Source of the DNA: Methanoculleus bourgensis MS2
GTDB taxonomy: Archaea > Halobacteriota > Methanomicrobia > Methanomicrobiales > Methanoculleaceae
DNA: 64,000 nucleotides
Direction: 5' to 3'
Assembly (NCBI RefSeq): GCF_000304355.2
Contig: NC_018227.2
Location: 2,108,001 to 2,172,000 of the forward strand
In this document: piece by piece, positions 1 through 64,000 of the stretch
Layout: each line of letters opens with the position of its first letter
How positions within the stretch are numbered: the first letter of the stretch is position 1
Made by a program: the position numbers and the translations under genes
The notes under the pieces: generated by a model
Database searches by the model: none
The model's input: only the letters and a program-made list of their open reading frames with translations
Told to the model about the DNA's origin: nothing

Positions 1-852
1 CGGCTCCCATCGGTCTCGGTCTACACCGACACCCTTGAGGGCGTGGAGGCTGCTGTCCGGGGCGGCGCCCGGACCGTCTACTTCGAGCCGGCCGGTCCTG
101 TGGTTCCCGCCCTCCTCGAGGAGGCCGCCGCCCTCTGCCGGGCGGGTGGTGCGGACGCTGTCTGGAAATGGCCGTCGATCACGCGACGCGCCTTCCTCGA
201 TGCAGCCGCCCCGCTCCTCCCGTCGCTCTACGATGCGGGCGTCCACGGTGTCATGGTGAGCGGGCTCGGCGCCGCTGATGCGGTGCGGGAGGCCGAACCC
301 CGGATGAGGCTCTTTGGGGCAGCTGGGCTGAACGTCTGGAACCACTGTACCACGAGGGTTCTGGCCCCGCTCTTCCTGCGGTGCACGGCATCCCCCGAAC
401 TCCCGGCCGGCGACCTGGCCCGGCTGGCCGAGTTGACCGGGGACGCTCCCGGGCTCGAGGTGCTCGTGCAGGGGAACATCGAGGCGATGGTGACCGAGGA
501 CCGGCTGGCGGCGGTCTCCGGCGACCGGTTCCTGGGGCTGCAGGACCGGCGGAACCACGTCTTCCCGCTCCGGTGCGACAGCGAATCCCGGGTGTATATC
601 GCCAACGCCGTCGAGACCTGCCTGATCGACCACCTGCCCCGGATCATCGGGATGGGCATCGATGCGGTCGCGATCGATGCGCGGGGACGGGGGCCCCGGT
701 ACGCCGGGGAGATGGCCCGGCTCTACCTTGCCGGGATCGAGTCCGTGGGCCGGGGAGACCCGGGCATGCTCGACGTGCTCAAGGATGAGGTAAAACAGCG
801 GGCCCTCGGCGGTATCACCGGTGGGCATTTCGTCCGGGGACTTACAGGGTAA
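1..852 (+). CDS. Peptidase U32 family protein, C-terminal part (start lies outside window)
   Basis: The frame is open from base 1, so the gene begins upstream. The first in-frame start here, GTG at 43, sits inside the conserved SVYTDTLEGVEAA stretch and is not the real start. About 283 residues are visible. The stretch around QGNIEAMVTEDRL, followed by LGLQDRRNHVFPL and ETCLIDHL, matches the signature region of U32 proteins. This family includes collagenase-like proteins and relatives that act in tRNA or quinone hydroxylation. Archaeal members are mostly uncharacterised, so the substrate is unknown. No membrane segment is seen, so a cytosolic protein is likely. The gene is followed by a dispersed repeat and has no same-strand partner close by. 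Confidence 0.8.
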   Translation, partial: RLPSVSVYTDTLEGVEAAVRGGARTVYFEPAGPVVPALLEEAAALCRAGGADAVWKWPSITRRAFLDAAAPLLPSLYDAGVHGVMVSGLGAADAVREAEPRMRLFGAAGLNVWNHCTTRVLAPLFLRCTASPELPAGDLARLAELTGDAPGLEVLVQGNIEAMVTEDRLAAVSGDRFLGLQDRRNHVFPLRCDSESRVYIANAVETCLIDHLPRIIGMGIDAVAIDARGRGPRYAGEMARLYLAGIESVGRGDPGMLDVLKDEVKQRALGGITGGHFVRGLTG

Positions 853-950
853 GCAGCCGGGGCTACAAGGAGGGACCTACGAGGACCGCCGTCTGCGGGG
901 AGGAGGCGATCCTCCTCACACCGGCAAAATACGGTGAAACGCTTCACTAG

Positions 951-1218
951 TGGAGCATTTCAGCTGAAATTTCCCATGAAGACATCCCCGGTTTGGCGTC
1001 GTGCCCCGGGCATGGCTTCCTTATGGGGGGAGGGGGCTCGCCCCCTCCCCTGCCCCCACCCCCCAGGGTGATGTCCACCACGGTCCACAGCATGGGGTGA
1101 AGTGGGCGAATGGGGTCTTATCCTGCGTACAGCCGCTCGCTCTGCCCCATGAATTCTCTCGCGTGCGGCCGGCGATCAATCTCCCACACCAAAACCTACA
1201 AAAAGATGGCTTGAGGCA
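951..1218. repeat. Dispersed GC-rich hairpin repeat, copy 1
   Basis: The left end reads tggagcatttcagct at 951, directly after a ctag. The core holds a G/C hairpin (ggggagggggctcgccccct, about 1026-1045), the box ccaccacggtccac near 1076 and the block gcgtacagccgctcgctctg near 1126. The right end, near 1205-1218, is a degenerate version of the aagatgaaatgctcca end seen in other copies. The cta at 1219-1221, just outside it, is the reverse complement of the TAG stop of the next gene. Bases 853-950 hold what looks like the worn right end of another copy (ggtgaaacgcttcactag). Confidence 0.75.
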
Positions 1219-1659
1219 CTATTCCGCCGGGTACTCTTCTTCAGTACACCAGACCTCAAGCACTGTATCTTCGGGCTCAACCTGGTCCGCATATGCCTGG
1301 GGCGTTGTTCCCGCATCCATCCATATGGTGTCGACCGGGTGGTCGGAGATGCGGTAGAGGCAGCGGTATTTCCAGGGCGATGCGGGTTTCACGTCGCGTT
1401 CGTAGATCTGTTGGGCAAGGCTGGACGAGCAGAAGATGCCCTTCTCAGGCTCGAAGAGAACCTCTTCGACGTACCGCTGGATGTACCACCGGAGCTCGGA
1501 GACGAGAGCAAGCGCACTCCCGAGCGACGCCGTCCGGATGCGCATACCGTACTCCAGCCTGTCGGGTTTGTAAAAACGAAGGGCATCCCTGCTGGTTTCG
1601 GAGTTAAGCAGGGTGGTGTAGAGATCAACACCCTCCGGCTGAATAAGGAGGACGTTCAT
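1219..1659 (-). CDS. Conserved archaeal protein of unknown function, resembling DUF5804
   Basis: A 146-residue soluble protein with no signal peptide or membrane segment. The N-terminus MNVLLIQPEGVDLYTTLL with the later stretch LRIRTASLG-like RIRTASLGSALALV recalls the DUF5804 family of euryarchaea. This is from memory and was not checked by search. The C-terminus is acidic (TEEEYPAE). It lies downstream of PAN on the same strand with a 135-bp gap, so co-transcription is possible but not shown. Its TAG stop coincides with the edge of a dispersed repeat, which may have reset the C-terminus. A possible TATA-like stretch (atgatatac) lies just before the ATG. Function is unknown. Confidence 0.6.
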   Translation of the reverse strand: MNVLLIQPEGVDLYTTLLNSETSRDALRFYKPDRLEYGMRIRTASLGSALALVSELRWYIQRYVEEVLFEPEKGIFCSSSLAQQIYERDVKPASPWKYRCLYRISDHPVDTIWMDAGTTPQAYADQVEPEDTVLEVWCTEEEYPAE

Positions 1660-1794
1660 CGTATATCATGTACGACCGGGAGGTCGATAAGGTTTCCCTG
1701 GAATGGAGCGTCCAGGGCAGCCGTACCGGTCAGGACAGGGACCTGACCTTCTGACGGCACATGGAGGAAACGATGTGGATTGGGGAGATCCACA

Positions 1795-2967
1795 TCAGAT
1801 ATACATGCGGGTATCGGGTGTCGCCACCTCGCGCTTCACTTTTTTGATCGCCGCAAGGAAGTCATCCCGCTCAACGGCCCCGGCGTCGCGCCGGACCGCC
1901 ATCATGCCCGCCTCACGGCAGATCGCCTGCAGCTCCGCGCCGGTGGTCTTCCCGGTAAGTTCCGCGATCCCGGCGAGGTCCACATCCCCGGCGAGGGTCA
2001 TCTTCGCGGTATGGATCTTCAGGATCTCGAGGCGTGCCCCGTCATCAGGGAGCGGAACCCTGATGATCCGGTCGAACCGGCCCGGACGAAGGAGGGCCGG
2101 GTCCAGCATATCGATACGGTTGGTTGCCGCCATGATCCTGACGTTACCCCGGTTCCCAAACCCGTCCATCTCGGCGAGGAGTTGCATCAGCGTCCGCTGG
2201 ACCTCGGCGCTTCCCGAGGTTCCGTCGTTGGTGCGCATGCTCCCGATCGCGTCGATCTCGTCGATAAAGACGATTGCCGGAGCACGCTCCCGGGCGAGGA
2301 CGAAGAGTTCACGCACGAGTTGCGCGCCTTCCCCGATGTACTTATGGACGAGTTCGCTCCCCGACATCCTGATGAACCGCGCGTGGGACTGATGGGCGAC
2401 TGCCTTTGCAATCAGGGTCTTCCCGGTCCCGGGCGGGCCGTAGAGGAGGATGCCTTTCGGGGGCTCAACACCCACACGCTCGTAGATCTCGGGTTTCGTG
2501 AGCGGGTACTCGACCGCTTCCCTGACCTCCTCGATCTCGTCTTTCAGGCCGCCGACCTGCTCGAACGTGACGTCCGGCTGTTCGTCGAGTTCCATGACCC
2601 TGACCCTGGAGTCGTAGATGTTGCCGATCGTCTTGACGATAGAGAGTGTATTATTCACCGCTACCTTCATCCCGGGCTTGAGGATGCGGTGGAGTTTCTC
2701 GTTGACCGTGGTGACGTATTCCTGGTTGTTGCCCTGCTGTCTGAGGTATACCTCGCCGTTATCGAGTACATCGACCACGGCTGCAACAAACAGCGGCATC
2801 CGTTTTAACTGGCCGTTCTCTTTTCTGAGCTGCAGGAGTTCTTTCTCGAGCAACTCGTTCTTTAGTTTATAATCCAGGATCTGCGCCTTCAGTTCCTGAA
2901 TCTGGAGCGCAAGCATGTCGTGCTCGCTTCCAGGATTGTTGCCAAGGGTTTCGTCCATGTCACTCAT
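1795..2967 (-). CDS. pan: Proteasome-activating nucleotidase (PAN)
   Basis: A 390-residue AAA+ ATPase that unfolds proteins and feeds them into the archaeal 20S proteasome. Visible in order are an N-terminal coiled coil (about residues 15-55), an OB-like segment (60-110), Walker A GPPGTGKT (about 178), Walker B VFIDEID (about 232), the second region of homology ending RPGRFDRIIRVPLP, and a C-terminal helical domain. The last three residues, MYI, fit the HbYX motif (hydrophobic, Tyr, any), which docks into the proteasome alpha ring and opens the gate. Length is normal for the family. It is divergent from the AcnX small-subunit gene, with 43 bp between the two start codons, so the two promoters must overlap or be very compact. 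Confidence 0.96.
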   Translation of the reverse strand: MSDMDETLGNNPGSEHDMLALQIQELKAQILDYKLKNELLEKELLQLRKENGQLKRMPLFVAAVVDVLDNGEVYLRQQGNNQEYVTTVNEKLHRILKPGMKVAVNNTLSIVKTIGNIYDSRVRVMELDEQPDVTFEQVGGLKDEIEEVREAVEYPLTKPEIYERVGVEPPKGILLYGPPGTGKTLIAKAVAHQSHARFIRMSGSELVHKYIGEGAQLVRELFVLARERAPAIVFIDEIDAIGSMRTNDGTSGSAEVQRTLMQLLAEMDGFGNRGNVRIMAATNRIDMLDPALLRPGRFDRIIRVPLPDDGARLEILKIHTAKMTLAGDVDLAGIAELTGKTTGAELQAICREAGMMAVRRDAGAVERDDFLAAIKKVKREVATPDTRMYI

Positions 2968-3010
2968 ATAGTTGGGTCTCCAACCTCAATATAATGTGGT
3001 GGTTGTAATT

Positions 3011-3409
3011 ATGAAAGGTAGAGGCATATCCAGGGGCACCGGAACCGGAGAGCTCCTCGTTTCATCTGAGCCCATATCGTTTCTCTCGGGTGTCAACCCC
3101 GAGACCGGTACCGTCGTGGAACAGGGCCATCCGCTTGAAGGGCAATCGATCGCCGGGCGCGTGCTGGCCTTCCCGTACGGGAAGGGATCGACGGTAGGTT
3201 CCTACGTGATCTACGCGCTGAAGCAGAACGGTCTTGCCCCTGCTGCAATCATCAATACGGAGGCTGAACCGATCATCGCGGTCGGTGCGATCATCGCGGG
3301 GATTCCCATGGTCGACCGCCTCCCGCCGGAGTTCTCCCGCCTGCCCCCCGGCACCAGGGTGACAGTGAACGGGGATGCGGGCGAGGTTTCATATGATGAG
3401 ACCGCGTGA
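3011..3409 (+). CDS. Phosphomevalonate dehydratase small subunit (AcnX swivel domain, DUF126)
   Basis: About 132 residues starting [18 protein letters not shown]. An upstream in-frame ATG at 2972 would add 13 unconserved residues and crowd the divergent pan start, so ATG at 3011 is chosen. The family motif region [18 protein letters not shown] and the tail [19 protein letters not shown] are typical of the aconitase-X small subunit. In archaea this subunit pairs with a large catalytic subunit to dehydrate (R)-5-phosphomevalonate in the modified mevalonate pathway to isoprenoid lipids. The large subunit is not in this window. The gene overlaps the next one by 4 bp (gtga), which suggests translational coupling. 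Confidence 0.88.
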
Positions 3410-3837
3410 GGGCAGTTGTGGAGACCTGCTACGAGATCCTCGGCGTCTCCCGGGACGCCACGCCTGACGAGATCCGGGCGGCGTACCGGAGGCTCGCCAA
3501 ACAGTACCACCCTGATATCAACCAGGACCCGGATGCAAACGAGCGGTTCATCGCCATCCAGCAGGCATATGAGACGCTGATCGATCCTGAAGCCCGGGCA
3601 CGCTACGACATCGCCCTCCAGGGTGGCGCCGGTCCTGCACCGCATGACCCGTTCCGGTACCGGGCTGCCGGCGGGAGCGGGTTCTCGTGGAGCTGGCAGA
3701 TGCCTGAGTCAGGGGCCGGCAGGACCGGTCTCATCGCCCGCCTCTTCTTCTGGGCTGTCCTGGTTGTACTTATGCTTGTGCTATCGCTCCTCTTCCGGGT
3801 TGTCGCGGGGTGCCTGCGGCGGCAGGTCTCACGGTAG
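3406..3837 (+). CDS. J-domain protein with C-terminal membrane anchor
   Basis: A J-domain occupies about residues 8-70 ([20 protein letters not shown]), with the Hsp70-stimulating HPD at about 35-37. It is followed by a Gly/Pro-rich linker and one hydrophobic helix near the C-terminus ([20 protein letters not shown]). It probably recruits or stimulates DnaK at the membrane. It lacks the zinc-finger and C-terminal peptide-binding domains of full DnaJ. GTG at 3406 overlaps the upstream stop; GTG at 3418 is an alternative start. The TAG stop at 3835-3837 touches the left end of a dispersed repeat, so the repeat insertion may have set the present C-terminus. Confidence 0.85.
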
Positions 3838-4290
3838 CGGAGCATTTCATCTAAATTTTCCATGAGGGCATCTCCGGGGTGGCGACCGGGAGGCCCCCCG
3901 GCTCTGTTGCATCGTGCCCCGGGTCCGGCTTGTGCGGGGAGGGGGTTTCGCGGTACCGTCCTGCGAGAGACGAGGGGACGGGGGGGCCCGGCCCCCCTCC
4001 CCGTCGGCCCCACCCCCGGGGCGATTCCCACCACGGTCCACAGCATGGGGTGAAGCGGGGGAATGGGGTGTTTTCATGCGTACAGCCGCTCGCTCTGCCC
4101 CATGAATTCTCCCACGTGGCTTTCCGCGTGAGTCTTCAGTACAGGGAGGGGATACTGCCTCACGCGCTCTCGCGAGGAAGTTCGCGAAGCCTTTACCTTA
4201 GGATTGTTACGCCCTCCTTCGCACACTTCAGTGTGAGGTGATGATCGCTCACCCTGCATCAGGACCCGCACGATACGGTGAAATGCTCCA
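3838..4290. repeat. Dispersed GC-rich hairpin repeat, copy 2 (full length)
   Basis: The left end cggagcatttcatct begins at 3838, right after the TAG stop of the J-domain gene. The right end is acggtgaaatgctcca, finishing at 4290 and followed by gtag. The two ends are inverted copies of each other over about 15 bases. Inside are the G/C-rich hairpin segment, the box ccaccacggtccac near 4029, the block gcgtacagccgctcgctctg at about 4078 and further inverted segments built on cgcgaag/cttcgcg. Bases 4291-4406 hold nothing else recognisable. Confidence 0.75.
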
Positions 4291-4406
4291 GTAGTCCCCT
4301 CCCGGCATGCCTGCTCCGGTGAGGGCAGCGGGGCGCCGTCACCGGCCACCGCACCGGATCACGGGAAACCTTATCAGGTGTGAATCCCCGTGTGAGCCTG
4401 ATCCCT

Positions 4407-4793
4407 ATGGAGAAAGTGAAACGATACCGGTGCAAGTACTGTAACTACATCTACTCGCCGTTGCGGGGCGAGCCTCACCGCGGCATCCCGGCAGGGACTG
4501 CATTTGAGGATCTACCTCTGGACTACATATGCCCGGTCTGTGGTGCGACCGGCAAAGGGCCGATCGGGGCGTGGGGGTTTGAGCCATGGGAGCCGACAAG
4601 GTACGCCTGCAAGATATGCGGCTACGTGTACGACAAAAAGCGCGGTGAGCCGCTCCGGGGCTACCCGAAGGGCACAGCATTCGAAGACCTGCCTGAGGAC
4701 TACACCTGCCCGGTCTGCGGCCTGGACCCGAAGATCACGAGTTTTTACGGGCCGGTCGGCAAGGCACAGTTTGAGCCTATCCTGGATGTCTGA
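4407..4793 (+). CDS. Double rubredoxin
   Basis: About 128 residues with two rubredoxin-type iron sites in tandem. The first uses CKYC and CPVC (about residues 8-49). The second uses CKIC and CPVC (about residues 68-109), each joined by the family stretch GTAFEDLP. Each CxxC pair set binds one Fe in an Fe(Cys)4 centre for one-electron transfer in the cytosol. In methanogens rubredoxins commonly donate electrons to oxygen- or peroxide-reducing enzymes, but no such partner lies next to this gene. ATG at 4407 is chosen over GTG at 4380 because the conserved domain begins just after it and a gtgag motif lies about 10 bases upstream. Confidence 0.92.
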
Positions 4794-5040
4794 TAGGGAG
4801 GGGGCGAGCCTCTCCCGGTCCCTCCCTCCCCCGTCCGGGCGTATACCCGGTAGAATGCCGTGTCAGCGCTTTTAGCGCTGGATATTGCTCAATTCTTTGC
4901 GAACGTGCTTCAGAATGCTCTGAACCATATGGATATCCGGTTGCAGGGTACTGTTGGGATGTGCTCCCGGTCAAAAACAGTCAACGCTATACCGGTCCCC
5001 GTCCAACGATACTAGCACTATTACCCGGTCGCGTGACACA

Positions 5041-6855
<1,815 letters not shown>

Positions 6856-6941
6856 TGTGGTTCTGCGTAAAGCGCCACCGGTTCGATCTCAACTCGATGT
6901 CTTAATGAGTGCAGAGTGCGTATGCGAATATACCAGGCACC

Positions 6942-7907
6942 ATGCGGCTCATATCATGGAACGTAGATCTCTTCCGCTCCGGTCCAAAGAGCGTGGAGAA
7001 GAAGGTCGAAGCGGTCTGCCAGCACTCCCCTGATATCGTCGCCTTCCAGGAGGTGACGGACCGGGATCTGCCGCTCTTCCGCGAAGAACTGGAGAATTAC
7101 GGGCTGCTCTACATTGTAGACAGCCTTGCGCTGGTTGAGATCGCCCGGGTGGCCTATATGGCCGAGCGGTTGAACGATCTCAGGGCGCGAAACCCGAGTG
7201 ACCCGTTCCAGTTCGCATACAGCATCTCCCGGCTCTCCGAGCAGTGCTCACCGTTTGGGGAGCCGAAGGATCTTGGGTGCCTGATAGCGAGCAGGTACCC
7301 GCTCACCCCACTCAATCCGCTCGATTTTGACGTCCCGTGGAAACAGCAGGTGGTCTCTGCCGTCGTCAGTGCGCCCCGGGGTGAGATCGAGGTCCACAAC
7401 GTCCATGTTCCCACGGCGATAGGCGGCCGGAGAAACGAGATCGTCAAGGCCGAGACACTGGTCGGGATCTACCAGCGCCTTGCCGTCAGGTCGGCAAGAC
7501 CGCGGATCCTCTGCGGTGACCTCCACAGCCCTGAGGCGGAGCTCCCCGACGGGACGATCGTCCCCTTTTACCGCGACATCCTCCAGGACGGACCCCTCAC
7601 TGCAGCCTCCGGAAGCGAGGAGTACCTCGGGCGGCCGCGAAAGTGGTGGTACAACGCCGAGATGAACGTCCTCTGCGGCCTTGCGAGATACGACCTCCCC
7701 GACGTCTTCCGGAGGCTGCACGGTTACCGGGCCCGGGAGTACAGCTGGTGCCCCGACCGCGGACCTGAGGATGTCCCGAAGTGTAAGCGCTACGATCACA
7801 TCTTCGCGTCTGCGAGCCTCAACCCGACGGCGTGTTGGTACCTGCACGACCTGCGGGGGCAGGGGTTGAGCGATCACTCCGGTGTCCTGATGGATTTTGA
7901 CCCGTGA
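6942..7907 (+). CDS. Endonuclease/exonuclease/phosphatase-fold hydrolase
   Basis: A 321-residue protein with the metal-dependent EEP motifs in order: SWNV near the N-terminus (Asn), FQEV (metal-binding Glu), HNVHVP (His), CGDLHSP (Asp), YDHIFAS and LSDHSG (catalytic His at the end). This fold includes exonuclease III-like DNases, phospholipid and inositol phosphatases. The substrate cannot be told from sequence. There is no signal peptide, so an intracellular role is likely. ATG at 6942 puts MRLISWNV at the N-terminus, as expected for the fold; ATG at 6909 would add 11 unconserved residues. It lies 86 bp downstream of recQ on the same strand, so a DNA-repair role is possible but unproven. Confidence 0.85.
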   Translation: MRLISWNVDLFRSGPKSVEKKVEAVCQHSPDIVAFQEVTDRDLPLFREELENYGLLYIVDSLALVEIARVAYMAERLNDLRARNPSDPFQFAYSISRLSEQCSPFGEPKDLGCLIASRYPLTPLNPLDFDVPWKQQVVSAVVSAPRGEIEVHNVHVPTAIGGRRNEIVKAETLVGIYQRLAVRSARPRILCGDLHSPEAELPDGTIVPFYRDILQDGPLTAASGSEEYLGRPRKWWYNAEMNVLCGLARYDLPDVFRRLHGYRAREYSWCPDRGPEDVPKCKRYDHIFASASLNPTACWYLHDLRGQGLSDHSGVLMDFDP

Positions 7908-8033
7908 TCTGGGGTTGTCTCTCGTGGTGCGGGCTCCCGGGATACATTCTATGAAACTCTCCCGCACGGCTTTCCGCGCAAGACCGGCGATCACGCCAAC
8001 GCACCCTCAAGGTAAGATGAAATAGCCCAGTAG

Positions 8034-8310
8034 TGGACTATTTCAGCTAACATTTCCCATGAAAAACCGCCCCGATTTGGCGACTGGGAGGCTCTTCAGG
8101 TCCGGCTTGTGCGGGGAGGGGGCGAGCCCCCTCCCCTGCCCCCTCCCCCAGGGTGATTCCCACCACGGTCCACAGCATGGGGTGAGAGCCTGGGGAATGA
8201 GGTGTTTTCCTGCGTACAGCCGCTCGCTCTGCCCCATGAACGCTCCACACCCCTTCGCGATCTTCCGCGTGATCCATGCCAGAACCCGCAAAATAAGATG
8301 AAATGCTCCA
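8034..8310. repeat. Dispersed GC-rich hairpin repeat, copy 3 (both ends clear)
   Basis: The left end tggactatttcagct starts at 8034 and the right end aagatgaaatgctcca finishes at 8310, followed by cta. It holds the hairpin ggggagggggcgagccccct (about 8115), the box ccaccacggtccac (about 8160) and gcgtacagccgctcgctctg (about 8213). At 277 bp this is the best-defined copy. Directly upstream, about 7975-8033, is the right end of another copy (ccggcgatcac... aagatgaaatagcccagtag), so two ends abut to form a palindrome. Confidence 0.75.
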
Positions 8311-8313
8311 CTA

Positions 8314-8593
8314 ATGCAACGATTCTTAATTACCGGCACTCTCAACGGAGGGGAGTATCGACCTTTTTTACACGCTATCCTGGGGGTTGCATCCCGGAGG
8401 ACGGCGTTTCACCGGATATACGCCCGGGCAGGGTTGGGGACGGAGGGGAGCGCTCCGCGGGGGATGGGACGAAGGCCAGATATGGTCTGTTCATTTGGAA
8501 TCAGTGTACTTAGGATCGTAAAAGAGTGGGGGTTCCCCGGCCCCCGGTGCGCCACTACGGCGCCTGTCCTTTTACTTTTTCGTCAGGCTTCTG
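8314..8593. repeat. Second repeat block (caattaccggcactctcaacg type) and non-coding gap
   Basis: About 8314-8440 reads tgcaacgattcttaattacc, then ggcactctcaacgg, a run to ttttttacac, and tgcatcccggaggacggc. The same order recurs at 14794-14915, with few changes, directly after a right end of the hairpin repeat in both places. It is therefore a second repeat module, or an extended form of the first. The remainder to 8593 shows no gene. It contains the 3' side of the convergent PKD-like gene and no clear terminator beyond a T-rich stretch (ttttactttttc). Confidence 0.55.
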
Positions 8594-9466
8594 TTACTCG
8601 CCGCTGAACTTCTTCTGGTTCTTCTCCATCACTTTCTTCTCCTTCCTCTCCTCTTTTAGTTTCTTTTTCTCCAGTTTCTCCTGCATCTTCTCTATCTTCT
8701 TCTTCTCCTTCATTGCGTTGACATCCCCCTTCCCGTTGCCGTCACCCAGCTTCTTCCCGTTGCCTGGGTTGATCACGGATACGGCACCGGTGCCGGCTAC
8801 CGAGATGGGGCCGTTCTCTGTCGTGACGTTGCCGGTCACGGTCAGGTTGGTGTCACCGGCGGCGAGATCGAGGTCCTGCCGCTTGTACTTCAGGATGAGC
8901 GTGCCGCCATCCTTCATGCAGAAGTTGACCTTCTCCGGCGTTGCGTTTCCGATTCTAAACTCCTCAGAGTCTGGTATCGTCACGTCCTTGCTGTCGGCAT
9001 CACCAAACCCGAGCCATTCTGCAAGGCTGACAAAGACGGTCATGATGCCATTGCTCTTCTGGTTCAGGGTCTTTGGGGCGACCTTCACGTTCATCTGCTG
9101 CGGGTTTGCGGTCACGTTCAGGGTGTCGCAGGCGATAGCACCCGTTGCATTATCTACAACCTTCACCGTGACAGCGTAGGTGCCGGCGGTGAGGTAAGTG
9201 TAGGTGCCCGTGATTGTGCCGTTGTGGTCATCGTGCAGCGCGATCTCCGGTGTCGTCGTCGCCGGGCCCCAGTTGATGGTGGCTGAGAGGTTCAGTGCGT
9301 CGGCGATGTCTGTGTCGTTGTAGGTGGCGAGGATTGTGACCTGCTCTCCGGCGAGTGCGGTGCAGTCGCCTCCTGCATCGACGACGAGGGCGGCCTGCAC
9401 GGCAGGAACCGCCACGGCGAGGAGGAGCAGGAGGGAAAAGATTCTGATTGGTGTACTGCGTCTCAT
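8594..9466 (-). CDS. Secreted PKD-like surface protein with lysine-rich C-terminus
   Basis: A 290-residue exported protein. It has a clear signal peptide (MRRSTPIRIF then a leucine/alanine core ending AVQA) and a PKD/Ig-like beta domain at about residues 28-120, with the typical GTYTYLTAGTYAVTVKV. A second beta-rich segment follows with several N-glycosylation sequons. The last 40 residues are mostly Lys and Glu (KEKKKIEKMQEKLEKKK) and form a charged helix. No membrane anchor or sorting motif is visible, so it may bind the S-layer or polyanions through the tail. ATG at 9466 is chosen because a gagatgag motif precedes it and the signal peptide starts there. Function is unknown; cell-surface location is inferred. 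Confidence 0.72.
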   Translation of the reverse strand: MRRSTPIRIFSLLLLLAVAVPAVQAALVVDAGGDCTALAGEQVTILATYNDTDIADALNLSATINWGPATTTPEIALHDDHNGTITGTYTYLTAGTYAVTVKVVDNATGAIACDTLNVTANPQQMNVKVAPKTLNQKSNGIMTVFVSLAEWLGFGDADSKDVTIPDSEEFRIGNATPEKVNFCMKDGGTLILKYKRQDLDLAAGDTNLTVTGNVTTENGPISVAGTGAVSVINPGNGKKLGDGNGKGDVNAMKEKKKIEKMQEKLEKKKLKEERKEKKVMEKNQKKFSGE

Positions 9467-9561
9467 GGTGAACTCATCTCCAGTAGAGACTGGATGAGAC
9501 ACCCTATTTGATTGCATTGAGCTGGCTGGTTCAATCAATCACCCCTGGGGTGCAGGGGAGC

Positions 9562-11562
9562 CTATACCCGGAGCATCCGTGCGTTGACAGCGACGATCAC
9601 AGTGCTTGCGCTCATCAGCACCGCCCCGGCGGCCGGGGTGAGGACGATACCGGCACCAAAGAGCACGCCGGCGGCGAGCGGGATGGCGACGGCGTTGTAG
9701 CCGGTCGCCCAGAGGAGGTTCTGGAACATCTTCCGGTAGGTCTTCTTTGAGAGGTCGATGACTGCCGCTGCGTCTCTGGGGTCGTTTCGCACGAGGACAA
9801 TATCGGCGCTCTCCACGGCCACATCGGTCCCCGCCCCGATAGCGACCCCGAGGTCGGCCTGCACGAGCGCCGGGGCGTCGTTGATCCCGTCGCCCACCAT
9901 CGCCACCCGGTAGCGGCGCTGCACCTCCTGGATCTTTGCGGCCTTCTCATGGGGAAGAACCCCGGCGAAGAACTCATCGAGGCCCAGTTCCCCCGCCACC
10001 CACGCGGCGACGTCCTGGTTGTCGCCGGTGAGCATCATGCACCGGATACCCATCGCTTTGAGCCGCCGGACAGCCTCCCCCGACTCAGGCCTGATGATAT
10101 CGGCGAGCGCGAGGGCCCCGGTGAGCCGGTCGTCCTCGAGGAGGAAGACGACGGTCTTGCCCTGCCGTTGGAGCGCCCCGACCCGTTCGTCCCCGGTCTC
10201 TATTCCCCGCTCAGCGAGGTAACCGGGGCTGACCACCCCGACCCTCCGGCCGTCGGTCTCTCCCTCGACGCCGACCCCGGGGCTCGCCCGGAAGCCCTCG
10301 AGCGGGAGGAGGGAGAGGCCCCGGTCCTCCGCGCTCCGGACCACGCCCCGGGCGATCGGGTGCTCGGAGTGCGCCTCCACCGACGCCGCTCTCCTGACCA
10401 CGTCCTCCTCCGCAGCGCCGCCGAAGGTGAGGATATCGGTGACCCCGAACTTCCCCAGCGTGAGGGTCCCGGTCTTGTCGAAGACGACCGCCTGGAGATC
10501 CTTTGCCCGCTCAAACGCGGTCCGGTCCCGGATCAGGAACCCGGACTTTGCGGCAAGCGCCGTCGAGACCGCGACCACGAGCGGGACAGCGAGGCCGAGC
10601 GCGTGGGGGCAGGCGATGACCATCACGGTCGCGGCCCGCTCCACGGCAAACCCGGCCCCCTCCCCGAGGACGAGCCATGCCGCAAACGTCACCGCACCGA
10701 CCGAGAGGGCGATCACTACCAGGAGGAACGCAGCCCGGTTTGCGAGGTCCTGGGTCCGGGACCGGCTCTCCTGGGCCTTCCGCACGAGGTCGATCACCTG
10801 GGCGATGTAGGTCTCCGCACCCGTCTTCCTGACCTCGACGACGACCGAGCCCTCACCGTTGATCGCCCCGCCGATGACCCCGTCCCCGGGACGCTTCTCC
10901 ACCGGCCTCGACTCGCCGGTGAGCATCGCCTCGTTGACGCTCGTCGCCCCCTCGACCACCACGCCGTCCACCGGCACTTTCTCCCCGGGCCGGACGAGGA
11001 CCCGGTCGCCCGGGGTGAGCCGGTCCACGGGTACATCCTCAGTCCCGCCGTCCCTGACCAGATGCGCCTCCGACGGCATGACCCTGACGAGTTCCTCAAG
11101 CGCCCTCGACGCCCCGAGGACCGAGCGCATCTCCACCCAGTGTCCGAGGAGCATGATATCGATTAAGGTGGCGAGCTCCCAGAAGAACCCCTCCCCGCCG
11201 ACGATGCCGAGGACAACCGCCGAACTGTAGACGTAGGCGACGGTGATCGCGACGGCGATGAGCGTCATCATCCCCGGCATCCTATCCCTGAGTTCGCTTA
11301 CGATACCGGTAAGGAACGGCCAGCCGCCGTAGAGGTAGACGACGGTTGCGAGGGCGAGGAGGAGGTAGTCTGAGCCCGGGAAGGTGATGGTGATCCCGAG
11401 GAGCGCCTGGACCGGTGGCGAGAGGAGGAGGATCGGGACCGTGAGAATGGTCGATACGATAAACCGCCGCCGGAAGTCCTCGAGGGCGTGGTGGTGCGGG
11501 GCGCCCGGCCGGTGGGCCTCCGGCGGCTTCTCCCGGTGTTGCTCCCCGTGATCATGGCCCAT
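9562..11562 (-). CDS. copB: CopB-type (P1B-3) copper-transporting P-type ATPase
   Basis: A 666-residue heavy-metal ATPase. The N-terminus is His-rich ([12 protein letters not shown], then HHH) in place of a CxxC metal domain. Paired helices follow, then the phosphatase loop [10 protein letters not shown], the transmembrane metal site CPH ([15 protein letters not shown]), the phosphorylated Asp in DKTGTLT, the HP motif SEHPIA, and the hinge GDGINDAPA. The CPH motif defines the CopB group, which exports Cu(II) or Cu(I) across the membrane. ATG at 11562 has a ggaggga ribosome site; an in-frame start 30 bp upstream would run into the preceding gene's stop. It sits 1 bp after the SHOCT gene and is surely co-transcribed with it. 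Confidence 0.93.
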
Positions 11563-11563
11563 G

Positions 11564-11929
11564 TCAGTCCCTCCGCTCCAGTTCTTTTTCACGCTTCCGG
11601 AACTCCTCTTCGCCGATCTCGCCCCGCGCGTAACGCTCCCTGAGCACGTCCATCGCCGTATCGCCGGCCGGGACCGCCTGTACTCTGCCGGGCTCCCGGA
11701 GCACCAGGTAGAGGATGAGGAAGATGAACCCGACCATGGGGAGGATGACGAGGATGAACCAGAGCGGGCCGTTCATTCCCCGTCGCTCTGCATCCCGGTA
11801 GACCAGGACGCCGATGGCGAAGAAGACGATCAGCCAGAGGAGCATCATGCCCCACCCGAAGATCAGGGACGCGGGCCACCCCTCAAACATGTGGTGGCCG
11901 TCCCAGTACGGGTGCATATATCCGTTCAT
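11564..11929 (-). CDS. Small membrane protein with SHOCT domain
   Basis: 121 residues with two transmembrane helices (about 20-45 and 56-77) and a C-terminal SHOCT motif ([20 protein letters not shown]). SHOCT segments are short helical oligomerisation motifs usually found at protein ends. The N-terminus is rich in His, Met and Trp ([18 protein letters not shown]), which could bind copper outside the membrane; that is inference. It is the first gene of a two-gene operon with copB, and such small His/Met-rich SHOCT proteins often accompany copper ATPases. It may act as a metal-binding accessory, but its role is not established. Confidence 0.8.
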
Positions 11930-12346
11930 GGGGGGTGGACAGGTTGCAGGGAACGTAAATCTACCGGAGGTTACTTGGGCCGGGGTTGCCCGCGCACCAC
12001 CTCGAGCCCCCGTGAAACCTCATGAGGCGTGCCCTCCCCCCGGCAGTGCCTGGGGCGTGCTCTTCGGTCATCCTAACCGGATCGATTATCCTGAACAGAT
12101 CAACGGTTCCTCGTTACCTCATAGGGCACCCACCGTCACGGTGGAGGCAGATCTCCGCCGCTCGATACGGTTCAGATGCCCTGCAGGAGGAAATACGTAG
12201 GTTTATAAATTACGGGAATAAGCATACTGCCCGTACCCCAAGAGATCTGCCCACGCAGCCTCCAGGGCCCCTGCGATTTCCCTGTAGCCTGGCTTGATTC
12301 ATTTAAGGTGGGCCGGATGATTTTATAGGTCAAACTAAATAAAAAA

Positions 12347-12357
12347 TCTATAAAAGT
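12347..12357 (+). promoter_or_regulatory. TATA-box-like promoter of the PAS sensor kinase gene
   Basis: An A/T-rich stretch with tctataaaagt lies about 27 bases before the ATG at 12380, which would give a very short 5' leader. A second TATA-like word (gattttatagg) lies at about 12318-12328. The rest of the gap 11930-12346 was read on both strands and shows no convincing gene; its left side carries the upstream region of the SHOCT-copB operon. Confidence 0.5.
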
Positions 12358-12379
12358 ACAAGGTAGGTGGTCCCGGCCG

Positions 12380-14704
12380 ATGCACGAATACATCCTCGCA
12401 CATGGCGATATCCCCGCGCTCTCCGCCATCCTGGATGCGCTCGACGAAGGGGTGCTCATTATCGGCCCCGAGAACCGGGTAGCCTGCATCAACAGGCATC
12501 TTCAGCGCTTTCTTGATATCAACCAGGACACACCCTGCGGGGTTGATGCGGACCTTGTTATCCGCCGCGACCTGGTGCCCCGGATCTGCGAAGAATCGCG
12601 CGGAAAGGAGATCCTGGCGTTCCTCTCCGGCCGTCTTGAGACGGTTGAGTTTGTATGCACCCTGCGGTCGCCCGACGGCGAAGTAGAGCAGGCCCGTTGC
12701 TCGTGCAGGACTGTGCATGAAGGGCCGCTCCCGGGAACGCGGCTCATCCACATCTGCCCTGACCGGCGCCGATCCGGTGCTCCGGAGCGGAGGCGGATGG
12801 AGGAGATCCTGCGGGAGAGCGAGAACAGGTACCGGTTCCTCATCGAGAACCTCAACGAGGGTATCTGGATGATCGATGCGCGGGGGACCACGGTCTTTGC
12901 CAACCAGAAGATGGCTGATATCCTCGGCTACCCTGTCGCCGATATGATCGGGATGCCGGTTTCTGCGTTTGTTGCCGAAGAGGATGTCGGGGCCGTGCAG
13001 GAACGCCTGCGGCGCCGGGAGCGGGGCATGCGCGAAGTCTTTGAGTGTGAGTTTCTCCAAAAAAGCGGTGCCCGCGTCCATACGCTGGTTGCAACCGCCC
13101 CTATCATCGACGCCGACGGCACCCTCCGGGGATCTCTTGCCGGGGTCCTGGATATCACCCCCCAAAAGATTATGGAAGAGCAGCTCCGGGAGAGCGAGGA
13201 GAAGTACCGCTCGCTGGTCGAGCTTTCCGCCGAGGCGACCCTGATCTACCGTGACGGGAGGATCGCGTACGTCAACCCTGCCGGCATGAGGCTGCTCGGC
13301 GCTTCAAACCCGGCGGAAGTCATCGGGAAGGCTATCATTGAGATCTTCCGCCCGGAAGCCCGGGACCGGGTCGGGGACCTCATCGTGCAGGACCTGCAGG
13401 GGGAGGAGACGCCGCTCGTTGAACTGCCGCTCGTCAGGCTCGATGGAACGACGGTCCCCGTCGAGGGGAGGGGCACACGGACGTTTCTCGAGGGGCGGCC
13501 CGCGGTCCAGATCGTTATGCGGGATATCACCCACCGGAAGCGCGCTGAGGAGCAGCTCCAGGCAAGCAACCGGCATCTCCTGCTGCTCAACAGGATCATC
13601 GGCACATCGACCACACACTCCACGGGAGAACTGCTGGAGACGGCGCTTGACCAGACGCTCGACCTTCTCGGCTACGACAGCGGTGCTATCTACTGCCCCG
13701 ATGCCGCGCGGGGTCGGCGAACCCCCTATTGCCGGCGGAACATCCCGGATGGCTGCCTTGAGCGGGCAGAGAGTACCCTGGGTGAGTTCTGGGCCGGCCG
13801 TCCCTGCTACCTTGAGCGGGGAGGGGACCGCGATACCGCCCCCCTCCTCCGGGAAACCGGGCTCGCGGCACTCGCCTGCATCCCGCTCGCCGCTGAGTCG
13901 GAGGTCTTTGGGGCACTCCTCATCGGGAGCAGGGACCGGGGGTCCTTCTCTCCCGGGGAACGTGCGCTCCTCGAGGCGATCGGCCGTGAGATCGGGGCCG
14001 GTCTCCTGCGGCGGGTGCTCCTCCACCGGCTTGAAGCGGCGAACCGGGAGGCGAACCTCTACCTGGACATCCTCACCCACGACATCAGGAACGCCGATAA
14101 CGTCGCGAACATCTACGCCGATATCCTCATCGATGAACTCGAGGGGGAGGCGGCCCTGCACGCCAGGAAACTGAAGGACGGGATCCGGAAGAGTATCGAG
14201 ATCACGACAAACGTCGCGACCATCCGAAAGATCCACGAGAGCCGGGCCGGGTTTGCACCCGTCGACCTCCATGCCGTGATTCTTGACGAGATCACCCACT
14301 TCCCCGACCTCTGCATCCACTATGACGGGCAGCCTGTGGAGGTCTTCGCCGACGACCTGCTCCCCGAGGTCTTCATGAACCTGATCGGCAACGCCGTAAA
14401 ACACGGTGGGCCGGGGGTCGAGGTCACGGTGGCGGTCGAGGACCGGGATGAGAGGACCGTCGTCGTCACCGTCGCCGACACAGGCCCCGGTGTCGACGAT
14501 GAGGCGAAGAAGGCGATCTTTTTCCGGTTCGAGCGGGAGAGCGGCAGGAGAGGGAGCCAGGGTCTTGGGCTCTCGATATGCCGGATGCTTATTGCGCGCT
14601 ATGGAGGCAACATCTGGGTCGAGGACCGGGTGCCCGGGCACCCGGAGGAGGGCGCCGCGTTCCGGTTCACCCTCAGGAAGGCCGGGTGCTGCGGAAGGAG
14701 GTAG
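12380..14704 (+). CDS. Soluble multi-PAS/GAF sensor histidine kinase
   Basis: 774 residues with no membrane segment. Domains in order are a PAS-like N-terminus (about 10-125), PAS (about 145-265), PAS (about 270-390), GAF (about 405-545), a histidine phosphotransfer helix with the H-box ILTHDIRNADN (His567) and a HATPase domain with N-box NLIGNAVKH, G1 DTGPGVD and G2 GLGLSI. It should sense a soluble or redox signal and autophosphorylate on His567. The GAF segment contains several cysteines that could bind a cofactor. No response regulator lies beside it, so the output is unknown. Orphan kinases of this kind are abundant in Methanomicrobiales. Confidence 0.92.
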   Translation: MHEYILAHGDIPALSAILDALDEGVLIIGPENRVACINRHLQRFLDINQDTPCGVDADLVIRRDLVPRICEESRGKEILAFLSGRLETVEFVCTLRSPDGEVEQARCSCRTVHEGPLPGTRLIHICPDRRRSGAPERRRMEEILRESENRYRFLIENLNEGIWMIDARGTTVFANQKMADILGYPVADMIGMPVSAFVAEEDVGAVQERLRRRERGMREVFECEFLQKSGARVHTLVATAPIIDADGTLRGSLAGVLDITPQKIMEEQLRESEEKYRSLVELSAEATLIYRDGRIAYVNPAGMRLLGASNPAEVIGKAIIEIFRPEARDRVGDLIVQDLQGEETPLVELPLVRLDGTTVPVEGRGTRTFLEGRPAVQIVMRDITHRKRAEEQLQASNRHLLLLNRIIGTSTTHSTGELLETALDQTLDLLGYDSGAIYCPDAARGRRTPYCRRNIPDGCLERAESTLGEFWAGRPCYLERGGDRDTAPLLRETGLAALACIPLAAESEVFGALLIGSRDRGSFSPGERALLEAIGREIGAGLLRRVLLHRLEAANREANLYLDILTHDIRNADNVANIYADILIDELEGEAALHARKLKDGIRKSIEITTNVATIRKIHESRAGFAPVDLHAVILDEITHFPDLCIHYDGQPVEVFADDLLPEVFMNLIGNAVKHGGPGVEVTVAVEDRDERTVVVTVADTGPGVDDEAKKAIFFRFERESGRRGSQGLGLSICRMLIARYGGNIWVEDRVPGHPEEGAAFRFTLRKAGCCGRR

Positions 14705-14769
14705 TGAGAGCATTGTATCTCATATTTCAGGCGCGACGTTCTCTCACGCGGAAGCACACGGGAGATCTC

Positions 14770-15230
14770 TAAATTTAAGATGACAACAAGCACTAGTGCA
14801 TCGATTCTCAATTACCGGCACTCTCAACGGTGGGGAGCATCGACCTTATTTTACACACTATCCGGGGGGGGTTGCATCTCGGAGGACGGCCTTCCACCGG
14901 GTATACGCCTGGGCACTGCCCCCGCACCAGGGGCGGGGGAGGAGGCCGGAGGCCGGACGGGGTGGGGGTTTCGCGGTACCGCCGCCTGGCGGGGACGGGG
15001 CCGGCCCCTCCCGGTCCCCTCCCCCGGGGTGATAGCCACCACGGTCCACTGCCCGGGTGAGCCGGGGGGAAAGGCGGTTTTCTCCACGCAGCATGGGTTG
15101 CCTCACACAGAAGTGCGCGAGACCGCGTCGCACCCTCCCTTTGCGTCCTTCGCATCCTCCTGCGGGCGGCCGGCGATCCTCCACATCCGAAAATCAGTGG
15201 TTCCCCCGGCAGCCGCCCCGAGAACCAAAT
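14770..15230. repeat. Composite dispersed repeat between the sensor kinase and addB
   Basis: The block opens with a repeat right end (aatttaagatgacaac, then actag). It is followed at about 14794 by the second module (tgcatcgattctcaattacc, ggcactctcaacgg), then the GC-rich core: aggaggccggaggccgg near 14940, a G/C hairpin near 14990-15030, and the box ccaccacggtccac at about 15036. It ends around 15230. Several short open frames cross it, but their composition is that of the repeat and they are not likely genes. Confidence 0.65.
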
Positions 15231-15283
15231 AACAACACTCATCCGGGTTAACCCTGTAATCTCTTCCCAGGAGAGATTGATGG

Positions 15284-18200
15284 ATGTGTCCTGCCGTCCT
15301 GTACCGCCGTCTTCCGGGCGAAGGCCTGGATGAGGTCATTGCGGGGTTCCGGGAAGCCGCCGCCTGGGACCCTGGGGGAACTGTTCTCATTGTCCCGACG
15401 TCGCGCCTCGCCGACGATATCGCTCATCGCCTCATCGCTGAAGGCACGCCCATCTTCGGCGACGCGGTCACCACACTTGCCGGGTTCGCCCGGAGGGTCT
15501 TTGAGGATCACGCAAAGACCGAGAGCCTCATTACCGGGGCGCAGTCCCGGCTCATCATCGCCGATATCCTCGCCACCCGGGCCGCCGACCTCCCGCTCCT
15601 CGTCAGGGGGGACCGGCCGGGGTCCGGGGTCGTCAATGAGCTGGCGACGCTCGTTGAGGTCCTCACCACGCGGAAGGTGGATTATCCGGCGGCGCTCGGC
15701 GACCTCCAGGGCGCAAAGAGCGCTGAGATCGGGCTTGTCCTCGATGCGTACCTCCGGTTCCTGGACGAGCACGACCTCGTCGATGAAAGCACCCTCCTTG
15801 CCCGGGCCGCCCGGTGGCTCGCCGGGGGCGGCCGGGACCGCACCGGCCCGGTCTTCATCTACGGGCTCTACGAGCCGGTGCCGCTCGAGCGGGACCTCAT
15901 CCTCGCCATCCGGGAGCGGGCTCCCGAGTTCCATTACGTGGTCCCGTGGGCCGACAACCCCGCGGTCTTCATCGACGACGGGGCATGGGTCCGCCCGGAC
16001 GTGGTCGACGGCTCTGCGGCAAAGAGCCGGATCGCCGGCCTCTTCTCCGGCCGTGCAACCTGGGACTGCGGAGGGGACATCTGCATCACCGCCCGAAAGG
16101 ACCGGCTCGATGAGGTCAGGGCGGTTGCGCAGGAGGTCCGGGACCTCATCGCCGGCGGCGTCCCGCCCGGTGATATCGCGGTTGCCTTCCCCGACCTTCC
16201 GGCGGCGATGGCGTACGTGGAGGAGGTCTTCCCCGACTTCGGGATACCGTATGCCTCCTCGCGGGGGACGGCGCTCATCGGGTCCCCGCTTGCCAGGGCG
16301 CTCCTCGCCGTCATCGCCGTCCCGGTCCACGGATACCGCCGTGAGGACGTCGTCGCCCTCCTCAACTCCCCCTACATCGGGGAGCAGTTCCCTCGGGGAG
16401 CGGTCGTCGACGTCCTCTCCCGGGAGGCCCGGATCACCGGGGGCGCCGACGCCTGGGACGAACGGCTCGCACTCCTCGCCGGGAGCATTGAAGCGGAGAT
16501 CGCGATGCCCGGCACCCCGGAGGGGGTCCGGCGCCGCCACGAAGCGATGCTCGCCGCGATCGCAGGGGTGCGGGAGGGGCTCAAGGATCTCTTTTCCGAT
16601 CTTTTGACCCTTGGGGGCGCAAAGACGATCGCGGGGCACCTTGCCGCGTACCGGTCGCTCCTTGCCCGGTGGGGCTGCCCGGTGATGCCGGAAGGGGGCG
16701 ATCCGGTCCTCTTTGAGCGGGAGTCCCGCGACCGGGCGGCATTCTTCCGGGTCCTCGATACACTGGAGGCAACGGCCCTGATACTCCCGGAGAGGGAGGT
16801 GGGGCCTGCTGAGTTCCTCTCGGTGCTCTCGCTCCTTGTCGCCGGGACGGGCTCCGGGAGTCGCCACAGAAGGCACGCGGTCCAGGTCATCGGCATCAGG
16901 GAGACGGCGCACCTCACCATCCCGCACCTCTTCATCGCCGGCCTCGTCGAGGGGGCGATGCCACGCCTGACGACCCGGCTCCCGTTTGCCACCGACCTTG
17001 AGACCCGGCGGCTCGGGACGCGGTCGCGGGCCGATATCCTCCGGGAAGAGCGCTACTACTTCACCGCGGCGCTCCTCGCCGCCCGGGACCGGGTCTGCCT
17101 CAGTTTCCCGGCAGCCGACAGCGGGGCCCCGGCGATACGCTCCTCCTTCATCGATGCGGTCAGGGATGCCGCAGCCCCGGGCACCTGGGGCGCGGAGTCG
17201 TTCAGCGCGTCACGCCTCGCGGCGGCGGCAGAGGCCGGGGCGCTGATCGCCCGGGCCAGGTTCGATGAGGCGGCCGCCATCCTCCCGCCGTCCGCTGTCC
17301 GTGAAGCGGCCCACAGGCTCAACATCGAGAATTACCACCGCCGGGGTCCCTGCGACTCCCCGTACGACGGCGTGCTCTGCGACGACCCGGAGGCCGTGGC
17401 GGCGCTCACCCGGAGGTTCGGGGATGATGCCGTCTACTCGCCGACCGCGCTTGAGACCTACGCGGACTGCCCCTTCAGGTTCTACCTCGGCGACGTCCTC
17501 TCGCTTGAACCGCTCGCCTCCCCCGACCCCGACCTGACCGCCCGGGAGCGGGGGAGCCTCGTCCACCGGATAGCGCACCGGTTCTACGCCGGCTGGAGGC
17601 GGGACGGGCACGGACCGCTCACCGACGAGAACCACCCCGAAGCCCTCCGGCGGATCCTTGCCATCGGGAGGGAGGAGGCGGAGCAGGTCAGCCTCAGGAG
17701 CCCGGCGTGGGCGGTCGAGAAGGAGTTCCTGCTCGGGTCCCCGCTTGCCGGTCGGGGGCTGCTTGAGCGGTTCATCGAGAACGAGTTGAGGCTTGCGGCA
17801 TCGCCCCTCTCCCCCCGGGCGTTCGAGTTCTCGTTCGGGCTCCCGGTTGGGGAGGGGGCAGCCGACGCAGTTCCGATACGGCTCGGCGAAGGACCGGAGG
17901 AGACGATCCTGCTCCGGGGCAGGATCGACCGGATCGACGTCGCTCCCGACGGGGCGTTCATGATCACCGACTACAAGACCGGCAGTTCGCACCCGAACCT
18001 TGCGGACGTCATGGCGGGAAAAGCCCTCCAGCTCCCGCTCTACATCAGGGCGGTCGAGACCCTCACCGGGCTCTCGGGGGCGGCCGGCGCCTACTACACC
18101 GTCCGGCGGGGCGAGGTCCGGGCCCGGCCGGTCTTCTGGGATACGGGCCGGAAAGACCACTTTGCGGTCTATCCCGGGACCCGGAACAGCGGCGTCGAGG

Positions 18201-18391
18201 ACGTCCGGGCGCTGGTCGACGCCTCCCTCGCCCGGGTAAGAGACTACCTGCACGGTATACGGAACGGCCGGTTCCCCCCGCGGCAGGACGCCGGCCCCTG
18301 CCCGGGGTACTGTGGTTTTGCGACGGTCTGCAGGTTCGACGGCTTGCGGGAGTTCTCATCCTGCGGGGAGGGGTCAGATGGGGCTCACTGA
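15284..18391 (+). CDS. AddB-like helicase-nuclease subunit with iron-sulfur nuclease domain
   Basis: 1035 residues resembling AddB/RexB, partner of AddA in double-strand break processing. The N-terminus has helicase-like stretches (TVLIVPTSRLADDIAHRL) without a classical Walker A. The C-terminus carries a RecB-type nuclease: CPFRFYL, GSLVHRIAHRFY, the catalytic MITDYKTG, and Cys729 with Cys1006, Cys1010 and Cys1016 (CPGYCGFATVC), spaced like the 4Fe-4S cluster that staples the AddB nuclease fold. Start ATG at 15284 has an aggagag site about 8 bases upstream. It overlaps the downstream addA-like gene by 14 bp, so the two form an operon. AddAB is a bacterial system, so ancient transfer is likely. 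Confidence 0.85.
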   Translation: MCPAVLYRRLPGEGLDEVIAGFREAAAWDPGGTVLIVPTSRLADDIAHRLIAEGTPIFGDAVTTLAGFARRVFEDHAKTESLITGAQSRLIIADILATRAADLPLLVRGDRPGSGVVNELATLVEVLTTRKVDYPAALGDLQGAKSAEIGLVLDAYLRFLDEHDLVDESTLLARAARWLAGGGRDRTGPVFIYGLYEPVPLERDLILAIRERAPEFHYVVPWADNPAVFIDDGAWVRPDVVDGSAAKSRIAGLFSGRATWDCGGDICITARKDRLDEVRAVAQEVRDLIAGGVPPGDIAVAFPDLPAAMAYVEEVFPDFGIPYASSRGTALIGSPLARALLAVIAVPVHGYRREDVVALLNSPYIGEQFPRGAVVDVLSREARITGGADAWDERLALLAGSIEAEIAMPGTPEGVRRRHEAMLAAIAGVREGLKDLFSDLLTLGGAKTIAGHLAAYRSLLARWGCPVMPEGGDPVLFERESRDRAAFFRVLDTLEATALILPEREVGPAEFLSVLSLLVAGTGSGSRHRRHAVQVIGIRETAHLTIPHLFIAGLVEGAMPRLTTRLPFATDLETRRLGTRSRADILREERYYFTAALLAARDRVCLSFPAADSGAPAIRSSFIDAVRDAAAPGTWGAESFSASRLAAAAEAGALIARARFDEAAAILPPSAVREAAHRLNIENYHRRGPCDSPYDGVLCDDPEAVAALTRRFGDDAVYSPTALETYADCPFRFYLGDVLSLEPLASPDPDLTARERGSLVHRIAHRFYAGWRRDGHGPLTDENHPEALRRILAIGREEAEQVSLRSPAWAVEKEFLLGSPLAGRGLLERFIENELRLAASPLSPRAFEFSFGLPVGEGAADAVPIRLGEGPEETILLRGRIDRIDVAPDGAFMITDYKTGSSHPNLADVMAGKALQLPLYIRAVETLTGLSGAAGAYYTVRRGEVRARPVFWDTGRKDHFAVYPGTRNSGVEDVRALVDASLARVRDYLHGIRNGRFPPRQDAGPCPGYCGFATVCRFDGLREFSSCGEGSDGAH

Positions 18392-21300
18392 CCGGCAGAG
18401 GCGGGCCGCCCTCGACCACGGGACGAGCAAGTGCGTGACCGCCGGTGCGGGGACCGGGAAGACGCACGTCCTCGTCAGGAAGTACGTCGACCTGATCGAG
18501 TCCGGGGAGGGAGGCGGCGTCGCGGGTATCCTTGCCCTGACGTTCACCGAGAAGGCGGCACAGCAGATGCGTGAACGGGTCAGGGACGCGCTTGCAGAGA
18601 AGAGCGGCCCTGAGTGGGACGCCGTCCGCGACGACCTGCTCTCGGCGAACATCTCGACGTTTCACGCCTTCTGCGCCCGGGTGCTCAGGGAGTTCCCGCT
18701 TGAAGCGGGCGTCGAGCCGGGGTTCTCGGTCCTCGATGAGCGGGAGGCTCGACGGCTCCGGGAAGAGGCGATGGACGATCTCATCCACGGCGAACCCCCC
18801 GAGGCCTGCCGTGACGCCCTGGTCTGCACCCTCCGGGCGATCGGCGCCTACGAACTGAAGAACTACCTCATCCGGCTCTACGAGAAACGTGCGGCCGCAG
18901 AGGAGTTCTTTGCCGCGCTCGAGCAGGACGAGGGGGCGGTGATTGCCGCGTGGCAGGAGATCCTCAGGCAGCGCAAGGAGGAGGTCGTGCAGGACTTCCT
19001 GTCGGCCGCACGCCCGAGCATCGCAGTGCTCGCCGATTGTGCGGCCCGCTACCCGGGGGATGCCGACCCGGCGATGGCCTACCTCCGGGCCATCGAGCCG
19101 TACCTCCCGTCGCTTGCGCCTGAGCGACCGGGCGACGAGGCCTGCCGCGCCGTTGCCGCGGTCGCGGCGATCAACGACGACCGCCGGTTCACGGCCAGGA
19201 TGGGCAGGAAGGGGAACTGGGACGAGCGGGACCTTGATGCGGTCCGGGAGGCCTACCGGACCCTGCATGACCTCACCAAACCCCGCGCCGGAACCTTCGG
19301 GCTCTCCATCGACCCTGACGATGCCTTCACGCGGGCGACGCTCGACTTCCTCCACAGTCTGGGGACGGTCTTCTCGGTCTTCGCGGAGGCTGTGGACGCC
19401 GCAAAAGCGAGGCGGGGGGCGCTTGACTTCTCGGACCTTATCCTCTTTACCCGCCGCCTCTTCCGCGACCGCGACGATATTGTTGAGACGCATTTCCGGA
19501 GCAGGTTTGCGTTCGTCCTGGTCGACGAGTTCCAGGATACCGATCCGGCCCAGGCCGCCATCATCGCCGCGATCCTCGGGGGGCTTGCGGCTGAGCGGGG
19601 AAAACTCTTCGTCGTCGGCGACCCGAAGCAGTCCATCTACCTCTTCCGGGACGCTGACGTAACCCAGTTCAAACGGACGCGGGACGTCATCGAGGAGAGG
19701 CTCGGCGGTGAGGAGGTCAGGCTGGACGTCAACTTCCGGAGCACGCCCGAGGTCGTGGGGTTCGTCAACTACATCTTCGCCGCCCTGATGGCCGGGAGCG
19801 CCCGGCCCTGGGAGTTTGCCTACGAGCCGCTGCGGGCGAGCAGGACGAGCGATGCCGGATCGGTCGAGATCCTCCTCTGCCCGAAGACAGAACCCAGGGA
19901 TGCCGGCCGCCGGGCGTCGGCAGAGGCGGTCGCCCGGAAGGTCCAGCGGATGGTTGAGGCCGGGGAGAAGCCGATCGTTCGGGACGGCGACCGCCGCCCG
20001 GCCGGGTACGGCGATATCGCGATCCTCCTTGAGCGCCGGACAAACCTCATCTACTACGAGTGGGCGCTCCGGCGCTACGGCATCCCCTACCACGTCTATG
20101 CCGGGCTCGGGTTCTACCGGCGGCAGGAGGTCTACGACCTCTACAATATCCTCCGAATCCTCGAGAACGAACGTGACGATGTGGCGCTCTACGGCGCCCT
20201 GCGGTCGCCCTACTTCGGGATCTCCGATGCCCGGCTCTTTGCCGTCGCAGATTCCGGCCCCCGCTCAGCCGCGCTCCTGGAGCGGTTGCGGCGGTTTGCC
20301 GCCGGGGCGCCGGAATCCGACGTCGCGGCGGCGGCAGCCCTCCTTGCATCCTGGAAGGGGGTCGCCCGCAGGCTCAGGCCGGCCGAACTCCTCAACCGGA
20401 TTGTCACCGAGTCAAGCGTCTACGCGGTCTACGGCGGGATGCCCGAAGGTGAGCAGATCATCGCGAACGTCGAGAAACTCATCGGTATCGTCCGGGACCT
20501 CCAGGAGGGCGGGAGCAGCCTCGGTGAGGTTGTGGGGGAACTCGAACTCTGTATCGACGGTGAAGAGCGGGAGGGGGAGGCACAGCCCGACCTTGCGTCG
20601 TCAGAGGCTGTCGCAGTCATGACGGTCCACGCATCCAAGGGGCTTGAGTTCCCGGTCGTCGTCGTCCCCGACCTCTCGGAGCTGCCGCTCCCTGATACCT
20701 CCACGATCATCGTCGAGGAGGGGCTGCGCCTCGGTGTCAGGATCGCAAACCCCGAAAACGACCACGAGCGTGAGAATACGCCCATTCTCGCGGTCCTCAA
20801 GGAAGAAGCGCGGGAGAAGGACGAGGCTGAGCGAAAGCGGCTCTTCTACGTGGCGCTGACCCGGGCACGGGACCACCTGATCCTCTGCGGCGTTCTGCCT
20901 GACGGGGTGCCGGAGAGTGTTGCGGCGTGCAGGACCAGGACCGACTGGCTCGCCTGCTGCCTCGGCCTCTGCGAGGATGTCTACGCGGCGGGCGGGGTTG
21001 AGGTCCTCCCGCCGGGAGAGGATCGGCCGCTCCGGATCGGGGTCTGCACCGCGCCTGACGCGATACCGGCTGAGGTCAGGACGGCCGCACCCGTCCTCCT
21101 CACCGTCCCTGAGGATATCAGTCCGGCATCAGAGCGCCCCCTGCCCCCCGCGGCGCTCCCGGCGGAGGAGCACGTCTACTCGGTCAGCGAGATCGAGGGT
21201 TTCCTCCGCGGGCAGGGGGGGAGTGGATCATTGCATCTAATACTTCCATGCGATGGTTACGTCACGCGAAGACGCGAAGAGCGCGAAGGGGACGATACCA

Positions 21301-21899
21301 CCCGGCAACCGAACTTCGCGTCCTCCCGCATGCTTCCGCGTGCGGCCGGCGATCCGCACCAGGACCCGCACGATAAGGTGAAATGCTCCAGTAGGGACGG
21401 CGATGCACGGATCCGGGGCCTGATCATCCACGAGGTCTTCCGGGGGCGCGACCCGGCGGCGGTGCTGCGGCGCTACGGGATCGACGACGCCGGGCTGGCC
21501 CGGGAGTACGCCCGGCTCTACGAGGAGTTCCGGAGGTCGCCGATGGTGCAGGGCGCCAGGAGCGATTACTGCGAGGTGCCGTTCCGGGCAAGGGTCGGCG
21601 GGGTGGTCTTTACCGGGTTCATCGACAGGCTCCTGCAGCGGCCGGATGGCACCTGGATCCTCGTCGACTACAAGACGGGCCGGGTGGACGAGGGGAACCT
21701 CCCGGCGAAGATTCAGGAGCATGCCCTCCAGATGGCGGTCTACCGCCGGGCAGCGGAGGGGATCCTGGGCGAGCCGGTCCGGGCATACCTCTACTTCACC
21801 GATACCGGCCGCTTTGTCGAGGCGCCGGCTGATGACGACGGGGTCGTTGATGCGCTCCGGGAGGCGGTCAGCGGGATCGAGGGTCGCCCGGCGGGGTGA
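18378..21899 (+). CDS. AddA-like UvrD/RecB helicase-nuclease carrying an in-frame repeat
   Basis: 1173 residues of a superfamily 1A helicase with a C-terminal RecB nuclease. Motifs: GAGTGKTH (Walker A), LTFTEKAAQQM (Ia), DEFQDTDPAQ (II), VGDPKQSIYLFR (III), LDVNFRSTPEV (IV), VMTVHASKGLEFPVVVV (V), and LTRARDHLIL (VI). The nuclease part has RGLIIHEVFRG, GFIDRLL and LVDYKTG (about residue 1096). ATG at 18378 follows a ggggagggg site; the in-frame start at 18312 lies deep inside addB. Residues 949-1005 are encoded by a dispersed repeat inserted between YSVSEIEGFLRG and DARIRGLIIHE. The frame stays open, but part of the linker region before the nuclease domain appears replaced. Whether the protein is active is unknown. 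Confidence 0.85.
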   Translation: MGLTDRQRRAALDHGTSKCVTAGAGTGKTHVLVRKYVDLIESGEGGGVAGILALTFTEKAAQQMRERVRDALAEKSGPEWDAVRDDLLSANISTFHAFCARVLREFPLEAGVEPGFSVLDEREARRLREEAMDDLIHGEPPEACRDALVCTLRAIGAYELKNYLIRLYEKRAAAEEFFAALEQDEGAVIAAWQEILRQRKEEVVQDFLSAARPSIAVLADCAARYPGDADPAMAYLRAIEPYLPSLAPERPGDEACRAVAAVAAINDDRRFTARMGRKGNWDERDLDAVREAYRTLHDLTKPRAGTFGLSIDPDDAFTRATLDFLHSLGTVFSVFAEAVDAAKARRGALDFSDLILFTRRLFRDRDDIVETHFRSRFAFVLVDEFQDTDPAQAAIIAAILGGLAAERGKLFVVGDPKQSIYLFRDADVTQFKRTRDVIEERLGGEEVRLDVNFRSTPEVVGFVNYIFAALMAGSARPWEFAYEPLRASRTSDAGSVEILLCPKTEPRDAGRRASAEAVARKVQRMVEAGEKPIVRDGDRRPAGYGDIAILLERRTNLIYYEWALRRYGIPYHVYAGLGFYRRQEVYDLYNILRILENERDDVALYGALRSPYFGISDARLFAVADSGPRSAALLERLRRFAAGAPESDVAAAAALLASWKGVARRLRPAELLNRIVTESSVYAVYGGMPEGEQIIANVEKLIGIVRDLQEGGSSLGEVVGELELCIDGEEREGEAQPDLASSEAVAVMTVHASKGLEFPVVVVPDLSELPLPDTSTIIVEEGLRLGVRIANPENDHERENTPILAVLKEEAREKDEAERKRLFYVALTRARDHLILCGVLPDGVPESVAACRTRTDWLACCLGLCEDVYAAGGVEVLPPGEDRPLRIGVCTAPDAIPAEVRTAAPVLLTVPEDISPASERPLPPAALPAEEHVYSVSEIEGFLRGQGGSGSLHLILPCDGYVTRRREEREGDDTTRQPNFASSRMLPRAAGDPHQDPHDKVKCSSRDGDARIRGLIIHEVFRGRDPAAVLRRYGIDDAGLAREYARLYEEFRRSPMVQGARSDYCEVPFRARVGGVVFTGFIDRLLQRPDGTWILVDYKTGRVDEGNLPAKIQEHALQMAVYRRAAEGILGEPVRAYLYFTDTGRFVEAPADDDGVVDALREAVSGIEGRPAG
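21224..21390. repeat. Dispersed repeat copy inserted in the addA reading frame
   Basis: The left end tggatcattgcatctaa (21224) and the right end aaggtgaaatgctcca (to 21390) are imperfect inverted repeats and match the ends of copies 2 and 3. Between them lie tcacgcgaagacgcgaag and a later inverted partner cttcgcgtcctcccgc, then the ggccggcgatc and ccaggacccgcacga blocks typical of right ends. The G/C core and the ccaccacggtccac box are missing, so this is a short 167-bp form. It has no stop codon in the addA frame. Confidence 0.75.
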
Positions 21900-22297
21900 A
21901 GAGTCACCACGGTCCACTGCCCGGGGACAGGGGTTTCGTGGGTCGTGCCTCGTGCGGGGAGGGGAGAACCCCTCCCCGGTCCCCACCCCCCAGGGTGATG
22001 TCCACCACGGTCCACAGTACGGGTGAGCCTAGTGCCGAGTCAATCATTCAACGTCGGATATGGGCGTGCTCGTGCTTGTTGTCATCTTCAACGTAGAGAT
22101 CTCCCGTCTCTCTTCGCGTCTTCGCGGCTTCGCGTGAGACTTCGGTACTCTCTAGTACCCCTCACGCGAAGCCGCGAAGGGCGCGAAGGGGCGTTGCAGG
22201 GGATTATACCGAACATCGCGCTCTCCCGCGTGAGACCAGAGTGCCCATCCTGGCACGTTCCAAAAATCTCTAAAATAAGATGACACGATGCACTATT
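21900..22297. repeat. Composite dispersed repeat after addA
   Basis: It begins at the addA stop with caccacggtccactgcccgg (21904), runs through the hairpin ggggaggggagaacccctcc (about 21957) and a second box ccaccacggtccac (about 22001), and then the long hairpin at 22112-22188. It ends with a right end aaaataagatgacacgatgc, followed by acta (about 22297). Bases 22298-22435 show neither a gene nor a clear repeat. Confidence 0.7.
22112..22188. repeat. Long near-perfect hairpin inside the repeat
   Basis: The left arm starts cttcgcgtcttcgcggcttc and the right arm ends gccgcgaagggcgcgaag. They pair over about 27 bases with one small bulge. The loop itself contains ggtac and gtacc, which can form an inner stem. 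The same cgcgaag/cttcgcg words recur in other repeat copies, including the one inside addA. Confidence 0.8.
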
Positions 22298-22459
22298 GCG
22301 ACAATTCGTCGTTGACATGACACTAGGGAACTCCGGACCCGACACCTACCCCGCCGGGGTGGGGACGAGCACCTGGACCCAAACAGGGGGTCAACAGAGT
22401 CTGATAATCCGGAATCGGTGTAGTAGTTCCCGGCGCTCAGGTTCCACCACGCCGTTGGC

Positions 22460-22905
22460 ATGCTTTTCCCCGGGTATCGCCTCGCACTGCCCCCGCCCCC
22501 GAGGGGCGGGGGAGGAGGCCGCAGGCCGGGCGGGGTGGGGATTTCGACGTACCGCCTTGTGCGGAGGGCGCGCCCCCTCCCCGGACCCCTCCCCCCGGGG
22601 CGATAGCCACCACGGTCCACAGTACGGGCCGAGCCGGGGGATACTCCGCGTTCACCAGAACCGACATGGGGTTCAACAGAGCTTGAACCTCGCCGATAAC
22701 CAGCCAGGAACGCATTGCACCCACGTGGTAAGTTCGCGCCAATGGGGGAGACCCCCTCCCCGGGTCTCCCCACCCCGGTGTGATAGCCATCACGGTCCAC
22801 TGTCTGGGTCGAGCCCGGGTACCCCATCGTCACCTTCGCGTCTTCGCGTGAGAGACCGGCGATCACTCCTACGCATCCTCAAGTTAAGATGAAATGGCCT
22901 ACTAT
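22460..22905. repeat. Two tandem dispersed-repeat cores upstream of the cadA-like gene end
   Basis: Core one: ggaggaggccgcaggccggg (about 22510), a C-rich hairpin, and the box ccaccacggtccac at about 22608. Core two: tcgcgccaatgggggagacc (about 22735) and the variant box ccatcacggtccac at about 22787. A right end aagttaagatgaaatggcct follows, then actat (to about 22905). Core two is closely related to the copy at 34.2 kb, so subfamilies exist. Confidence 0.68.
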
Positions 22906-22970
22906 TGCATCTCCTTTGCGACAACGCGAGCGATCGAACCGCCGCCTCCACGTCCCGCCAAAACCTGCGC

Positions 22971-24893
22971 TCACTCGCCGCCCGGCCGGCCAATCCTGAG
23001 TGCGTTTGCGATGACCGCAAGGGAGAGCCCCATATCCCCGAACGCCACCGCCATCCAGAGGGTGACCAGGCCCACGACGGCGAGGGCGGCGATGCCGAGT
23101 TTCACAACGACCGCGGTGGCGACGTTCTGCCGCACGACCGAGACAGTCTTCTCGGAGAGGGCCACGAGGTAGGCTACCCTGGAGATGTCGTCCTCCATCA
23201 CGACGATATCGGCCGCCTCGATCGCGATATCAGACCCGATAGCCCCCATCGCGACCCCGACGTTCGCGCGGGCCAGCGCCGGTGCGTCATTCACGCCGTC
23301 GCCGACCATCACCACCTGGCCGTAGCGCTCCATCAGCTGCTCGACCATCGCGACCTTATCCTCAGGGAGGAGCCCGGCATGGCACTCGTCGATACCGATG
23401 CGGCGGGCAACCGCCTCCCCGACACGCTCGTTGTCCCCGGTGAGCATCACCGTCCTGATCCCCCGCGCCTCCAGGTCAGCCACCGTCTCCCGGGCATCCT
23501 CCTTGATGACGTCGGAGAGGGCAAGAAGCCCGATGACCGCCGATTCGGTACCGGCGAGGATGACGGTCTTTCCCTCCCCCTCCAGGCGGTCGTACTCCGC
23601 CCGCCACGCACCGCCGCCGACATCGGGGAAGAGCGACTCGTTCCCGAGGAGGTAGCGTGTATCCCCGATCCGCCCCTGGACACCCCTGCCGGTGACCGAC
23701 GCAAACTCCTCCACGTCCCGGAGGGGGACTCCCTCCTCCCCGGCACGCCGCAGGACCGCCTCCGCGATCGGGTGGCCGGAGCGTGCCTCAAGCGATGCGG
23801 CGACCGCGAGCACCTCGGCCGCCGGCACCCCGAAGGAGATGACGTCGTCGACCTCGAGCCTCCCGGTCGTGAGGGTCCCGGTCTTGTCAAAGACGATCAC
23901 CCGGGCAAGCCCCACGGCCTCGAGAGCATCCCGGCCCTTGATGAGCACACCGTTATGCGCCGCGGTCGTGATCCCCGAGACCATCGAGACCGGGGTGGAT
24001 ATCGCAAGCGCGCAGGGGCAGGAGATAACGAGCAGGATCAGCGCCCGGTAGAAGGCCTCGAGGAACGGAACGCCGAAGACGAGCGGCGGGACCACGACGA
24101 GGAGCCCGGCGACGAGGATGACCGCCGGGGTGTAGTAGCGAGCGAACCGCTCGATGAAGGCCTCGGTGGGGGAGGTGTGGGCCTGAGCCTCAGCGACCAG
24201 GGCCACGACCCGGGATATGGTGCTCGCCTCTTCAGGCTTTGTCACCCCAATCTCCAGGTAGCCGTCCATGTTCCGGGTCCCGGCGTAGACCTCGTCCCCG
24301 ACACCCTTTGCCACCGGGACGCTCTCTCCGGTGATCGGGGCCTGGTCGACCGACGACTCGCCGAGCGTGACGACGCCGTCCAGCGGGATCGCATCACCCG
24401 GCCTTGCGAGCACGGTCTCGCCGACCCGAACGTCGCCGACTGGGACGACCACTTCCCCGTCGTCCCGCCTGACCCGGGCCGTCTGCGGCGCGATATCGAG
24501 GAGCGACGCGATCGAGCGATGCGCCCGCCCGGCCGCATACTCCTCCAGGAACTCGGCGATGGCGTAGAGGTAGAGCACAGCCGCACCCTCGGCCGGGTTT
24601 GCGGTCAGGAACGCGCCCGCCGCCGCGATCGTGATGAGCACGGCGATGTTGAACCTGAACCGGATGAGCGCGAGGAGTCCGGCCTTCAGGACGTCGTGGC
24701 CTGATATGACCGCAGCAGCGAGGAGGAGAATCGTCCCGGCGAGGGGGTAGGGGGTGAAGTACTCAACGTATATCCCCGCAACCAGGAGGAGGGCTCCTAC
24801 CGCGAAGACCGCGATCTCCCGGCGGCCGGCGACCGGCCGGTGGATCTCGCAGACCCCGGCCCGGCAGCGCGGGCACTCCTCATGCCCGGGCAT
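22971..24893 (-). CDS. Zinc/cadmium/lead-type P1B-2 ATPase (CadA/ZntA-like)
   Basis: A 640-residue heavy-metal export ATPase. The N-terminus has a short Cys/His cluster (ECPRCRAGVCEIH) rather than a full HMA domain. Hydrophobic helices follow, then the actuator ITGESVPVAK, the membrane metal site SCPCALAIS, DKTGTLTTG, SGHPIAEAV, and GDGVNDAPALA. The last helix contains GDMGLSLAVIANALR, whose Asp is typical of the Zn/Cd/Pb group. It should pump divalent soft metals out of the cytosol. ATG at 24893 is the natural start. It is transcribed alone, opposite to its neighbours. Confidence 0.92.
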   Translation of the reverse strand: MPGHEECPRCRAGVCEIHRPVAGRREIAVFAVGALLLVAGIYVEYFTPYPLAGTILLLAAAVISGHDVLKAGLLALIRFRFNIAVLITIAAAGAFLTANPAEGAAVLYLYAIAEFLEEYAAGRAHRSIASLLDIAPQTARVRRDDGEVVVPVGDVRVGETVLARPGDAIPLDGVVTLGESSVDQAPITGESVPVAKGVGDEVYAGTRNMDGYLEIGVTKPEEASTISRVVALVAEAQAHTSPTEAFIERFARYYTPAVILVAGLLVVVPPLVFGVPFLEAFYRALILLVISCPCALAISTPVSMVSGITTAAHNGVLIKGRDALEAVGLARVIVFDKTGTLTTGRLEVDDVISFGVPAAEVLAVAASLEARSGHPIAEAVLRRAGEEGVPLRDVEEFASVTGRGVQGRIGDTRYLLGNESLFPDVGGGAWRAEYDRLEGEGKTVILAGTESAVIGLLALSDVIKEDARETVADLEARGIRTVMLTGDNERVGEAVARRIGIDECHAGLLPEDKVAMVEQLMERYGQVVMVGDGVNDAPALARANVGVAMGAIGSDIAIEAADIVVMEDDISRVAYLVALSEKTVSVVRQNVATAVVVKLGIAALAVVGLVTLWMAVAFGDMGLSLAVIANALRIGRPGGE

Positions 24894-25165
24894 GGCAGGT
24901 CTCCAGGCGGGCAGCAGTCCATCGGGTGTAGGTCTTCGTCATAGATATACGGAATTTTGGCTCCGTGCAACTTAAGGATAGTGCCGATCCCCAGGAGTAC
25001 CCCCTGGTCTGCTTCCGGTGGAATCCAACCGAAAACCTGAAATCCGGGTAAGGGTACCTTACCTCCGAGCAGAAACATTATCGTGCGATCGTACTAACTG
25101 ATTGACGAGATTACTCCATACGCAGAGTGCCCCGGTGCCGGCCGGAGACGCGGGATATATGCAGG
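24894..25165. other. Divergent intergenic region between the cadA-like and multi-PAS genes
   Basis: About 270 bases with no clear gene. On the minus strand a TATA-like word (cgtatatctatg, about 24939-24950) lies some 50 bases before the cadA-like start. In the same minus-strand stretch, starting at about 24921, an ATG in another frame would encode a Cys/Pro-rich peptide (MDCCPPGDLPCPG). It overlaps the cadA-like start and could be chance or a metal-responsive leader. Confidence 0.35.
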
Positions 25166-28081
25166 ATGCCTGATTTTTATGATCCCCGCTCCCGCCTCCC
25201 CTCCCTGCAGGACCAGACCCGCATGCCCACACCAGATTTCTCTACAACGCCTCTCGGTGACGAATCAGGAGTACCCGCGGAGCTCGCCGACGAGACGGTC
25301 CCCTACGGCATCTGGATCTGCGGGCCTGACGGCGGGGTGCTCTACCTCTCAGACTCCTACCTCGACCTTGCCGGGATGACGCTTGAGGAGTGCCGGGGCA
25401 CCGGATGGGCGAGCAACATCCATCCGGAGGAGAGGGCCGCGGCGCTTGCCGCATGGGAACACACTGTCGCGACCGGGGAGACCTGGAGCCGCGACTACCG
25501 CATCCTCGGGTCGGACGGGGAGTACCATACCATCGCGAGCAGGGGCGTCCCTATCCGGGATGTCGCCGGGCAGGTCATCCTCTGGGCCGGGATCAACCTC
25601 GATATTACCGGCCGGGAGAGGCTGCAGGGACTGGTGAAGGAGTTTCGGACGCTGTATGCGATCTCCCGGCTGATCGGGGAGGGCGACGCCGGCGTTGAGG
25701 AGGTCTTCCGCCGAACGGCCGACCTCCTGCCCGGCGGGTTTCAGAACCCCGGTCGGGTATCGATACGGGTCGTGCCCGGGACCGCGGCGCCCGGCGGTGG
25801 GAGGATCACCGTCCCGATCATCGCCGGGAGGAGGACGGTCGGACACCTCGTCGTGGAGACTGACAACCCCGTCCGGCAGCAGGAGCGCGATCTTGTCGCC
25901 GCGGCCGCCGCGATGCTCGGAGCCGCCGTCGGGCAGGCGGAGGCAAACGCGGCGACGACAGCCTCCGAACGGCAGTACCGCCTCCTCTTCGACCAGATGC
26001 TCGACGTCGGGCTGCTGCTCGAGGTCATCCGTGGGGGTTCCGGGGAACCTGCCGGGTTCCGGGTCATCCAGATCAACCGCAAGGCTGAAGAGGCTCTCGG
26101 GCGCCGGAGGGATGAGGTTGCCGGGGAAGACCTCGTCACGGCTGTCCCGTCGGTCGGTCCTGTTACGCTCGACCTCTGCCGGGGGGTTGCGCGGACCGGG
26201 ACGCCGGTGCACCGCGAGGTCTACAGCCCGGATGTCGACGCCTATTACGAGCTGAGGGCATACCGGCCCGAGTACGACCGGCTCGTCGTCATCATAAACG
26301 ATATCACGGACCGGCGGCGGGCGGAAGAGAAACTCCGGATGCAGCGAAGTGATCTGGACAACCGGGTTCGGGAACTTGCGACCCTCTACGCCATGACCGG
26401 TATCGTCGAGCGGCCCGGGATAACACTCGATGCAATCCTCCAGGAGGTCGCCACCGTCCTCCCCGCCGGCTGGCTTCACCCTGAGGATGCTGTCGCCCGG
26501 ATCACTCTCGACGACCGGGAGTATCTCTCGGCTGGGTTCTGCGAGACCTCCTGGCGGCAGGAAAGCCCGATCATCGTCCACGGCCGGACCGCCGGGAGGG
26601 TGGAGGTCTGCTACCTCCATGAGCATCCCCGGGCGGATGAGGGGTCGTTCCTCACCGAAGAGCGCTCCCTGATCGATACCGTCGCCGAGAGGCTCGGCCG
26701 GACTATTGAGCGGATGCGGGCAGACGAGGGGCTCCGGAGGAGCGAGGAGAAGTACCGCCTCCTCTTTGAGCAGATGCTTGAGAGTTACACCCTCTATGAG
26801 GTTGTCCGGGACAATGAGGGCAGTCCCGTCGACTACCGGCTCCTCGAACTGAACGAGAAAGCGGCAGATCTCTTCGGCCGCAGCCGGGAGGAACTGGTCG
26901 GGCGGCGGCTCTTTGATGTCTTCCCGGCGATCCGCGAGGGGGCCGGCGCCCTCTACGGGGAGGTCGCGGAGACGGGTGTCCCGGTGCAGCGACGGCTGCA
27001 GGAGCCGGGGAGCGGGCGGTGGTATGAGCTGCACATCTACCAGCCGCAGCCCGGGCGGCTGGCTGTCATCGGCCAGGATATCACCGAGCAGAAGAAGGCT
27101 GAACGCGCTCTCCGGGAGAGCGAGGAGAGGTTCCGCGGCATCTTTGAGCAGGCCGGGGCCGGGATCGCGCTCATCGATCCCGGAGGAAGGATCACGGAGA
27201 CAAACCCGGCGTTTGTGCGGATGTTCGGCTACGATGAGGATGAACTCCATGCCATGCTGTTCCCGGACCTGATCTTTTCGCCCGACCGGGAGAATGCCGG
27301 GGCTCTCCCCCGGGAGAGCGTCCAGCGGGAGATGCGCTACGTGACGAAGGATGGGAGGACCATCTGGGGGCGGTTGACCACGTCTCTGCTCCACGATCCC
27401 GGGGAGAGAGGTTTTGTCATCGGGATGGTAGAGGATATCACCGACTGGAGGGAGATGCAGAACGCGCTCCGGGAGAGCGAGGAGCGGTTCCGGGAGATCG
27501 CCCAGCGGAGTTTTGACATGATCTACACCTGCTACGCCGACCGGGGGATCACCTACATCTCCCCGGCGGTGATGCGGATCCTTGGGTATACTCCTGAAGA
27601 GATGATCGGCGTGCAGTGCAGAGACTATGTCCTCGATGAGTCCTGGTCTGCCTGGCTGGAGGCCCGGATCCGGGTCGCCCGGGGGGAGCCTGTCGAGGGG
27701 CTCCTCGTAGAACTCCGCCGGAAGGATGGAACGGCCGCCTTTGTGGAGATGAACGAGTCCCCGATCATCGAGAACGGGGAGGTGGTCGGCGTCCAGGTCG
27801 TCGGCAGGGACGTCTCTGACCGGAAGCGCTACGAGGATCTGCGGCTGCAGGCGTTCTACCAGATCGAGCAGAACATCGAGCAGTTTGCGATCCTCGCCGA
27901 CCACATCCGCCTGCCCCTGCAGGTGATCCTCGGTACGGCCGACCTGATTGATGATGGAGGAGCGTCAGCAAAGATCCGCAGGCAGGTGGACCGGATCAAC
28001 GGTATCGTCAAACAGCTCGATGAGGGCTGGGTCGAGTCGCGCAAGATCCGGGAGTTTTTGCGGAGAAACGAACTGGTCTAG
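25166..28081 (+). CDS. Multi-PAS signalling protein lacking a histidine-kinase ATPase domain
   Basis: About 971 residues with at least five PAS domains, recognisable from repeated openings such as SEEKYRLLFEQM, SEERFRGIFEQ and SEERFREIAQR. Two GAF-like or linker segments begin LYAISRLI and LYAMTGIV. The last 80 residues form a helical DHp-like hairpin (ADHIRLPLQVILGTADL), ending SRKIREFLRRNELV. No N-, G1- or G2-box is present, so it cannot be a normal kinase. It may dimerise with, or receive phosphate from, another kinase, or act as a scaffold. The start is uncertain: GTG at 25127 is also in frame. No membrane segment is seen. The neighbouring tnpB element lies just downstream. Confidence 0.82.
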   Translation: MPDFYDPRSRLPSLQDQTRMPTPDFSTTPLGDESGVPAELADETVPYGIWICGPDGGVLYLSDSYLDLAGMTLEECRGTGWASNIHPEERAAALAAWEHTVATGETWSRDYRILGSDGEYHTIASRGVPIRDVAGQVILWAGINLDITGRERLQGLVKEFRTLYAISRLIGEGDAGVEEVFRRTADLLPGGFQNPGRVSIRVVPGTAAPGGGRITVPIIAGRRTVGHLVVETDNPVRQQERDLVAAAAAMLGAAVGQAEANAATTASERQYRLLFDQMLDVGLLLEVIRGGSGEPAGFRVIQINRKAEEALGRRRDEVAGEDLVTAVPSVGPVTLDLCRGVARTGTPVHREVYSPDVDAYYELRAYRPEYDRLVVIINDITDRRRAEEKLRMQRSDLDNRVRELATLYAMTGIVERPGITLDAILQEVATVLPAGWLHPEDAVARITLDDREYLSAGFCETSWRQESPIIVHGRTAGRVEVCYLHEHPRADEGSFLTEERSLIDTVAERLGRTIERMRADEGLRRSEEKYRLLFEQMLESYTLYEVVRDNEGSPVDYRLLELNEKAADLFGRSREELVGRRLFDVFPAIREGAGALYGEVAETGVPVQRRLQEPGSGRWYELHIYQPQPGRLAVIGQDITEQKKAERALRESEERFRGIFEQAGAGIALIDPGGRITETNPAFVRMFGYDEDELHAMLFPDLIFSPDRENAGALPRESVQREMRYVTKDGRTIWGRLTTSLLHDPGERGFVIGMVEDITDWREMQNALRESEERFREIAQRSFDMIYTCYADRGITYISPAVMRILGYTPEEMIGVQCRDYVLDESWSAWLEARIRVARGEPVEGLLVELRRKDGTAAFVEMNESPIIENGEVVGVQVVGRDVSDRKRYEDLRLQAFYQIEQNIEQFAILADHIRLPLQVILGTADLIDDGGASAKIRRQVDRINGIVKQLDEGWVESRKIREFLRRNELV

Positions 28082-28263
28082 CGGTCGATTGTCTCCGGAC
28101 CCCGGGCTCTCAACCGGGCGGGGTCGCTCCCCCCAGGGATTCATCTCGAATGGGCAAGGAGACCCCCTGCGCAAGCGGGGGGAGGAATTGCCCGGGCTAG
28201 CCCCGTACACTTTCGCGCTGCATGGCTATTCTTAATACCAGGTGAGAAACAGAGAATATCCCC

Positions 28264-29688
28264 ATGGCACTGCGGGTCGTCAGCAACTATCTCCGTCTTC
28301 CCAAGAAGACGTTCCAGATTATCGACACGCTCGCATACCATGCCAAGAGCCTGTATAACGTGGGGCTGTACAACGTCCGGCAGCACTCTGCAACGCACCG
28401 CGAGAACCGTGCGATCCTGCAGGGGATCCGTCCGGATCTCACCTCCGGGGTTGAGGTGTTGGTTGGATCCTACCTCCCCTACACGCGAAAGAAAGACTCC
28501 CCCTTCAAAGAGTACAGCACCTATGTGCAGTCAAAAGAGAACGAAAACTACGGGTTGCTGCACAGTGACGCTGCTCAGCAGACGCTGAAGTCGGTCGAAG
28601 AGGCGTATAAGAGTTATTTCGAGTTGCTGGCCCTGTACCGCAACGGGCAGCTCGAATACCGCCCCGGTTCCCCGAAGTACCTCCCCAAAGATGGGCGGTT
28701 CAAGCTGGCGTTCCCCCGGGCACACCTGGCGATCCGGGGCCGGTTTGTCACGCTCGGGATGTCCCACAAGTTCCGGAAACAGCACGGGTTGACGGGCAAG
28801 GAGCTGACGTTCCCGATCCCGCCGTGCATCAAACCGCACCAGATCCGGGAAGTCACGATCCTGCCGGTCAACAACGGAATGGCCTACAAGATTGAGTTTT
28901 GTTACCGTGTTCCTACCCAACCTCACCCCCTTGACCCCGACCAGTACCTTGCCATCGACCTCGGGCTCAACAACTTTGCGACGATGGTTGACACCGCCAC
29001 CGGGGCTGCCGTCATTCTCGACGGTAAGCGTATCAAATCAATTAACCGGTGGTACAACAAAGAGAACGCACGGTTGCAGAGCATCAAGGACAAACAGGGG
29101 ATAGGCGGCATCACGAAGCGGCAGGCACGGTTGCTGAAGCGGCGGGACTGCCAGATCGAGGAGGCGATGAACCGGTGTGTGACCTGGGTCGTGGACTATG
29201 CTCTCCAGCACCGGATCGGGACGGTTGTACTCCCTCGCTGGGATGGGATCAAGGACAAGATCAACCACGGCAAGCGCGGGAACCAGAACTTCGTGCAGAT
29301 TCCGTATCACAAGTTCCGGCGGAAACTGAAGAGCACGTGCGAGCAGTACGGGATCCGGTTCGATGACTCGCACTCCGAGGCATACACCTCGCAGGTCGAT
29401 GCGCTCAACCTCGACCCGATCCGCAAACCACCCTATGGAAGGAAGCGGCGGGTCAAGCGGGGGTTATACCAGAGTGCTCTGGGAACCCTGATCAACGCCG
29501 ATGTCAATGGTGCTCTGAACCATGCACGAAAGGTAGCCGGTGATTCCGTGGTGCCACGGATAATCGGTAGTGGCCGCGTCAACCGGCCGGTGCGAATAAG
29601 GACGACTTTTGAACCGTCACCCTTCGCACAGATTAAAGTGCAACCCTGTGCCCCGCAAGGGGCCCCGGTGGCAAGCCCCCTCCGTTAG
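28264..29688 (+). CDS. tnpB: TnpB RNA-guided endonuclease, rearranged active-site type
   Basis: 474 residues. An N-terminal HTH-like and wedge region precedes the RuvC core. Asp232 in AIDLGLNNFATMVD is RuvC-I, and Asp413 in NADVNGALNHARK is RuvC-III. The usual RuvC-II Glu position reads TVVLPRWDG, without Glu. A Glu instead occurs at 372 in HSEAYTSQVD, as in the TnpB and Fanzor relatives known to have a relocated catalytic Glu. The usual zinc-finger cysteines are absent from the segment between. The conserved NQNFVQIPYHKF is present. The stop codon lies in the loop of the last hairpin of the guide-RNA scaffold. It should cut DNA guided by the RNA from the element's right end. Confidence 0.9.
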   Translation: MALRVVSNYLRLPKKTFQIIDTLAYHAKSLYNVGLYNVRQHSATHRENRAILQGIRPDLTSGVEVLVGSYLPYTRKKDSPFKEYSTYVQSKENENYGLLHSDAAQQTLKSVEEAYKSYFELLALYRNGQLEYRPGSPKYLPKDGRFKLAFPRAHLAIRGRFVTLGMSHKFRKQHGLTGKELTFPIPPCIKPHQIREVTILPVNNGMAYKIEFCYRVPTQPHPLDPDQYLAIDLGLNNFATMVDTATGAAVILDGKRIKSINRWYNKENARLQSIKDKQGIGGITKRQARLLKRRDCQIEEAMNRCVTWVVDYALQHRIGTVVLPRWDGIKDKINHGKRGNQNFVQIPYHKFRRKLKSTCEQYGIRFDDSHSEAYTSQVDALNLDPIRKPPYGRKRRVKRGLYQSALGTLINADVNGALNHARKVAGDSVVPRIIGSGRVNRPVRIRTTFEPSPFAQIKVQPCAPQGAPVASPLR

Positions 29689-29703
29689 GAGGGGGTAGTT
29701 GAC
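29620..29703 (+). ncRNA. Right-end guide RNA (omega RNA) scaffold of the tnpB element
   Basis: Two stable hairpins overlap the tnpB 3' end: gccccgcaaggggc and an 8-bp stem around gtta (ccccctccgttaggaggggg), ending tagttgac. In TnpB systems this end is transcribed with tnpB and the adjoining host sequence acts as guide. Here the guide would begin at about 29704 with gagcacactcagctatct. The 5' limit of the RNA cannot be set from sequence. Confidence 0.6.
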
Positions 29704-29913
29704 GAGCACACTCAGCTATCTCGCATGAAGCGGTATGCTTGTTCCCCTGGGAAAGGTTGACGTCTCTTGCTCTCTACTGTATTATTGACAAAAATGCGGC
29801 AGGGGTGCCGGGCCGTGCAGGTGTCTCACTGCCGCGCGGAAGCGAAACCACCCGGGGGGCGGCCCGGCGCTTCCCTGGCCTGTAGCCGGAAGAGCTGGAT
29901 TTGATCCTGTGCC

Positions 29914-31845
29914 ATGAAAAGCGATCTTGCGCGGACAGAGTCCCTGGCTGAATACCCTCCCCGGTGCGGCGCAGATCTCCAACAAGGCCGCGTGGAGGAG
30001 GGTGTCGCGAAATCCTGTATATGGACACCGTTTGTTGCCTTTACGGTGCTCCTCGTCGCCCTTGCAGCGACCAGCCTCTACAGTTATCTCCTCTTCCACA
30101 CGATCGCCGAACTCGTCGCCGTTGGAATAGCGATAGCGGTCTTCACCGTTGTCTGGAACGCCCGGACGATGCGGGAGAACAGTTATCTGCTCGTCACCGG
30201 CACCGGACTCCTCTTCGTGGCCGGGATCGGGCTGCTCCATACTCTTGCCTACAAGGGGATGGGGATCTTCGTCGGCTACGACGCAAACCTCCCGACACAG
30301 CTCTGGATCGCTTCCCGCTACCTCCTTGCGGGGACACTCCTTGCCGCTCCGCTCCTGTTCAGGAGCGATCTGGACCGCCGGTGGGTCTTTGCCGGGTTTG
30401 CCGGAGTAACCGGGCCCCTCCTCCTCTCGATCTTTGTCGTCCCGGTCTTCCCCGACTGCTACGTCGAGGGCGTCGGACTGACCCCGTTCAAGGTCTGGAG
30501 CGAGTATCTTATATCTGCCCTGCTCGCCCTTGGGGCCGTCGCCTTCTACCGGCTGCGGGCTGCCTTCTCGCCGCGGGTTGCCGGCCACCTGATCGCGGCG
30601 ATCCTCGTGCTGATCGCCTCAGAGCTCGCCTTCACGCTCTATGTCAGCGTCTACGGGATCGCAAACCAGGTCGGCCATCTCCTGATGGTCCTCTCCTTCG
30701 GGCTTATCTATATCGCGTTCGTCGAGACCGGGATCAGGCAGCCCTACGCGGTGCTCTTCACCGGTCTCGTGGCGAGTGAGGAGCGCCTCCGGCGGGAGAA
30801 GGACCGGCTCAGGCAGTACCTGGATATCGCCGGCGCCCTCTTCGTCGTCCTGGACGCGGACGGACGGGTCAGCCTCATCAACCGCCGGACGTCCGAAGTT
30901 CTCGGCTACCCGGCAGATGTGGTCGTGGGCGAGCCCTGGATCGAGCGGTTCACCCCCCCGGAAGAGCGGGAACGTCTCCAGACGCTCTTTTGCAGGCTGA
31001 TGCGTGGGGATACTGAGCCGGTATATGCGAGGACGTCGGTTCTCACTGCCGATGGAGGCGAGCGAATTATCCAGTGGCACAACACCGTGCTCCGGGATGG
31101 TGACGGTGCCGTCTGGGGGACGCTCAGTTCAGGGGAGGATATCACCGAGTGGCAGTACGCCGAGGCGGCACTCGGCCGGGCGAACGCAAAACTGAATCTT
31201 CTCTCGGCGATCACCCGTCACGACATCCTCAACCAGATCACCGTCGCACGCGCCTACATCGACTTCGCCGCGGAGGGCAGTGGGGATCCAGGTATCCGGG
31301 ACTACCTCGATCGTGCCCGGATTGCTGTCGGCGAGATCCAGAAACAGATCGAGTTCAGCCGGGACTATCAGGACATGGGGATGATGGCGCCTGCCTGGCA
31401 GAGGCCGGAAGACCTCATCCGGGAGAGCGCCTCAGAGTTGGTTCTCCCGGTGGGGGTCCGGGTCCTGACGGATCTTGCGGGTCTTGAGGTCTACGCGGAC
31501 CCGATGGTGCAGAAGGTCTTCCACAACCTCATCGACAACGCCGTCCGTCATGGCGGTGCGGTGACTGAGGTCCGGTTCTCCTGGATGAGGTCCGGACAGG
31601 ACCTGGTGATCATCTGCGAAGACGACGGCATCGGCATCCCGGACAGCGAGAAGGCGGCGATCTTTCGCGCGACCTACAAGCGGCGGCATGGGCATGGGCT
31701 CTTCCTGGTTGCGGAGATCCTCGGGATCACCGGGATCTCCATCCAGGAGACCGGGGTCTTCGGTGAGGGCGCCCGGTTCGAGATCACCGTGCCGAACGGG
31801 GCATACCGGTTCGGGGAAGGTTTAAGGCCTGTGGGCAGTCCGTAA
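29914..31845 (+). CDS. Membrane-bound MASE3-type sensor histidine kinase
   Basis: 643 residues. After a short cytosolic tail come about seven to eight hydrophobic helices (residues 35-270) of the MASE3 type (ENSYLLVTGTGLLFVAGIG, LLHTLAYKGMGIF). Then comes a PAS domain (about 295-410) and a kinase core: H-box ITRHDILNQITVAR, N-box NLIDNAVRHGG, G1 DDGIGIPDS, and G2 HGHGLFL. It should sense a membrane or small-molecule signal. No receiver protein is adjacent. ATG at 29914 is used; the first 35 residues are poorly conserved, and a later start is possible. The gap 29704-29913 contains only the flank of the tnpB element. Confidence 0.9.
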   Translation: MKSDLARTESLAEYPPRCGADLQQGRVEEGVAKSCIWTPFVAFTVLLVALAATSLYSYLLFHTIAELVAVGIAIAVFTVVWNARTMRENSYLLVTGTGLLFVAGIGLLHTLAYKGMGIFVGYDANLPTQLWIASRYLLAGTLLAAPLLFRSDLDRRWVFAGFAGVTGPLLLSIFVVPVFPDCYVEGVGLTPFKVWSEYLISALLALGAVAFYRLRAAFSPRVAGHLIAAILVLIASELAFTLYVSVYGIANQVGHLLMVLSFGLIYIAFVETGIRQPYAVLFTGLVASEERLRREKDRLRQYLDIAGALFVVLDADGRVSLINRRTSEVLGYPADVVVGEPWIERFTPPEERERLQTLFCRLMRGDTEPVYARTSVLTADGGERIIQWHNTVLRDGDGAVWGTLSSGEDITEWQYAEAALGRANAKLNLLSAITRHDILNQITVARAYIDFAAEGSGDPGIRDYLDRARIAVGEIQKQIEFSRDYQDMGMMAPAWQRPEDLIRESASELVLPVGVRVLTDLAGLEVYADPMVQKVFHNLIDNAVRHGGAVTEVRFSWMRSGQDLVIICEDDGIGIPDSEKAAIFRATYKRRHGHGLFLVAEILGITGISIQETGVFGEGARFEITVPNGAYRFGEGLRPVGSP

Positions 31846-31855
31846 ACGTATTTAT

Positions 31856-31879
31856 GTTTATTTTTAATTAAATAAAAAC
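31856..31879. promoter_or_regulatory. A/T palindrome downstream of the MASE3 kinase
   Basis: A 24-base imperfect palindrome (arms gtttattttta and taaataaaaac around an aatt centre) lies in the only strongly A/T-rich stretch nearby. It begins 11 bases after the kinase stop. It could be a promoter or operator for the decayed gene and methyltransferase downstream, or a terminator for the kinase. Confidence 0.4.
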
Positions 31880-31891
31880 AAATAACTTAAC

Positions 31892-32089
31892 ATGCCCCAC
31901 ATCGTAGTTTTGTCGGGTGCCATTAGGCGTGAAGCGAGTTCTTCGCCTGCTGGATATCATTATCGGGGCCGCCTGTGTCATCCTGGATCTCACAGGTAAG
32001 AAAAAGAGTTTTTCCGCGAGTTCTACGACCTCACTGACGAAGAGGTCGAGAGCATCCTCCGCCCGACACCAGTTTCAATCGGGATGTGA
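31892..32089 (+). pseudogene. Small gene remnant upstream of the methyltransferase
   Basis: An ATG at 31892 follows the A/T-rich promoter-like stretch and opens MPHIVVLSG, then meets TAA at 31997. Two codons later the same frame resumes as a convincing coding stretch (EFFREFYDLTDEEVESILRP, then TPVSIGM) that ends at 32087-32089. The look is of a short gene damaged by a deletion or stop. Its family was not recognised. Confidence 0.3.
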
Positions 32090-32096
32090 TCACACC

Positions 32097-33200
32097 ATGA
32101 CGAACCACACAATCCAATTCTGGCAGGGTATGCCGGCGGCAGAGAACGTTGAACTCCTGGATGCGACCATATCCGGGTACCAGGCCTACCGGGTCCTCTC
32201 GGCAGCGCTCGAGCTCGGGCTCTTTGACTGGCTCTCGGAGCATGGGCCGGCCACACGCCATGATGTCGCCGCACTCGGCATAAACGGGATGTTTACCCGG
32301 GGATTTCTAGCGGCGCTCGCCGATATGGGGTATATCACGTTCGACGGAGGGGTCTGCGCAAACACCCGCATCACCGAAGAACTCCTGGTCAGCACCAGCC
32401 CCACCTACCAGGGGGACCTGATCCTCGCTGCAGGCAGGGAGACTTCATCGTGGTCCGACCTGGCTGAGACGCTCAGGAACGGCGTTGAGAGACCGAAGAC
32501 CGGTCCCCGGCCGACGCACGACCATCTCAGGGCGGTCGCCCAGCGGTGCATCCGGGGCGAACTGCAGCACGTCGTCGGTCTGGTTGCCCGGCACCCCGGG
32601 TTTTGGGACGCCCGGTCCATGCTTGATATCGGCGGCGGGCACGGCCTCTATGCCATCGCCCTCTGCCAGGAGAACCCGGACCTCCAGGCATGCGTCTTTG
32701 ATCTGCCGCATGTGGTACCGCTGACCCGGGAGTACATCGACAGATACGGTATGGACGGGCGGGTCTCTGCCCGGGGAGGAGATATCCTCGTCGACGATCC
32801 GGGCAGGGGGTACGACCTTATCATCGTCTCGCACCTCCTCTACAAGTTCAGGGACCGGCTGACGGACGTCCTTGGGAAGGTCACGGAATCTCTCGCCCCC
32901 GGCGGGCTTCTCGTCCTCAACCACCTCTTCTGCACCCCTGATTGCACCGTCTCCCCCGGGGCCGGGGTCGCGGAACTCGACCGGGCGCTCATGAGCGCCG
33001 GGCATCCGCTCTGCCACCCGCAGGGGCTTGAGGCCGTGCTGAAGCGCCTGGGATACACCGGTATCACCACCTTCCCCCATGAGACCGGGATGGGGTATGG
33101 CGTCCTCTTCTGTGCGACGAACGGTGAGGGGGCTGGATGTTGCGACGACGGGGGCTGGACTTCCGGGTGCAGTTGCGGGCCGGGCGGGTGCGGGAATTGA
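32097..33200 (+). CDS. SAM-dependent methyltransferase with Cys/Gly-rich tail
   Basis: 367 residues of the O-methyltransferase type. An N-terminal winged-helix dimerisation region (about 20-95, AYRVLSAALELGLFDWLSEH) is followed by a Rossmann domain with SAM motif I MLDIGGGHGLYAIAL and a later acidic motif after LQACVFDLPHV. The last 20 residues are rich in Cys and Gly (GAGCCDDGG, CSCGPGGCGN), which suggests metal binding. ATG at 32097 is chosen since homology begins there; the longer frame upstream reads through a gene remnant. Its stop overlaps the start of the DUF364 gene (TGATG), so the two are coupled. Substrate unknown; a metal- or corrinoid-related role is a guess from the partner. Confidence 0.82.
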   Translation: MTNHTIQFWQGMPAAENVELLDATISGYQAYRVLSAALELGLFDWLSEHGPATRHDVAALGINGMFTRGFLAALADMGYITFDGGVCANTRITEELLVSTSPTYQGDLILAAGRETSSWSDLAETLRNGVERPKTGPRPTHDHLRAVAQRCIRGELQHVVGLVARHPGFWDARSMLDIGGGHGLYAIALCQENPDLQACVFDLPHVVPLTREYIDRYGMDGRVSARGGDILVDDPGRGYDLIIVSHLLYKFRDRLTDVLGKVTESLAPGGLLVLNHLFCTPDCTVSPGAGVAELDRALMSAGHPLCHPQGLEAVLKRLGYTGITTFPHETGMGYGVLFCATNGEGAGCCDDGGWTSGCSCGPGGCGN

Positions 33201-34039
33201 TGGGCGAGAGCACAGTCCTCGGCGATACTGTCCGGATCCTCGAGGAACGCCTCGGGGAGAGGATGGATGAGGTGACGGTCGAGCGGGCGGTTGTGGGGAT
33301 CTTCTTCACGGGGGTCAAACTCAGCACCGGTCACGGGGGTATCTGCGCAACACCCATAAAGTCGATCCCGGAGGCGGTCTGCTGCCCGAGTTCGGCGAAG
33401 GCGATGCCGCACTCAGGAAGGCTCCGGGAGCGCACGATCCGGGCCTCCATCGCCGACGCTCTTGGCGACCGGCCGATGCGCAAGGCGCTCGGGATCGCGG
33501 TCGTGAGCGCTCTCTCGGCGCTCTGTGATGATGTGTGCCCCCAACCGGGGTATTCGGTCACCCGCGGCATCGATGCGGTCGATCTCCTCACGATACAGGA
33601 GAGCGGGAACGTTGTGGTCGTCGGGGCGCTGACCCCGTACCTGCGTGCCCTGAAGCAGGCCGGCCAGCCGTTCCGGGTCCTTGAGATGGACCCCCGCACG
33701 CTCAAGCCCGATGAGCTCCCGTTCTATGCACCGGTTGAGGAGACTGACCGGGTTGTTCCCTGGGCCGACACCCTGATCATCACCGGGACCACGCTGATCA
33801 ACGGGACGCTCGAACACCTGCTCGACCTCGCCCGGTCTGGGGCCACGGTGGTTGTGCTCGGGCCTTCGGTGAGCATCCTCCCGGACGCCCTCTTCGCCCG
33901 CGGCGTGGAGATCGTTGGCGGGAATGTGGTGACCGACCCCAACCGCCTGCTGGATATCCTCGCCGAGGGCGGTTCCGGCTACCACTTCTTCGGGAAGGGG
34001 GCCGACCGGATCGCCGTCCAGCGGTCTTCGGCGCCGTGA
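33200..34039 (+). CDS. DUF4213/DUF364 putative heavy-metal chelation protein
   Basis: 279 residues. The N-terminal DUF4213 part (about 1-85, with VGIFFTGVKLSTGHGG and a conserved Cys pair in EAVCCPSS) is followed by a Rossmann-like DUF364 domain with VVVVGALTPYLRALK and TLIITGTTLINGTLEHLL. Family members are proposed to bind metals or metal complexes and are often linked to methanogen methyl or cofactor pathways, but the biochemistry is not settled. ATG at 33200 overlaps the preceding TGA. Together with the Cys-rich-tailed methyltransferase it forms a two-gene operon. It is followed by dispersed repeats. Confidence 0.82.
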   Translation: MGESTVLGDTVRILEERLGERMDEVTVERAVVGIFFTGVKLSTGHGGICATPIKSIPEAVCCPSSAKAMPHSGRLRERTIRASIADALGDRPMRKALGIAVVSALSALCDDVCPQPGYSVTRGIDAVDLLTIQESGNVVVVGALTPYLRALKQAGQPFRVLEMDPRTLKPDELPFYAPVEETDRVVPWADTLIITGTTLINGTLEHLLDLARSGATVVVLGPSVSILPDALFARGVEIVGGNVVTDPNRLLDILAEGGSGYHFFGKGADRIAVQRSSAP

Positions 34040-34345
34040 GCGCACGGGAGGAGGCCGGAGGCCGGGCGGGGTGGGGGCTACGAGGAGGGATCTACGAGTT
34101 CCGCCGCCTGCGGAGAGGGGGCGTGCCCCCTCCCCCGAGGCGATATCCACCACGGCCCACTGCCCGGGTGAGCCGGGGAACAGTCTGGATCCGATATCAA
34201 CCTCATCGATACATTGCACCATAGGATAGGATACGTTTGCGCCAATGGGGCGAGCCCCCACCCCGGTCCCCGCCCCCCGAGGCGATTCCCACCACGGTCC
34301 CCTGCCCGGGTGAGCCGGGGATAAACCAGGTCCGGCATTCACCTC
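34040..34345. repeat. Two tandem dispersed-repeat cores between DUF364 and ruvB
   Basis: Core one has ggaggaggccggaggccggg (about 34048), the hairpin gagagggggcgtgccccctc (about 34115) and ccaccacggcccac (about 34147). Core two has gcgccaatggggcgagcccc (about 34240) and ccaccacggtcccc (about 34287). Both are followed by tgcccgggtgagccgggg. Core two matches the second core at 22.7 kb. Bases 34346-34429 hold the 3' flank of ruvB and no gene. Confidence 0.68.
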
Positions 34346-34429
34346 ATCGGTGGCTTTTGGGGCGACCACGCTCCCACCACAGCCAGAACCAGGATTCAAA
34401 AATAGGATCGAGTCCGCCCGCGGGGGCAG

Positions 34430-35425
34430 TCACTCCCGTGGTGTCGTCCTGATATGCTCCTCTGCCGCCGCGGTCGTCTCCCGGCCCTGGGGGGTCCGCT
34501 TGATGAACCCGATCTGGATCAGGTAGGGTTCATAGACCTCCTCGACCGTCCGCACCTCTTCCCCGACCGAGATCGCGATCGTCTTGACGCCCACCGGGCC
34601 GCCGCCGAAGTCGTACGCGATCACCGAGAGGATTCTACGGTCGAGGTCGTCCAGGCCCAGCTGGTCGATGCCGAGCATGGTCAGCGCAAGGTCGGCGGTC
34701 TCTCCGTCAATGCTCCCATCCCCCCTGACCAAGGCGAAGTCACGCACCCGCCGGAGCAGGCGGTTTGCGATCCTGGGTGTTCCGCGGCTCCGTTTTGCTA
34801 TCTCGAGCGCCCCTTCGGGGGTGATCGGGGTCTGCATGATCCCGGCGCTCCGCTGGACGATTGCTGCCAGGTCCCCGACCTCGTAGAGGTTGAGCCTGAA
34901 GATGAACCCGAACCTGTCCCTGAGTGGAGACCCGAGCAGCCCGACCTTTGTCGTCGCACCGACCAGGGTGAACTCCTCAAGCGGGAGCTGGACAGACCGT
35001 GCTCCGGGCCCCTCGCCGATCATCACGTCGATGCAGGAGTCCTCCATCGCCGGATAGAGGATCTCCTCGACCACCGGGTTTAAGCGGTGGATCTCGTCGA
35101 TGAAGAGGACGTCGCCCCGGTTGAGCGCCGTCAGCTGGGCGGCAAGGTCGCCCGGCCGGTCCAGCACCGGGCCGGTGGTGGTCCTGATCGCCACCCCCAT
35201 CTCGCGGGCGATGATCCGGGCAAGCGTCGTCTTCCCAAGGCCCGGCGGCCCGGAGAAGAGGATATGGTCCAGGGATTCGCCGCGTTTCTTTGCTGCCGCG
35301 ATAGCGATGGCAAGCGTCTCTTTCACCTGGGGCTGACCCACGAACTCGTCGAACCGTGCCGGCCTGATCGTGGCGTCATCGACCTCTTCCGGCAGGGTGG
35401 CGGGTGAGGTGATGCGTTTCGTCAT
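34430..35425 (-). CDS. ruvB: Holliday junction branch-migration helicase RuvB
   Basis: 331 residues, AAA+ motor of the bacterial RuvAB branch-migration machine. Visible are Walker [12 protein letters not shown], Walker [11 protein letters not shown], sensor [20 protein letters not shown], the arginine-rich sensor II ([17 protein letters not shown]) and the winged-helix DNA-binding C-terminus ([18 protein letters not shown]). All key residues are in place and the length is normal. It overlaps ruvA by 4 bp and is the last gene of a ruvC-ruvA-ruvB operon. RuvB is a bacterial protein; its presence in an archaeon with Orc1/Cdc6 and PAN points to acquisition by transfer. Confidence 0.96.
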
Positions 35426-36012
35426 GGTCGCTCCCGCAGGCGGGTGAGAGAGGCCCGGATCAGGTCCTGCACCGTCGGGGCGGGCAGGTCGGCGATGACG
35501 GCGTTGACCGCTTCCTCTGCCTCGCGCTCAGAGAACCCGAGCGATACCAGGGCGCTCACCGCGTCGCAGGCCTCGGCCCGGCTCCTGCCGCCGGGCAGCG
35601 TCGCCGCACATTTCTTCATCTTATCTTTCAGCTCCAGGATCAGGCGTTTGGCGCTCTTCGGCCCGATCCCCGGGATCCGGGTAAGCACTTTTTCGTCGTC
35701 GCTTAAGATCGCGATCGCGAAATCCTCAAACGAGATCCGCGAGAGGATGTTCATGGCGGTCTGGGGGCCGATCCCGGTGACACCGATGAGGATGGTGAAG
35801 AGTTCCCTCTCCCGCGGGTGAGAGAACCCGTAGAGCTGGATATCGTCGTCACGGACCACCATGTAGGTGTGGACCATGACCCGGCCTTCTGTCGCGACAA
35901 GGTCCTGCAGCGTAGGCTCTGTGACCTGGACCTGGTAGCCGACGCCGCCGATATCGATCACCACCCACCGGTCCCCGGTGGATGCCAGTTCTCCTGAAAG
36001 ATGGGCAATCAT
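35422..36012 (-). CDS. ruvA: Holliday junction DNA-binding protein RuvA
   Basis: 196 residues. An N-terminal OB fold (about 1-62, [11 protein letters not shown] through [12 protein letters not shown]), two helix-hairpin-helix motifs ([16 protein letters not shown] and [16 protein letters not shown]), and a C-terminal UBA-like domain that contacts RuvB ([17 protein letters not shown]). Tetramers hold the four-way junction open and load RuvB rings. The gene begins 5 bp after ruvC and overlaps ruvB by 4 bp. Confidence 0.96.
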
Positions 36013-36017
36013 GGGAA

Positions 36018-36512
36018 TTACCGCACCATATTGATGTGACAGAGTGCGATGGCGAGGCCGTCCGCGGCGTCGTCCGGTCGGGGGAGTTCCTGCAGGCGAA
36101 GAAGCCGCCGCATCATCTCCTGCACCTGGTGTTTGTCGGCACGCCCCGACCCGGTCACCGCCAGTTTGACCTGGTTTGGGGTGTACTCGGTGACCGGGAT
36201 TCCTCGCTGTTCTGCGGCGAGGAGGACGACGCCGCGCGCTTCACTGACGTGCATGGCAGAGGTGACGTTCCTTGAGAAGAAGAGCTGTTCCATGGCGAGA
36301 CACTCAGGGGCGTACTCGTCGAGGAGCAGCGAGATCTTCTCGTAGATCTCGAGCAGCCGCCGGGCGGGGCGGTGATTGCTCGGGGTCTCTATGCAGCCGA
36401 AGGCGAGAGGGGTCGGGTAGGGGTCGCATCTCCTGAGAACGCCGTACCCGGTTCTCGCCACCCCGGGGTCAATCCCGATCACGATGCCTTCGCCAGGGGG
36501 TGCACTCCTCAT
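36018..36512 (-). CDS. ruvC: Holliday junction endonuclease RuvC
   Basis: 164 residues of the RuvC resolvase. The acidic catalytic residues are visible in GIDPGVARTGYGVL, LAMEQLFFSRN and DDAADGLAIALCH. The DNA-contact stretch VKLAVTGSGRADKHQV is also present. RuvC cuts the junction symmetrically after RuvAB branch migration. It is first in the operon. Archaea normally use Hjc for this step; no hjc is in the window, so replacement or redundancy cannot be decided here. The 5' region is filled with dispersed repeat sequence. Confidence 0.95.
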   Translation of the reverse strand: MRSAPPGEGIVIGIDPGVARTGYGVLRRCDPYPTPLAFGCIETPSNHRPARRLLEIYEKISLLLDEYAPECLAMEQLFFSRNVTSAMHVSEARGVVLLAAEQRGIPVTEYTPNQVKLAVTGSGRADKHQVQEMMRRLLRLQELPRPDDAADGLAIALCHINMVR

Positions 36513-36639
36513 GCATAGGTACTCGGTTCTCCTGCTAGATACCTATTTCGCGGGCTCTGTGTCGATATCGGGAGCCCTGATCGCCGGGACCGGCACGGGG
36601 CGGACCGGTTTTGGGGTGCAGGGGGGTCTGGCGGCGAGG

Positions 36640-37070
36640 CTCGCAGGGAGGGGATTTTCGGGGTCTCGGGTTGTGCGGGGGGTCACCCCCTCCCTGGTCC
36701 CCCGCCCCGGGGGGGTGATAGCCACCACGGTCCACTGTCTGGGCTGAGACTGGAAATACCCTGGTTCTGTCTATCCCTGCACCCACCTCCCGGCCTTCAC
36801 CAGTTCATCAGCACATCCCCGGACACGGCTTTCCACTGGATATCCCCACGCACTGCCCCCGCCCCCCGGGGCGGGGGAGGAGGCCGCAGGCTGGGAGGGG
36901 TGGGGTTACGAGTACCGCTCCCTGGTGAGACAGGGGAGGGGGTAGGACCCCCTCCCCCCAATGGTGATGTCCACCACGGTCCACTGTCCGGGGTGAGACT
37001 GGAAATACCCGGGTTCTGTCTATCCTTGCATCCACCTCCCGGCCTTCACCGGTCTCATCCGTGACCGAAC
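36640..37070. repeat. Two tandem dispersed-repeat cores upstream of ruvC and degT-1
   Basis: The boxes gccaccacggtccactgtct (about 36719) and tccaccacggtccactgtcc (about 36967) lie in nearly identical contexts. Both continue into gagactggaaatacc, ggttctgtctatcc and ccacctcccggccttcacc, about 248 bases apart. The G/C hairpin is present as caggggagggggtaggaccc (about 36928) in the second. Bases 36513-36639 hold a GC-rich lead-in and no gene. Confidence 0.7.
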
Positions 37071-37124
37071 CCGCCCCCGGATGTTAACGCCTCTCCCTGA
37101 ACTCCTCCGTCAAAAAAGGAAATT

Positions 37125-37135
37125 CCTATATCAAC
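37125..37135 (+). promoter_or_regulatory. Conserved TATA-type promoter of degT-1
   Basis: cctatatcaac lies 40 bases before the ATG. The same region before the second copy (55809) reads cctatattaac, and the surrounding words tcaaaaa before it and gaaag after it are also kept, although the rest of the two upstream regions differ. Conservation of only this part supports a real promoter. Confidence 0.6.
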
Positions 37136-37174
37136 ATAGGTGAAAGGATATTCACATCTTTCCCGGAGAATACT

Positions 37175-38257
37175 ATGCAGATACCCATCGCTCACCCTTC
37201 CCTCGGGAACGAGGAGAATACTGCTGTTCTCGCTGTTCTTGCCTCGGGCATGATCGCCCAGGGCCCGGAGACTGCTGCGTTTGAGGAAGAGTTCGCCGCC
37301 TACTGTGGTGTTCCCCACGCCGTCGCCACAAATAACGGGACCGCCGCCCTCCACGCGGCGTTGCTGGCCGCCGGGGTCGGGCCGGGCGACGAGGTGGTCG
37401 TCCCGGCGTTCACGTTCTTTGCGACGGCTTCAAGCGTCTCGATGTGCGGTGCCCGCCCGGTCTTTGCCGACGTCGATCCGGCGACCGCCACGATCGACCC
37501 GGCCGATATCCTCGCGAAGGTCAGCCCAACGACGAAGGCCGTGATCGCCGTCCACCTCTACGGCCAGCCCTGCGACGTCGGGGCGGTCCGGGAGGTCTGC
37601 GACGATAAGGATCTCGTCTTCATCGAGGACGCCGCCCAGGCTCACGGAGCCACCTACCGCGGGCAGAAGACCGGCAGCCTCGGCGACCTCGCCTGCTTCT
37701 CCTTCTACGCGACGAAGAACATGGCGACCGGGGAGGGGGGGATGGTGACGACGGGCTCGGATGAGTATGATGAGCGTCTTCGCCGGGTCATCAACCACGG
37801 CCAGAGCGAGAAGTACCTCCACACCGAGCTCGGCTACAACTACCGCATGACCGACATCAACGCCGCGATCGGCCGGGTGCAGCTTGCAAAACTCGACGGC
37901 TTCAACCGCCGCCGGCAGGAGAACGCCGCCTATTATAATACTCACATCACGGCGCCGGGGCTCGTGCTGCCGGCGGTCGCCCCCGGCCGGACCCATGTCT
38001 GGCACCAGTACTCCCTGCGGGTCACCGACGCCTTCCCCCTCTCTCGGGATGAGCTGATGGCCTACCTCCGCGAGCGCGGGATCGGCTGCGCTGTCCACTA
38101 TCCCGTAGCCCTCTCCCGGCAGCCCTTCTACGCCGGGGCTGCCTCCTGCCCGGTCGCCGAGTCGCTCGCGGCTTCGGTCCTCTCGATCCCGGTCCACCCC
38201 GGCGTCATCGACGAAGCCCGGGCCTACATCGCTGATACTATCAACGGGGTGGTCTAG
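37175..38257 (+). CDS. DegT/DnrJ/EryC1 sugar aminotransferase, copy 1
   Basis: 360 residues of the PLP-dependent sugar aminotransferase family. PLP Lys181 lies in FSFYATKNMATGEGG; other conserved parts are NGTAALHAALLA, PAFTFFATA, FIEDAAQAHGA and GYNYRMTDINAAIG. It should transfer an amino group from glutamate to a 3- or 4-keto nucleotide sugar. With the adjacent oxidoreductase it matches the WbpB/WbpE step that makes 3-amino-UDP-sugar uronic acids. About nine in ten residues match the copy at 55.9 kb. The oxidoreductase ATG follows the stop directly. After that gene the pathway breaks off here, unlike at the second locus. Confidence 0.92.
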   Translation: MQIPIAHPSLGNEENTAVLAVLASGMIAQGPETAAFEEEFAAYCGVPHAVATNNGTAALHAALLAAGVGPGDEVVVPAFTFFATASSVSMCGARPVFADVDPATATIDPADILAKVSPTTKAVIAVHLYGQPCDVGAVREVCDDKDLVFIEDAAQAHGATYRGQKTGSLGDLACFSFYATKNMATGEGGMVTTGSDEYDERLRRVINHGQSEKYLHTELGYNYRMTDINAAIGRVQLAKLDGFNRRRQENAAYYNTHITAPGLVLPAVAPGRTHVWHQYSLRVTDAFPLSRDELMAYLRERGIGCAVHYPVALSRQPFYAGAASCPVAESLAASVLSIPVHPGVIDEARAYIADTINGVV

Positions 38258-39172
38258 ATGGACGCAGGGGTCATCGGCGCCGGGACGGTTGGCAGGAACC
38301 ATGTCCGGGTCTACTCCGAGCTGAAAGAGGTCGGGACGACCTACGTCTACGACCTGAACACGACTGCCGCCGAAGAGGTCGCCGCGGCCACCGGGGCCGA
38401 GGTCTGCCGCTCGGCAGACGAACTCCTCCGGAAGGCCGAGTGCGTCTCGGTCTGTGTGCCGGCACACCACCACCTCCAGGCGGCGGGACCGGCGTTCGCC
38501 GCCGGGGTGCCTGCCCTCATCGAGAAACCCCTCTGCCTCACCACGCCTGAGTGCGAGCGCCTTCTTGAGCAGATCCCGGAAGGGCTGACCGTCGGTGTCG
38601 GCCAAATAGAGCGGTTCAACCCGATCGTCACCGAGATCGCGGGGATCGTGAAAGACCCCCTCTATGTCTCCTTCCACCGCCACAACCCGGCCCCGGCAGA
38701 GGTGGGCGGGAGTTCGGTCGTCGAGGACCTGATGATCCACGACATCGATATCGCATTCAACGTCTTCTTCCCCGGGCGGGAGTATACCGTCCACGCGAGC
38801 GGCACCGGGGACGTCGCCGCGGCCATCGCGACCTTCGGGCGGACGCCGGTCTACCTCTCGGCGTCCCGGAAGGCCTCAAAGAAGGTCCGGTCGGTCTACA
38901 TCGAGGAGGAGGACCGGACGATCGAGGGCAATTTCATGACCCAGGAGGTCTTTGTCTACAGGAAGCCCGAGGCCTACGGGCAGGCAGGGGGCCTCTACCG
39001 CCAGGAGAACGTCATCGAGAGCCTCCTCGTGAACAAGGTCGAGCCCCTGGCGATCGAACTTGCGACGTTCGTCCGGGCGGCCCGTGACGGAAAACCCTTC
39101 CCGGTGACCCCGGAGCAGGGACTCGGAAATGTCCGGGTCTGCGAGGCGATCTATCAGAGTCTCTCGGCATGA
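38258..39172 (+). CDS. Gfo/Idh/MocA oxidoreductase, copy 1 (WbpB-like)
   Basis: 304 residues with an N-terminal NAD-binding motif (GVIGAGTVGRNHVRVY), the family signature EKPLCLT, and a C-terminal substrate domain with VVEDLMIHDIDIAFN holding the catalytic His/Asp region. It should oxidise or reduce a nucleotide sugar at C3, feeding the aminotransferase encoded just before it. It is nearly identical to the copy at 56.9 kb. Bases 39173-39577 after it show no supported gene; short frames there look like eroded sequence. Confidence 0.9.
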   Translation: MDAGVIGAGTVGRNHVRVYSELKEVGTTYVYDLNTTAAEEVAAATGAEVCRSADELLRKAECVSVCVPAHHHLQAAGPAFAAGVPALIEKPLCLTTPECERLLEQIPEGLTVGVGQIERFNPIVTEIAGIVKDPLYVSFHRHNPAPAEVGGSSVVEDLMIHDIDIAFNVFFPGREYTVHASGTGDVAAAIATFGRTPVYLSASRKASKKVRSVYIEEEDRTIEGNFMTQEVFVYRKPEAYGQAGGLYRQENVIESLLVNKVEPLAIELATFVRAARDGKPFPVTPEQGLGNVRVCEAIYQSLSA

Positions 39173-39577
39173 GGGGGCTTTGCGCGGGTGGTCTCAGCGC
39201 CCACGGGCATGGGCGGTTTCATCTCGTCGGGGAAGTTGACCTCCTTTGGGGGCATCGCGGCTCGCTGGCAACTGCGTAGAGTATTTACGAGGCACATGGC
39301 CTGTGGCCGATACGGGCCCGGGTCTTCTGGGGGTATCCCCGATAGTATACCACCGTGGCACTGGCAGATTGCCGGGGACGGCCCCGGGCGCTCGCTTGTA
39401 GCAGAGGCCCCAAAACTGACCCTTCCTGGTCCCGTCATCGGAGCGGCCGGGGAAGGACTACAAGGGTTGACTGGTTCGCGGCCCTGCAGGAAGCGGCGGA
39501 CCATCTCCCGTTCAACCCCCGCGGGGTTCCTGCCTGGTGGGACGGAAATTCCTGGTGCGGAGGTGCCGGTCCACCTC

Positions 39578-39790
39578 CTATCCGGCCTTCCTGTGGGGAT
39601 AGCGGTCCCGGATCTGCTCTCTGAAGTACGTCCCGTGGGAGGGGGCTGCCATCAGTTCCTGGTAAACCGTTTCAGGAACATCCAGGTACTGGTAAACTGA
39701 ACCGTTTGTGAATTCGATCTCCAGGATGCCGGGCCTGGGGTCGTATCCGACCGACTGGAGGCTGCGTGAGTTAACCAGTTGTCGTAACAT
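39578..39790 (-). CDS. KTSC domain protein
   Basis: A 70-residue single-domain KTSC protein. The visible family pattern is SLQSVGYDPRPGILEIEF, YQYLDVPETVYQELM, and SHGTYFREQIRDRYPHRK. KTSC domains occur alone or next to lysyl-tRNA synthetase-like or nuclease domains and are thought to bind nucleic acid, but function is not established. It stands alone in an accessory region, with decayed sequence on both sides. Confidence 0.82.
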   Translation of the reverse strand: MLRQLVNSRSLQSVGYDPRPGILEIEFTNGSVYQYLDVPETVYQELMAAPSHGTYFREQIRDRYPHRKAG

Positions 39791-40095
39791 GTAACGTGGC
39801 TGTACAGTCTAGGGCATACATAGTTTCGCTTTTGTCCTTTCAGGTTTGATCCCGGTATTCTTGAACTGAACGAGAACTCCTGGTCAAATCGTCGGGTGCG
39901 ACGCGAACCGGGGAATGACGATGCAGGGTTTCTGTAACCCCGGGAAAACCGCTCATGTTAACCCCCTGTGAACATCCTGATCTTCTCGGAGGCCTCAGGC
40001 GGTCAGCACCAGGATCGTCGGCGGTGATTGTGCGGGTGAAGAGGGGAGTGGTAGGCTTTTTCTTGCCCGTATAGGAACCTGGATAGACCGGATAC

Positions 40096-40300
40096 CCTGG
40101 TTCAATCCGGAAAGCGCTCAACCGGCCCATCCACATATCCATGCGCTCCATCGTCACCGGCGGGGCCGGCCCGGGCTCAGAACCCTGGAGATACAGCCAC
40201 ACCTTGACGGTGCTCAAGCTCCGTTTCGTTAGAAACGTCGCATTCATCACAGCACCACGACGTCGTCATCATCGACAACCTCGCCACCGGGACGGTCAGG
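40096..40300 (+). pseudogene. Epimerase gene 5' fragment E1
   Basis: The lead-in ggttcaatccggaaagcgct and the start atgcgctccatcgtcaccgg (40141) match the other fragments. After the glycine-rich MRSIVTGGAG the sequence is replaced by about 75 bases shared only with fragment E2 (ccctggagatacagccacac onward). It then returns to gacgtcgtcatcatcgacaa and stops at the ATG..LATG-equivalent region. It is a broken N-terminal piece of an NAD-dependent nucleotide-sugar epimerase. Confidence 0.7.
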
Positions 40301-40415
40301 TGAAAGAACTCCCCTTTTGTGAGGGGGAAGCATTTTGCTCACCCCGGTGTCGCCCGATCCGGCACCAGCACCTTCTTCCATAATTTAAAATAGTACACTT
40401 CATAGTATATTACTC

Positions 40416-41816
40416 ATGAGTACCTTCATCGACCGGGACCGTGAACTCTCCCACCTCCATGAGCGGTACAGGAGTGACAGAGCAGAATTTGTCGTGCTCT
40501 ATGGCCGGCGGCGGGTCGGAAAAAGCGAACTTATCGACCAGTTCCTCCGTACCGCCACTGGAATACACCTGGTCGCACGGGAAGAGTCGAAACACCTGCA
40601 GCTCCGGCGATTTTCTGCAGACCTGAGCGCCTATTTCAAAGACTCGTTTCTTCAGAAAACCGGTTTCTCCGACTGGGACAGTTTTTTCGAGTATCTCATC
40701 CAGCATGCGGATGACCGTATTGTGGTCGCCATCGATGAATTCCCCTATCTGATCAAGGAGGACCCCTCGCTTCCCTCGATGCTTCAGGACTACTGGGACA
40801 GGCGCCTGAAGGAGACCCGGATAGTTCTCATCCTGTCGGGATCGAGCATATCGATGATGGAGTCGGCGACCATGGAGTATGGGAGCCCTCTTTTTGGTAG
40901 GAGGACAGGGCAGATTCTCCTGCAGCCCCTCCGGTTCATCCATGTTCTCGAATATCTCGGGGACATGAAGAAGGCGGTCGAGTTCTACGCGGTCTTTGGA
41001 GGGACACCGGCATACATCATGGCCGTCGATCCGGAACGGGACATCATGAAGAACATCGAGGAGAAGGTGATGCGAGAAGATTCGTTTCTCTTCAGGGACG
41101 TGGAGTTCGTGCTCAGGGCCGAACTTGTCGAACCGAGGTACTACTTCTCCATCCTCTTCTCTCTTGCAGGAGGAAACCACCGGATCGGCCTCATCTGCAA
41201 TGATACCGGCCTTTCCAAGAGTGTCGTCAACAAGTACCTCTCGATCCTTATTGACCTGAAGTTGGTACACCGGCGCATTCCCGTGACTGAAGGCCACAGG
41301 AGCAGAAAGGGGCTCTACTTCCTCTCAGACAACCTCTTCGACTTCTGGTTTTCTTTCGTCAACCCCCATCTTGACATGCTCGAACGCGGCAACGCCCCGC
41401 TGGTTGTGGACCAGTACGTACGGCCACAGTTCGCGCGGTATGTCGGAAAGCACTTCGAAGAGATGGTGATGGATCTCCTCGTTCATATCAACGGAGATGG
41501 TTTCCTGCCGTTTGTATTCACCAGGATCGGGAGCTGGTGGCACCGTGGGGAGGAGATCGATATCGTCTGCCTCGCTGAGAACCCGCACCGGATCCTCTTC
41601 TGCGAGTGTAAATGGCAGGATGGGGTCGATGCCGCAGAGGTCTTTGCGGGGCTGCGGCGGAAAGCACCCCTTGTCTCCTGGCACAACGACCGGCGAAGCG
41701 AGTACTTCTGCGTCGTTGCGCGGTCGTTCTCGCGCAGGGCCGAGGGGGAGGGGATCTCTCTCGACCTCGATGATTGTGCGGCGCTCATGGAACGTGGGCG
41801 GAGAGGCAGGGAGTGA
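40416..41816 (+). CDS. Archaeal ATPase (AAA, DUF234-type) with C-terminal nuclease-like domain
   Basis: 466 residues. Walker A GRRRVGKSEL (about 32-41), Walker B VVAIDEFPYL (about 105-114), sensor stretch LILSGSSISMM, a winged-helix segment (IGLICNDTGLSKSVVNKYLS), and a C-terminal DUF234-like region with EIDIVCLA and RILFCECKW, a PD-(D/E)xK arrangement. This family is common in archaea, often in mobile or defence-rich regions, and its role is not established. A TATA-like A/T stretch (aatttaaaatagtac, about 40382) lies just upstream. It is flanked by epimerase fragment E1 and an AT-rich gene, so it is accessory. Confidence 0.88.
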   Translation: MSTFIDRDRELSHLHERYRSDRAEFVVLYGRRRVGKSELIDQFLRTATGIHLVAREESKHLQLRRFSADLSAYFKDSFLQKTGFSDWDSFFEYLIQHADDRIVVAIDEFPYLIKEDPSLPSMLQDYWDRRLKETRIVLILSGSSISMMESATMEYGSPLFGRRTGQILLQPLRFIHVLEYLGDMKKAVEFYAVFGGTPAYIMAVDPERDIMKNIEEKVMREDSFLFRDVEFVLRAELVEPRYYFSILFSLAGGNHRIGLICNDTGLSKSVVNKYLSILIDLKLVHRRIPVTEGHRSRKGLYFLSDNLFDFWFSFVNPHLDMLERGNAPLVVDQYVRPQFARYVGKHFEEMVMDLLVHINGDGFLPFVFTRIGSWWHRGEEIDIVCLAENPHRILFCECKWQDGVDAAEVFAGLRRKAPLVSWHNDRRSEYFCVVARSFSRRAEGEGISLDLDDCAALMERGRRGRE

Positions 41817-41957
41817 GGCTTCCCCGCCCACGTTGAGTTAAAGCGCCGGTAAGGCGTAATAAAAAGTGGTGTTGCTCATGGATTTTGCTCCAATTTCACG
41901 TTGGAAGAGAGAGGGGAATGTCTTCAAAATATTTTGGGTCCAACATGCCCCATTCAG

Positions 41958-43655
41958 TTATCTCTGAAAATTCTTTAACCTCATGTCAATGATCTGCTCT
42001 GCCGAGAGTTCTCGTACAAATCTAGAGCAAACTATGGGATGTAAAATAATTGCCCTAATTACCATTCCAACAAGTAATATCCCTGGGAGCATGATTATTT
42101 GATATACAAAGATCGAAAGTACGGGTGGTTCGATTATGACTGGAAAATCAATACTGGGATGCCCCCACATGGTTATTAAAAGTGGAAATGGAAGTGTCGC
42201 CCAAGTTAATGTCAACAATCCAAAGAGTCTGTTGGTTGGTGATATCAACTCGTCCTTGTAAGGGAAAGGTCCTTTTATGAGGTTGAGTTTCGTAAATAGC
42301 CAACAGGAACCCCTAATTACACTTTCAATCGCGGGTTTAACGAGTTTAATTGTGTAAAAGCCAAATAGTAAAAATATAAGCGCAAAAAATGTGATGGCTA
42401 AGTAACTGTCTATTGAGTGCATAAGGTAACCAAGCCCATCTTCAGCAAAGATAAAGGCATACAGGTTGTAAGTAACGTATATCGAGAGAATGCAAAAGAT
42501 ACCGTCCAAATAATTAGGGATCTTTTCTCTTTTTAACCTGTCTGCTTCTTTCTTTTTATCTACCCATATCTGCGTTAACGCCTTCAATAAATTGTTGTAT
42601 AAGTTCATTAAATGAAGGGCTGCAAAATAGTACCCCAGTAAACTATTGTCGTTGTAGTACCGTTCTTTTATATTATTATATCTCGTACATAGTTCAAATA
42701 ACTCTTTTCCGGATATCTTATCCCGTTTAAATTCGTTTATGCATTTATCAATTTTGATGATAAAGTCATTAGATTGAGCTTTATACTTGTCGATTAATGT
42801 TTGGCAAATTTTTTGGATTTGTGGCTGAATGGGGGAAAAAAGGGGGTCTTTATCTAAGAAAAGAATGTATCCTATATTCTTTGTAGTTAACATAATGATA
42901 TTCTGGAGTGCTTCGTCGTTTTTGCCTAATAAAACACAGTATTGCGCATGAAGATATCTTGCTTCTAAAAAGTCAGGAAACTGGCGAGTTAAATTGAGGG
43001 TGACTTTATATGCTGAAGCAAAATCATGTAATAGGTTGTACGATTGTGCCAGATGGATCGATGAGAACGCAGCAAAATCTTTTGAATACGGTTCCGCATA
43101 TTTTATTGCTTTTCTATAGCATTCAGCGGCTTGCTGATGGTTCTCTTTTTTCTGCTGATTGTCTAACTTATCTGTATTGAAAAGATATATATTTCCTAAC
43201 GAATGATAAACTGAGAAATCATAAGGATTTTTCTCAATTGATTTTAGGTATTCTTGTTCTGCCTCCTTATACCAACCATTTCGATATGCTTCATTACCTC
43301 GGTCTCGGAATTCTTTTGCCTCTGTAGCATTCGGCTTAGATAACATCTGACCAATTTTATTAAGCGCAGAGATCATTTCATTGCCCTGCTGTTCAATTAA
43401 CCAGATGAGATCTACTAGACGTGCGTCTAAGATCTTATTTGAATCATGAATTGATCTAGAGATATTACCAGAAAAAACCTCTATCTGACTTCTTAACTCG
43501 ATTGCTAATTCCTTATTACCTGCAATGATATTGTTGGTGTTCCTTGCCTCACTATCAATCAACCGACTAAATTCTTTTTCAAAAAAGTACTCGTTCTGTG
43601 AAGCATAATTGCTGTAAAGGGGAGGCCGTTCAATCCTCTCCCAATTTCCTGGCAC
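41958..43655 (-). CDS. AT-rich TPR membrane protein of unknown function
   Basis: 565 residues, with codon use and base composition far more A/T-rich than every neighbour, a strong sign of recent transfer. The N-terminal 110 residues are helical and coiled-coil-like. TPR motifs follow (about 115-270: AEQEYLKSIEKNPYDFSVYH and ASAYKVTLNLTRQFPDFLEA). The last third holds about four transmembrane helices (LSIYVTYNLYAFIFA and TFFALIFLLFGFY among them). The GTG start at 43655 has aaagga just before it. The layout, coiled coil plus TPR plus membrane anchor, fits a scaffold or defence-type sensor, but nothing identifies the function. Confidence 0.7.
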   Translation of the reverse strand: MPGNWERIERPPLYSNYASQNEYFFEKEFSRLIDSEARNTNNIIAGNKELAIELRSQIEVFSGNISRSIHDSNKILDARLVDLIWLIEQQGNEMISALNKIGQMLSKPNATEAKEFRDRGNEAYRNGWYKEAEQEYLKSIEKNPYDFSVYHSLGNIYLFNTDKLDNQQKKENHQQAAECYRKAIKYAEPYSKDFAAFSSIHLAQSYNLLHDFASAYKVTLNLTRQFPDFLEARYLHAQYCVLLGKNDEALQNIIMLTTKNIGYILFLDKDPLFSPIQPQIQKICQTLIDKYKAQSNDFIIKIDKCINEFKRDKISGKELFELCTRYNNIKERYYNDNSLLGYYFAALHLMNLYNNLLKALTQIWVDKKKEADRLKREKIPNYLDGIFCILSIYVTYNLYAFIFAEDGLGYLMHSIDSYLAITFFALIFLLFGFYTIKLVKPAIESVIRGSCWLFTKLNLIKGPFPYKDELISPTNRLFGLLTLTWATLPFPLLITMWGHPSIDFPVIIEPPVLSIFVYQIIMLPGILLVGMVIRAIILHPIVCSRFVRELSAEQIIDMRLKNFQR

Positions 43656-43776
43656 AATCCTTTAAATTCTATATTTCTACATTTAATGATTCCTATATTG
43701 TCTATTTTTTCTAAGAGTCCATCAAACCAGACTTTTGAACCGTAATGCTTCTTCGCTTTTCGGTCATCCGACGGTT

Positions 43777-43925
43777 TCATTGTGGCAAATGTACGTGGCC
43801 GGCACCGTGAGCGTCCTCGTGGCGGCGAAGGATTGTAGGGTGCCTGCCGTGGTTGCGGCGGCGTCCTCTTCGGTCAATGGCGATACCCCCGGTTTCGGGG
43901 TGATGGTCGACCCCACTCGACGCAG
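43777..43925 (+). pseudogene. Epimerase gene internal fragment E6
   Basis: Reads gtggccggcaccgtgagcgt and cctcgtggcggcgaaggatt, then gttgcggcggcgtcctcttc and aatggcgataccccc. This matches the middle of fragments E3 and E4 (VTGTVSVLVAAKDCGVPAVV then ASSVYGDTP). No N-terminal part remains and the A/T-rich gene cuts in beside it. Confidence 0.65.
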
Positions 43926-44091
43926 ATCGCGCAGTGATGGTTCCGGGTCCGGCGGGGGGGATCTCGCCGTAGTTAAGGAGCGATGGTGTCGTAGGAGAGT
44001 CTGGAGAAGAAGGGATAGTTAAAGGAGGGGCATGCGCGGACTGAAAGTAAACTGGGGCGCGAGGGCTGCTTCACGCAGGTGATGGTGGAGT

Positions 44092-44500
44092 GTGCGACCG
44101 CCACATGCCGGCTGTCCGCAATTGTCCGCATGCTACTATCTGGATCGGGGGCGGATTCTTCGGTTTTTGGCAGTTACGCTGCAGGATATGGATGTTATAC
44201 TGCTTCCTTCAGTCCCGGTTTTTTCCGCAATTGTCCGCAATGACCGGAATGAGGGGTTGAGTAGATATTTCCGCAGTCTCCCCCCCGGTCCTGGATGGTG
44301 CCACAGTCCGGGCAGGTTCGCTCTCTAAGTAGACAAACCGGGAGTGCCCGATCTGTTTGGGGATCAAAATTTTCTGATCTCCAGTCGGGTGCAGTATCCC
44401 GCCGCGTACGATAGAGTCATGTGAGACCCCCTCTGATATGAAGGTAGGCCGTGCGGGGTTAAAATGAACCCGAAGAGGAGGCGCTGCTCTCATCCCCCGG
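44092..44500. other. Decayed non-coding stretch sharing words with 54.0 kb
   Basis: The segment gtccgcaattgtccgcatgc (about 44109) followed by ctggatcgggggcgga recurs at 54029 as gtccgcaattgtccggatgc and cgggatcgggggcaga. Both lie a few hundred bases after an epimerase fragment. On the minus strand a frame (44209-44493) contains GILHPTGDQKILIPKQIGHS, which looks coding-like but was not recognised. Probably the worn remains of a gene. Bases 44501-44679 show nothing further. Confidence 0.35.
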
Positions 44501-44679
44501 CGTGCGCCGGGGGTCTTCCTGCTCGATGCCCGTCCGTGAGCCCGCGGAGAAAAAACCCTGTCAATTCTAACTCTAACAGGTAGCCAGGAGAGGTAGACCA
44601 GGGGATCCGTTTATCAGGTACTCGAACGCTCATCCTCTGGGCCAGTACTGGAACCGGGACAGACAGAAATCCCGGTTCA

Positions 44680-44957
44680 ATTCAGAAAGCCCTAAACCGG
44701 CACTCAACGTAACCTCTTCATGCGCTCCATCGTCACCGGCGGGGCCGGCCCGGGCTCAGAACCCTGGAGATACAGCCACACCTTGACGGTGCTCAAACTC
44801 TGTTTCTAACGAAACGTCGCATCTGGCACAGCACCACAACGTCGTCATCATCGAGAACCTCGCCATCGGGCGACGGACGAAGATCGAGCACCTCCCCGAT
44901 GGTGACGTTCATCGAGGGGAGCATCACCGACCTTGATCTCCTCAGGGATACGTGACG
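44680..44957 (+). pseudogene. Epimerase gene 5' fragment E2
   Basis: The lead-in cattcagaaagccctaaacc-type sequence (ttcagaaagccctaaaccgg, about 44691) is followed by atgcgctccatcgtcaccgg at 44719. The same roughly 75-base replacement as in E1 follows, then gtcgtcatcatcgagaacct and gtgacgttcatcgaggggag, ending near gatctcctcaggg. Frames are broken several times. Confidence 0.7.
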
Positions 44958-45023
44958 GGCCACCGGGCCGGAGCGGTGAAAGGGGGGAGGAGATCCTCCC
45001 CGGTTTACTCCAGCGTGCAGCCG

Positions 45024-45459
45024 TCACTCCGGGAGGAGGCGGTCGCGGAGCATCGCCCGGACCAGATCACGGTACCGGTTCACGACTGGAAGGTCGTCCT
45101 GCAGCACCCCGTAGACCTCGTCCAGGTCCAGCCGGCAGTAGAGGTGGACCAGAACATTCCGAAAGCCCGCGAGGTCTGAGAGCTGGACGCTGAGGTCTTC
45201 CGGGATCAGCCCCTCGTCACAGAGGATCGCGAAACTCTCCCGGTAGGTCTCAGGCCGCCGGGAGCTGGAGGCCGCGATCAGGTGGTTCGCGATATCGATC
45301 GATGCCTGGATGCTGACAAGGAGTGCGTGCAGCACCATATTCCGCTTGTCCCTGTCGCCCCTCAGGTCTTCGAGGGTGATGGACCGGTAGCGTTCTATCG
45401 TCCCCGGCTGCCTCGTCCAGTTCCCGGAGGTGAGCGAGGATCCCTTCGTCCCTGACCAT
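45024..45459 (-). pseudogene. hepT: HepT toxin gene, frameshifted
   Basis: The N-terminal MVRDEGILAHLRELDEA (from ATG 45459) and the rest, from TIERYRSITLEDLRGDRDK through RNVLVHLYCRLD, lie in different frames. A single-base change near a C run at about 45402-45405 would join them into a normal protein of about 145 residues. The HEPN active motif R-x4-H-x-Y is intact (RNVLVHLY). HepT is an RNase toxin silenced by its partner MntA, which adds AMP to the Tyr. It starts 2 bp after mntA. Either the toxin is dead or the read has an error; a protein from an internal ATG (45338) would keep the active site. Confidence 0.78.
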
Positions 45460-45461
45460 TC

Positions 45462-45890
45462 TCAGACCCTCGTGAGCAGAACCCGGTCGAACCAGTCGAG
45501 CGTCTCTGCATAGTCAAGGTACAGGGAGAGCACGCCCGCCTCGTACCGGACCCTCCTCTCGTTATCGCGGGAGAATACGCGTCGGCCGCTCTTGATGACC
45601 TCGTACTGGAAAGAGACCGGGGCAGTGTTGAGGATCTTCACGTCGGCCTCAAAGCGGTAACCAAACCCTCGCTCGAGCTCCCGCTCGACCCTCGCGCGAA
45701 ACCGCATCGCCTGGTAGGGGGTGGGCTCCCCGGCGACGAGGATTGCCACGTCCACGTCACCGAAATCCCCCTGCGAGAACGAGCCGAAGACATACCCCAC
45801 CTCTATCTCGTCAAATCCGGCGAGGACCGTGCGGATGGTGCGGAGAACCTCTTCTTTCTCTTCCGCTTTCAGCAGGTGGCGCCGTCTCAT
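45462..45890 (-). CDS. mntA: MntA minimal nucleotidyltransferase antitoxin
   Basis: About 142 residues. The nucleotidyltransferase motif GSFSQGDFGDVDVAIL (GS...DxD) is intact, with a later Asp in FEADVKILN. MntA transfers AMP groups to the HepT toxin and blocks it. The start MRRRHLLKAEEKEEVL (ATG 45890) is favoured over 45917 because the extra residues are unconserved. It is upstream of hepT in a two-gene operon. Bases 45918-46310 beyond it show no gene. Confidence 0.87.
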   Translation of the reverse strand: MRRRHLLKAEEKEEVLRTIRTVLAGFDEIEVGYVFGSFSQGDFGDVDVAILVAGEPTPYQAMRFRARVERELERGFGYRFEADVKILNTAPVSFQYEVIKSGRRVFSRDNERRVRYEAGVLSLYLDYAETLDWFDRVLLTRV

Positions 45891-46310
45891 ATCGTTGTAT
45901 CGCTTCCCGCATCGCATATCATTCTTTCCCGCTTACCGGCAGATCCCCTCCTTCCCGTTGCAGGAGAGGGTCAGGCATCACTCATCGACAACTCAGCCTT
46001 CCTGACTGGTGCGTCTGTTGCGCCGGGACACCTTTTTGAGTGGTTTGGTCAGTGAGGCGGATCGCGTTCCCTGCCCGGGCCTTCGTCAACGACCTGAACG
46101 ACGCCGGGCGGGGGCTGTGGTTGCCGTTCACGATCAGCCCGGGCCTACGTCCGCCGGACACCCTGCCGGGGTTGCCGCGGGGCCTCGGGGTGGTGGTCTT
46201 TGTCGGGAGACCGGGGAGGGGGGAATACGAAAGGCCGGGCCCGGAAGTATCTGCTACAGGGGGCATTCCCGTAGCGGTTGTCACCCGGGCAGCCCGGGAG
46301 AACGCTCCGT

Positions 46311-49190
46311 TCACCGCACCCCCTCCCCTCTGTTCCACTCCCGCACCAGCCGGGCGTAGCACTGATCGCAGATATTCGTCTGCACTTCCCGGGAGCGGTA
46401 GATCGCCTTTTTTGCTCCGCAGACATCACACCGGCCGAGTTCGGTCTTCACCCGCTCAAACGTCCGGTGATCCAGCACCCCGGGGAGCGGCTGCACCTTC
46501 GCCGGCCGCTTTGCCTTCGTGAGGCAGTCATAGCAGAGGTACTCCCCGCCGCCGCCCCGTTTCACGGAGGATGTCGGCCGCCGGCCGCAGACATGACAGG
46601 GTTCGTCCTTTGCCACCGGGAGGGCGATGGAGTCGCGGGGGTTCACCGGTGGTGGAGAGTGACAGCAGGTTTCAGCACGTTGACAGCAGGTGCTGTCAAT
46701 GAGTGGGCGAAGAACCTGCGAGGTTTCCCGATTTTGCTCGTGATCCGGGACGTTCTCATGTTGAGTGACAGCAACGTCGGAAACACGGGCACCCCCATCG
46801 TCACTGCGAGTCGCCTCGTGCGTGCTCTCCGTTCCTTCATTCTGCTGTACATGTGTGTGATCATAGGGATGAATATCCTCATGTTGAGGGGCGTCTTTGG
46901 AATGATCGCCTTTACGGGCGTTTTCTCGTTGACAGCAACTGCTGTCACTCTGCTGAAACCTGCTGTCATTGCTGTCAACATCCGGGTCATCATCCAGCCA
47001 GACAAACGTTCCCCCGCTCCAGGCCCGGTAGACCTCATTATCAAACGTGAAGAACTGCTCCCGGCGGCGGACCGTGATACCGGCCCCGCCGTCCTCCGTC
47101 ACGCTGGCATCGTAGAGGCTGATCGCCGGGCACTTCTCCAGGAGGCCGGAGTAGGTCGTTCCCCGGCTCACGTAGCCCTGGAGGATCCGCCGGGTCTTCT
47201 GGTAGGAGAGGCCGAGAGCGCTCTGGAGCCCCCGGACGGTGAAGACCTCGACCCCCATTCTCGCGACCGTCGCGAGCGCTGCCGCCTCGTTCTTGGTGAG
47301 TTTGGTCTCCTGGCCCCCGGCAGCCCCGGAGAGGGCGGAGTAGAGTTTTGCTGCCGCCCAGAAATCCTCCTCCCGGGCGACCACCGCCCCGTCCTCGTCG
47401 CGGTCCCGCTGCAGGTAGAAGAGCCGGGCATGGCACTTGATCAGGTCAAAGAGCATGCCGGGGTTCCGGCGGTTCTGGGTTGTGGAGAACTCTATCCGCC
47501 GGGCAAACGGGATCCAGACCGGGAGGGTCTCTTCTTTGACCGCTTCCCAGATCGCTCTCGCGACGAGAATGTCGTCGTCCGCCGGATCCCGGCCGGCCGC
47601 CTCCCGCTCTTTCATGTGCGCAAGCACCCGTTTGTCCTGCTCGACCGAGTCGTCGATCCAGACCGTCAGCATCCGGTTCATCACCTGGTCGTCGCCCATG
47701 TCCTCGACCTTGGCGAGCCACCAGACACAGCGGGCCGGGATGGTGCAGACCCGGAGTTTGCGCTCGGTCGTGAGGGTCCGGTGCTCGATCGGTTCCCGGA
47801 AGTTCGTGGTCGCGGACTTGAGCACCTCCTGGAGGTCGTCGGAGAGTGCAACATCGTCGAAGAGGAGGACGGTGCCGGCCTGGAGGTCGTCGTCGTAGTA
47901 GAGCGCCTTATCCGAGACGGTGCCTTTGAGTCTGTAGGCCTCCGGGATGAGGTTCTGCATCGTCGTGCAGGCATGGGTCTTGCCTTTGCCTGAGTTGCCG
48001 GAGATGGCGACGTGGAGGCCGTTTGTGTTCTCGACCGACTGCGAGGCGATGGACATCGCGAGAGACTCCGCGACGGTTCGGTCGCCGACGTGGGTTTTGT
48101 TGAAGGTGTCAAGGAGGAAGGCAAGCGGGTCGCCGTGCTGCAGGATCGCGAGGGCACGGTCGTGGTACTCGTCGGGAGGAGGGGTGGGGGTCTCCTCCTG
48201 CTTCCGGGTCGGCTTCGGCTCATACATCGCCCGGAGTTCGGGCCACCGCTGCGCCCCCCCGCCGCAACTTTGGTGGTGGCAGCCGGCGAAGATGGCGCCG
48301 TTCGCAAACTGGATGGCAAATGCGCCGTCCTTGTGCGCCCCCGAGAACGGGCACTCATCGAGGACGTAGAGGGTCCCGCCCTGCCAGGGCCTCGTCGACC
48401 GGACGGCAAGCCCGTGCTCCGCAAGCCAGCGGGCGAGGTCGATGCCGGAGGACTTCTTCGGAGGCTCGTCCTTCGGGAGGAGCTCTGCGAGGTGCCGGAG
48501 CCGCTCCAGCGGAACGATCTCCATCTCCGGTGGAACAGAGAGAACCTTCGCCCGCCGGTGGGGGCGTTCCGGGGTGGAATCGCCCTTCCGGGACATGGTA
48601 CCGTAGAGTTTCCAGATCCGGGCGGCGTTGTAGTTCGCGGTATCGACCGTGATTGTGTCGTTTGAGAAGAGGGCGTCGAGGGTCGCAAGAACCCCCTTCA
48701 CGACCTCCGTCGCGGCCTCGTCGTTTGCGAGGTCGATCCTGTACAGAAGGTGCGCCCCATTCCCGGAGTCGGCCCGGAGGGGTTCAGGGAACCCCTGCTC
48801 GGTGAGGTAGGCCGCGATCCGCCCGGCGGCGTCAAGCGCCGCTGCGTGCTCCGCGTCCGTCGACGAGACCCCGCTCGGCCGGACCGGGTCGATGTCGACC
48901 GGGAGCCAGCGGCGGCCGAGGATGTCGGCGTCAGCCGTGGTCGCATCCTTCCGCGATAGCCGCATCTTGATCCGGTTCGCCCGCCGGGCGAGCAGGCTTG
49001 GGTTCACAGTATTGAGCGTAACGTAAATCCCCGCAACCGCAGGATCGGCATCAAGCGCCTCGACAGCCCGGGCAAGCGCCTCATGGTCATCGAAGTAGCC
49101 CGAGTGCGTCGCACCGTCGGCGAGCGCCCGGACCTCGACCACCCCGCCGGGAGCAAGAACCCCCACCGCCCGGCGGATCTCATCACTCAT
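46311..49190 (-). CDS. Virus/plasmid-type primase-helicase replication protein
   Basis: 959 residues. The N-terminal third resembles archaeo-eukaryotic primase-polymerases of mobile elements (PVDIDPVR, GNGAHLLYRIDL and DTANYNAARIWKLYGTMSRK). A Cys/His cluster follows (DECPFSGAHKDG, GCHHQSCGGG), then a helicase ATPase: Walker A SGNSGKGKTHA (about 398), Walker B VLLFDDVALS. A winged-helix segment and a long polar linker lead to two C-terminal zinc motifs (CHVCGRR...CYDC and CDVCGAKK...CDQC). It should prime and unwind the element's own DNA. It overlaps the small gene upstream by 4 bp and is in a set with an Orc1/Cdc6 gene. The linker is coded by DNA carrying iteron-like repeats. Confidence 0.8.
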   Translation of the reverse strand: MSDEIRRAVGVLAPGGVVEVRALADGATHSGYFDDHEALARAVEALDADPAVAGIYVTLNTVNPSLLARRANRIKMRLSRKDATTADADILGRRWLPVDIDPVRPSGVSSTDAEHAAALDAAGRIAAYLTEQGFPEPLRADSGNGAHLLYRIDLANDEAATEVVKGVLATLDALFSNDTITVDTANYNAARIWKLYGTMSRKGDSTPERPHRRAKVLSVPPEMEIVPLERLRHLAELLPKDEPPKKSSGIDLARWLAEHGLAVRSTRPWQGGTLYVLDECPFSGAHKDGAFAIQFANGAIFAGCHHQSCGGGAQRWPELRAMYEPKPTRKQEETPTPPPDEYHDRALAILQHGDPLAFLLDTFNKTHVGDRTVAESLAMSIASQSVENTNGLHVAISGNSGKGKTHACTTMQNLIPEAYRLKGTVSDKALYYDDDLQAGTVLLFDDVALSDDLQEVLKSATTNFREPIEHRTLTTERKLRVCTIPARCVWWLAKVEDMGDDQVMNRMLTVWIDDSVEQDKRVLAHMKEREAAGRDPADDDILVARAIWEAVKEETLPVWIPFARRIEFSTTQNRRNPGMLFDLIKCHARLFYLQRDRDEDGAVVAREEDFWAAAKLYSALSGAAGGQETKLTKNEAAALATVARMGVEVFTVRGLQSALGLSYQKTRRILQGYVSRGTTYSGLLEKCPAISLYDASVTEDGGAGITVRRREQFFTFDNEVYRAWSGGTFVWLDDDPDVDSNDSRFQQSDSSCCQRENARKGDHSKDAPQHEDIHPYDHTHVQQNEGTESTHEATRSDDGGARVSDVAVTQHENVPDHEQNRETSQVLRPLIDSTCCQRAETCCHSPPPVNPRDSIALPVAKDEPCHVCGRRPTSSVKRGGGGEYLCYDCLTKAKRPAKVQPLPGVLDHRTFERVKTELGRCDVCGAKKAIYRSREVQTNICDQCYARLVREWNRGEGVR
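46660..46977. repeat. Iteron-like tgacagca cluster inside the primase gene
   Basis: The word tgacagca or its complement tgctgtca occurs at 46660, 46681, 46691, 46766, 46930, 46940, 46961 and 46970: four direct and four inverted. They form two groups about 250 bases apart, each containing inverted pairs. They encode polar and Cys-containing residues of the primase linker (for example SSCCQREN and STCCQRAETCC). Confidence 0.7.
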
Positions 49191-49528
49191 AGCCCCACCT
49201 CCGGGATGAGGGGGAAGAGCGGGGCGCTCGCCGCCTCCCCGCGGGCCACCCTCCGGAACGAGACCAGGGGGACGATCCAGGACCCCGCCCGGGTGTGGAC
49301 CACCACCGCCCGGCCGGCCGGGTGCAGCGCCGCATGCCCCTCGATCGTCACTTCACCCGTGACGATGCCGCGGACGTGCCGCACCCGTGAGAGGATCACC
49401 GGGGCCGGCCGGCCCGCAAAGATCAGGCCCTGCACATCCTCAGGCGCAATCCGGTAGACTTCCGCCTCTACACCGACAACAAGCCCGCCCGCCGCGGTGC
49501 AGGCAAGGGTGCCCACCTCCGGCGTCAT
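49187..49528 (-). CDS. Small hypothetical protein of the replicon
   Basis: 113 residues starting MTPEVGTLACTAAGGLVV. It overlaps both neighbours by 4 bp (ATGA type), which is good evidence that it is translated. The sequence is beta-rich with VTIEGHAALHPAGRAVVVHT and WIVPLVSFRRVARG; no known motif was recognised. Its place between an Orc1/Cdc6 gene and a primase suggests a replication or regulatory role. Confidence 0.65.
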   Translation of the reverse strand: MTPEVGTLACTAAGGLVVGVEAEVYRIAPEDVQGLIFAGRPAPVILSRVRHVRGIVTGEVTIEGHAALHPAGRAVVVHTRAGSWIVPLVSFRRVARGEAASAPLFPLIPEVGL

Positions 49529-49797
49529 GGCCGCCCCCGCTCGACCTCGACGGTATACTGGTGGTTCCGGGTTCTCCGAACATGGATCTCTCGCACCGCC
49601 CGGCCGTGCCGCCGGATCGTGTCCGCGACTGCCCGCGGGACCAGGAAGAGTGGCACCAGAGTGACGTTTATCTCCTCCGGCGAAGAAGTACCTGTGGCAG
49701 TCTGGCGGAGCGCGTGGTGGCACTTCATGTCCGGGCTGCCGCCCCTGGTTCTCGGTTCAGTTCCCCCTTCAGTGAGGGCTCTCTTGTCTGGTTGCAT
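49525..49797 (-). CDS. Small hypothetical protein, first of the primase operon
   Basis: Up to 90 residues; an internal ATG at 49728 (MKCHHALRQ) would give 67. The core EINVTLVPLFLVPRAVADTI and RAVREIHVRR looks like a compact alpha/beta protein. The C-terminus overlaps the next gene by 4 bp. A TATA-like word (cgtttatatggag on the minus strand, about 49905-49917) lies upstream and may drive this three-gene operon. No family recognised. Confidence 0.55.
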   Translation of the reverse strand: MQPDKRALTEGGTEPRTRGGSPDMKCHHALRQTATGTSSPEEINVTLVPLFLVPRAVADTIRRHGRAVREIHVRRTRNHQYTVEVERGRP

Positions 49798-49991
49798 CTT
49801 CGATTAACTCCCTGCACCAGGGCTCTCCCCGGCACATACATCATTCTCGGAGACCGTTGGTTAAAAGACTAACCCAAAGGCCCTGAATTGGGCAATGAGC
49901 TCCATATAAACGTTTCTTTATCAAAAAAGTGGGGCCCGGAGAAAAAAGCCTGAATCATGAATCGCAGGCAGAATCCGGGGTGATGATCCGT

Positions 49992-51152
49992 TCAGCCTTT
50001 CCGGGGGCATCCCGGAGACTGATCCCCCGGCCCGCCCCGGGCACACGCCGCAAAGACCTCGTCGGGAGCGTAGCGGAGGAAGACCTCATACCCCTTCCCG
50101 GTGTGGAGGAGGTCGATGATCCCGGCATCAGCGAGCCTTCGTAACCGGGCATGGTAGGTCGTCTTCCCGACGGCGAGGTAGTCCTGCACCTCCTCAAAGA
50201 CCGCCCCCGCCATCATCTCGGCCCCGGAGAGCGACTGTTCCGCGATCCGGTAGAGCAGCGCCCGTTCGCCGGAGGAGAGCCCCGTGGTCCGGGCGGCAAG
50301 CGCCGGCGACCCGACCCCGGCGACCACGTCCATGACATCCTTCCGGGTGACCCGGCGGCGGCTGTCCCCCTCGGCCTGCAGGCACGCTTGCCGGAGGAGA
50401 GCGATCCCGACCCGGACATCCTGCTCGCCGGCGGTCATCTCCACGACAAGGTCGAGGACCGTCGCCGGCACCACTCCCGGGTAGAGCCCCTGCCGGACCC
50501 GGTCGCTGAGGATCCCCCGGATCTCGGTCTTCGTGTAGGGCCAGAAGTTGACCTCGGTGGGGTGGAAGACCGACCGCACCGGCCCGTCGGCCTCGGCGTA
50601 GAGGTTCAGGGCGAGATCGCTTGTGACCGCAAAGACCCCGGCACCCCGGAGGTCGCTCCACCCCTCGTAGAGCCGGAGGAGCTGGTAGAGGAGGACATTG
50701 TAGGTTCCCGCCGCGATGAGGTAGTCTGCGTCATCGAGGCAGACCAGGAGTCTTGCGTCTCTCTCCCTGAGCCGGGCGGCGATCACCTCCCTGACATCAT
50801 CAAGGTGCCGTGATGGGGGTGCGTAACCGGAGAGGTGCCTGGAGATGCACCGGTAGACCGCGAGCAGGGTATGGTCCTGCCGGCAGTTGACGTAGACCGG
50901 GACGACCCTCCGGGTCTCCGCCGCAACCTCGGCAAAGACCCGGCGGACCGTGGTGGTCTTCCCGGTCCCGGGCGGGCCGCGGAGGATGGCGTTCATCGGG
51001 CTTGCGCCCCGGAGGGCCGGCCTGATGAGGAAGGCAAGTTCCCTGACCTGGGCGTCGCGGTGGTGGAGGTGCTCGGGGGTGTACGTAGATTCAAAGACCT
51101 CAGGATCCCGAAAGAGGGTCTGGTCGGAGCGAAGAAGTGAAGAATACCTCAT
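49992..51152 (-). CDS. Orc1/Cdc6-family replication initiator
   Basis: 386 residues. AAA+ domain with Walker A RGPPGTGKTTTVRR (about 58-71), Walker B LLVCLDDADYL, sensor-like VFAVTSDLALNLY, and an Orc1/Cdc6 arm (VNFWPYTKTEIRGILSDRV). The C-terminal winged helix (DYLAVGKTTYHARLRRLADA) should bind origin DNA. Archaeal Orc1/Cdc6 proteins load the MCM helicase; divergent copies such as this are typical of plasmids and integrated elements. The iteron-like cluster at 53.05-53.37 kb is a candidate binding region. ATG at 51152 follows an A/T-poor region with no obvious box. Confidence 0.9.
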   Translation of the reverse strand: MRYSSLLRSDQTLFRDPEVFESTYTPEHLHHRDAQVRELAFLIRPALRGASPMNAILRGPPGTGKTTTVRRVFAEVAAETRRVVPVYVNCRQDHTLLAVYRCISRHLSGYAPPSRHLDDVREVIAARLRERDARLLVCLDDADYLIAAGTYNVLLYQLLRLYEGWSDLRGAGVFAVTSDLALNLYAEADGPVRSVFHPTEVNFWPYTKTEIRGILSDRVRQGLYPGVVPATVLDLVVEMTAGEQDVRVGIALLRQACLQAEGDSRRRVTRKDVMDVVAGVGSPALAARTTGLSSGERALLYRIAEQSLSGAEMMAGAVFEEVQDYLAVGKTTYHARLRRLADAGIIDLLHTGKGYEVFLRYAPDEVFAACARGGPGDQSPGCPRKG

Positions 51153-51257
51153 ACATCACTCTGGAGAGGAGGAGGTAGTTAAAGAGGAGCCGTGCGCGGT
51201 GTGTAAGTGAACGGGGGCGCCCGGGGGAGAAAAGAGCAGGGGGGAAAGTCCCCCTCC

Positions 51258-51764
51258 TCACTCCAGCGCGGGGATCAGGTCTGCCCAGGCCTCGATCTTG
51301 TTCCGGATGGCGTCGTCCTGGTAGGACGAGATCCGGACGGTCTTCCGGGTGAAGGTGACGTAGTAGTCGTCACCCGAGGGGTCGTGGCACTTGAGCTGAG
51401 CGTAGTAGGTCTCGCGGCCGAAGTCGCGGACGGCGGTGCCGCCCATCGCGGTCGCGAGGCCTGCATTTGCAAGGGCCTCGGCAGCGTTCGCCTCGAACGC
51501 GGCGATCGAGGGGGACTGGAGCGAGACGGTCCCGACCCGCTTCCCTGCACCGTTGACGAAGTTCACCTTCGCGGTGTAGTGCTCGCGGTTCCGGACAATC
51601 CCCGGCACCTCGACGCCGTCGCGGTCGGTATACGCGACGCACCCGAAGGAGTTGTCATCGATGACCATCTGGATGAGGTTGTTAAACGACGTTACGTCGG
51701 CGATCGGGACGGAGATGTCCCGGACCGCCGATTTGTTCACGGTCTTCTGGACGAAGTCTGCCAT
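51258..51764 (-). CDS. Hypothetical protein of the integrated replicon
   Basis: 167 residues starting MADFVQKTVNKSAVRDISVP after a good ribosome site (gaggag, 8 bases upstream). It is rich in beta strands, with no Cys cluster, signal or membrane segment. Stretches such as YTDRDGVEVPGIV, TYYAQLKCHDPSGDDYYVTF and EAWADLIPALE look structural. No family was recognised. A structural or DNA-binding role in a virus-like element is possible, on position alone. Confidence 0.65.
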   Translation of the reverse strand: MADFVQKTVNKSAVRDISVPIADVTSFNNLIQMVIDDNSFGCVAYTDRDGVEVPGIVRNREHYTAKVNFVNGAGKRVGTVSLQSPSIAAFEANAAEALANAGLATAMGGTAVRDFGRETYYAQLKCHDPSGDDYYVTFTRKTVRISSYQDDAIRNKIEAWADLIPALE

Positions 51765-51990
51765 GGTTGGTTACTCCTCGCCTGCCAGGGTTCCCGGGAA
51801 TATGACAGACAATAATAAGATATGCCCCATGGGGATATGAGCCTGACTTTATCGGGGAGCACGGAGCGGGCCCGGCCCGGAATTTAACCTGATTCCTGAG
51901 TTTTATGCAGAAGGCCCCCGGTTGAGGTCCGTGGGGTCGGTCACCCCATTGCATGGGTCCCGGGGAGTCATGCGTGATCTTTATGTGGAG

Positions 51991-52008
51991 TAACAGTAAT
52001 TACTGTTA
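51991..52008. promoter_or_regulatory. Perfect palindrome upstream of the MazF-type operon
   Basis: The 18-base sequence taacagtaattactgtta is its own reverse complement. It lies 34 bases before the antitoxin ATG and just after a TATA-like word (ctttatgtg, about 51979). This is where an autoregulatory toxin-antitoxin operator is expected. Confidence 0.7.
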
Positions 52009-52041
52009 GACGAACGAAGGTGCCGATCAGGAGGAATTGCG

Positions 52042-52224
52042 ATGAAATCAGATATTGAGGTTATCAAAGAGGGAGTGACAGAAATAAGGAATATGCTTGA
52101 CGAGCTGATGCGCCAGCATGAAACCATTGGAATGATGAAGTTATCTGAGCGCTCCCTGCAAGAATTTCTTGAGGCCGAACCAGATATCTATACCCTTGAC
52201 GATGCGAAGGTCGTGTACCTGTGA
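52042..52224 (+). CDS. Antitoxin of a MazF-type pair
   Basis: 60 residues, acidic and helical (MKSDIEVIKEGVTEIRNMLDELM), ending LDDAKVVYL. A gaggaatt site precedes the ATG by 7 bases. It overlaps the toxin start by 4 bp (gtga). It lacks a recognisable AbrB or ribbon-helix DNA-binding motif, so repression through the palindrome upstream may need a partner or another domain type. Identified as antitoxin by position and size. Confidence 0.72.
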   Translation: MKSDIEVIKEGVTEIRNMLDELMRQHETIGMMKLSERSLQEFLEAEPDIYTLDDAKVVYL

Positions 52225-52550
52225 AAGGAAAGATTGTCCTCATTCCATTTCCCTTTACCGATCTGACATCTTCAAAGCTTCGTCCTGCCCTCGTCCTCTA
52301 CCAGGGGAAGTATGATCTCATTCTCGCGTTCATCTCATCTCAAACCCGACCTCAAACAACTGAAGCTGAGATCCATGTCCGGAAGGGTATGCCAGGATTT
52401 GAAAACTCGGGGCTAAAGGTGGATTCAGTGATCAGATTGGACAAAATAGCTACTGTTTTGAAGGATCTGGTTATCGCGGAACTTGGTGAGCTTGATGCAC
52501 ACTCTAGAGAGAGTGTCAACAAGAAACTCTGTGCATTATTTCAAATTTAA
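52221..52550 (+). CDS. MazF/PemK-family toxin (mRNA interferase)
   Basis: 109 residues. Family features: VLIPFPFTDLTSSKLRPALV at the N-terminus (with the conserved RPALV), FISSQ, GLKVDSVIRLDKIATV and the C-terminal helix. MazF toxins cut mRNA at short sites. GTG at 52221 overlaps the antitoxin stop. Composition is less GC-rich than the neighbouring chromosome, consistent with transfer as a cassette. Both genes look intact. Confidence 0.87.
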   Translation: MKGKIVLIPFPFTDLTSSKLRPALVLYQGKYDLILAFISSQTRPQTTEAEIHVRKGMPGFENSGLKVDSVIRLDKIATVLKDLVIAELGELDAHSRESVNKKLCALFQI

Positions 52551-52710
52551 TTTTTGAAGGGCGGCGAAGTGACCTCTGCACCTGTTGAACATGAACTTCC
52601 CGCTCCGTAAGTTATGGGGGCGCGGATTCGTCTCTGATTCCCTGATATAATCGTTACGGTCAGCCTTTTTCTCTTCCCCATCCTATCGTCCTTCGGGAGG
52701 CTTACCTGGA

Positions 52711-52960
52711 TGACCGAGGAGAAGACCACCCGGGAACTCGGTCTTACGAGACAAACCGGGACGTGAAGTGGATCTGCCGGGCGCTCCAGAGAATGGAGGC
52801 GCAGGACGAGGATTTTGAGGCCCGGCTCCGGGCGCTGGAGGGCTGGCGGGCGGAGAAGGTCGGCGAGGAGCGGCGGCTCTCGACGGTCAGCGCTCGCGGG
52901 CCGGCGGGGTCGTCGGCGGGGTGGTGGCGGTGATCGTGCGGGTGCTGGGCGGGGGGTAGA
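52711..52960 (+). pseudogene. Broken coiled-coil/TM protein gene (copy of the gene at 62.5 kb)
   Basis: Starts ATGACCGAGGAGAAGACC-like MTEEKTTREL, then shifts frame. A later frame reads RDVKWICRALQRMEAQDEDF and ARLRALEGWRAEKVGEERR, matching the intact gene at 62509. At least two frameshifts separate the parts. The intact relative resembles the phage XhlA type: a short coiled coil followed by one membrane helix. Confidence 0.72.
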
Positions 52961-53046
52961 TCGCCTGTCCTGCAGCGGTTCCCCCCGCCGGGGTCGAGCC
53001 CCACCCGGAGTCGCTCCTGGCCGCCGGGGGGTGTCCGGTTTACACC

Positions 53047-53371
53047 TTTGCACCTGTTTGCACCTCGTTTGCACCTCGTTTGCACCTATCTTTGCACCAG
53101 AACGAACCTGTTATTGTGCTTGATTTCCGGATCTGCCGGCAGAGATTGGGTATCGTCGCGACGTTTGCACCAGGACGGATTTCACAGGCACCCGGGGCCG
53201 GGCCACCCGCCCCTGCAGGAAGGCTCTCCGTTCCTGGTGCAAATGGTGCAAATGACTACTCTGATCAGTACCTATCTCTCTCTATCTACCTCCTATGGAA
53301 CAATCCTCACCGTCCCTGCCAGCATCTTTGTTTGCACTTTTCCCGAAATTCCGGTGCAAACCTGGTGCAAA
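53047..53371. repeat. Iteron-like tttgcacc cluster, candidate replicon origin
   Basis: Five direct tttgcacc copies start at 53047, 53057, 53068, 53079 and 53091, spaced 10-12 bases, about one helical turn. Further copies lie at 53164 and 53331 (tttgcact), and inverted copies (ggtgcaaa) at 53236, 53245, 53353 and 53364. In total there are 11 words in 325 bases. The stretch has no gene. It lies within the same accessory block as the Orc1/Cdc6 and primase genes. Confidence 0.72.
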
Positions 53372-53423
53372 GGTGTAAGCATGATTGCGGGAGGATTTCT
53401 GGTCCCGCCCCATCAACACCATT

Positions 53424-53842
53424 CAGAAAGCCCTAAACCGGCACTCAACGTAAACTCTTCATGCGCTCCATCGTCACCGGCGGGGCCGGCTTCATCGGGT
53501 CAAACCTTGCAGACACCTTAGCACAACATCACGACGTCGTCATCATCGATAACCTCGCCACCGGCCGGCGGGAGAAGATCGAGTACCTCCTCGCCCACCC
53601 CCGGGTGACGTTCATCGAGGGGAGCATCACCGACCTTGACCTCCTGATGGAGACCTTCCCGGGCGCGGACGGCATCTTCGGCGGCGATCCCGTCCGTGCC
53701 CCGGTCGGTGAAGAACCCCCTCGCCTCGAACGAGGCGAACGTGACCGGCACGGTGAGTGTCCTCGTGGCGGCGAAGGACTGCGGGGTACCGGCCGCGGTT
53801 GCGGCGTCCTCGGTTTACGGCGACACCCCACCTGATTCAGAG
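53424..53842 (+). pseudogene. Epimerase gene fragment E3 (best preserved 5' part)
   Basis: After the shared lead-in cattcagaaagccctaaacc, ATG at 53461 opens MRSIVTGGAGFIGSNLADTL and runs in frame through DVVIIDNLATGRR and VTFIEGSITDLDLLMETFPG, a normal epimerase N-terminus with the NAD-binding GGAGFIGS. After GADGIF the frame breaks; the later bases can still be read as NPLASNEANVTGTVSVLVAA and SSVYGDTP in other frames. It stops near 53842. Bases 53843-54490 hold decayed sequence related to 44.1 kb and no supported gene. Confidence 0.8.
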
Positions 53843-54506
53843 CGATGATCGATCTGGATCTCCTGATCCGCTACAGGTGGTAGTTACATCGCCGGATCGT
53901 AGCGGTGACAGAACGCCCACACTTGCGCCCAGTCCCGGGCACGGGATCGACATTCCTGGCTTTCGCGAGCGCTTTGAGATGCTCGTAGCGGGTTGTCCTC
54001 CCGACCTGAAGGCAGTCCCACGATGGCTGTCCGCAATTGTCCGGATGCGAGTATCGGGATCGGGGGCAGATTCCCGGATTTCTGGAGGTTTTATCTTCGC
54101 GGGGTTGCAGGGGCGGAGCGGGAAGACCCCGCCCAACAGGTGCAGGGATGCAAGCGGAGCTGCCCTTCCCGTCATACGTTTCGAGGCGATCTATTGTTTC
54201 TTCTCTCCCTTCTGAATAAAGAGTGTCTGTGTTGCGAGAACCAGGCAACCGGAACACGCAATCTGCTGTAGGGTCGGAACGGCCCGAACAGGGTAATCAA
54301 CGCCTGTGGAGATCGGGTACGTCCCTCCGGGGCGGGGTAGTTCACCCTAGAAGGAATCCAGTCTCCCGGAGATCGTCCGGTATACGCAATTTACAGGGAC
54401 ATTTTCCGGCTGAATTCCACCGGGATGAGTGAATGGTGCATGGGAATGAGAGGGTCTCACGCCTACCTCACAAAGTATATCCCCTTGAAGGGCAGACACC
54501 ATGTGT

Positions 54507-54725
54507 ATGCAGACGATAGAAGTATCCGATACGATTTATCAGGAAATTCTCTCGCGTAGAAAAGGGAGAGAATCAATAAGCAAGACCCTTGAGCGCGAGT
54601 TAAAGCCTGTTAAAAAATGTGCGAGGGTTGCCGAGTTGGAGAGGTTAAGGAACCAGCCGGGATCTGATATATCGGTTGTTGAAGAAAGATTGGCGTCTAA
54701 AAGATTGGTATCTAACAAGATTTAA
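54507..54725 (+). CDS. Small antitoxin-like protein
   Basis: 72 residues starting MQTIEVSDTIYQEILSRRKG; GTG/ATG two codons earlier is also possible. The opening matches VapB- or DUF217-like antitoxins (short beta strand, then helix). The remainder is charged and helical. It is convergent with, and overlaps by 14 bp, a RelE-type toxin gene on the other strand, so it is not its usual operon partner. Composition is A/T-richer than the chromosome. Confidence 0.6.
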   Translation: MQTIEVSDTIYQEILSRRKGRESISKTLERELKPVKKCARVAELERLRNQPGSDISVVEERLASKRLVSNKI

Positions 54726-55005
54726 GCCAATTGTGATACTTTTTTTCGGTCATGATCTTTAGAACTGCTGCATACCTATTCGGCTCGGCCCCTTCAATGA
54801 CATAGATCACAACATGGTCGTGGGGAACATGCAACCGCCAAAATCCCTTACAATTCCCTTTTAACTCGTGTTTATTGCATGAATTTATATTCACAAACAG
54901 ATATTCACCAAGACATTTTTTGATTTTATCAATAATATCCTCCGCAATGGAGAGGTTCTTTTCAAGATACCTCTCCACATCTCGTTTTATCTCAATCTTT
55001 GTCAT
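54712..55005 (-). CDS. RelE/ParE-type toxin
   Basis: 97 residues. Core features: EDIIDKIKKCLGEY, then HELKGNCKGFWRLHVPHDHVVIYVI, and the final strand with EKKYHNWLKSC. This is the RelE/YafQ fold arrangement (helical hairpin, then beta sheet, with Arg and His for mRNA cleavage). It is A/T-rich. The neighbouring plus-strand small gene overlaps its 3' end, so this is a tail-to-tail pair rather than a normal operon. Bases 55006-55220 upstream show no intact antitoxin. Confidence 0.72.
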   Translation of the reverse strand: MTKIEIKRDVERYLEKNLSIAEDIIDKIKKCLGEYLFVNINSCNKHELKGNCKGFWRLHVPHDHVVIYVIEGAEPNRYAAVLKIMTEKKYHNWLKSC

Positions 55006-55220
55006 AGTATTTTTCTCCAGAAAATCTTTGTAACCAGTATACTACCGTATCCCGTGTCTCCCATAGAATACCGTCGGTTTTGTATTCGGAAAAACGTTCT
55101 TGGAATCCCGCGATGACGATTCAGACGCAAGCCAGGCAAGCGGGAAAGACAACCTGGAACCCCACTCATTATCGAGCGCCATGGCACATCCGAGGGCTGA
55201 ACGGACTGTCTCGCTGGCAC

Positions 55221-55640
55221 CATTCAGAAAGCCCTAAACCACCCCACCGCCATAACCTCTTCATGCGCTACATCGTCACCGGCGGGGCCGGCTTGGCTCA
55301 AACCTTGCAGACACCTTAGCTCAAAACCACGACGTCGTCATCATCGACAACCTCGCTACCGGGCGGCGGGAGAACATCGAGCACCTCCTCGACCACCCCC
55401 GGGTGACGTTCATCGAGGGGAGTATCACCGACCTTGATCTTTTGATGAGACCTTCCACGGCGCGGACGGCATCCTGGCCATCCCCTCGGTGCCCCGGTCG
55501 GTGATAGAGCCCCCTCGCCTCGAACGAGGCGAACGTGACCGGCACCGTGAGTGTGCTCGTGGCGGCAAAGGACTGTGGGGTGCCGGCCGTCGTCGCCGCC
55601 TCTGTCTACGGCGACACCCCTCTTCCGGGATCGTGAAACG
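55221..55640 (+). pseudogene. Epimerase gene fragment E4
   Basis: The lead-in cattcagaaagccctaaacc precedes ATG at 55264 (MRYIVTGGAG). A small deletion at ggcttggctcaaacc breaks the frame in the NAD-binding motif. The rest follows E3 closely: gacgtcgtcatcatcgacaa, gtgacgttcatcgaggggag, cctcgcctcgaacgaggcga and gtctacggcgacacccctct. Several further frame breaks. It ends about 170 bases before the second aminotransferase promoter. Confidence 0.78.
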
Positions 55641-55808
55641 TTCGGGTTCACGTCCGTCCTCCACCACCCACCGGAGGTGAAGAACACCGGGCATCACCCC
55701 GGAACCTAAGTACCCGCCAGACCGCTGCCCATATACGCTCTCCATCCCCACTCCATTCCAGGGAGCGTTAAGGATTTCTACATAACTTTTCCATCAAAAA
55801 TGCAAACT

Positions 55809-55820
55809 CCTATATTAACA
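55809..55820 (+). promoter_or_regulatory. Conserved TATA-type promoter of degT-2
   Basis: cctatattaaca matches the element before degT-1 (37125) and lies about 45-56 bases before the ATG at 55865. The flanking tcaaaaa and gaaag words are also shared. Confidence 0.6.
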
Positions 55821-55864
55821 TAAGCGAAAGAAACATGACATCTGCTTCCGGAGTTGGAAATTCC

Positions 55865-56947
55865 ATGCACATCCCTATCGCCCAACCTTCCCTCGGAAAC
55901 GAGGAGAACGATGCTGTTCTCGCCGTCCTCGCCTCGGGCATGATCGCCCAGGGCCCGGAGACCGCCGCCTTTGAGGAAGAGTTCGCCGCCTACTGCGGCG
56001 TCCCCCACGCCGTTGCCGTCTCGAACGGGACCACCGCCCTCCACGCGGCGCTGCTCGCCGCCGGGGTCGGGCCGGGCGACGAGGTGGTCGTCCCGGCGTT
56101 CACGTTCTTTGCGACGGCGTCCGCGGTCTCGATGTCTGGGGCGGTGCCCGTCTTTGCCGACGTCGATCCGGCGACCGCCACAATCGACCCGGCTGATATC
56201 CTCGCAAAGGTTAGCCCAAAGACAAAGGCCGTGATCGCCGTCCACCTCTACGGCCAGCCCTGCGACGCCGCGGCGGTCAACAAGATCTGCGATGCTCGGG
56301 ACCTCGTCTTCATCGAGGACGCCGCCCAGGCCCACGGCGCGGAGTATCACGGGACACGGACGGGGGCGCTCGGCGACCTCGCCTGCTTCTCCTTCTACGC
56401 GACGAAGAACATGGCGACCGGGGAAGGGGGGATGGTGACGACGGGCTCGGATGAGTATGACGCCCGCCTCCGCCGGGTCATCAACCACGGCCAGAGCGAG
56501 AAGTACCTCCATACGGAGCTCGGCTACAACTACCGCATGACCGACATCAACGCCGCGATCGGGAGGGTGCAGCTCGCGAAACTCGACGGCTTCAACCGCC
56601 GCCGGCAGGAGAACGCTGCCTATTATAATGCTCACATCACGGCGCCGGGGCTCGTGCTCCCCTCGGTCGCGCCCGGCCGGACCCATGTCTGGCACCAGTA
56701 CTCCCTGCGGCTCACCGACGCGTTCCCCCTCTCCCGGGACGAGCTGATGGCCCACCTCCGCGAGCGCGGGATCGGCTGCGCCGTCCATTACCCGGTCGCC
56801 CTCTCCCGGCAGCCCTTCTACGCCGGGGCTGCCTCCTGCCCGGTCGCCGAGTCGCTCGCGGCCTCGGTCCTCTCGATCCCGGTCCACCCAGGGGTTACCG
56901 ATGAGGCGCGGGCTTACATCGCCGACGCCATCAACGGGGTGGTCTAA
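55865..56947 (+). CDS. DegT/DnrJ/EryC1 sugar aminotransferase, copy 2 (WbpE-like)
   Basis: 360 residues, same motifs as copy 1 (FSFYATKNMATGEGG with PLP Lys181 and GYNYRMTDINAAIG). Differences from copy 1 by eye are about 29 positions, clustered in residues 50-165. ATG at 55865 aligns with copy 1; the in-frame ATG at 55835 adds ten residues not present there. It overlaps the next gene by one base (TAATG). With the three genes downstream it forms the more complete of the two sugar operons. Confidence 0.93.
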   Translation: MHIPIAQPSLGNEENDAVLAVLASGMIAQGPETAAFEEEFAAYCGVPHAVAVSNGTTALHAALLAAGVGPGDEVVVPAFTFFATASAVSMSGAVPVFADVDPATATIDPADILAKVSPKTKAVIAVHLYGQPCDAAAVNKICDARDLVFIEDAAQAHGAEYHGTRTGALGDLACFSFYATKNMATGEGGMVTTGSDEYDARLRRVINHGQSEKYLHTELGYNYRMTDINAAIGRVQLAKLDGFNRRRQENAAYYNAHITAPGLVLPSVAPGRTHVWHQYSLRLTDAFPLSRDELMAHLRERGIGCAVHYPVALSRQPFYAGAASCPVAESLAASVLSIPVHPGVTDEARAYIADAINGVV

Positions 56948-57861
56948 TGGACGCGGGCGTCATCGGCACCGGGACGATGGGCAAAAACCACGTCCGGGTC
57001 TACTCGGAGCTCAAGGAGGTCGGGGCGACCTACGTCTACGACCTGAACACGAAGGCCGCCGAAGAGGTCGCCGCCGCCACCGGGGCCGAGGTCTGCCGCT
57101 CGATGGAGGAACTCCTCGCGAAAGCCGGGTGCGTCTCGGTCGTGGTCCCGACCCCCTACCACCTCCGGACAGCGGGGGAGGTCATCGCCGCCGGGGTGCA
57201 CGCCCTGATCGAGAAGCCCCTCTGCCTCACCGTGCGCGAGTGCGAGCAGCTGATCGGGCAGATCCCGGAGGGGCTGACCGTCGGTGTCGGGCAGATCGAG
57301 CGGTTCAACCCGGTCGTCGCCGAAGTCGCAAGGATTGTAGAGGATCCCCTCTACGTCTCCTTCCACCGGCACAACCCGGCCTCGGCACGGGTGACCGGGA
57401 GTTCCGTCGTCGAGGACCTGATGATCCACGACATCGACATCGCGTTCAACGTCCTCTTCCCCGAGCGGGAGTGTACCCTCCACGCCAGCGGGACCGGGGA
57501 CGTCGCCGCGGCCCTTATGTCCTTCGGGCGGACACCGGTCTACCTCTCGGCCTCCCGCAAGGCCTCGAAGAAGGTCCGGTCAATCTACATCGAGGAGGAG
57601 GACCGGACGATCGAGGGCGACTTCATGACCCAGGAGGTCTATGTCTACAGGAAGCCCGAAGCCTACGGGCAGGAGAACGGGCTCTACCGCCAGGAGAACA
57701 TCATCGAGAAACTCCTGGTGAACAAGGTCGAGCCCTTGAAGATCGAACTCGCGACGTTTGTCCGGGCCGCCCGCGACGGGAAACCCTTCCCGGTGACGCC
57801 GGAGCAGGGGCTCGGAAACGTCCGGATCTGCGAGGCGATCTACCGGGGCCTCTCGGCATGA
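56947..57861 (+). CDS. Gfo/Idh/MocA oxidoreductase, copy 2 (WbpB-like)
   Basis: 304 residues, with GVIGTGTMGKNHVRVY as NAD site, EKPLCLTV, and VVEDLMIHDIDIAFN. Closely matches copy 1. It should act with the aminotransferase to convert a UDP-GlcNAc uronate to the 3-amino form. Overlaps both neighbours (TAATG before, ATGA after), so all three genes are translationally coupled. Confidence 0.92.
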   Translation: MDAGVIGTGTMGKNHVRVYSELKEVGATYVYDLNTKAAEEVAAATGAEVCRSMEELLAKAGCVSVVVPTPYHLRTAGEVIAAGVHALIEKPLCLTVRECEQLIGQIPEGLTVGVGQIERFNPVVAEVARIVEDPLYVSFHRHNPASARVTGSSVVEDLMIHDIDIAFNVLFPERECTLHASGTGDVAAALMSFGRTPVYLSASRKASKKVRSIYIEEEDRTIEGDFMTQEVYVYRKPEAYGQENGLYRQENIIEKLLVNKVEPLKIELATFVRAARDGKPFPVTPEQGLGNVRICEAIYRGLSA

Positions 57862-58916
57862 AGGTCCTCTCGGTCGTCGGGGCCCGGCCCCAGTTCATCA
57901 AGTGCGCTCCTGTCTCCCGGGAACTCCGGGAGGTGCACGAAGAGGTCCTCGTCCACACCGGGCAGCACTATGACTATGGGCTGTCCGAGGTCTTCTTCCG
58001 CGACCTCGGGATCCCGGAACCCGACTACCACCTCGATATCGGCTCGGGGAGCCACGGCGTCCAGACCGGCCGGATGCTCGCCGCGGTCGAGGAAGTGATC
58101 GCCAGGGAGGAGCCGGACCTCGTCCTCGTCTACGGGGACACGAACTCGACCCTTGCGGGAGCGCTCGCGGCGGCAAAGGTGCACGTGCCGGTGGTGCATG
58201 TCGAGGCCGGGCTCCGGAGTTTTGACCGCCGGATGCCCGAGGAGGTGAACCGGGTCCTGACGGATCATTGCTCGGACCTCCTCTTCTGCCCGACGGCGAC
58301 CGCGGTTGCGAACCTCGCGGCCGAGGGGGTCACCGCGGGCGTCCACCTCACCGGGGACGTGATGGTCGACGCGCTCCGGGAGAACATGACTCTTGCAGAG
58401 GAGCGCTCCACGGCTCTTACCGATCTTGGGCTCTCCCGGAAGGGGTACTACCTTGCCACGGTCCACCGTGCGGGGAACACCGATGATCCGACCGCGCTCG
58501 GCGCGATCCTGGAGGCTTTTTCCCGCCTCAACGCTCCGGTGGTCTTCCCGGCTCATCCCAGGACCCGGAAGATGCTTGGCATGTATGGGCTTGAGCCCGC
58601 GGAGAACGTCAGCGTTGTTGAACCGCTCCCCTACTTTGATATGCTCACCCTCCTTGCCGGCGCCCAGGCGGTCCTCACCGACTCCGGCGGCGTCCAGAAG
58701 GAGGCCTACATCCTCAAGGTGCCGTGCGTGACCCTGCGGGAGAACACCGAGTGGGTCGAGACCCTGGAGGACGGCTGGAACGTCCTGGTGGGTGCGGACC
58801 CGGACCGGATCGTCGCCGAGGCAGAGCGGGGCGGCGGCGGCCGGCACTCAGCCCGGTTCGGCGACGGGCATGCTGCAGAGAGGATCGCCGCGATCATCAG
58901 AGAATATGAACCCTGA
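57858..58916 (+). CDS. wecB: UDP-N-acetylglucosamine 2-epimerase (WecB/WbpI type)
   Basis: 352 residues. Motifs: VVGARPQFIKCAPV, HTGQHYDYGLSEVFF, VYGDTNSTLAGALAA, HVEAGLRSFDRRMPEE, NRVLTDHCSD, and DSGGVQKEAYIL with CVTLRENTEWVET. It interconverts UDP-GlcNAc and UDP-ManNAc, or, given the operon, UDP-GlcNAc3NAcA and its manno form (WbpI). Sequence alone does not decide between these. ATG at 57858 overlaps the preceding TGA. A second copy of its last 70 bases lies at 60219, marking a duplication. Confidence 0.93.
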   Translation: MKVLSVVGARPQFIKCAPVSRELREVHEEVLVHTGQHYDYGLSEVFFRDLGIPEPDYHLDIGSGSHGVQTGRMLAAVEEVIAREEPDLVLVYGDTNSTLAGALAAAKVHVPVVHVEAGLRSFDRRMPEEVNRVLTDHCSDLLFCPTATAVANLAAEGVTAGVHLTGDVMVDALRENMTLAEERSTALTDLGLSRKGYYLATVHRAGNTDDPTALGAILEAFSRLNAPVVFPAHPRTRKMLGMYGLEPAENVSVVEPLPYFDMLTLLAGAQAVLTDSGGVQKEAYILKVPCVTLRENTEWVETLEDGWNVLVGADPDRIVAEAERGGGGRHSARFGDGHAAERIAAIIREYEP

Positions 58917-59220
58917 ATACAAAACAGAGATGCAGACAATCGATGTGCCGGGTATCGAGCACGTCTACGGCTTCCAGCGGGATTTGGCCTCGTCGGGGTA
59001 TACGACCGCGATGCTCAACAGGGGTGAGTCACCCCTCAAGGGTGAGGAGCCGGGACTTCCGGAACTGCTCAGGAATGTCGTCGGGTGCGACGTGGTGCCC
59101 CTCACCATCCAGACGCCGTTTCTCGATGAGCGAGGAGAAGGGATCGGCGATTCGGGCGCGCAACCTCACCCCCGGGGCGACCGCACGCATGGCCCGGGGG
59201 AGTTGACGTGGGAGAGAGAG
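58917..59220 (+). pseudogene. Truncated UDP-sugar dehydrogenase remnant
   Basis: The reading frame beginning MNPEYKTEMQT continues with HVYGFQRDLASSGYTTAML, NRGESPLKGEEPGL and VPLTIQTPFLDE, which match the N-terminal third of the intact dehydrogenase at 60315. The NAD-binding GVIGMGYVGIP part and a central stretch are deleted, and the frame decays after ERGEGIG. Confidence 0.82.
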
Positions 59221-59224
59221 TTAT

Positions 59225-59764
59225 TCAGACCTGGATACCTGCCCGGACGAGCGCCTCCTTGATGGAGACGAGCTCCCTTCTGATCTCCCCAAACTCGTCA
59301 TCAAGGTGCTTCCTGGTATCACTTCGGAGCCCGACAATCTCTTCTTTCGTCTCTCTCGCGATCTGAAGGGTCTGGTCCTGCTTGTCCAGCATCTGGTCCT
59401 GCTTGTCCAGCATTCGGTCAAATTTCATATCCATGCTGTGCAGTACATTCCCGGCGTAATCCATCCGCTCGAATGTCTCCTCCTGGATGTCTCCCCGGAT
59501 TATCTCAAAATCGGCGTACTCTCCTGTGGCTTCTTCCCACCTGATGGTGAACGATTTGACGGCAATGGGTCTACGTATGATATTGATCTCGTTGATGAAA
59601 TCCCGGAGGTCCTGCTCGCTCCCCTCTGCAACGATCTCGACCTCCCCGTTCTTGAGATTCATCACGTACCCCGAGATATTCCGTTCAAACGTCTCGTTGT
59701 ACACGTGCTCCCGATAGCCGACCCGCTGGACACGTCCCCGTGCAGTGGCCACAAATCGTTTCAT
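59225..59764 (-). CDS. Acylphosphatase domain fused to a C-terminal coiled coil
   Basis: 179 residues. The N-terminal 90 form an acylphosphatase: ATARGRVQRVGYREHVY holds the catalytic Arg and GYVMNLKNGEVEIVAEG the catalytic Asn. This enzyme hydrolyses acyl phosphates such as carbamoyl or acetyl phosphate. The C-terminal 80 residues are a charged coiled coil with a repeated unit (MLDKQDQMLDKQDQTL) and ELVSIKEALVRAG at the end. Such a fusion is unusual, since most acylphosphatases are about 90 residues. It lies between the broken and intact dehydrogenase copies on the opposite strand, so it came in with the duplication or inserted there. Confidence 0.85.
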   Translation of the reverse strand: MKRFVATARGRVQRVGYREHVYNETFERNISGYVMNLKNGEVEIVAEGSEQDLRDFINEINIIRRPIAVKSFTIRWEEATGEYADFEIIRGDIQEETFERMDYAGNVLHSMDMKFDRMLDKQDQMLDKQDQTLQIARETKEEIVGLRSDTRKHLDDEFGEIRRELVSIKEALVRAGIQV

Positions 59765-59929
59765 TCAATTTCCCTCTGTATGGTGGGCATAAATAGTTTC
59801 GCCAGATCGGCACTTCACCCGGCGAAGTTCTCGTTGGACCCCTGCCTGCACCACAAAAGGGGTGGCAGAAGAGCACGCATGAGATGCCGTTAATACGGTG
59901 CCCAACGAGACTCTAGAGGAGGAGATGCG

Positions 59930-60154
59930 ATGCAGATCGCGAGTACGCCTGATGGAACAGTCTTCATCGAGGGGAAGGTTGTGACCGCACTCGATCGATC
60001 TGTGGCCCCGGTGACGGGCATCATCGATCGGTCTACCGGCTGCGTGATCGTCAGCGGGGTACGTTGCAATCCTTCCGGGAAGGGCAAGGGGCACGGGAGA
60101 CGTCGCTCTCCTCATGGAGCGCCTGCACGTTCGGGGGGAGCCGTATGGAATTGA
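59930..60154 (+). CDS. Small reading frame with strong ribosome site, probably broken gene
   Basis: A clear ggaggag site sits about 6 bases before ATG 59930. The first 45 residues look coding (MQIASTPDGTVFIEGKVV, then VAPVTGIIDRSTGCVIVSGV). After about 60065 the frame becomes Gly/Arg-rich, while another frame reads GTGDVALLMERLHVRGEPYG and ends at a stop. The joined pieces recall the small AcnX/DUF126 domain, but that is weak. A frameshifted small gene is the most likely reading. Confidence 0.35.
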   Translation: MQIASTPDGTVFIEGKVVTALDRSVAPVTGIIDRSTGCVIVSGVRCNPSGKGKGHGRRRSPHGAPARSGGAVWN

Positions 60155-60218
60155 GGTTTGACCGGGAGAGGAACCAGCAGGAGCGGTCGGCCTTCGTCCG
60201 GAACCAGCGCGCGCCGGC

Positions 60219-60312
60219 GGCACTCAGCCCGGTTCGGCGACGGGCATGCTGCAGAGAGAATCGCCGCGATCATCACCGAATATGAACCCTGAATACCAAA
60301 TAGAGATGCATA
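60219..60312 (+). repeat. Duplicated 3' end of wecB
   Basis: The segment from ggcactcagcccggttcggc to the gaatatgaaccctgaatacc region repeats 58843-58936 with few changes. It has no wecB upstream of it, so it is a truncated copy left just before the intact dehydrogenase gene. Confidence 0.85.
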
Positions 60313-60314
60313 CA

Positions 60315-61760
60315 ATGACAGAGAACCTCGCAACACTTATCAAGAAACGCGGCCCGATCCGGACGGTCGGGGTCATCGGGATGGGCTACGTCGGCATCCC
60401 GGCGGCCGCGCTCTTTGCGGACGTGCCGCACTTCGAGCACGTCTACGGCTTCCAGCGGGACTCCCCCTCGTCGGGGTACAAGATCACTATGCTCAACCGC
60501 GGCGAGTCCCCGCTCAAGGGGGAGGAGCCCGGGCTTGAGGAACTGCTCGGCAGGGTCGTCGGTGCGGGGAAGTTCTCCTGCACATCGGACTTCGCGAAGG
60601 TCGCGGAGTGCGACGCGGTGACCCTCGCGATCCAGACGCCGTTCCTCGACAAGAAGGATCTTCTCCCGGACTTCACGCCCCTGATCGAGGGGCTCCGGAA
60701 CGTCGGGCGGCACCTGACGCCGGGAACGCTTGTCGTCCTCGAGTCGACGATCACCCCGGGGACGACCGCCGGGATGGCCCGCGAGATCCTCGAAGCCGAG
60801 TCCGGGCTTGTCGCCGGGAAGGATTTTGCCCTGGCGCACGCCCCCGAGCGGGTGATGGTCGGCCGGCTCCTCCGAAATATCCGGGAGCACGACCGGATCG
60901 TCGGCGGGATCGACGATCTCTCGACGGCACGTGCCGTGGAGCTCTACGCCCCGGTGCTCACGACCGGGGAGGTCATCCCGATGACCGCGACCGCGGCCGA
61001 GGTGACGAAGACCGCCGAGAACACCTTCCGCGACCTCCAGATCGCGGCCGTCAACCAGCTCGCCCTCTACTGCGAGGCGATGGGGATCAACGTCTACGAC
61101 GTCCGGGCCGGGGTGGCGTCGCTCGAGGGCGAGGGGATCACCCGCGCGATCCTCTGGCCGGGGGCCGGGGTCGGCGGCCACTGCCTGACGAAGGACACCT
61201 ACCACCTGGAGCGGGGGGTGCAGGTGCTCGGCGGGGAACTGGACTTCCCGGCCGGCCGGGAGTCCCTCTACACCCTCGCCCGCGGGATCAACGACTTCAT
61301 GCCCGAGCACATGTTGCATTTGACGGAGTCGGCGCTCGCGCCGACGGGCAAGACCCTCGCGGGTTCAAAGATTGCGCTGCTCGGCTGGGCCTTCATCAAC
61401 GACTCCGACGATGCCCGGAATACGCCGGCTGAACCGTTCCGTGACGCGGCGCTCGCTGCCGGTGCGGAAGTTGCCGTCCACGATCCCTGGGTGGACCCGG
61501 TGACGTCGCCGGACGCCCCGCCCGGGCTCTTACGGGACCTGGACGCCGTGCTCCGAGATGCGGACGCGGTGGTGGTCTTTGCCGGGCACAAGGAGTACCG
61601 GGGGCTCGAGCCTGCACGGGTGAAGGTACTCTGCGGGTCTGCGCACCCGGCGGTCGTGGATGGGCGGAATGTCGTGGACCCGGATGCGTGGATCGCAGTG
61701 GGGTTTGTCTACCGCGGGATCGGCCGGGGGGATAAGAACCGGCACGCGTTGCGGGGATAA
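60315..61760 (+). CDS. wecC: UDP-N-acetyl-hexosamine 6-dehydrogenase (WecC/WbpA type)
   Basis: 481 residues. NAD motif GVIGMGYVGIPAAALFAD at the N-terminus, ESTITPGTTAGMARE, APERVMVGR, NTFRDLQIAAVNQLALY, and catalytic Cys290 in GVGGHCLTKDTYHLE. It oxidises the C6 alcohol of UDP-ManNAc or UDP-GlcNAc to the uronic acid in two NAD steps. With the aminotransferase, oxidoreductase and 2-epimerase it completes most of a Wbp-like route; the acetyltransferase (WbpD) was not found. ATG at 60315 is used; ATG at 60306 or 60282 is also in frame. A truncated copy lies at 58917. Downstream, 61761-61956 shows no gene. Confidence 0.92.
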   Translation: MTENLATLIKKRGPIRTVGVIGMGYVGIPAAALFADVPHFEHVYGFQRDSPSSGYKITMLNRGESPLKGEEPGLEELLGRVVGAGKFSCTSDFAKVAECDAVTLAIQTPFLDKKDLLPDFTPLIEGLRNVGRHLTPGTLVVLESTITPGTTAGMAREILEAESGLVAGKDFALAHAPERVMVGRLLRNIREHDRIVGGIDDLSTARAVELYAPVLTTGEVIPMTATAAEVTKTAENTFRDLQIAAVNQLALYCEAMGINVYDVRAGVASLEGEGITRAILWPGAGVGGHCLTKDTYHLERGVQVLGGELDFPAGRESLYTLARGINDFMPEHMLHLTESALAPTGKTLAGSKIALLGWAFINDSDDARNTPAEPFRDAALAAGAEVAVHDPWVDPVTSPDAPPGLLRDLDAVLRDADAVVVFAGHKEYRGLEPARVKVLCGSAHPAVVDGRNVVDPDAWIAVGFVYRGIGRGDKNRHALRG

Positions 61761-61956
61761 CACTACTTTTTTGGTCTGACGGTTTCATGTGCGAGGCAGC
61801 ACGGCAGGAGATCGTCTCCATCTTCTTGCGGATGAAGGCCGGCGAACGGAGTCGGTTTCGGTATATCCTGTGCTGTTGACGGAACCTTTTCACTCATTGG
61901 TCGAACTATGTTCCACGTGGACCAAAATGTATCCATCCGGATCGTTGCTCTCCTGC

Positions 61957-62060
61957 TCAGACGTCACACCGGCCGAGTTCGACCTTCGCCCGGGTAAACG
62001 TCCGGTGGTCGAGGGCTCCGGGCAGAGACTCTTGCAACACAGGCCCACGCTTTGCACCTG
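61957..62060 (-). pseudogene. Primase-helicase 3' remnant of a second replicon
   Basis: The minus strand encodes LPGALDHRTFTRAKVELGRC, matching LPGVLDHRTFERVKTELGRC near the C-terminus of the primase at 46.3 kb. Just before it, another frame reads LQRAENRCK, comparable to CQRAETCC of the intact primase. A stop follows GRCDV. The rest up to 62480 shows scattered gttgcaac- and tttgcacc-type words and no gene. Confidence 0.72.
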
Positions 62061-62508
62061 TTTTCAGCGCGTTGCAGCCGGTGATGCCACTCCAAGGGTT
62101 GCTTTGAGGCGTTCGATCCTGATTTCCACCCCTTGATGGTAGTATCGTGAGATCTTTTCCGGCATTCCGGATTTCGCACACACCCGCACATCCATCCACC
62201 CCGGCACCGGTACCGGAGGCTGTGTGCGTGTTCTGCTGTACTTCAGTACTAAGAGAGAGAGGCATCTCTCTATCTGTACAAGTACTGCCGGATCCGGCGC
62301 CTTCCCCGGCCGTTCGATCTTCGCGGCCGGTGCTGGAATCCTGCGGTAAACCTGCTGCAACGTTGCAACGCGCACCTCCGGTGCTCGACCTCCGTTCCTG
62401 CGGAACATCGCAACCATCGGTGCTCCCGCTCCGGCCCGGAGCCCGTCGCGAGCTGTAATCGTCGGACTTGGGTTTGATAACCTATTGTCCTCTGGGAGGG
62501 TTACCAGG

Positions 62509-62754
62509 ATGACCGATGCAAAGACCACCCGGGAGCTCGTTTACGAGACGAACCGAGATGTGAAATGGATCTGCAAAATGCTGCAGAGAATGGAGGCGCA
62601 GGACGAAGAATTTGAGGCCCGGATACGGGCGCTCGAGGGCTGGCGGGCGGAGAAAGTGGGCGAGGAGAGGAGGATCTCGACGGTCAGTGCCGGGGCCGGC
62701 GGGGTCGTGGGTGGGGTGGTGGCGGTGCTGGTGAAGGTGCTCGGCGGGGGGTGA
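62509..62754 (+). CDS. Small coiled-coil protein with C-terminal membrane helix (XhlA-like)
   Basis: 81 residues starting MTDAKTTRELVYETNRDVKW. A helical coiled coil (ICKMLQRMEAQDEEFEARIR) is followed by a Gly/Val-rich hydrophobic segment (GAGGVVGGVVAVLVKVLGGG). This arrangement resembles the phage XhlA/holin-accessory type, which sits at the membrane. A gggagggt site lies before the ATG. A frameshifted copy is at 52.7 kb next to the iterons, so the gene travels with the replicon. Function in archaea is not known. Confidence 0.68.
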   Translation: MTDAKTTRELVYETNRDVKWICKMLQRMEAQDEEFEARIRALEGWRAEKVGEERRISTVSAGAGGVVGGVVAVLVKVLGGG

Positions 62755-62930
62755 GAGGAAAGCCCGCCGCCCCGCTTCACCATCCATATGCCGCCAAATT
62801 TACGCAATACTTTGCCTCATCAAAACCGATCAAAAGTTCAGCGATGTACCGTGGCATATTGGCTCGAAGAGAGATGCGCCGGAGGACCAGATCGCACAAA
62901 TTATCATTGGTCACAGGAAAACATGGATCA

Positions 62931-63629
62931 ATGAACAGCTACTGGCCGGGTTTCTTCCCTGAGCCCTCCGTCCGGACCCTCAACGACATGTGCTGCGTGC
63001 TGGCCAACCCAGACCAGTCCGGCGACACGCCCCTGTATTACATGTACCGCGACCTCGCTCTCACTGCGGAGGATCGCGCATACCTCAACGAGCAGAACCT
63101 CCGGTTCGACATCACCATCATTCATCCGGGAACCGTGGACGGGGAGTACGTCAAGACCAAAGGGCACTATCATCCGCTCAGCCCGTCAGGCATCGGCTAT
63201 CCGGAACTCTACCAGGTGCTCGCCGGGGAGGCGTTCTACCTCCTCCAGCGGAGCGATCTCCATGACGTTGTCGCTGTCACGGCAAAGGTGGGGGAGTTCG
63301 TCCTCATACCCCCGGGTTACGGGCACGTGACCATCAACCCCGGGAAGGAGAAGCTCGTGATGGCGAACCTGGTCTCGGCCGGTTTCGCGAGCGAATACAC
63401 GTTCTACGAGCAGATGCAGGGTGGGGCATACTACCTGATGGAGGAAGGCGGGTGGATCCGGAACCCGCGGTACCCGGCAATTCCCGGGATGAGGGTGATC
63501 CCTGCAGGGGAGGTGCCTGAACTGGGCATCCGGCATGGCAGAGAAATCTACAGGATGGTGTCTGGAAGGGAGGAACTCCTGTATCTGAATTTTCCAAAAG
63601 GGAGCCCAGAGTGCCTCTACCAAATGTAA
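62931..63629 (+). CDS. pgi: Archaeal cupin-type glucose-6-phosphate isomerase
   Basis: 232 residues of the cupin PGI family found in euryarchaea, unrelated to bacterial PGI. The metal-binding cupin motif is seen in KTKGHYHPLSPSGIGYPELY (two His and a Glu) with a later His in GYGHVTINPGKEKLVM. TVDGEYVKTKGHYH is a family hallmark. It interconverts glucose-6-P and fructose-6-P, supplying sugar phosphates for gluconeogenesis and, plausibly, for the nucleotide-sugar genes upstream. ATG at 62931 is chosen because the 60 residues encoded upstream in frame are unlike the family. The gap 62755-62930 may hold another eroded gene end (a frame with FSDVPWHIGSKRDAPED). Confidence 0.9.
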   Translation: MNSYWPGFFPEPSVRTLNDMCCVLANPDQSGDTPLYYMYRDLALTAEDRAYLNEQNLRFDITIIHPGTVDGEYVKTKGHYHPLSPSGIGYPELYQVLAGEAFYLLQRSDLHDVVAVTAKVGEFVLIPPGYGHVTINPGKEKLVMANLVSAGFASEYTFYEQMQGGAYYLMEEGGWIRNPRYPAIPGMRVIPAGEVPELGIRHGREIYRMVSGREELLYLNFPKGSPECLYQM

Positions 63630-63792
63630 TCCAACGCCCTCTGCGTGGCTAGATAAAGAAAAGGGTGGCAACGCCGTTCGGGGTAGGCAGATTGACATCA
63701 ACTCCTGCGAAAAATCGAGACAAAAACACGATCCTCGTCGCGGGTCCGGAAAAGGCGCCCTTGAGGGGACGTACAGTGGCCATTGCCAGGCG

Positions 63793-64000
63793 CATTCAGA
63801 AAGCACTTATCAGAGGCACCACCATAAATTCTTCATACACTACATCGTCACCGGCGGGGCGGGTGAACATCGAGCACCTCCTGGACCACCCCCGGGTGAC
63901 GTTCATCGAGGGGAGCACCATCAGGTGCGACTCCTTCCCGGGCGCGGGCGGCATCTTCCACCAGACGGCCATCCCCTCCGTGTTCCGAGCGATCGGGAGT
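63793..64000 (+). pseudogene. Epimerase gene fragment E5 (runs off window)
   Basis: The lead-in cattcagaaagcacttatca is followed by an imperfect start region (tacactacatcgtcaccggc) and ggcggggcgggt. A deletion then joins directly to gaacatcgagcacctcctgg, gtgacgttcatcgaggggag and ggcatcttccaccagacggc. The start codon region is damaged, so it is a relic unless the remainder outside the window differs. Bases 63630-63792 show no gene. Confidence 0.75.

Follow-up and report, generated by a model that had tools for sequence, protein, structure and literature searches.

MITEs that contribute in-frame coding sequence are established in Rickettsia, enterobacteria and Yersinia (PMC10969869, PMC2229807), and in-frame coding repeats have also been reported for Methanocaldococcus jannaschii in a 2005 study cited in PMC2229807. 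Rickettsia palindromic elements (RPE; Ogata et al.), as related in PMC10969869 and PMC2229807, are palindromic repeats of ~105–150 bp found in frame. The MITE that we describe in the addA gene of Methanoculleus bourgensis MS2 resembles the RPE, going by those accounts, in being inserted in frame in a protein gene and adding a peptide to its product, an analogy of behaviour only. The hosts are unrelated, frequent in-frame insertion is not evident here, where one in-frame case stands against two gene-breaking ones, and the present family has a clear 4-bp target duplication whereas the same accounts list that of the RPE as uncertain. By their description in PMC2229807, the Methanocaldococcus repeats are alike in that they too come from a methanogenic archaeon and are fused into protein genes; YPAL/RU-2 of Yersinia differ in being bacterial, with target duplications of 3–26 bp and internal inverted repeats (PMC2229807). 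Since in-frame coding MITEs are already known in other microbes, the addA case is a fresh example rather than a new phenomenon. It is an archaeal example with clear boundaries, in which a mobile element has contributed a peptide to the interior of a conserved enzyme. The uninterrupted site of the relatives, the duplicated target and the way the frame is balanced can all be seen together, and two gene-breaking sister insertions in the same genome offer a natural contrast.

The window, the whole stretch of DNA analysed, spans 64,000 nucleotides (NC_018227.2, positions 2,108,001 to 2,172,000), and the features of the addA region are collected in Table 1. The reading frame of addA is open throughout positions 18312–21899; GTG at 18312 is the first codon of the open frame, and ATG 18378, overlapping the addB stop at 18389–18391, is the likely start. 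Many congeneric addA matches contain an apparent TGA, most likely situated ahead of the true start. Pfam assigns UvrD-helicase, UvrD_C and PDDEXK_1 domains to the protein, which amounts to UvrD-type helicase domains with a PD-(D/E)XK nuclease behind them; its best sequence match in the PDB is AddA 3u44, and the best structure matches of its AlphaFold model are 4cej/4ceh (AddAB). The AddB-like nuclease that adjoins and overlaps it (ORF 15284–18391) has a PDDEXK_1 domain of its own. Domain order and partner gene are like those of AddAB in PDB 3u44/4ceh/4cej, from which this AddA differs in carrying a 57-residue mobile-element insert in the nuclease domain.

Table 1. The addA gene, its partner and the inserted element, in window positions.
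Feature	Position	Strand	Remarks
addB-like partner with PD-(D/E)XK nuclease	15284..18391	+	1035 aa; stop overlaps addA start
addA	18378..21899	+	UvrD-type helicase and PD-(D/E)XK nuclease, 1173 aa including insert
Left copy of 4-bp target duplication, GGAG	21220..21223	+	From flank alignment to G021 and family rule
Complete short-form MITE, 167 nt, TGGATCATTGCATCTAATA ... GATAAGGTGAAATGCTCCA	21224..21390	+	Encodes most of residues 949–1005
Right copy of 4-bp target duplication, GTAG	21391..21394	+	One base unlike left copy
Nuclease domain continuation of AddA	21395..21899	+	GLIIHE, FIDRLL and DYKTG motifs intact

AddA orthologues were gathered by a protein search of 61 genomes, and the junction was inspected in 30 genes of other species, one of which is frameshifted exactly at that point. 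The inserted segment is absent from all of them (30/30); at this position, which holds ~60 residues here, the orthologues show short linkers that vary in length and sequence. The nearest full-length orthologues, those of genomes G021 (86% amino acid identity) and G023 (79%), are uninterrupted, as is that of G034. Across the junction G021 reads GQEEVEDDAR and G023 GQEVVDDDAR, and this AddA reads GQGG, 57 residues more, then DGDAR; the net length difference of addA to either gene is exactly 57 codons. The repeat insertion announced by the initial annotation, which had proposed comparing addA in close relatives, is therefore borne out by uninterrupted versions throughout the genus. AddA orthologues of strains lacking the repeat family were also searched for the same residues, which were not found.

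The element itself runs TGGATC...GCTCCA, with imperfect inverted ends. Its nearest copies, C1:786191–786347 and C1:2337527–2337692, match it at 97% and 91% of aligned columns; the closer one also has a 10-nt deletion, and the addA copy bears substitutions of its own relative to its nearest relatives. These sister copies and the end-pattern counts given below confirm, far beyond chance, a repeat with both inverted ends at exactly the position first annotated. When the two flanks are aligned separately to the uninterrupted G021 gene, they overlap by exactly 4 columns, GGAG and GTAG. The insertion adds 171 nt, or 57 codons, because a 4-bp target duplication is added to the 167-nt element, which supplies the duplication or small deletion that had been expected to balance the frame; the stop-free frame noticed earlier is real, and the count of about 56 extra residues becomes 57. 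Since these flanks differ at one base, the duplication in the addA copy rests on the flank alignment and the family rule. GTAG is found on that side in the nearest sister copies too; for the addA copy taken by itself, an element of 171 nt that caused no duplication would account equally well for the length.

A search of a plasmid collection returned no match. A structured RNA was considered and rejected, given that Rfam yielded no credible match, merely sub-threshold miRNA-like hairpins, and that the folding z-score is modest (−2.06). At window positions 21262–21291, the inner CACGCGAAGACGCGAAG has exact or near matches (26–27 nt) in many congeners and in G044, which belongs to another family, suggesting that this core is older or wider spread than the ends.

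The element belongs to a family of MITEs, short and with inverted ends, dispersed in multiple copies without a transposase gene inside, that is strongly expanded in this Methanoculleus genome to well over a hundred repeats. The ends are imperfect TGGANCATTNCANCTNAT inverted repeats; allowing one mismatch at most, we counted 102 forward and 110 reverse occurrences of the end pattern in this genome, none with the reversed control, and 0–5 in each of 34 congeners. We paired 137 complete elements in 531 kb of sequence, a sample and not a full census, since we took only stretches with a match to the repeat or to its ends. Their lengths fall mainly between 150 and 179 bp (87/137) or between 220 and 330 bp (37/137). 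The longer form has the same ends, for instance at window positions 8034–8310, where a second repeat, whose core is CCACCACGGTCCAC and which has 13 listed copies in the window, is nested within it. The 4-bp flanks are identical in 85 of the 137 complete elements, against a mean of 44.7 and a maximum of 61 in shuffles, and duplication lengths of 2, 3, 5 and 6 occur in 0–1 of the 137 each; the family thus has a target-site duplication of fixed length, 4 bp. Identical flanks are mostly CTAG, with CTAC/GTAG, ATAG and GGAG also represented, the last beside two further copies (C1:1793171 and C1:1202902). In 34 cases the gap between neighbouring elements is exactly 4 bp, which insertion of the element into its own target site would produce, and loci L099, L080, L088 and L114 hold runs of 2–4 elements with exactly 4 bp between them. 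We also looked for an autonomous element: the DDE_Tnp_1 transposase loci of the genome are without the family ends (TGGANCATT), and in the stretches examined, the DNA enclosed by end pairs lying far apart held no recognisable transposase. Our search of the literature on Methanoculleus MITEs gave nothing relevant, and the family was met in no paper found.

We consider it very probable, at roughly 87%, that a MITE inserted into addA, duplicated 4 bp and left a tolerated loop of 57 residues. A non-autonomous inverted-repeat MITE family has multiplied in this Methanoculleus-like genome, and a transposase presumably acting in trans put one copy into the start of the AddA nuclease domain, in the sole stop-free frame of six, the 4-bp duplication bringing the addition to 171 nt. 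The resulting AddA, with a probably disordered loop of 57 residues between the first nuclease helix and the GxxxHE helix, is in all likelihood still produced and functional. On sequence evidence, the event is most likely a recent, tolerated selfish insertion, its recent date being suggested by the 97% identity to the nearest copy.

The AlphaFold model of the insert-bearing AddA (mean pLDDT 75.5, pTM 0.55) leaves residues 947–1008 unstructured, with pLDDT of about 24–38, between helix 936–946 and helix 1007–1020, and gives mostly 83–92 for the nuclease blocks after the insert. The insert is accordingly predicted to form a disordered loop between the first helix of the nuclease domain and the GxxxHE helix; the rest of the nuclease, fold and motifs alike, seems undamaged in the model. 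Because the PDDEXK_1 match in a more typical relative (L055) begins before the insertion point, we place the insert within the beginning of the nuclease domain. Structure prediction, which had been suggested as a check, and this domain match move the insert from between the helicase and nuclease parts, where it had been placed, to the N-terminal part of the nuclease domain.

The same insertion may instead have damaged the nuclease, reducing AddA to a helicase subunit whose nuclease activity is weak or absent, or setting its gene on the path to a pseudogene. This alternative, which we regard as unlikely, draws on the location of the insert within the nuclease domain near the GxxxHE helix, on two other copies in the genome that do break genes and on the nuclease domain that AddB has of its own; with an insertion recent enough to be 97% identical to its nearest copy, decay would not show yet. 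However, there is neither stop nor frameshift downstream of the insert, the catalytic-motif columns past it are invariant in 28 orthologues, this AddA included, and relatives have linkers of differing length and sequence at this site. Nor are amino acid changes in excess. Against G021, dN/dS is 0.22 in the helicase and 0.48 in the nuclease part, compared with 0.25 and 0.37 for the G021–G023 pair, and lineage-specific synonymous/non-synonymous changes in the nuclease part amount to 8.5/9.5 for this genome (G000) versus 13.5/17.5 for G021, which indicates, at the sequence level, no acceleration on this AddA lineage; selection after the insertion is not measurable because the insertion looks recent. 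Between a tolerated and a damaged linker, a choice that the initial annotation had left open, the open frame, the motifs, the lack of excess changes and the predicted disordered loop favour the tolerated one.

Tolerated insertion requires no special mechanism. Only one of the six frames of the addA element is open, and it is the frame used, so that an insertion of this element would keep a gene open about one time in six, depending on orientation and phase. When we looked across the family for selection on open frames, the majority of copies showed stops in most of their frames, and a few lengths made up the bulk of each length class. The addA copy is the only complete element in the sample within a long, recognisable ORF open on both sides. 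By contrast, the copy at C1:1081185–1081355 (L137:1504–1674; 171 bp, CTAG/CTAG) disrupts a gene for a protein with SLFN_AlbA_2 and HATPase_c_4 domains: it introduces a frameshift of 175 nt and a premature stop, and beyond the copy the remaining coding sequence runs out of frame. Another, at C1:1095309–1095475 (L261:2004–2170; 167 bp, CTAC/CTAC), has a frame-keeping length but carries a TGA in its right end; the gene that it breaks is presumably, from the look of its sequence, a flavodoxin-like oxidoreductase.

Going beyond tolerance, the loop might have acquired a function, such as that of a charged loop altering DNA binding by AddAB or the control of its nuclease. We give this little credence; if true, an archaeal repair enzyme would have a functional part derived from a mobile element. 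Misplacement of the repeat into addA during assembly, conceivable for so highly repeated a family, appears still less probable in view of the unique substitutions of the addA copy relative to its nearest relatives, a flank overlap that fits the 4-bp rule of the family and a genome in one contig at 99.95% completeness. That the segment is an old part of AddA since lost in relatives is scarcely credible, as it is a complete family member with family ends and flanks and is missing from all orthologues examined, the nearest three included, an absence for which we also rejected it as a conserved part of AddA.

Elsewhere in the window, two adjacent gene pairs at 37169–39172 and 55835–57861 are ~84–86% identical over the 300-base stretches compared, an apparent local duplication as judged from this similarity.

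What the first reader, a model, noticed from the sequence alone, without database searches (positions are those of the whole stretch)
46660..46977. A second iteron-like array embedded in primase coding sequence
Eight tgacagca words, four direct and four inverted, occur within 320 bases of the primase linker. They are kept despite coding for a cysteine-containing low-complexity linker, which suggests DNA-level selection. The primase remnant at 62 kb has comparable positions with a different word (tgcaac/tgcaaag), as if each replicon evolved its own specificity.
Basis: partly seen in the sequence, partly recalled or inferred. Interest (0 to 1): 0.62.

Follow-up and report, generated by a model that had tools for sequence, protein, structure and literature searches.

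The report
Replication gene carrying its own origin
A replication gene of a mobile element in a methane-making archaeon seems to carry, inside the DNA for a floppy stretch of its protein, the repeated DNA word that the protein itself reads, and across relatives the word and the reading helix change together.

Summary
In detail: all eight TGACAGCA words of the window lie at 46660-46977, four per strand (0.95 expected), inside the primase gene 46311-49190 (-). They coincide with the disordered residues 739-846 of an AlphaFold model and encode three different dipeptides, so DNA, not peptide, is repeated.

Relatives across Methanomicrobiales carry arrays at the same place with other words: 54 of 92 linkers hold at least four copies of one 8-mer, against 1 of 345 control windows. 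Scanning 730 protein columns against one word base, residue 664 stands out (0.748 of 0.938 bits; next 0.339). It opens the recognition helix of the wHTH just before the linker. H/Y664 goes with TGC (44 of 45), Q664 never (0 of 16). Word spacing is conserved too, and complete arrays occur without the gene.

Best reading: an AEP primase/MCM-like helicase whose wHTH binds an iteron array inside its own gene, the element's likely origin. Binding is strongly inferred; origin function is untested. The protein family is known; lambda ori-in-O is the precedent. Predicted word segregation between co-resident elements was not found.

The parts
46311..49190 (-). Gene of the primase-helicase initiator, 959 aa (P0001)
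   Evidence: Open frame; relatives in 32 of 40 family genomes and 139 of 232 genomes of the order
48471..49190 (-). N-terminal primase (AEP-type) region, residues 1-240
   Evidence: Named a primase for the published family arCOG07809 (PMC4158269 passages), to which I assign it by domain order and host order only; N-terminal hits in phage records H1/H2; not checked by fold
47325..48173 (-). MCM-like AAA+ helicase region, residues 340-622
   Evidence: Foldseek best hits are MCM, E 2e-10; VIA-align Z 22.6, rmsd 3.2, 273 aligned
47043..47294 (-). Winged helix-turn-helix, residues 633-716
   Evidence: AlphaFold models; VIA-align best Z 8.9 to a wHTH regulator, Foldseek weak, best E 0.024
47196..47201 (-). 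Codons of residues 664-665 (Q-K) at the start of the recognition helix 663-671
   Evidence: Only two of 734 columns that separate TGACAGCA elements (8) from close relatives with other words (7); top column in a scan of 730
46653..46976 (-). Disordered linker, residues 739-846
   Evidence: pLDDT under 50
46660..46667 (+). word TGACAGCA
46681..46688 (+). word TGACAGCA, left half of dyad 46681-46698
46691..46698 (-). word TGACAGCA, right half of dyad 46681-46698
46766..46773 (+). word TGACAGCA (central)
46843..46850 (-). degenerate ninth site (reads TGCTGTAC on +), at the conserved 87/77-nt position
46930..46937 (+). word TGACAGCA, left half of dyad 46930-46947
46940..46947 (-). word TGACAGCA, right half of dyad 46930-46947
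46961..46968 (-). word TGACAGCA
46970..46977 (-). word TGACAGCA
46314..46643 (-). C-terminal Zn-ribbon-like region, residues 850-959
   Evidence: conserved cysteines, model elements; Pfam hits below cut-off only
49992..51152 (-). Orc1/Cdc6-type protein upstream in the same orientation
   Evidence: TIGR02928 190.1 bits, cut-off 181.3; found near the primase in 23 of 98 rows
44680..44951 (+). Left att-like direct repeat: fragment of an epimerase gene 5' end
   Evidence: 284-column match at 70.4% to 53421-53654, E 2e-40
53421..53654 (+). Right att-like direct repeat (epimerase 5' fragment)
   Evidence: epimerase hit of 53461-53835

Best explanation
The array is the binding platform of the protein in whose gene it lies, and most likely the replication origin of the integrated element. 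Proposed steps: (1) the wHTH (residues 633-716) reads the 8-bp word through the first turn of its recognition helix (residues 664-665). Inferred from covariation. (2) Several copies bind two clusters of words in dyad arrangement about 250 bp apart, with central sites between them. Positions shown, occupancy inferred. (3) Two MCM-like helicase rings assemble, open the lower-GC centre, and the attached primase domain starts synthesis in both directions. Inferred. (4) Because the DNA codes for a disordered linker, word and spacing can evolve almost free of protein constraint, so each lineage keeps a matched pair of helix and word. Shown as covariation; the cause is inferred.
For: Array coincides with the disordered stretch. 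Arrays at the homologous place in 54 of 92 relatives against 1 of 345 control windows. Word follows recognition helix: only columns 664 and 665 of 734 separate 8 TGACAGCA from 7 other close elements; in 79 rows residue 664 has MI 0.748 of 0.938 bits, next best column by MI 0.339, by excess over shuffles 665. On a tree of the rest of the protein the word changes 13 times and the residue 12; independent pairs on supported branches 6 same, 0 opposite, 1 no difference, p 0.031. Of 57 linkers with five or more words, 35 have same-orientation pairs 163-167 nt apart (7.3 expected), 26 opposite pairs at 77-81 (10.7), 26 at 73-76 (8.8), across proteins about 48% identical. Linker GC is below gene GC in 57 of 57. 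The helicase is MCM-like.
Against: No binding or replication data. 41 of 92 linkers, including the three other copies in this genome, did not reach p<0.02. Over all 48 strong linkers with enough backbone, the helix window is not the best correlate of whole-word similarity (partial r 0.19; windows near 500 and 600 reach 0.41), so co-inheritance of the C-terminal half contributes. Some elements break the 664 rule: L046 (YYQ with GGTGTACA) and L073/L065 (YYQ with mixed words). The TG[x] position was chosen after looking at the data. Low GC also follows from linker composition. Co-resident elements share the helix core more often than random (13 of 50 pairs, 5.0 expected).
Confidence: 0.7

Rival explanations
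1. The initiator does bind the array, but for copy control, pairing, partition or autoregulation, while the true origin is elsewhere in the element.
For: Binding evidence is the same as for the best explanation. The array is near the 3' end of the gene and persists as complete stand-alone copies without the initiator, as a control locus might. In pRN1 the essential origin is a stem-loop downstream of the gene (PMC4234260 passages).
Against: No other cluster of the word exists in the window. A helicase-coupled DNA-binding domain, dyad symmetry and a lower-GC centre fit an origin better.
Confidence: 0.17
2. Another protein, such as the neighbouring Orc1/Cdc6, reads the words.
For: An Orc1/Cdc6 gene lies at 49992-51152.
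Against: It is near the primase in only 23 of 98 rows. No Cdc6 column separates the word groups (0 perfect columns, 8 against 3 sequences), whereas primase columns 664 and 665 do.
Confidence: 0.05
3. Helix and word travel together as one recombining cassette and no binding is needed to explain the association.
For: Word classes are scattered over the backbone tree, and C-terminal helicase windows correlate with word similarity.
Against: Residues 666-735, which lie between helix and linker and would travel too, do not separate the groups; only 664 and 665 do. The concentration on one recognition-helix residue is not expected from hitchhiking.
Confidence: 0.05
4. A coding or repeat artefact: a peptide repeat, codon bias, or an inserted transposon-like inverted repeat.
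For: The 44-nt arms resemble terminal inverted repeats.
Against: Synonymous shuffles; three different dipeptides; the dyad occurs nowhere else in this genome; relatives keep a linker of the same length with other words.
Confidence: 0.03

Closest known systems
arCOG07809 / Mpal_2033 prim-pol proteins of small integrated archaeal elements (Makarova et al. 2014, PMC4158269; passages seen)
   Same: Primase, helicase, HTH and Zn finger in one protein; small integrative elements with integrase; Methanomicrobiales hosts
   Different: The passages seen call the helicase superfamily I (the model here is MCM-like AAA+) and say nothing of an array; 'origin of replication' has 0 occurrences in that text. 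Identity with arCOG07809 was not tested by accession
Bacteriophage lambda origin inside gene O (PMC6022878 abstract and passages; PMC7466680 passages)
   Same: Iterons with dyad symmetry inside the initiator gene, plus an adjacent AT-rich region; extra iterons lengthen the protein
   Different: Lambda O is not a helicase or primase (recalled); its iterons are 18-bp inverted repeats. Here arrays span about 320 nt with conserved inter-cluster spacing, in an archaeal primase-helicase
pRN1 ORF904 and its origin (PMC4234260 passages)
   Same: Primase, helicase and wHTH in one plasmid replication protein
   Different: pRN1's essential origin is a stem-loop downstream of the gene, its sequence-specific sites were reported as not identified, and its helicase is SF3
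MCM replicative helicases (for example 6mii, 8x7u)
   Same: Fold of residues 248-629 (Z 22.6)
   Different: Low identity (about 14%); fused to a primase domain and an element-specific wHTH
Methanothermobacter pME2001-type plasmid Rep proteins
   Same: Residues 354-686 align at 23%; the type name pME2001 is recalled
   Different: No primase domain in the match; iterons not examined

Membership tests
Intragenic iteron origin (lambda ori-in-O type) | Multiple copies of a binding word inside the initiator's own coding sequence | tested here: met
   Repeated word in the coding sequence; that it is bound is the next row
Intragenic iteron origin (lambda ori-in-O type) | The encoded protein binds the words | tested here: inconclusive
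   Covariation with recognition-helix residues 664-665 points to it; no binding assay
Intragenic iteron origin (lambda ori-in-O type) | Adjacent easily opened, AT-rich region | tested here: inconclusive
   Linker GC below gene GC in 57 of 57, minimum 0.48 near 46850; no discrete AT tract shown
Intragenic iteron origin (lambda ori-in-O type) | Replication starts there | not testable with these tools
   needs nascent-strand or plasmid assays
arCOG07809 prim-pol family | Primase, helicase, HTH and Zn finger in this order in one protein | tested here: inconclusive
   Order fits models and motifs; primase fold not searched alone; no accession compared
arCOG07809 prim-pol family | Carried by small integrative elements with integrase | tested here: met
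   Tyrosine integrase near the primase in 22 of 98 rows; none recognised in the window's element
MCM helicase | MCM AAA+ fold | tested here: met
   Z 22.6, rmsd 3.2, 273 aligned, predicted model
pRN1-type replicon | Origin is a stem-loop downstream of the replication gene | not tested
   Region downstream of 46311 was not folded
Terminal-inverted-repeat mobile insertion | Further copies in the genome, and relatives without the insert | tested here: not met
   Dyad only here in the genome; relatives have same-length linkers

The most novel reading that the evidence does not exclude
A whole order of archaea carries replicons whose origin is encoded inside the disordered linker of its own primase-helicase, with a readable one-residue code linking recognition helix and word; and the same arrays exist as complete stand-alone DNA elements, some next to the integration site, that use or block the initiator in trans, as satellites or as decoys against matching elements.
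Probability: 0.3. Interest if true: 0.9.

Novelty: new variant of a known kind. Interest (0 to 1): 0.8.

Why it matters
It turns a published but functionally blank protein family into one with a concrete, cheap prediction: which DNA each initiator reads, which residue decides it, and where its origin lies. Natural relatives already supply the swap experiment (QK/TGACAGCA against YQ/TGGCAGCA). It would make the co-evolution of initiator and origin, and the birth of new replicon specificities, directly testable in archaea, and gives a sequence handle for finding autonomous and stand-alone arrays in methanogens.

Tried and rejected
Tried without support. (1) Incompatibility: if co-resident elements must differ in specificity, shared helix cores should be rare; 13 of 50 co-resident pairs share it against 5.0 in permutations, the opposite direction. 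(2) A global partial Mantel test over 48 strong linkers: helix window 660-671 r 0.19 (1 of 999 permutations as high) but the best windows are 602-613 and 497-508 (0.41, 0.40). (3) Cdc6 as reader of the word: no separating column. (4) A conserved central box CGGAGAGC: in 15 of 131 linkers only, mostly one subclade, and in some stand-alone arrays; not pursued. (5) Viral or plasmid homes: no full-length relative among 22 viral contigs, 2 phage records or 5 plasmid records. (6) PDB sequence search with alignment A1: no hit at E up to 0.1. (7) The wHTH model has only generic winged-helix matches. (8) First tree of 21 rows: one independent pair on supported branches, no power; hence the wider sampling.

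Rows dropped: of 145 distinct relatives, 14 with linkers under 200 nt and 4 over 700 nt (among them L072 and L074, rich in words) were left out, leaving 127; 48 of these 127 with z below 2 were left out of the residue-664 count, among them L046 and L085, which do not fit the simple rule. Of those 79, 18 have neither H, Y nor Q at 664 and are not covered by the rule. The tree used 59 rows, 'quick' method. The first control-window test used the 92 of 98 rows with linkers of 150 nt or more. Column scans used labels defined after I had looked at the words. Stand-alone arrays L317, L325, L326 and L330 lie at contig ends and are not counted as decisive; the stand-alone arrays were found by word patterns, so part of their word identity is by selection.
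Full report
WHERE. The window is part of a 2,789,774-base single-contig archaeal genome; named relatives are Methanoculleus and other Methanomicrobiales. The finding lies in the gene 46311-49190 on the minus strand, 959 residues.

OBSERVATION. All eight TGACAGCA words of the window are at 46660-46977, four per strand (0.95 expected, none of 100 shuffles reached 8). The genome has 61 in all. Shuffling synonymous codons within the linker, with the gene's own codon use, never gave such a count in 500 trials. The words are read as D-S four times, C-C three times and A-V once. The array is therefore a DNA feature.

ANATOMY. In coding-strand order the window's words run, with spacings, three reverse, one forward, [164], forward, [74], reverse, forward, forward, making two clusters that are near inverted copies of each other (44-nt arms, 89%). 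A degenerate ninth site sits 87 nt past the first cluster. An AlphaFold model from 51 sequences (mean pLDDT 76) has ordered domains on both sides and one long disordered stretch, residues 739-846, that is DNA 46653-46976: the array and the disorder coincide almost to the base. Upstream of the linker is a winged helix (recognition helix 663-671), before it an MCM-like AAA+ helicase, and at the N terminus the region that the literature calls primase for what is very probably the same family (PMC4158269, passages; identity by accession not tested). Pfam has no family for it above its cut-off.

RELATIVES. 32 of 40 family genomes and 139 of 232 genomes of the order hold relatives; the search for related loci gave 80 named loci. 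From these 145 distinct proteins were collected. In the first 92 with usable linkers, 54 have at least four copies of one 8-mer, and 51 exceed codon shuffles at p<0.02; the same test on 345 same-length windows elsewhere in the same genes gave 1 and 5. The words differ: TGACAGCA, TGGCAGCA, TTGCAGCA, TGTACAGCA, GGTGCAAA, GGTGTAAA, GGTGTACA, GTTGCAAA, and in Methanoregula and Methanolinea TTACAGCA, TTTCAGCA, CTTCAGCA, CTTCCGCA, and elsewhere TGCAGGCA and others. Close relatives have changed every copy together (GAC to GGC in all words). Against this, 41 of 92 linkers miss p<0.02, among them the three other copies of this genome (L033, L034, L035), although these do show an excess of TGCAA.

CODE. 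Among 8 TGACAGCA elements and 7 close relatives with other words, 2 of 734 protein columns separate the groups without exception: 664 (Q against Y) and 665 (K against Q). In the wider set (127 linkers; 79 with z of 2 or more), the base after TG in the word is C in 44 of 45 elements with H or Y at 664 and in 0 of 16 with Q. Scanning 730 columns with no prior choice of column, 664 has 0.748 bits of the possible 0.938; the next column has 0.339 and, by excess over shuffles, the runner-up is 665. The label itself was defined after looking. On a tree from residues 1-640, the word class changes 13 times and the residue class 12; on well-supported branches there are 7 independent pairs: 6 change together, none opposite, 1 unchanged. 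Exceptions and dropped rows are told in Tried and rejected. A crude whole-word Mantel test is less kind: the helix window is positive (r 0.19) but windows in the C-terminal helicase are higher, so modules also travel together.

SPACING. In 57 linkers with five or more copies of a 7-mer (of 127 rows), same-orientation pairs 163-167 nt apart occur in 35 (7.3 expected for random positions), opposite pairs at 77-81 in 26 (10.7), at 73-76 in 26 (8.8), at 84-88 in 21 (10.3), and same-orientation 8-12 in 45 (11.5). The random expectation ignores relatedness. The same 87/78/74 pattern appears in Methanoregula proteins about 48% identical to the window's and with another word. GC is lower in the linker than in the rest of the gene in 57 of 57.

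STAND-ALONE ARRAYS. In this genome two other arrays survive without a gene: window 53047-53371 (ten GGTGCAAA) and 977.4-977.75 kb; both align in register with the linkers of L045 and L067, their frames are broken, and the similarity ends just after the last word. In 40 family genomes the pattern GGTGCAAAN{0,20}GGTGCAAA is found in 12 and TGACAGCANNTGCTGTCA in 17, while the reversed control patterns gave 0 in every genome listed. Of 20 fetched places, six loci clear of contig ends (L319, L321, L322, L329, L332, L334) hold complete arrays (7 to 10 words) with no primase or helicase part, and no wHTH part beyond a 29% match inside an L321 array, in the 5 to 11 kb held (tblastn E up to 1e-4). L322 keeps the window's spacing (9, 21, 10, 163, 75, 10, 11...) with stops in all six frames. 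Its words match the window's at 64 of 64 positions while the sequence between matches at 59%; leaving out the 32 bases by which it was found, Fisher p is 2e-7. L321 and L322 have ten words, more than the eight in the window's own gene. This could be recent decay of once-functional linkers, or arrays that function without the gene; I cannot tell.

ELEMENT. Fragments of an epimerase gene's 5' end occur at 40.07-40.29, 44.64-44.95, 53.42-53.83, 55.22-55.62 and 63.79-63.98 kb; those at 44.68 and 53.42 bracket the primase and Orc1/Cdc6 genes like attachment repeats. Several stand-alone GGTGCAAA arrays (window 53 kb, L329, L330, L334, L287/L297) abut the same fragment. Tyrosine integrases lie near the primase in 22 of 98 rows, Orc1/Cdc6 in 23 of 98.

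MECHANISM. Shown: the array, its position in the disordered linker, its recurrence with other words, the link to residue 664, the spacing. Inferred: the wHTH binds the word; two clusters seat two helicase rings around a lower-GC centre; this is the origin. Rivals are listed with their tests. The neighbouring Orc1/Cdc6 is an unlikely reader.

COMPARISON. Iterons inside an initiator gene are known from lambda gene O (PMC6022878 abstract and passages; PMC7466680 passages); ectopic lambda origins block the phage (PMC4488673 abstract), a parallel for the stand-alone arrays. pRN1, an archaeal primase-helicase-wHTH replicon, uses a stem-loop downstream of its gene and its sequence-specific sites were unidentified (PMC4234260 passages). 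Five of the six searches of the open library, namely those, bore on whether this array is in print; in their listings I saw no report of it, and arCOG07809 is in one paper only. Most subscription journals are not covered.

VERDICT. It is a new variant of a known kind (an intragenic origin), with origin function still to be shown.

Noticed in passing
window 53047-53371: Ten exact GGTGCAAA words in a frame-broken primase linker (similar to L045, 47-49%) with a Cdc6 remnant at 53907-54134; the rest of that gene is missing.
   Followed up: yes
window 61960-62454: C-terminal primase remnant of the L034/L035 class with TGCAA words.
   Followed up: partly
window 40065-40291, 44641-44951, 53417-53829, 55214-55620, 63793-63982: Serial fragments of an epimerase gene's 5' end, as if this gene were a repeated integration site.
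   Followed up: partly
window 37100-39175 and 55784-57864: 2.08-kb direct repeat at 87% (aminotransferase-like and oxidoreductase-like genes; names recalled from sequence), part of a duplicated region.
   Followed up: no
window 45024-45338, 45462-45917, 52221-52550: HepT-like/Polbeta nucleotidyltransferase pair and a PemK/MazF-like toxin beside the element.
   Followed up: no
L072 and L074, linker: Tandemly expanded linkers, in frame, with 17 and 14 copies of TGACAGCA.
   Followed up: partly
L321:1064-1888: Two adjacent stand-alone arrays of different words, ten TGACAGCA and eight GGTGCAAA.
   Followed up: partly
L318:4131-4179 and 7177-7225; L315, L316, L320: Half arrays: four to six TGACAGCA words with the 9, 21, 10 spacing of one cluster only, in genomes without an intact TGACAGCA element.
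   Followed up: no
for example G005:C4:21165-21485, G023:C240, G004:C26: Open frames of about 370 aa that share only the C-terminal Zn-ribbon part of the primase.
   Followed up: no
window, copies near 1030, 4000, 8110, 14990, 21950, 22560, 34250, 36690: A dispersed repeat of about 50-200 bp in many direct copies, 73-93% alike.
   Followed up: no
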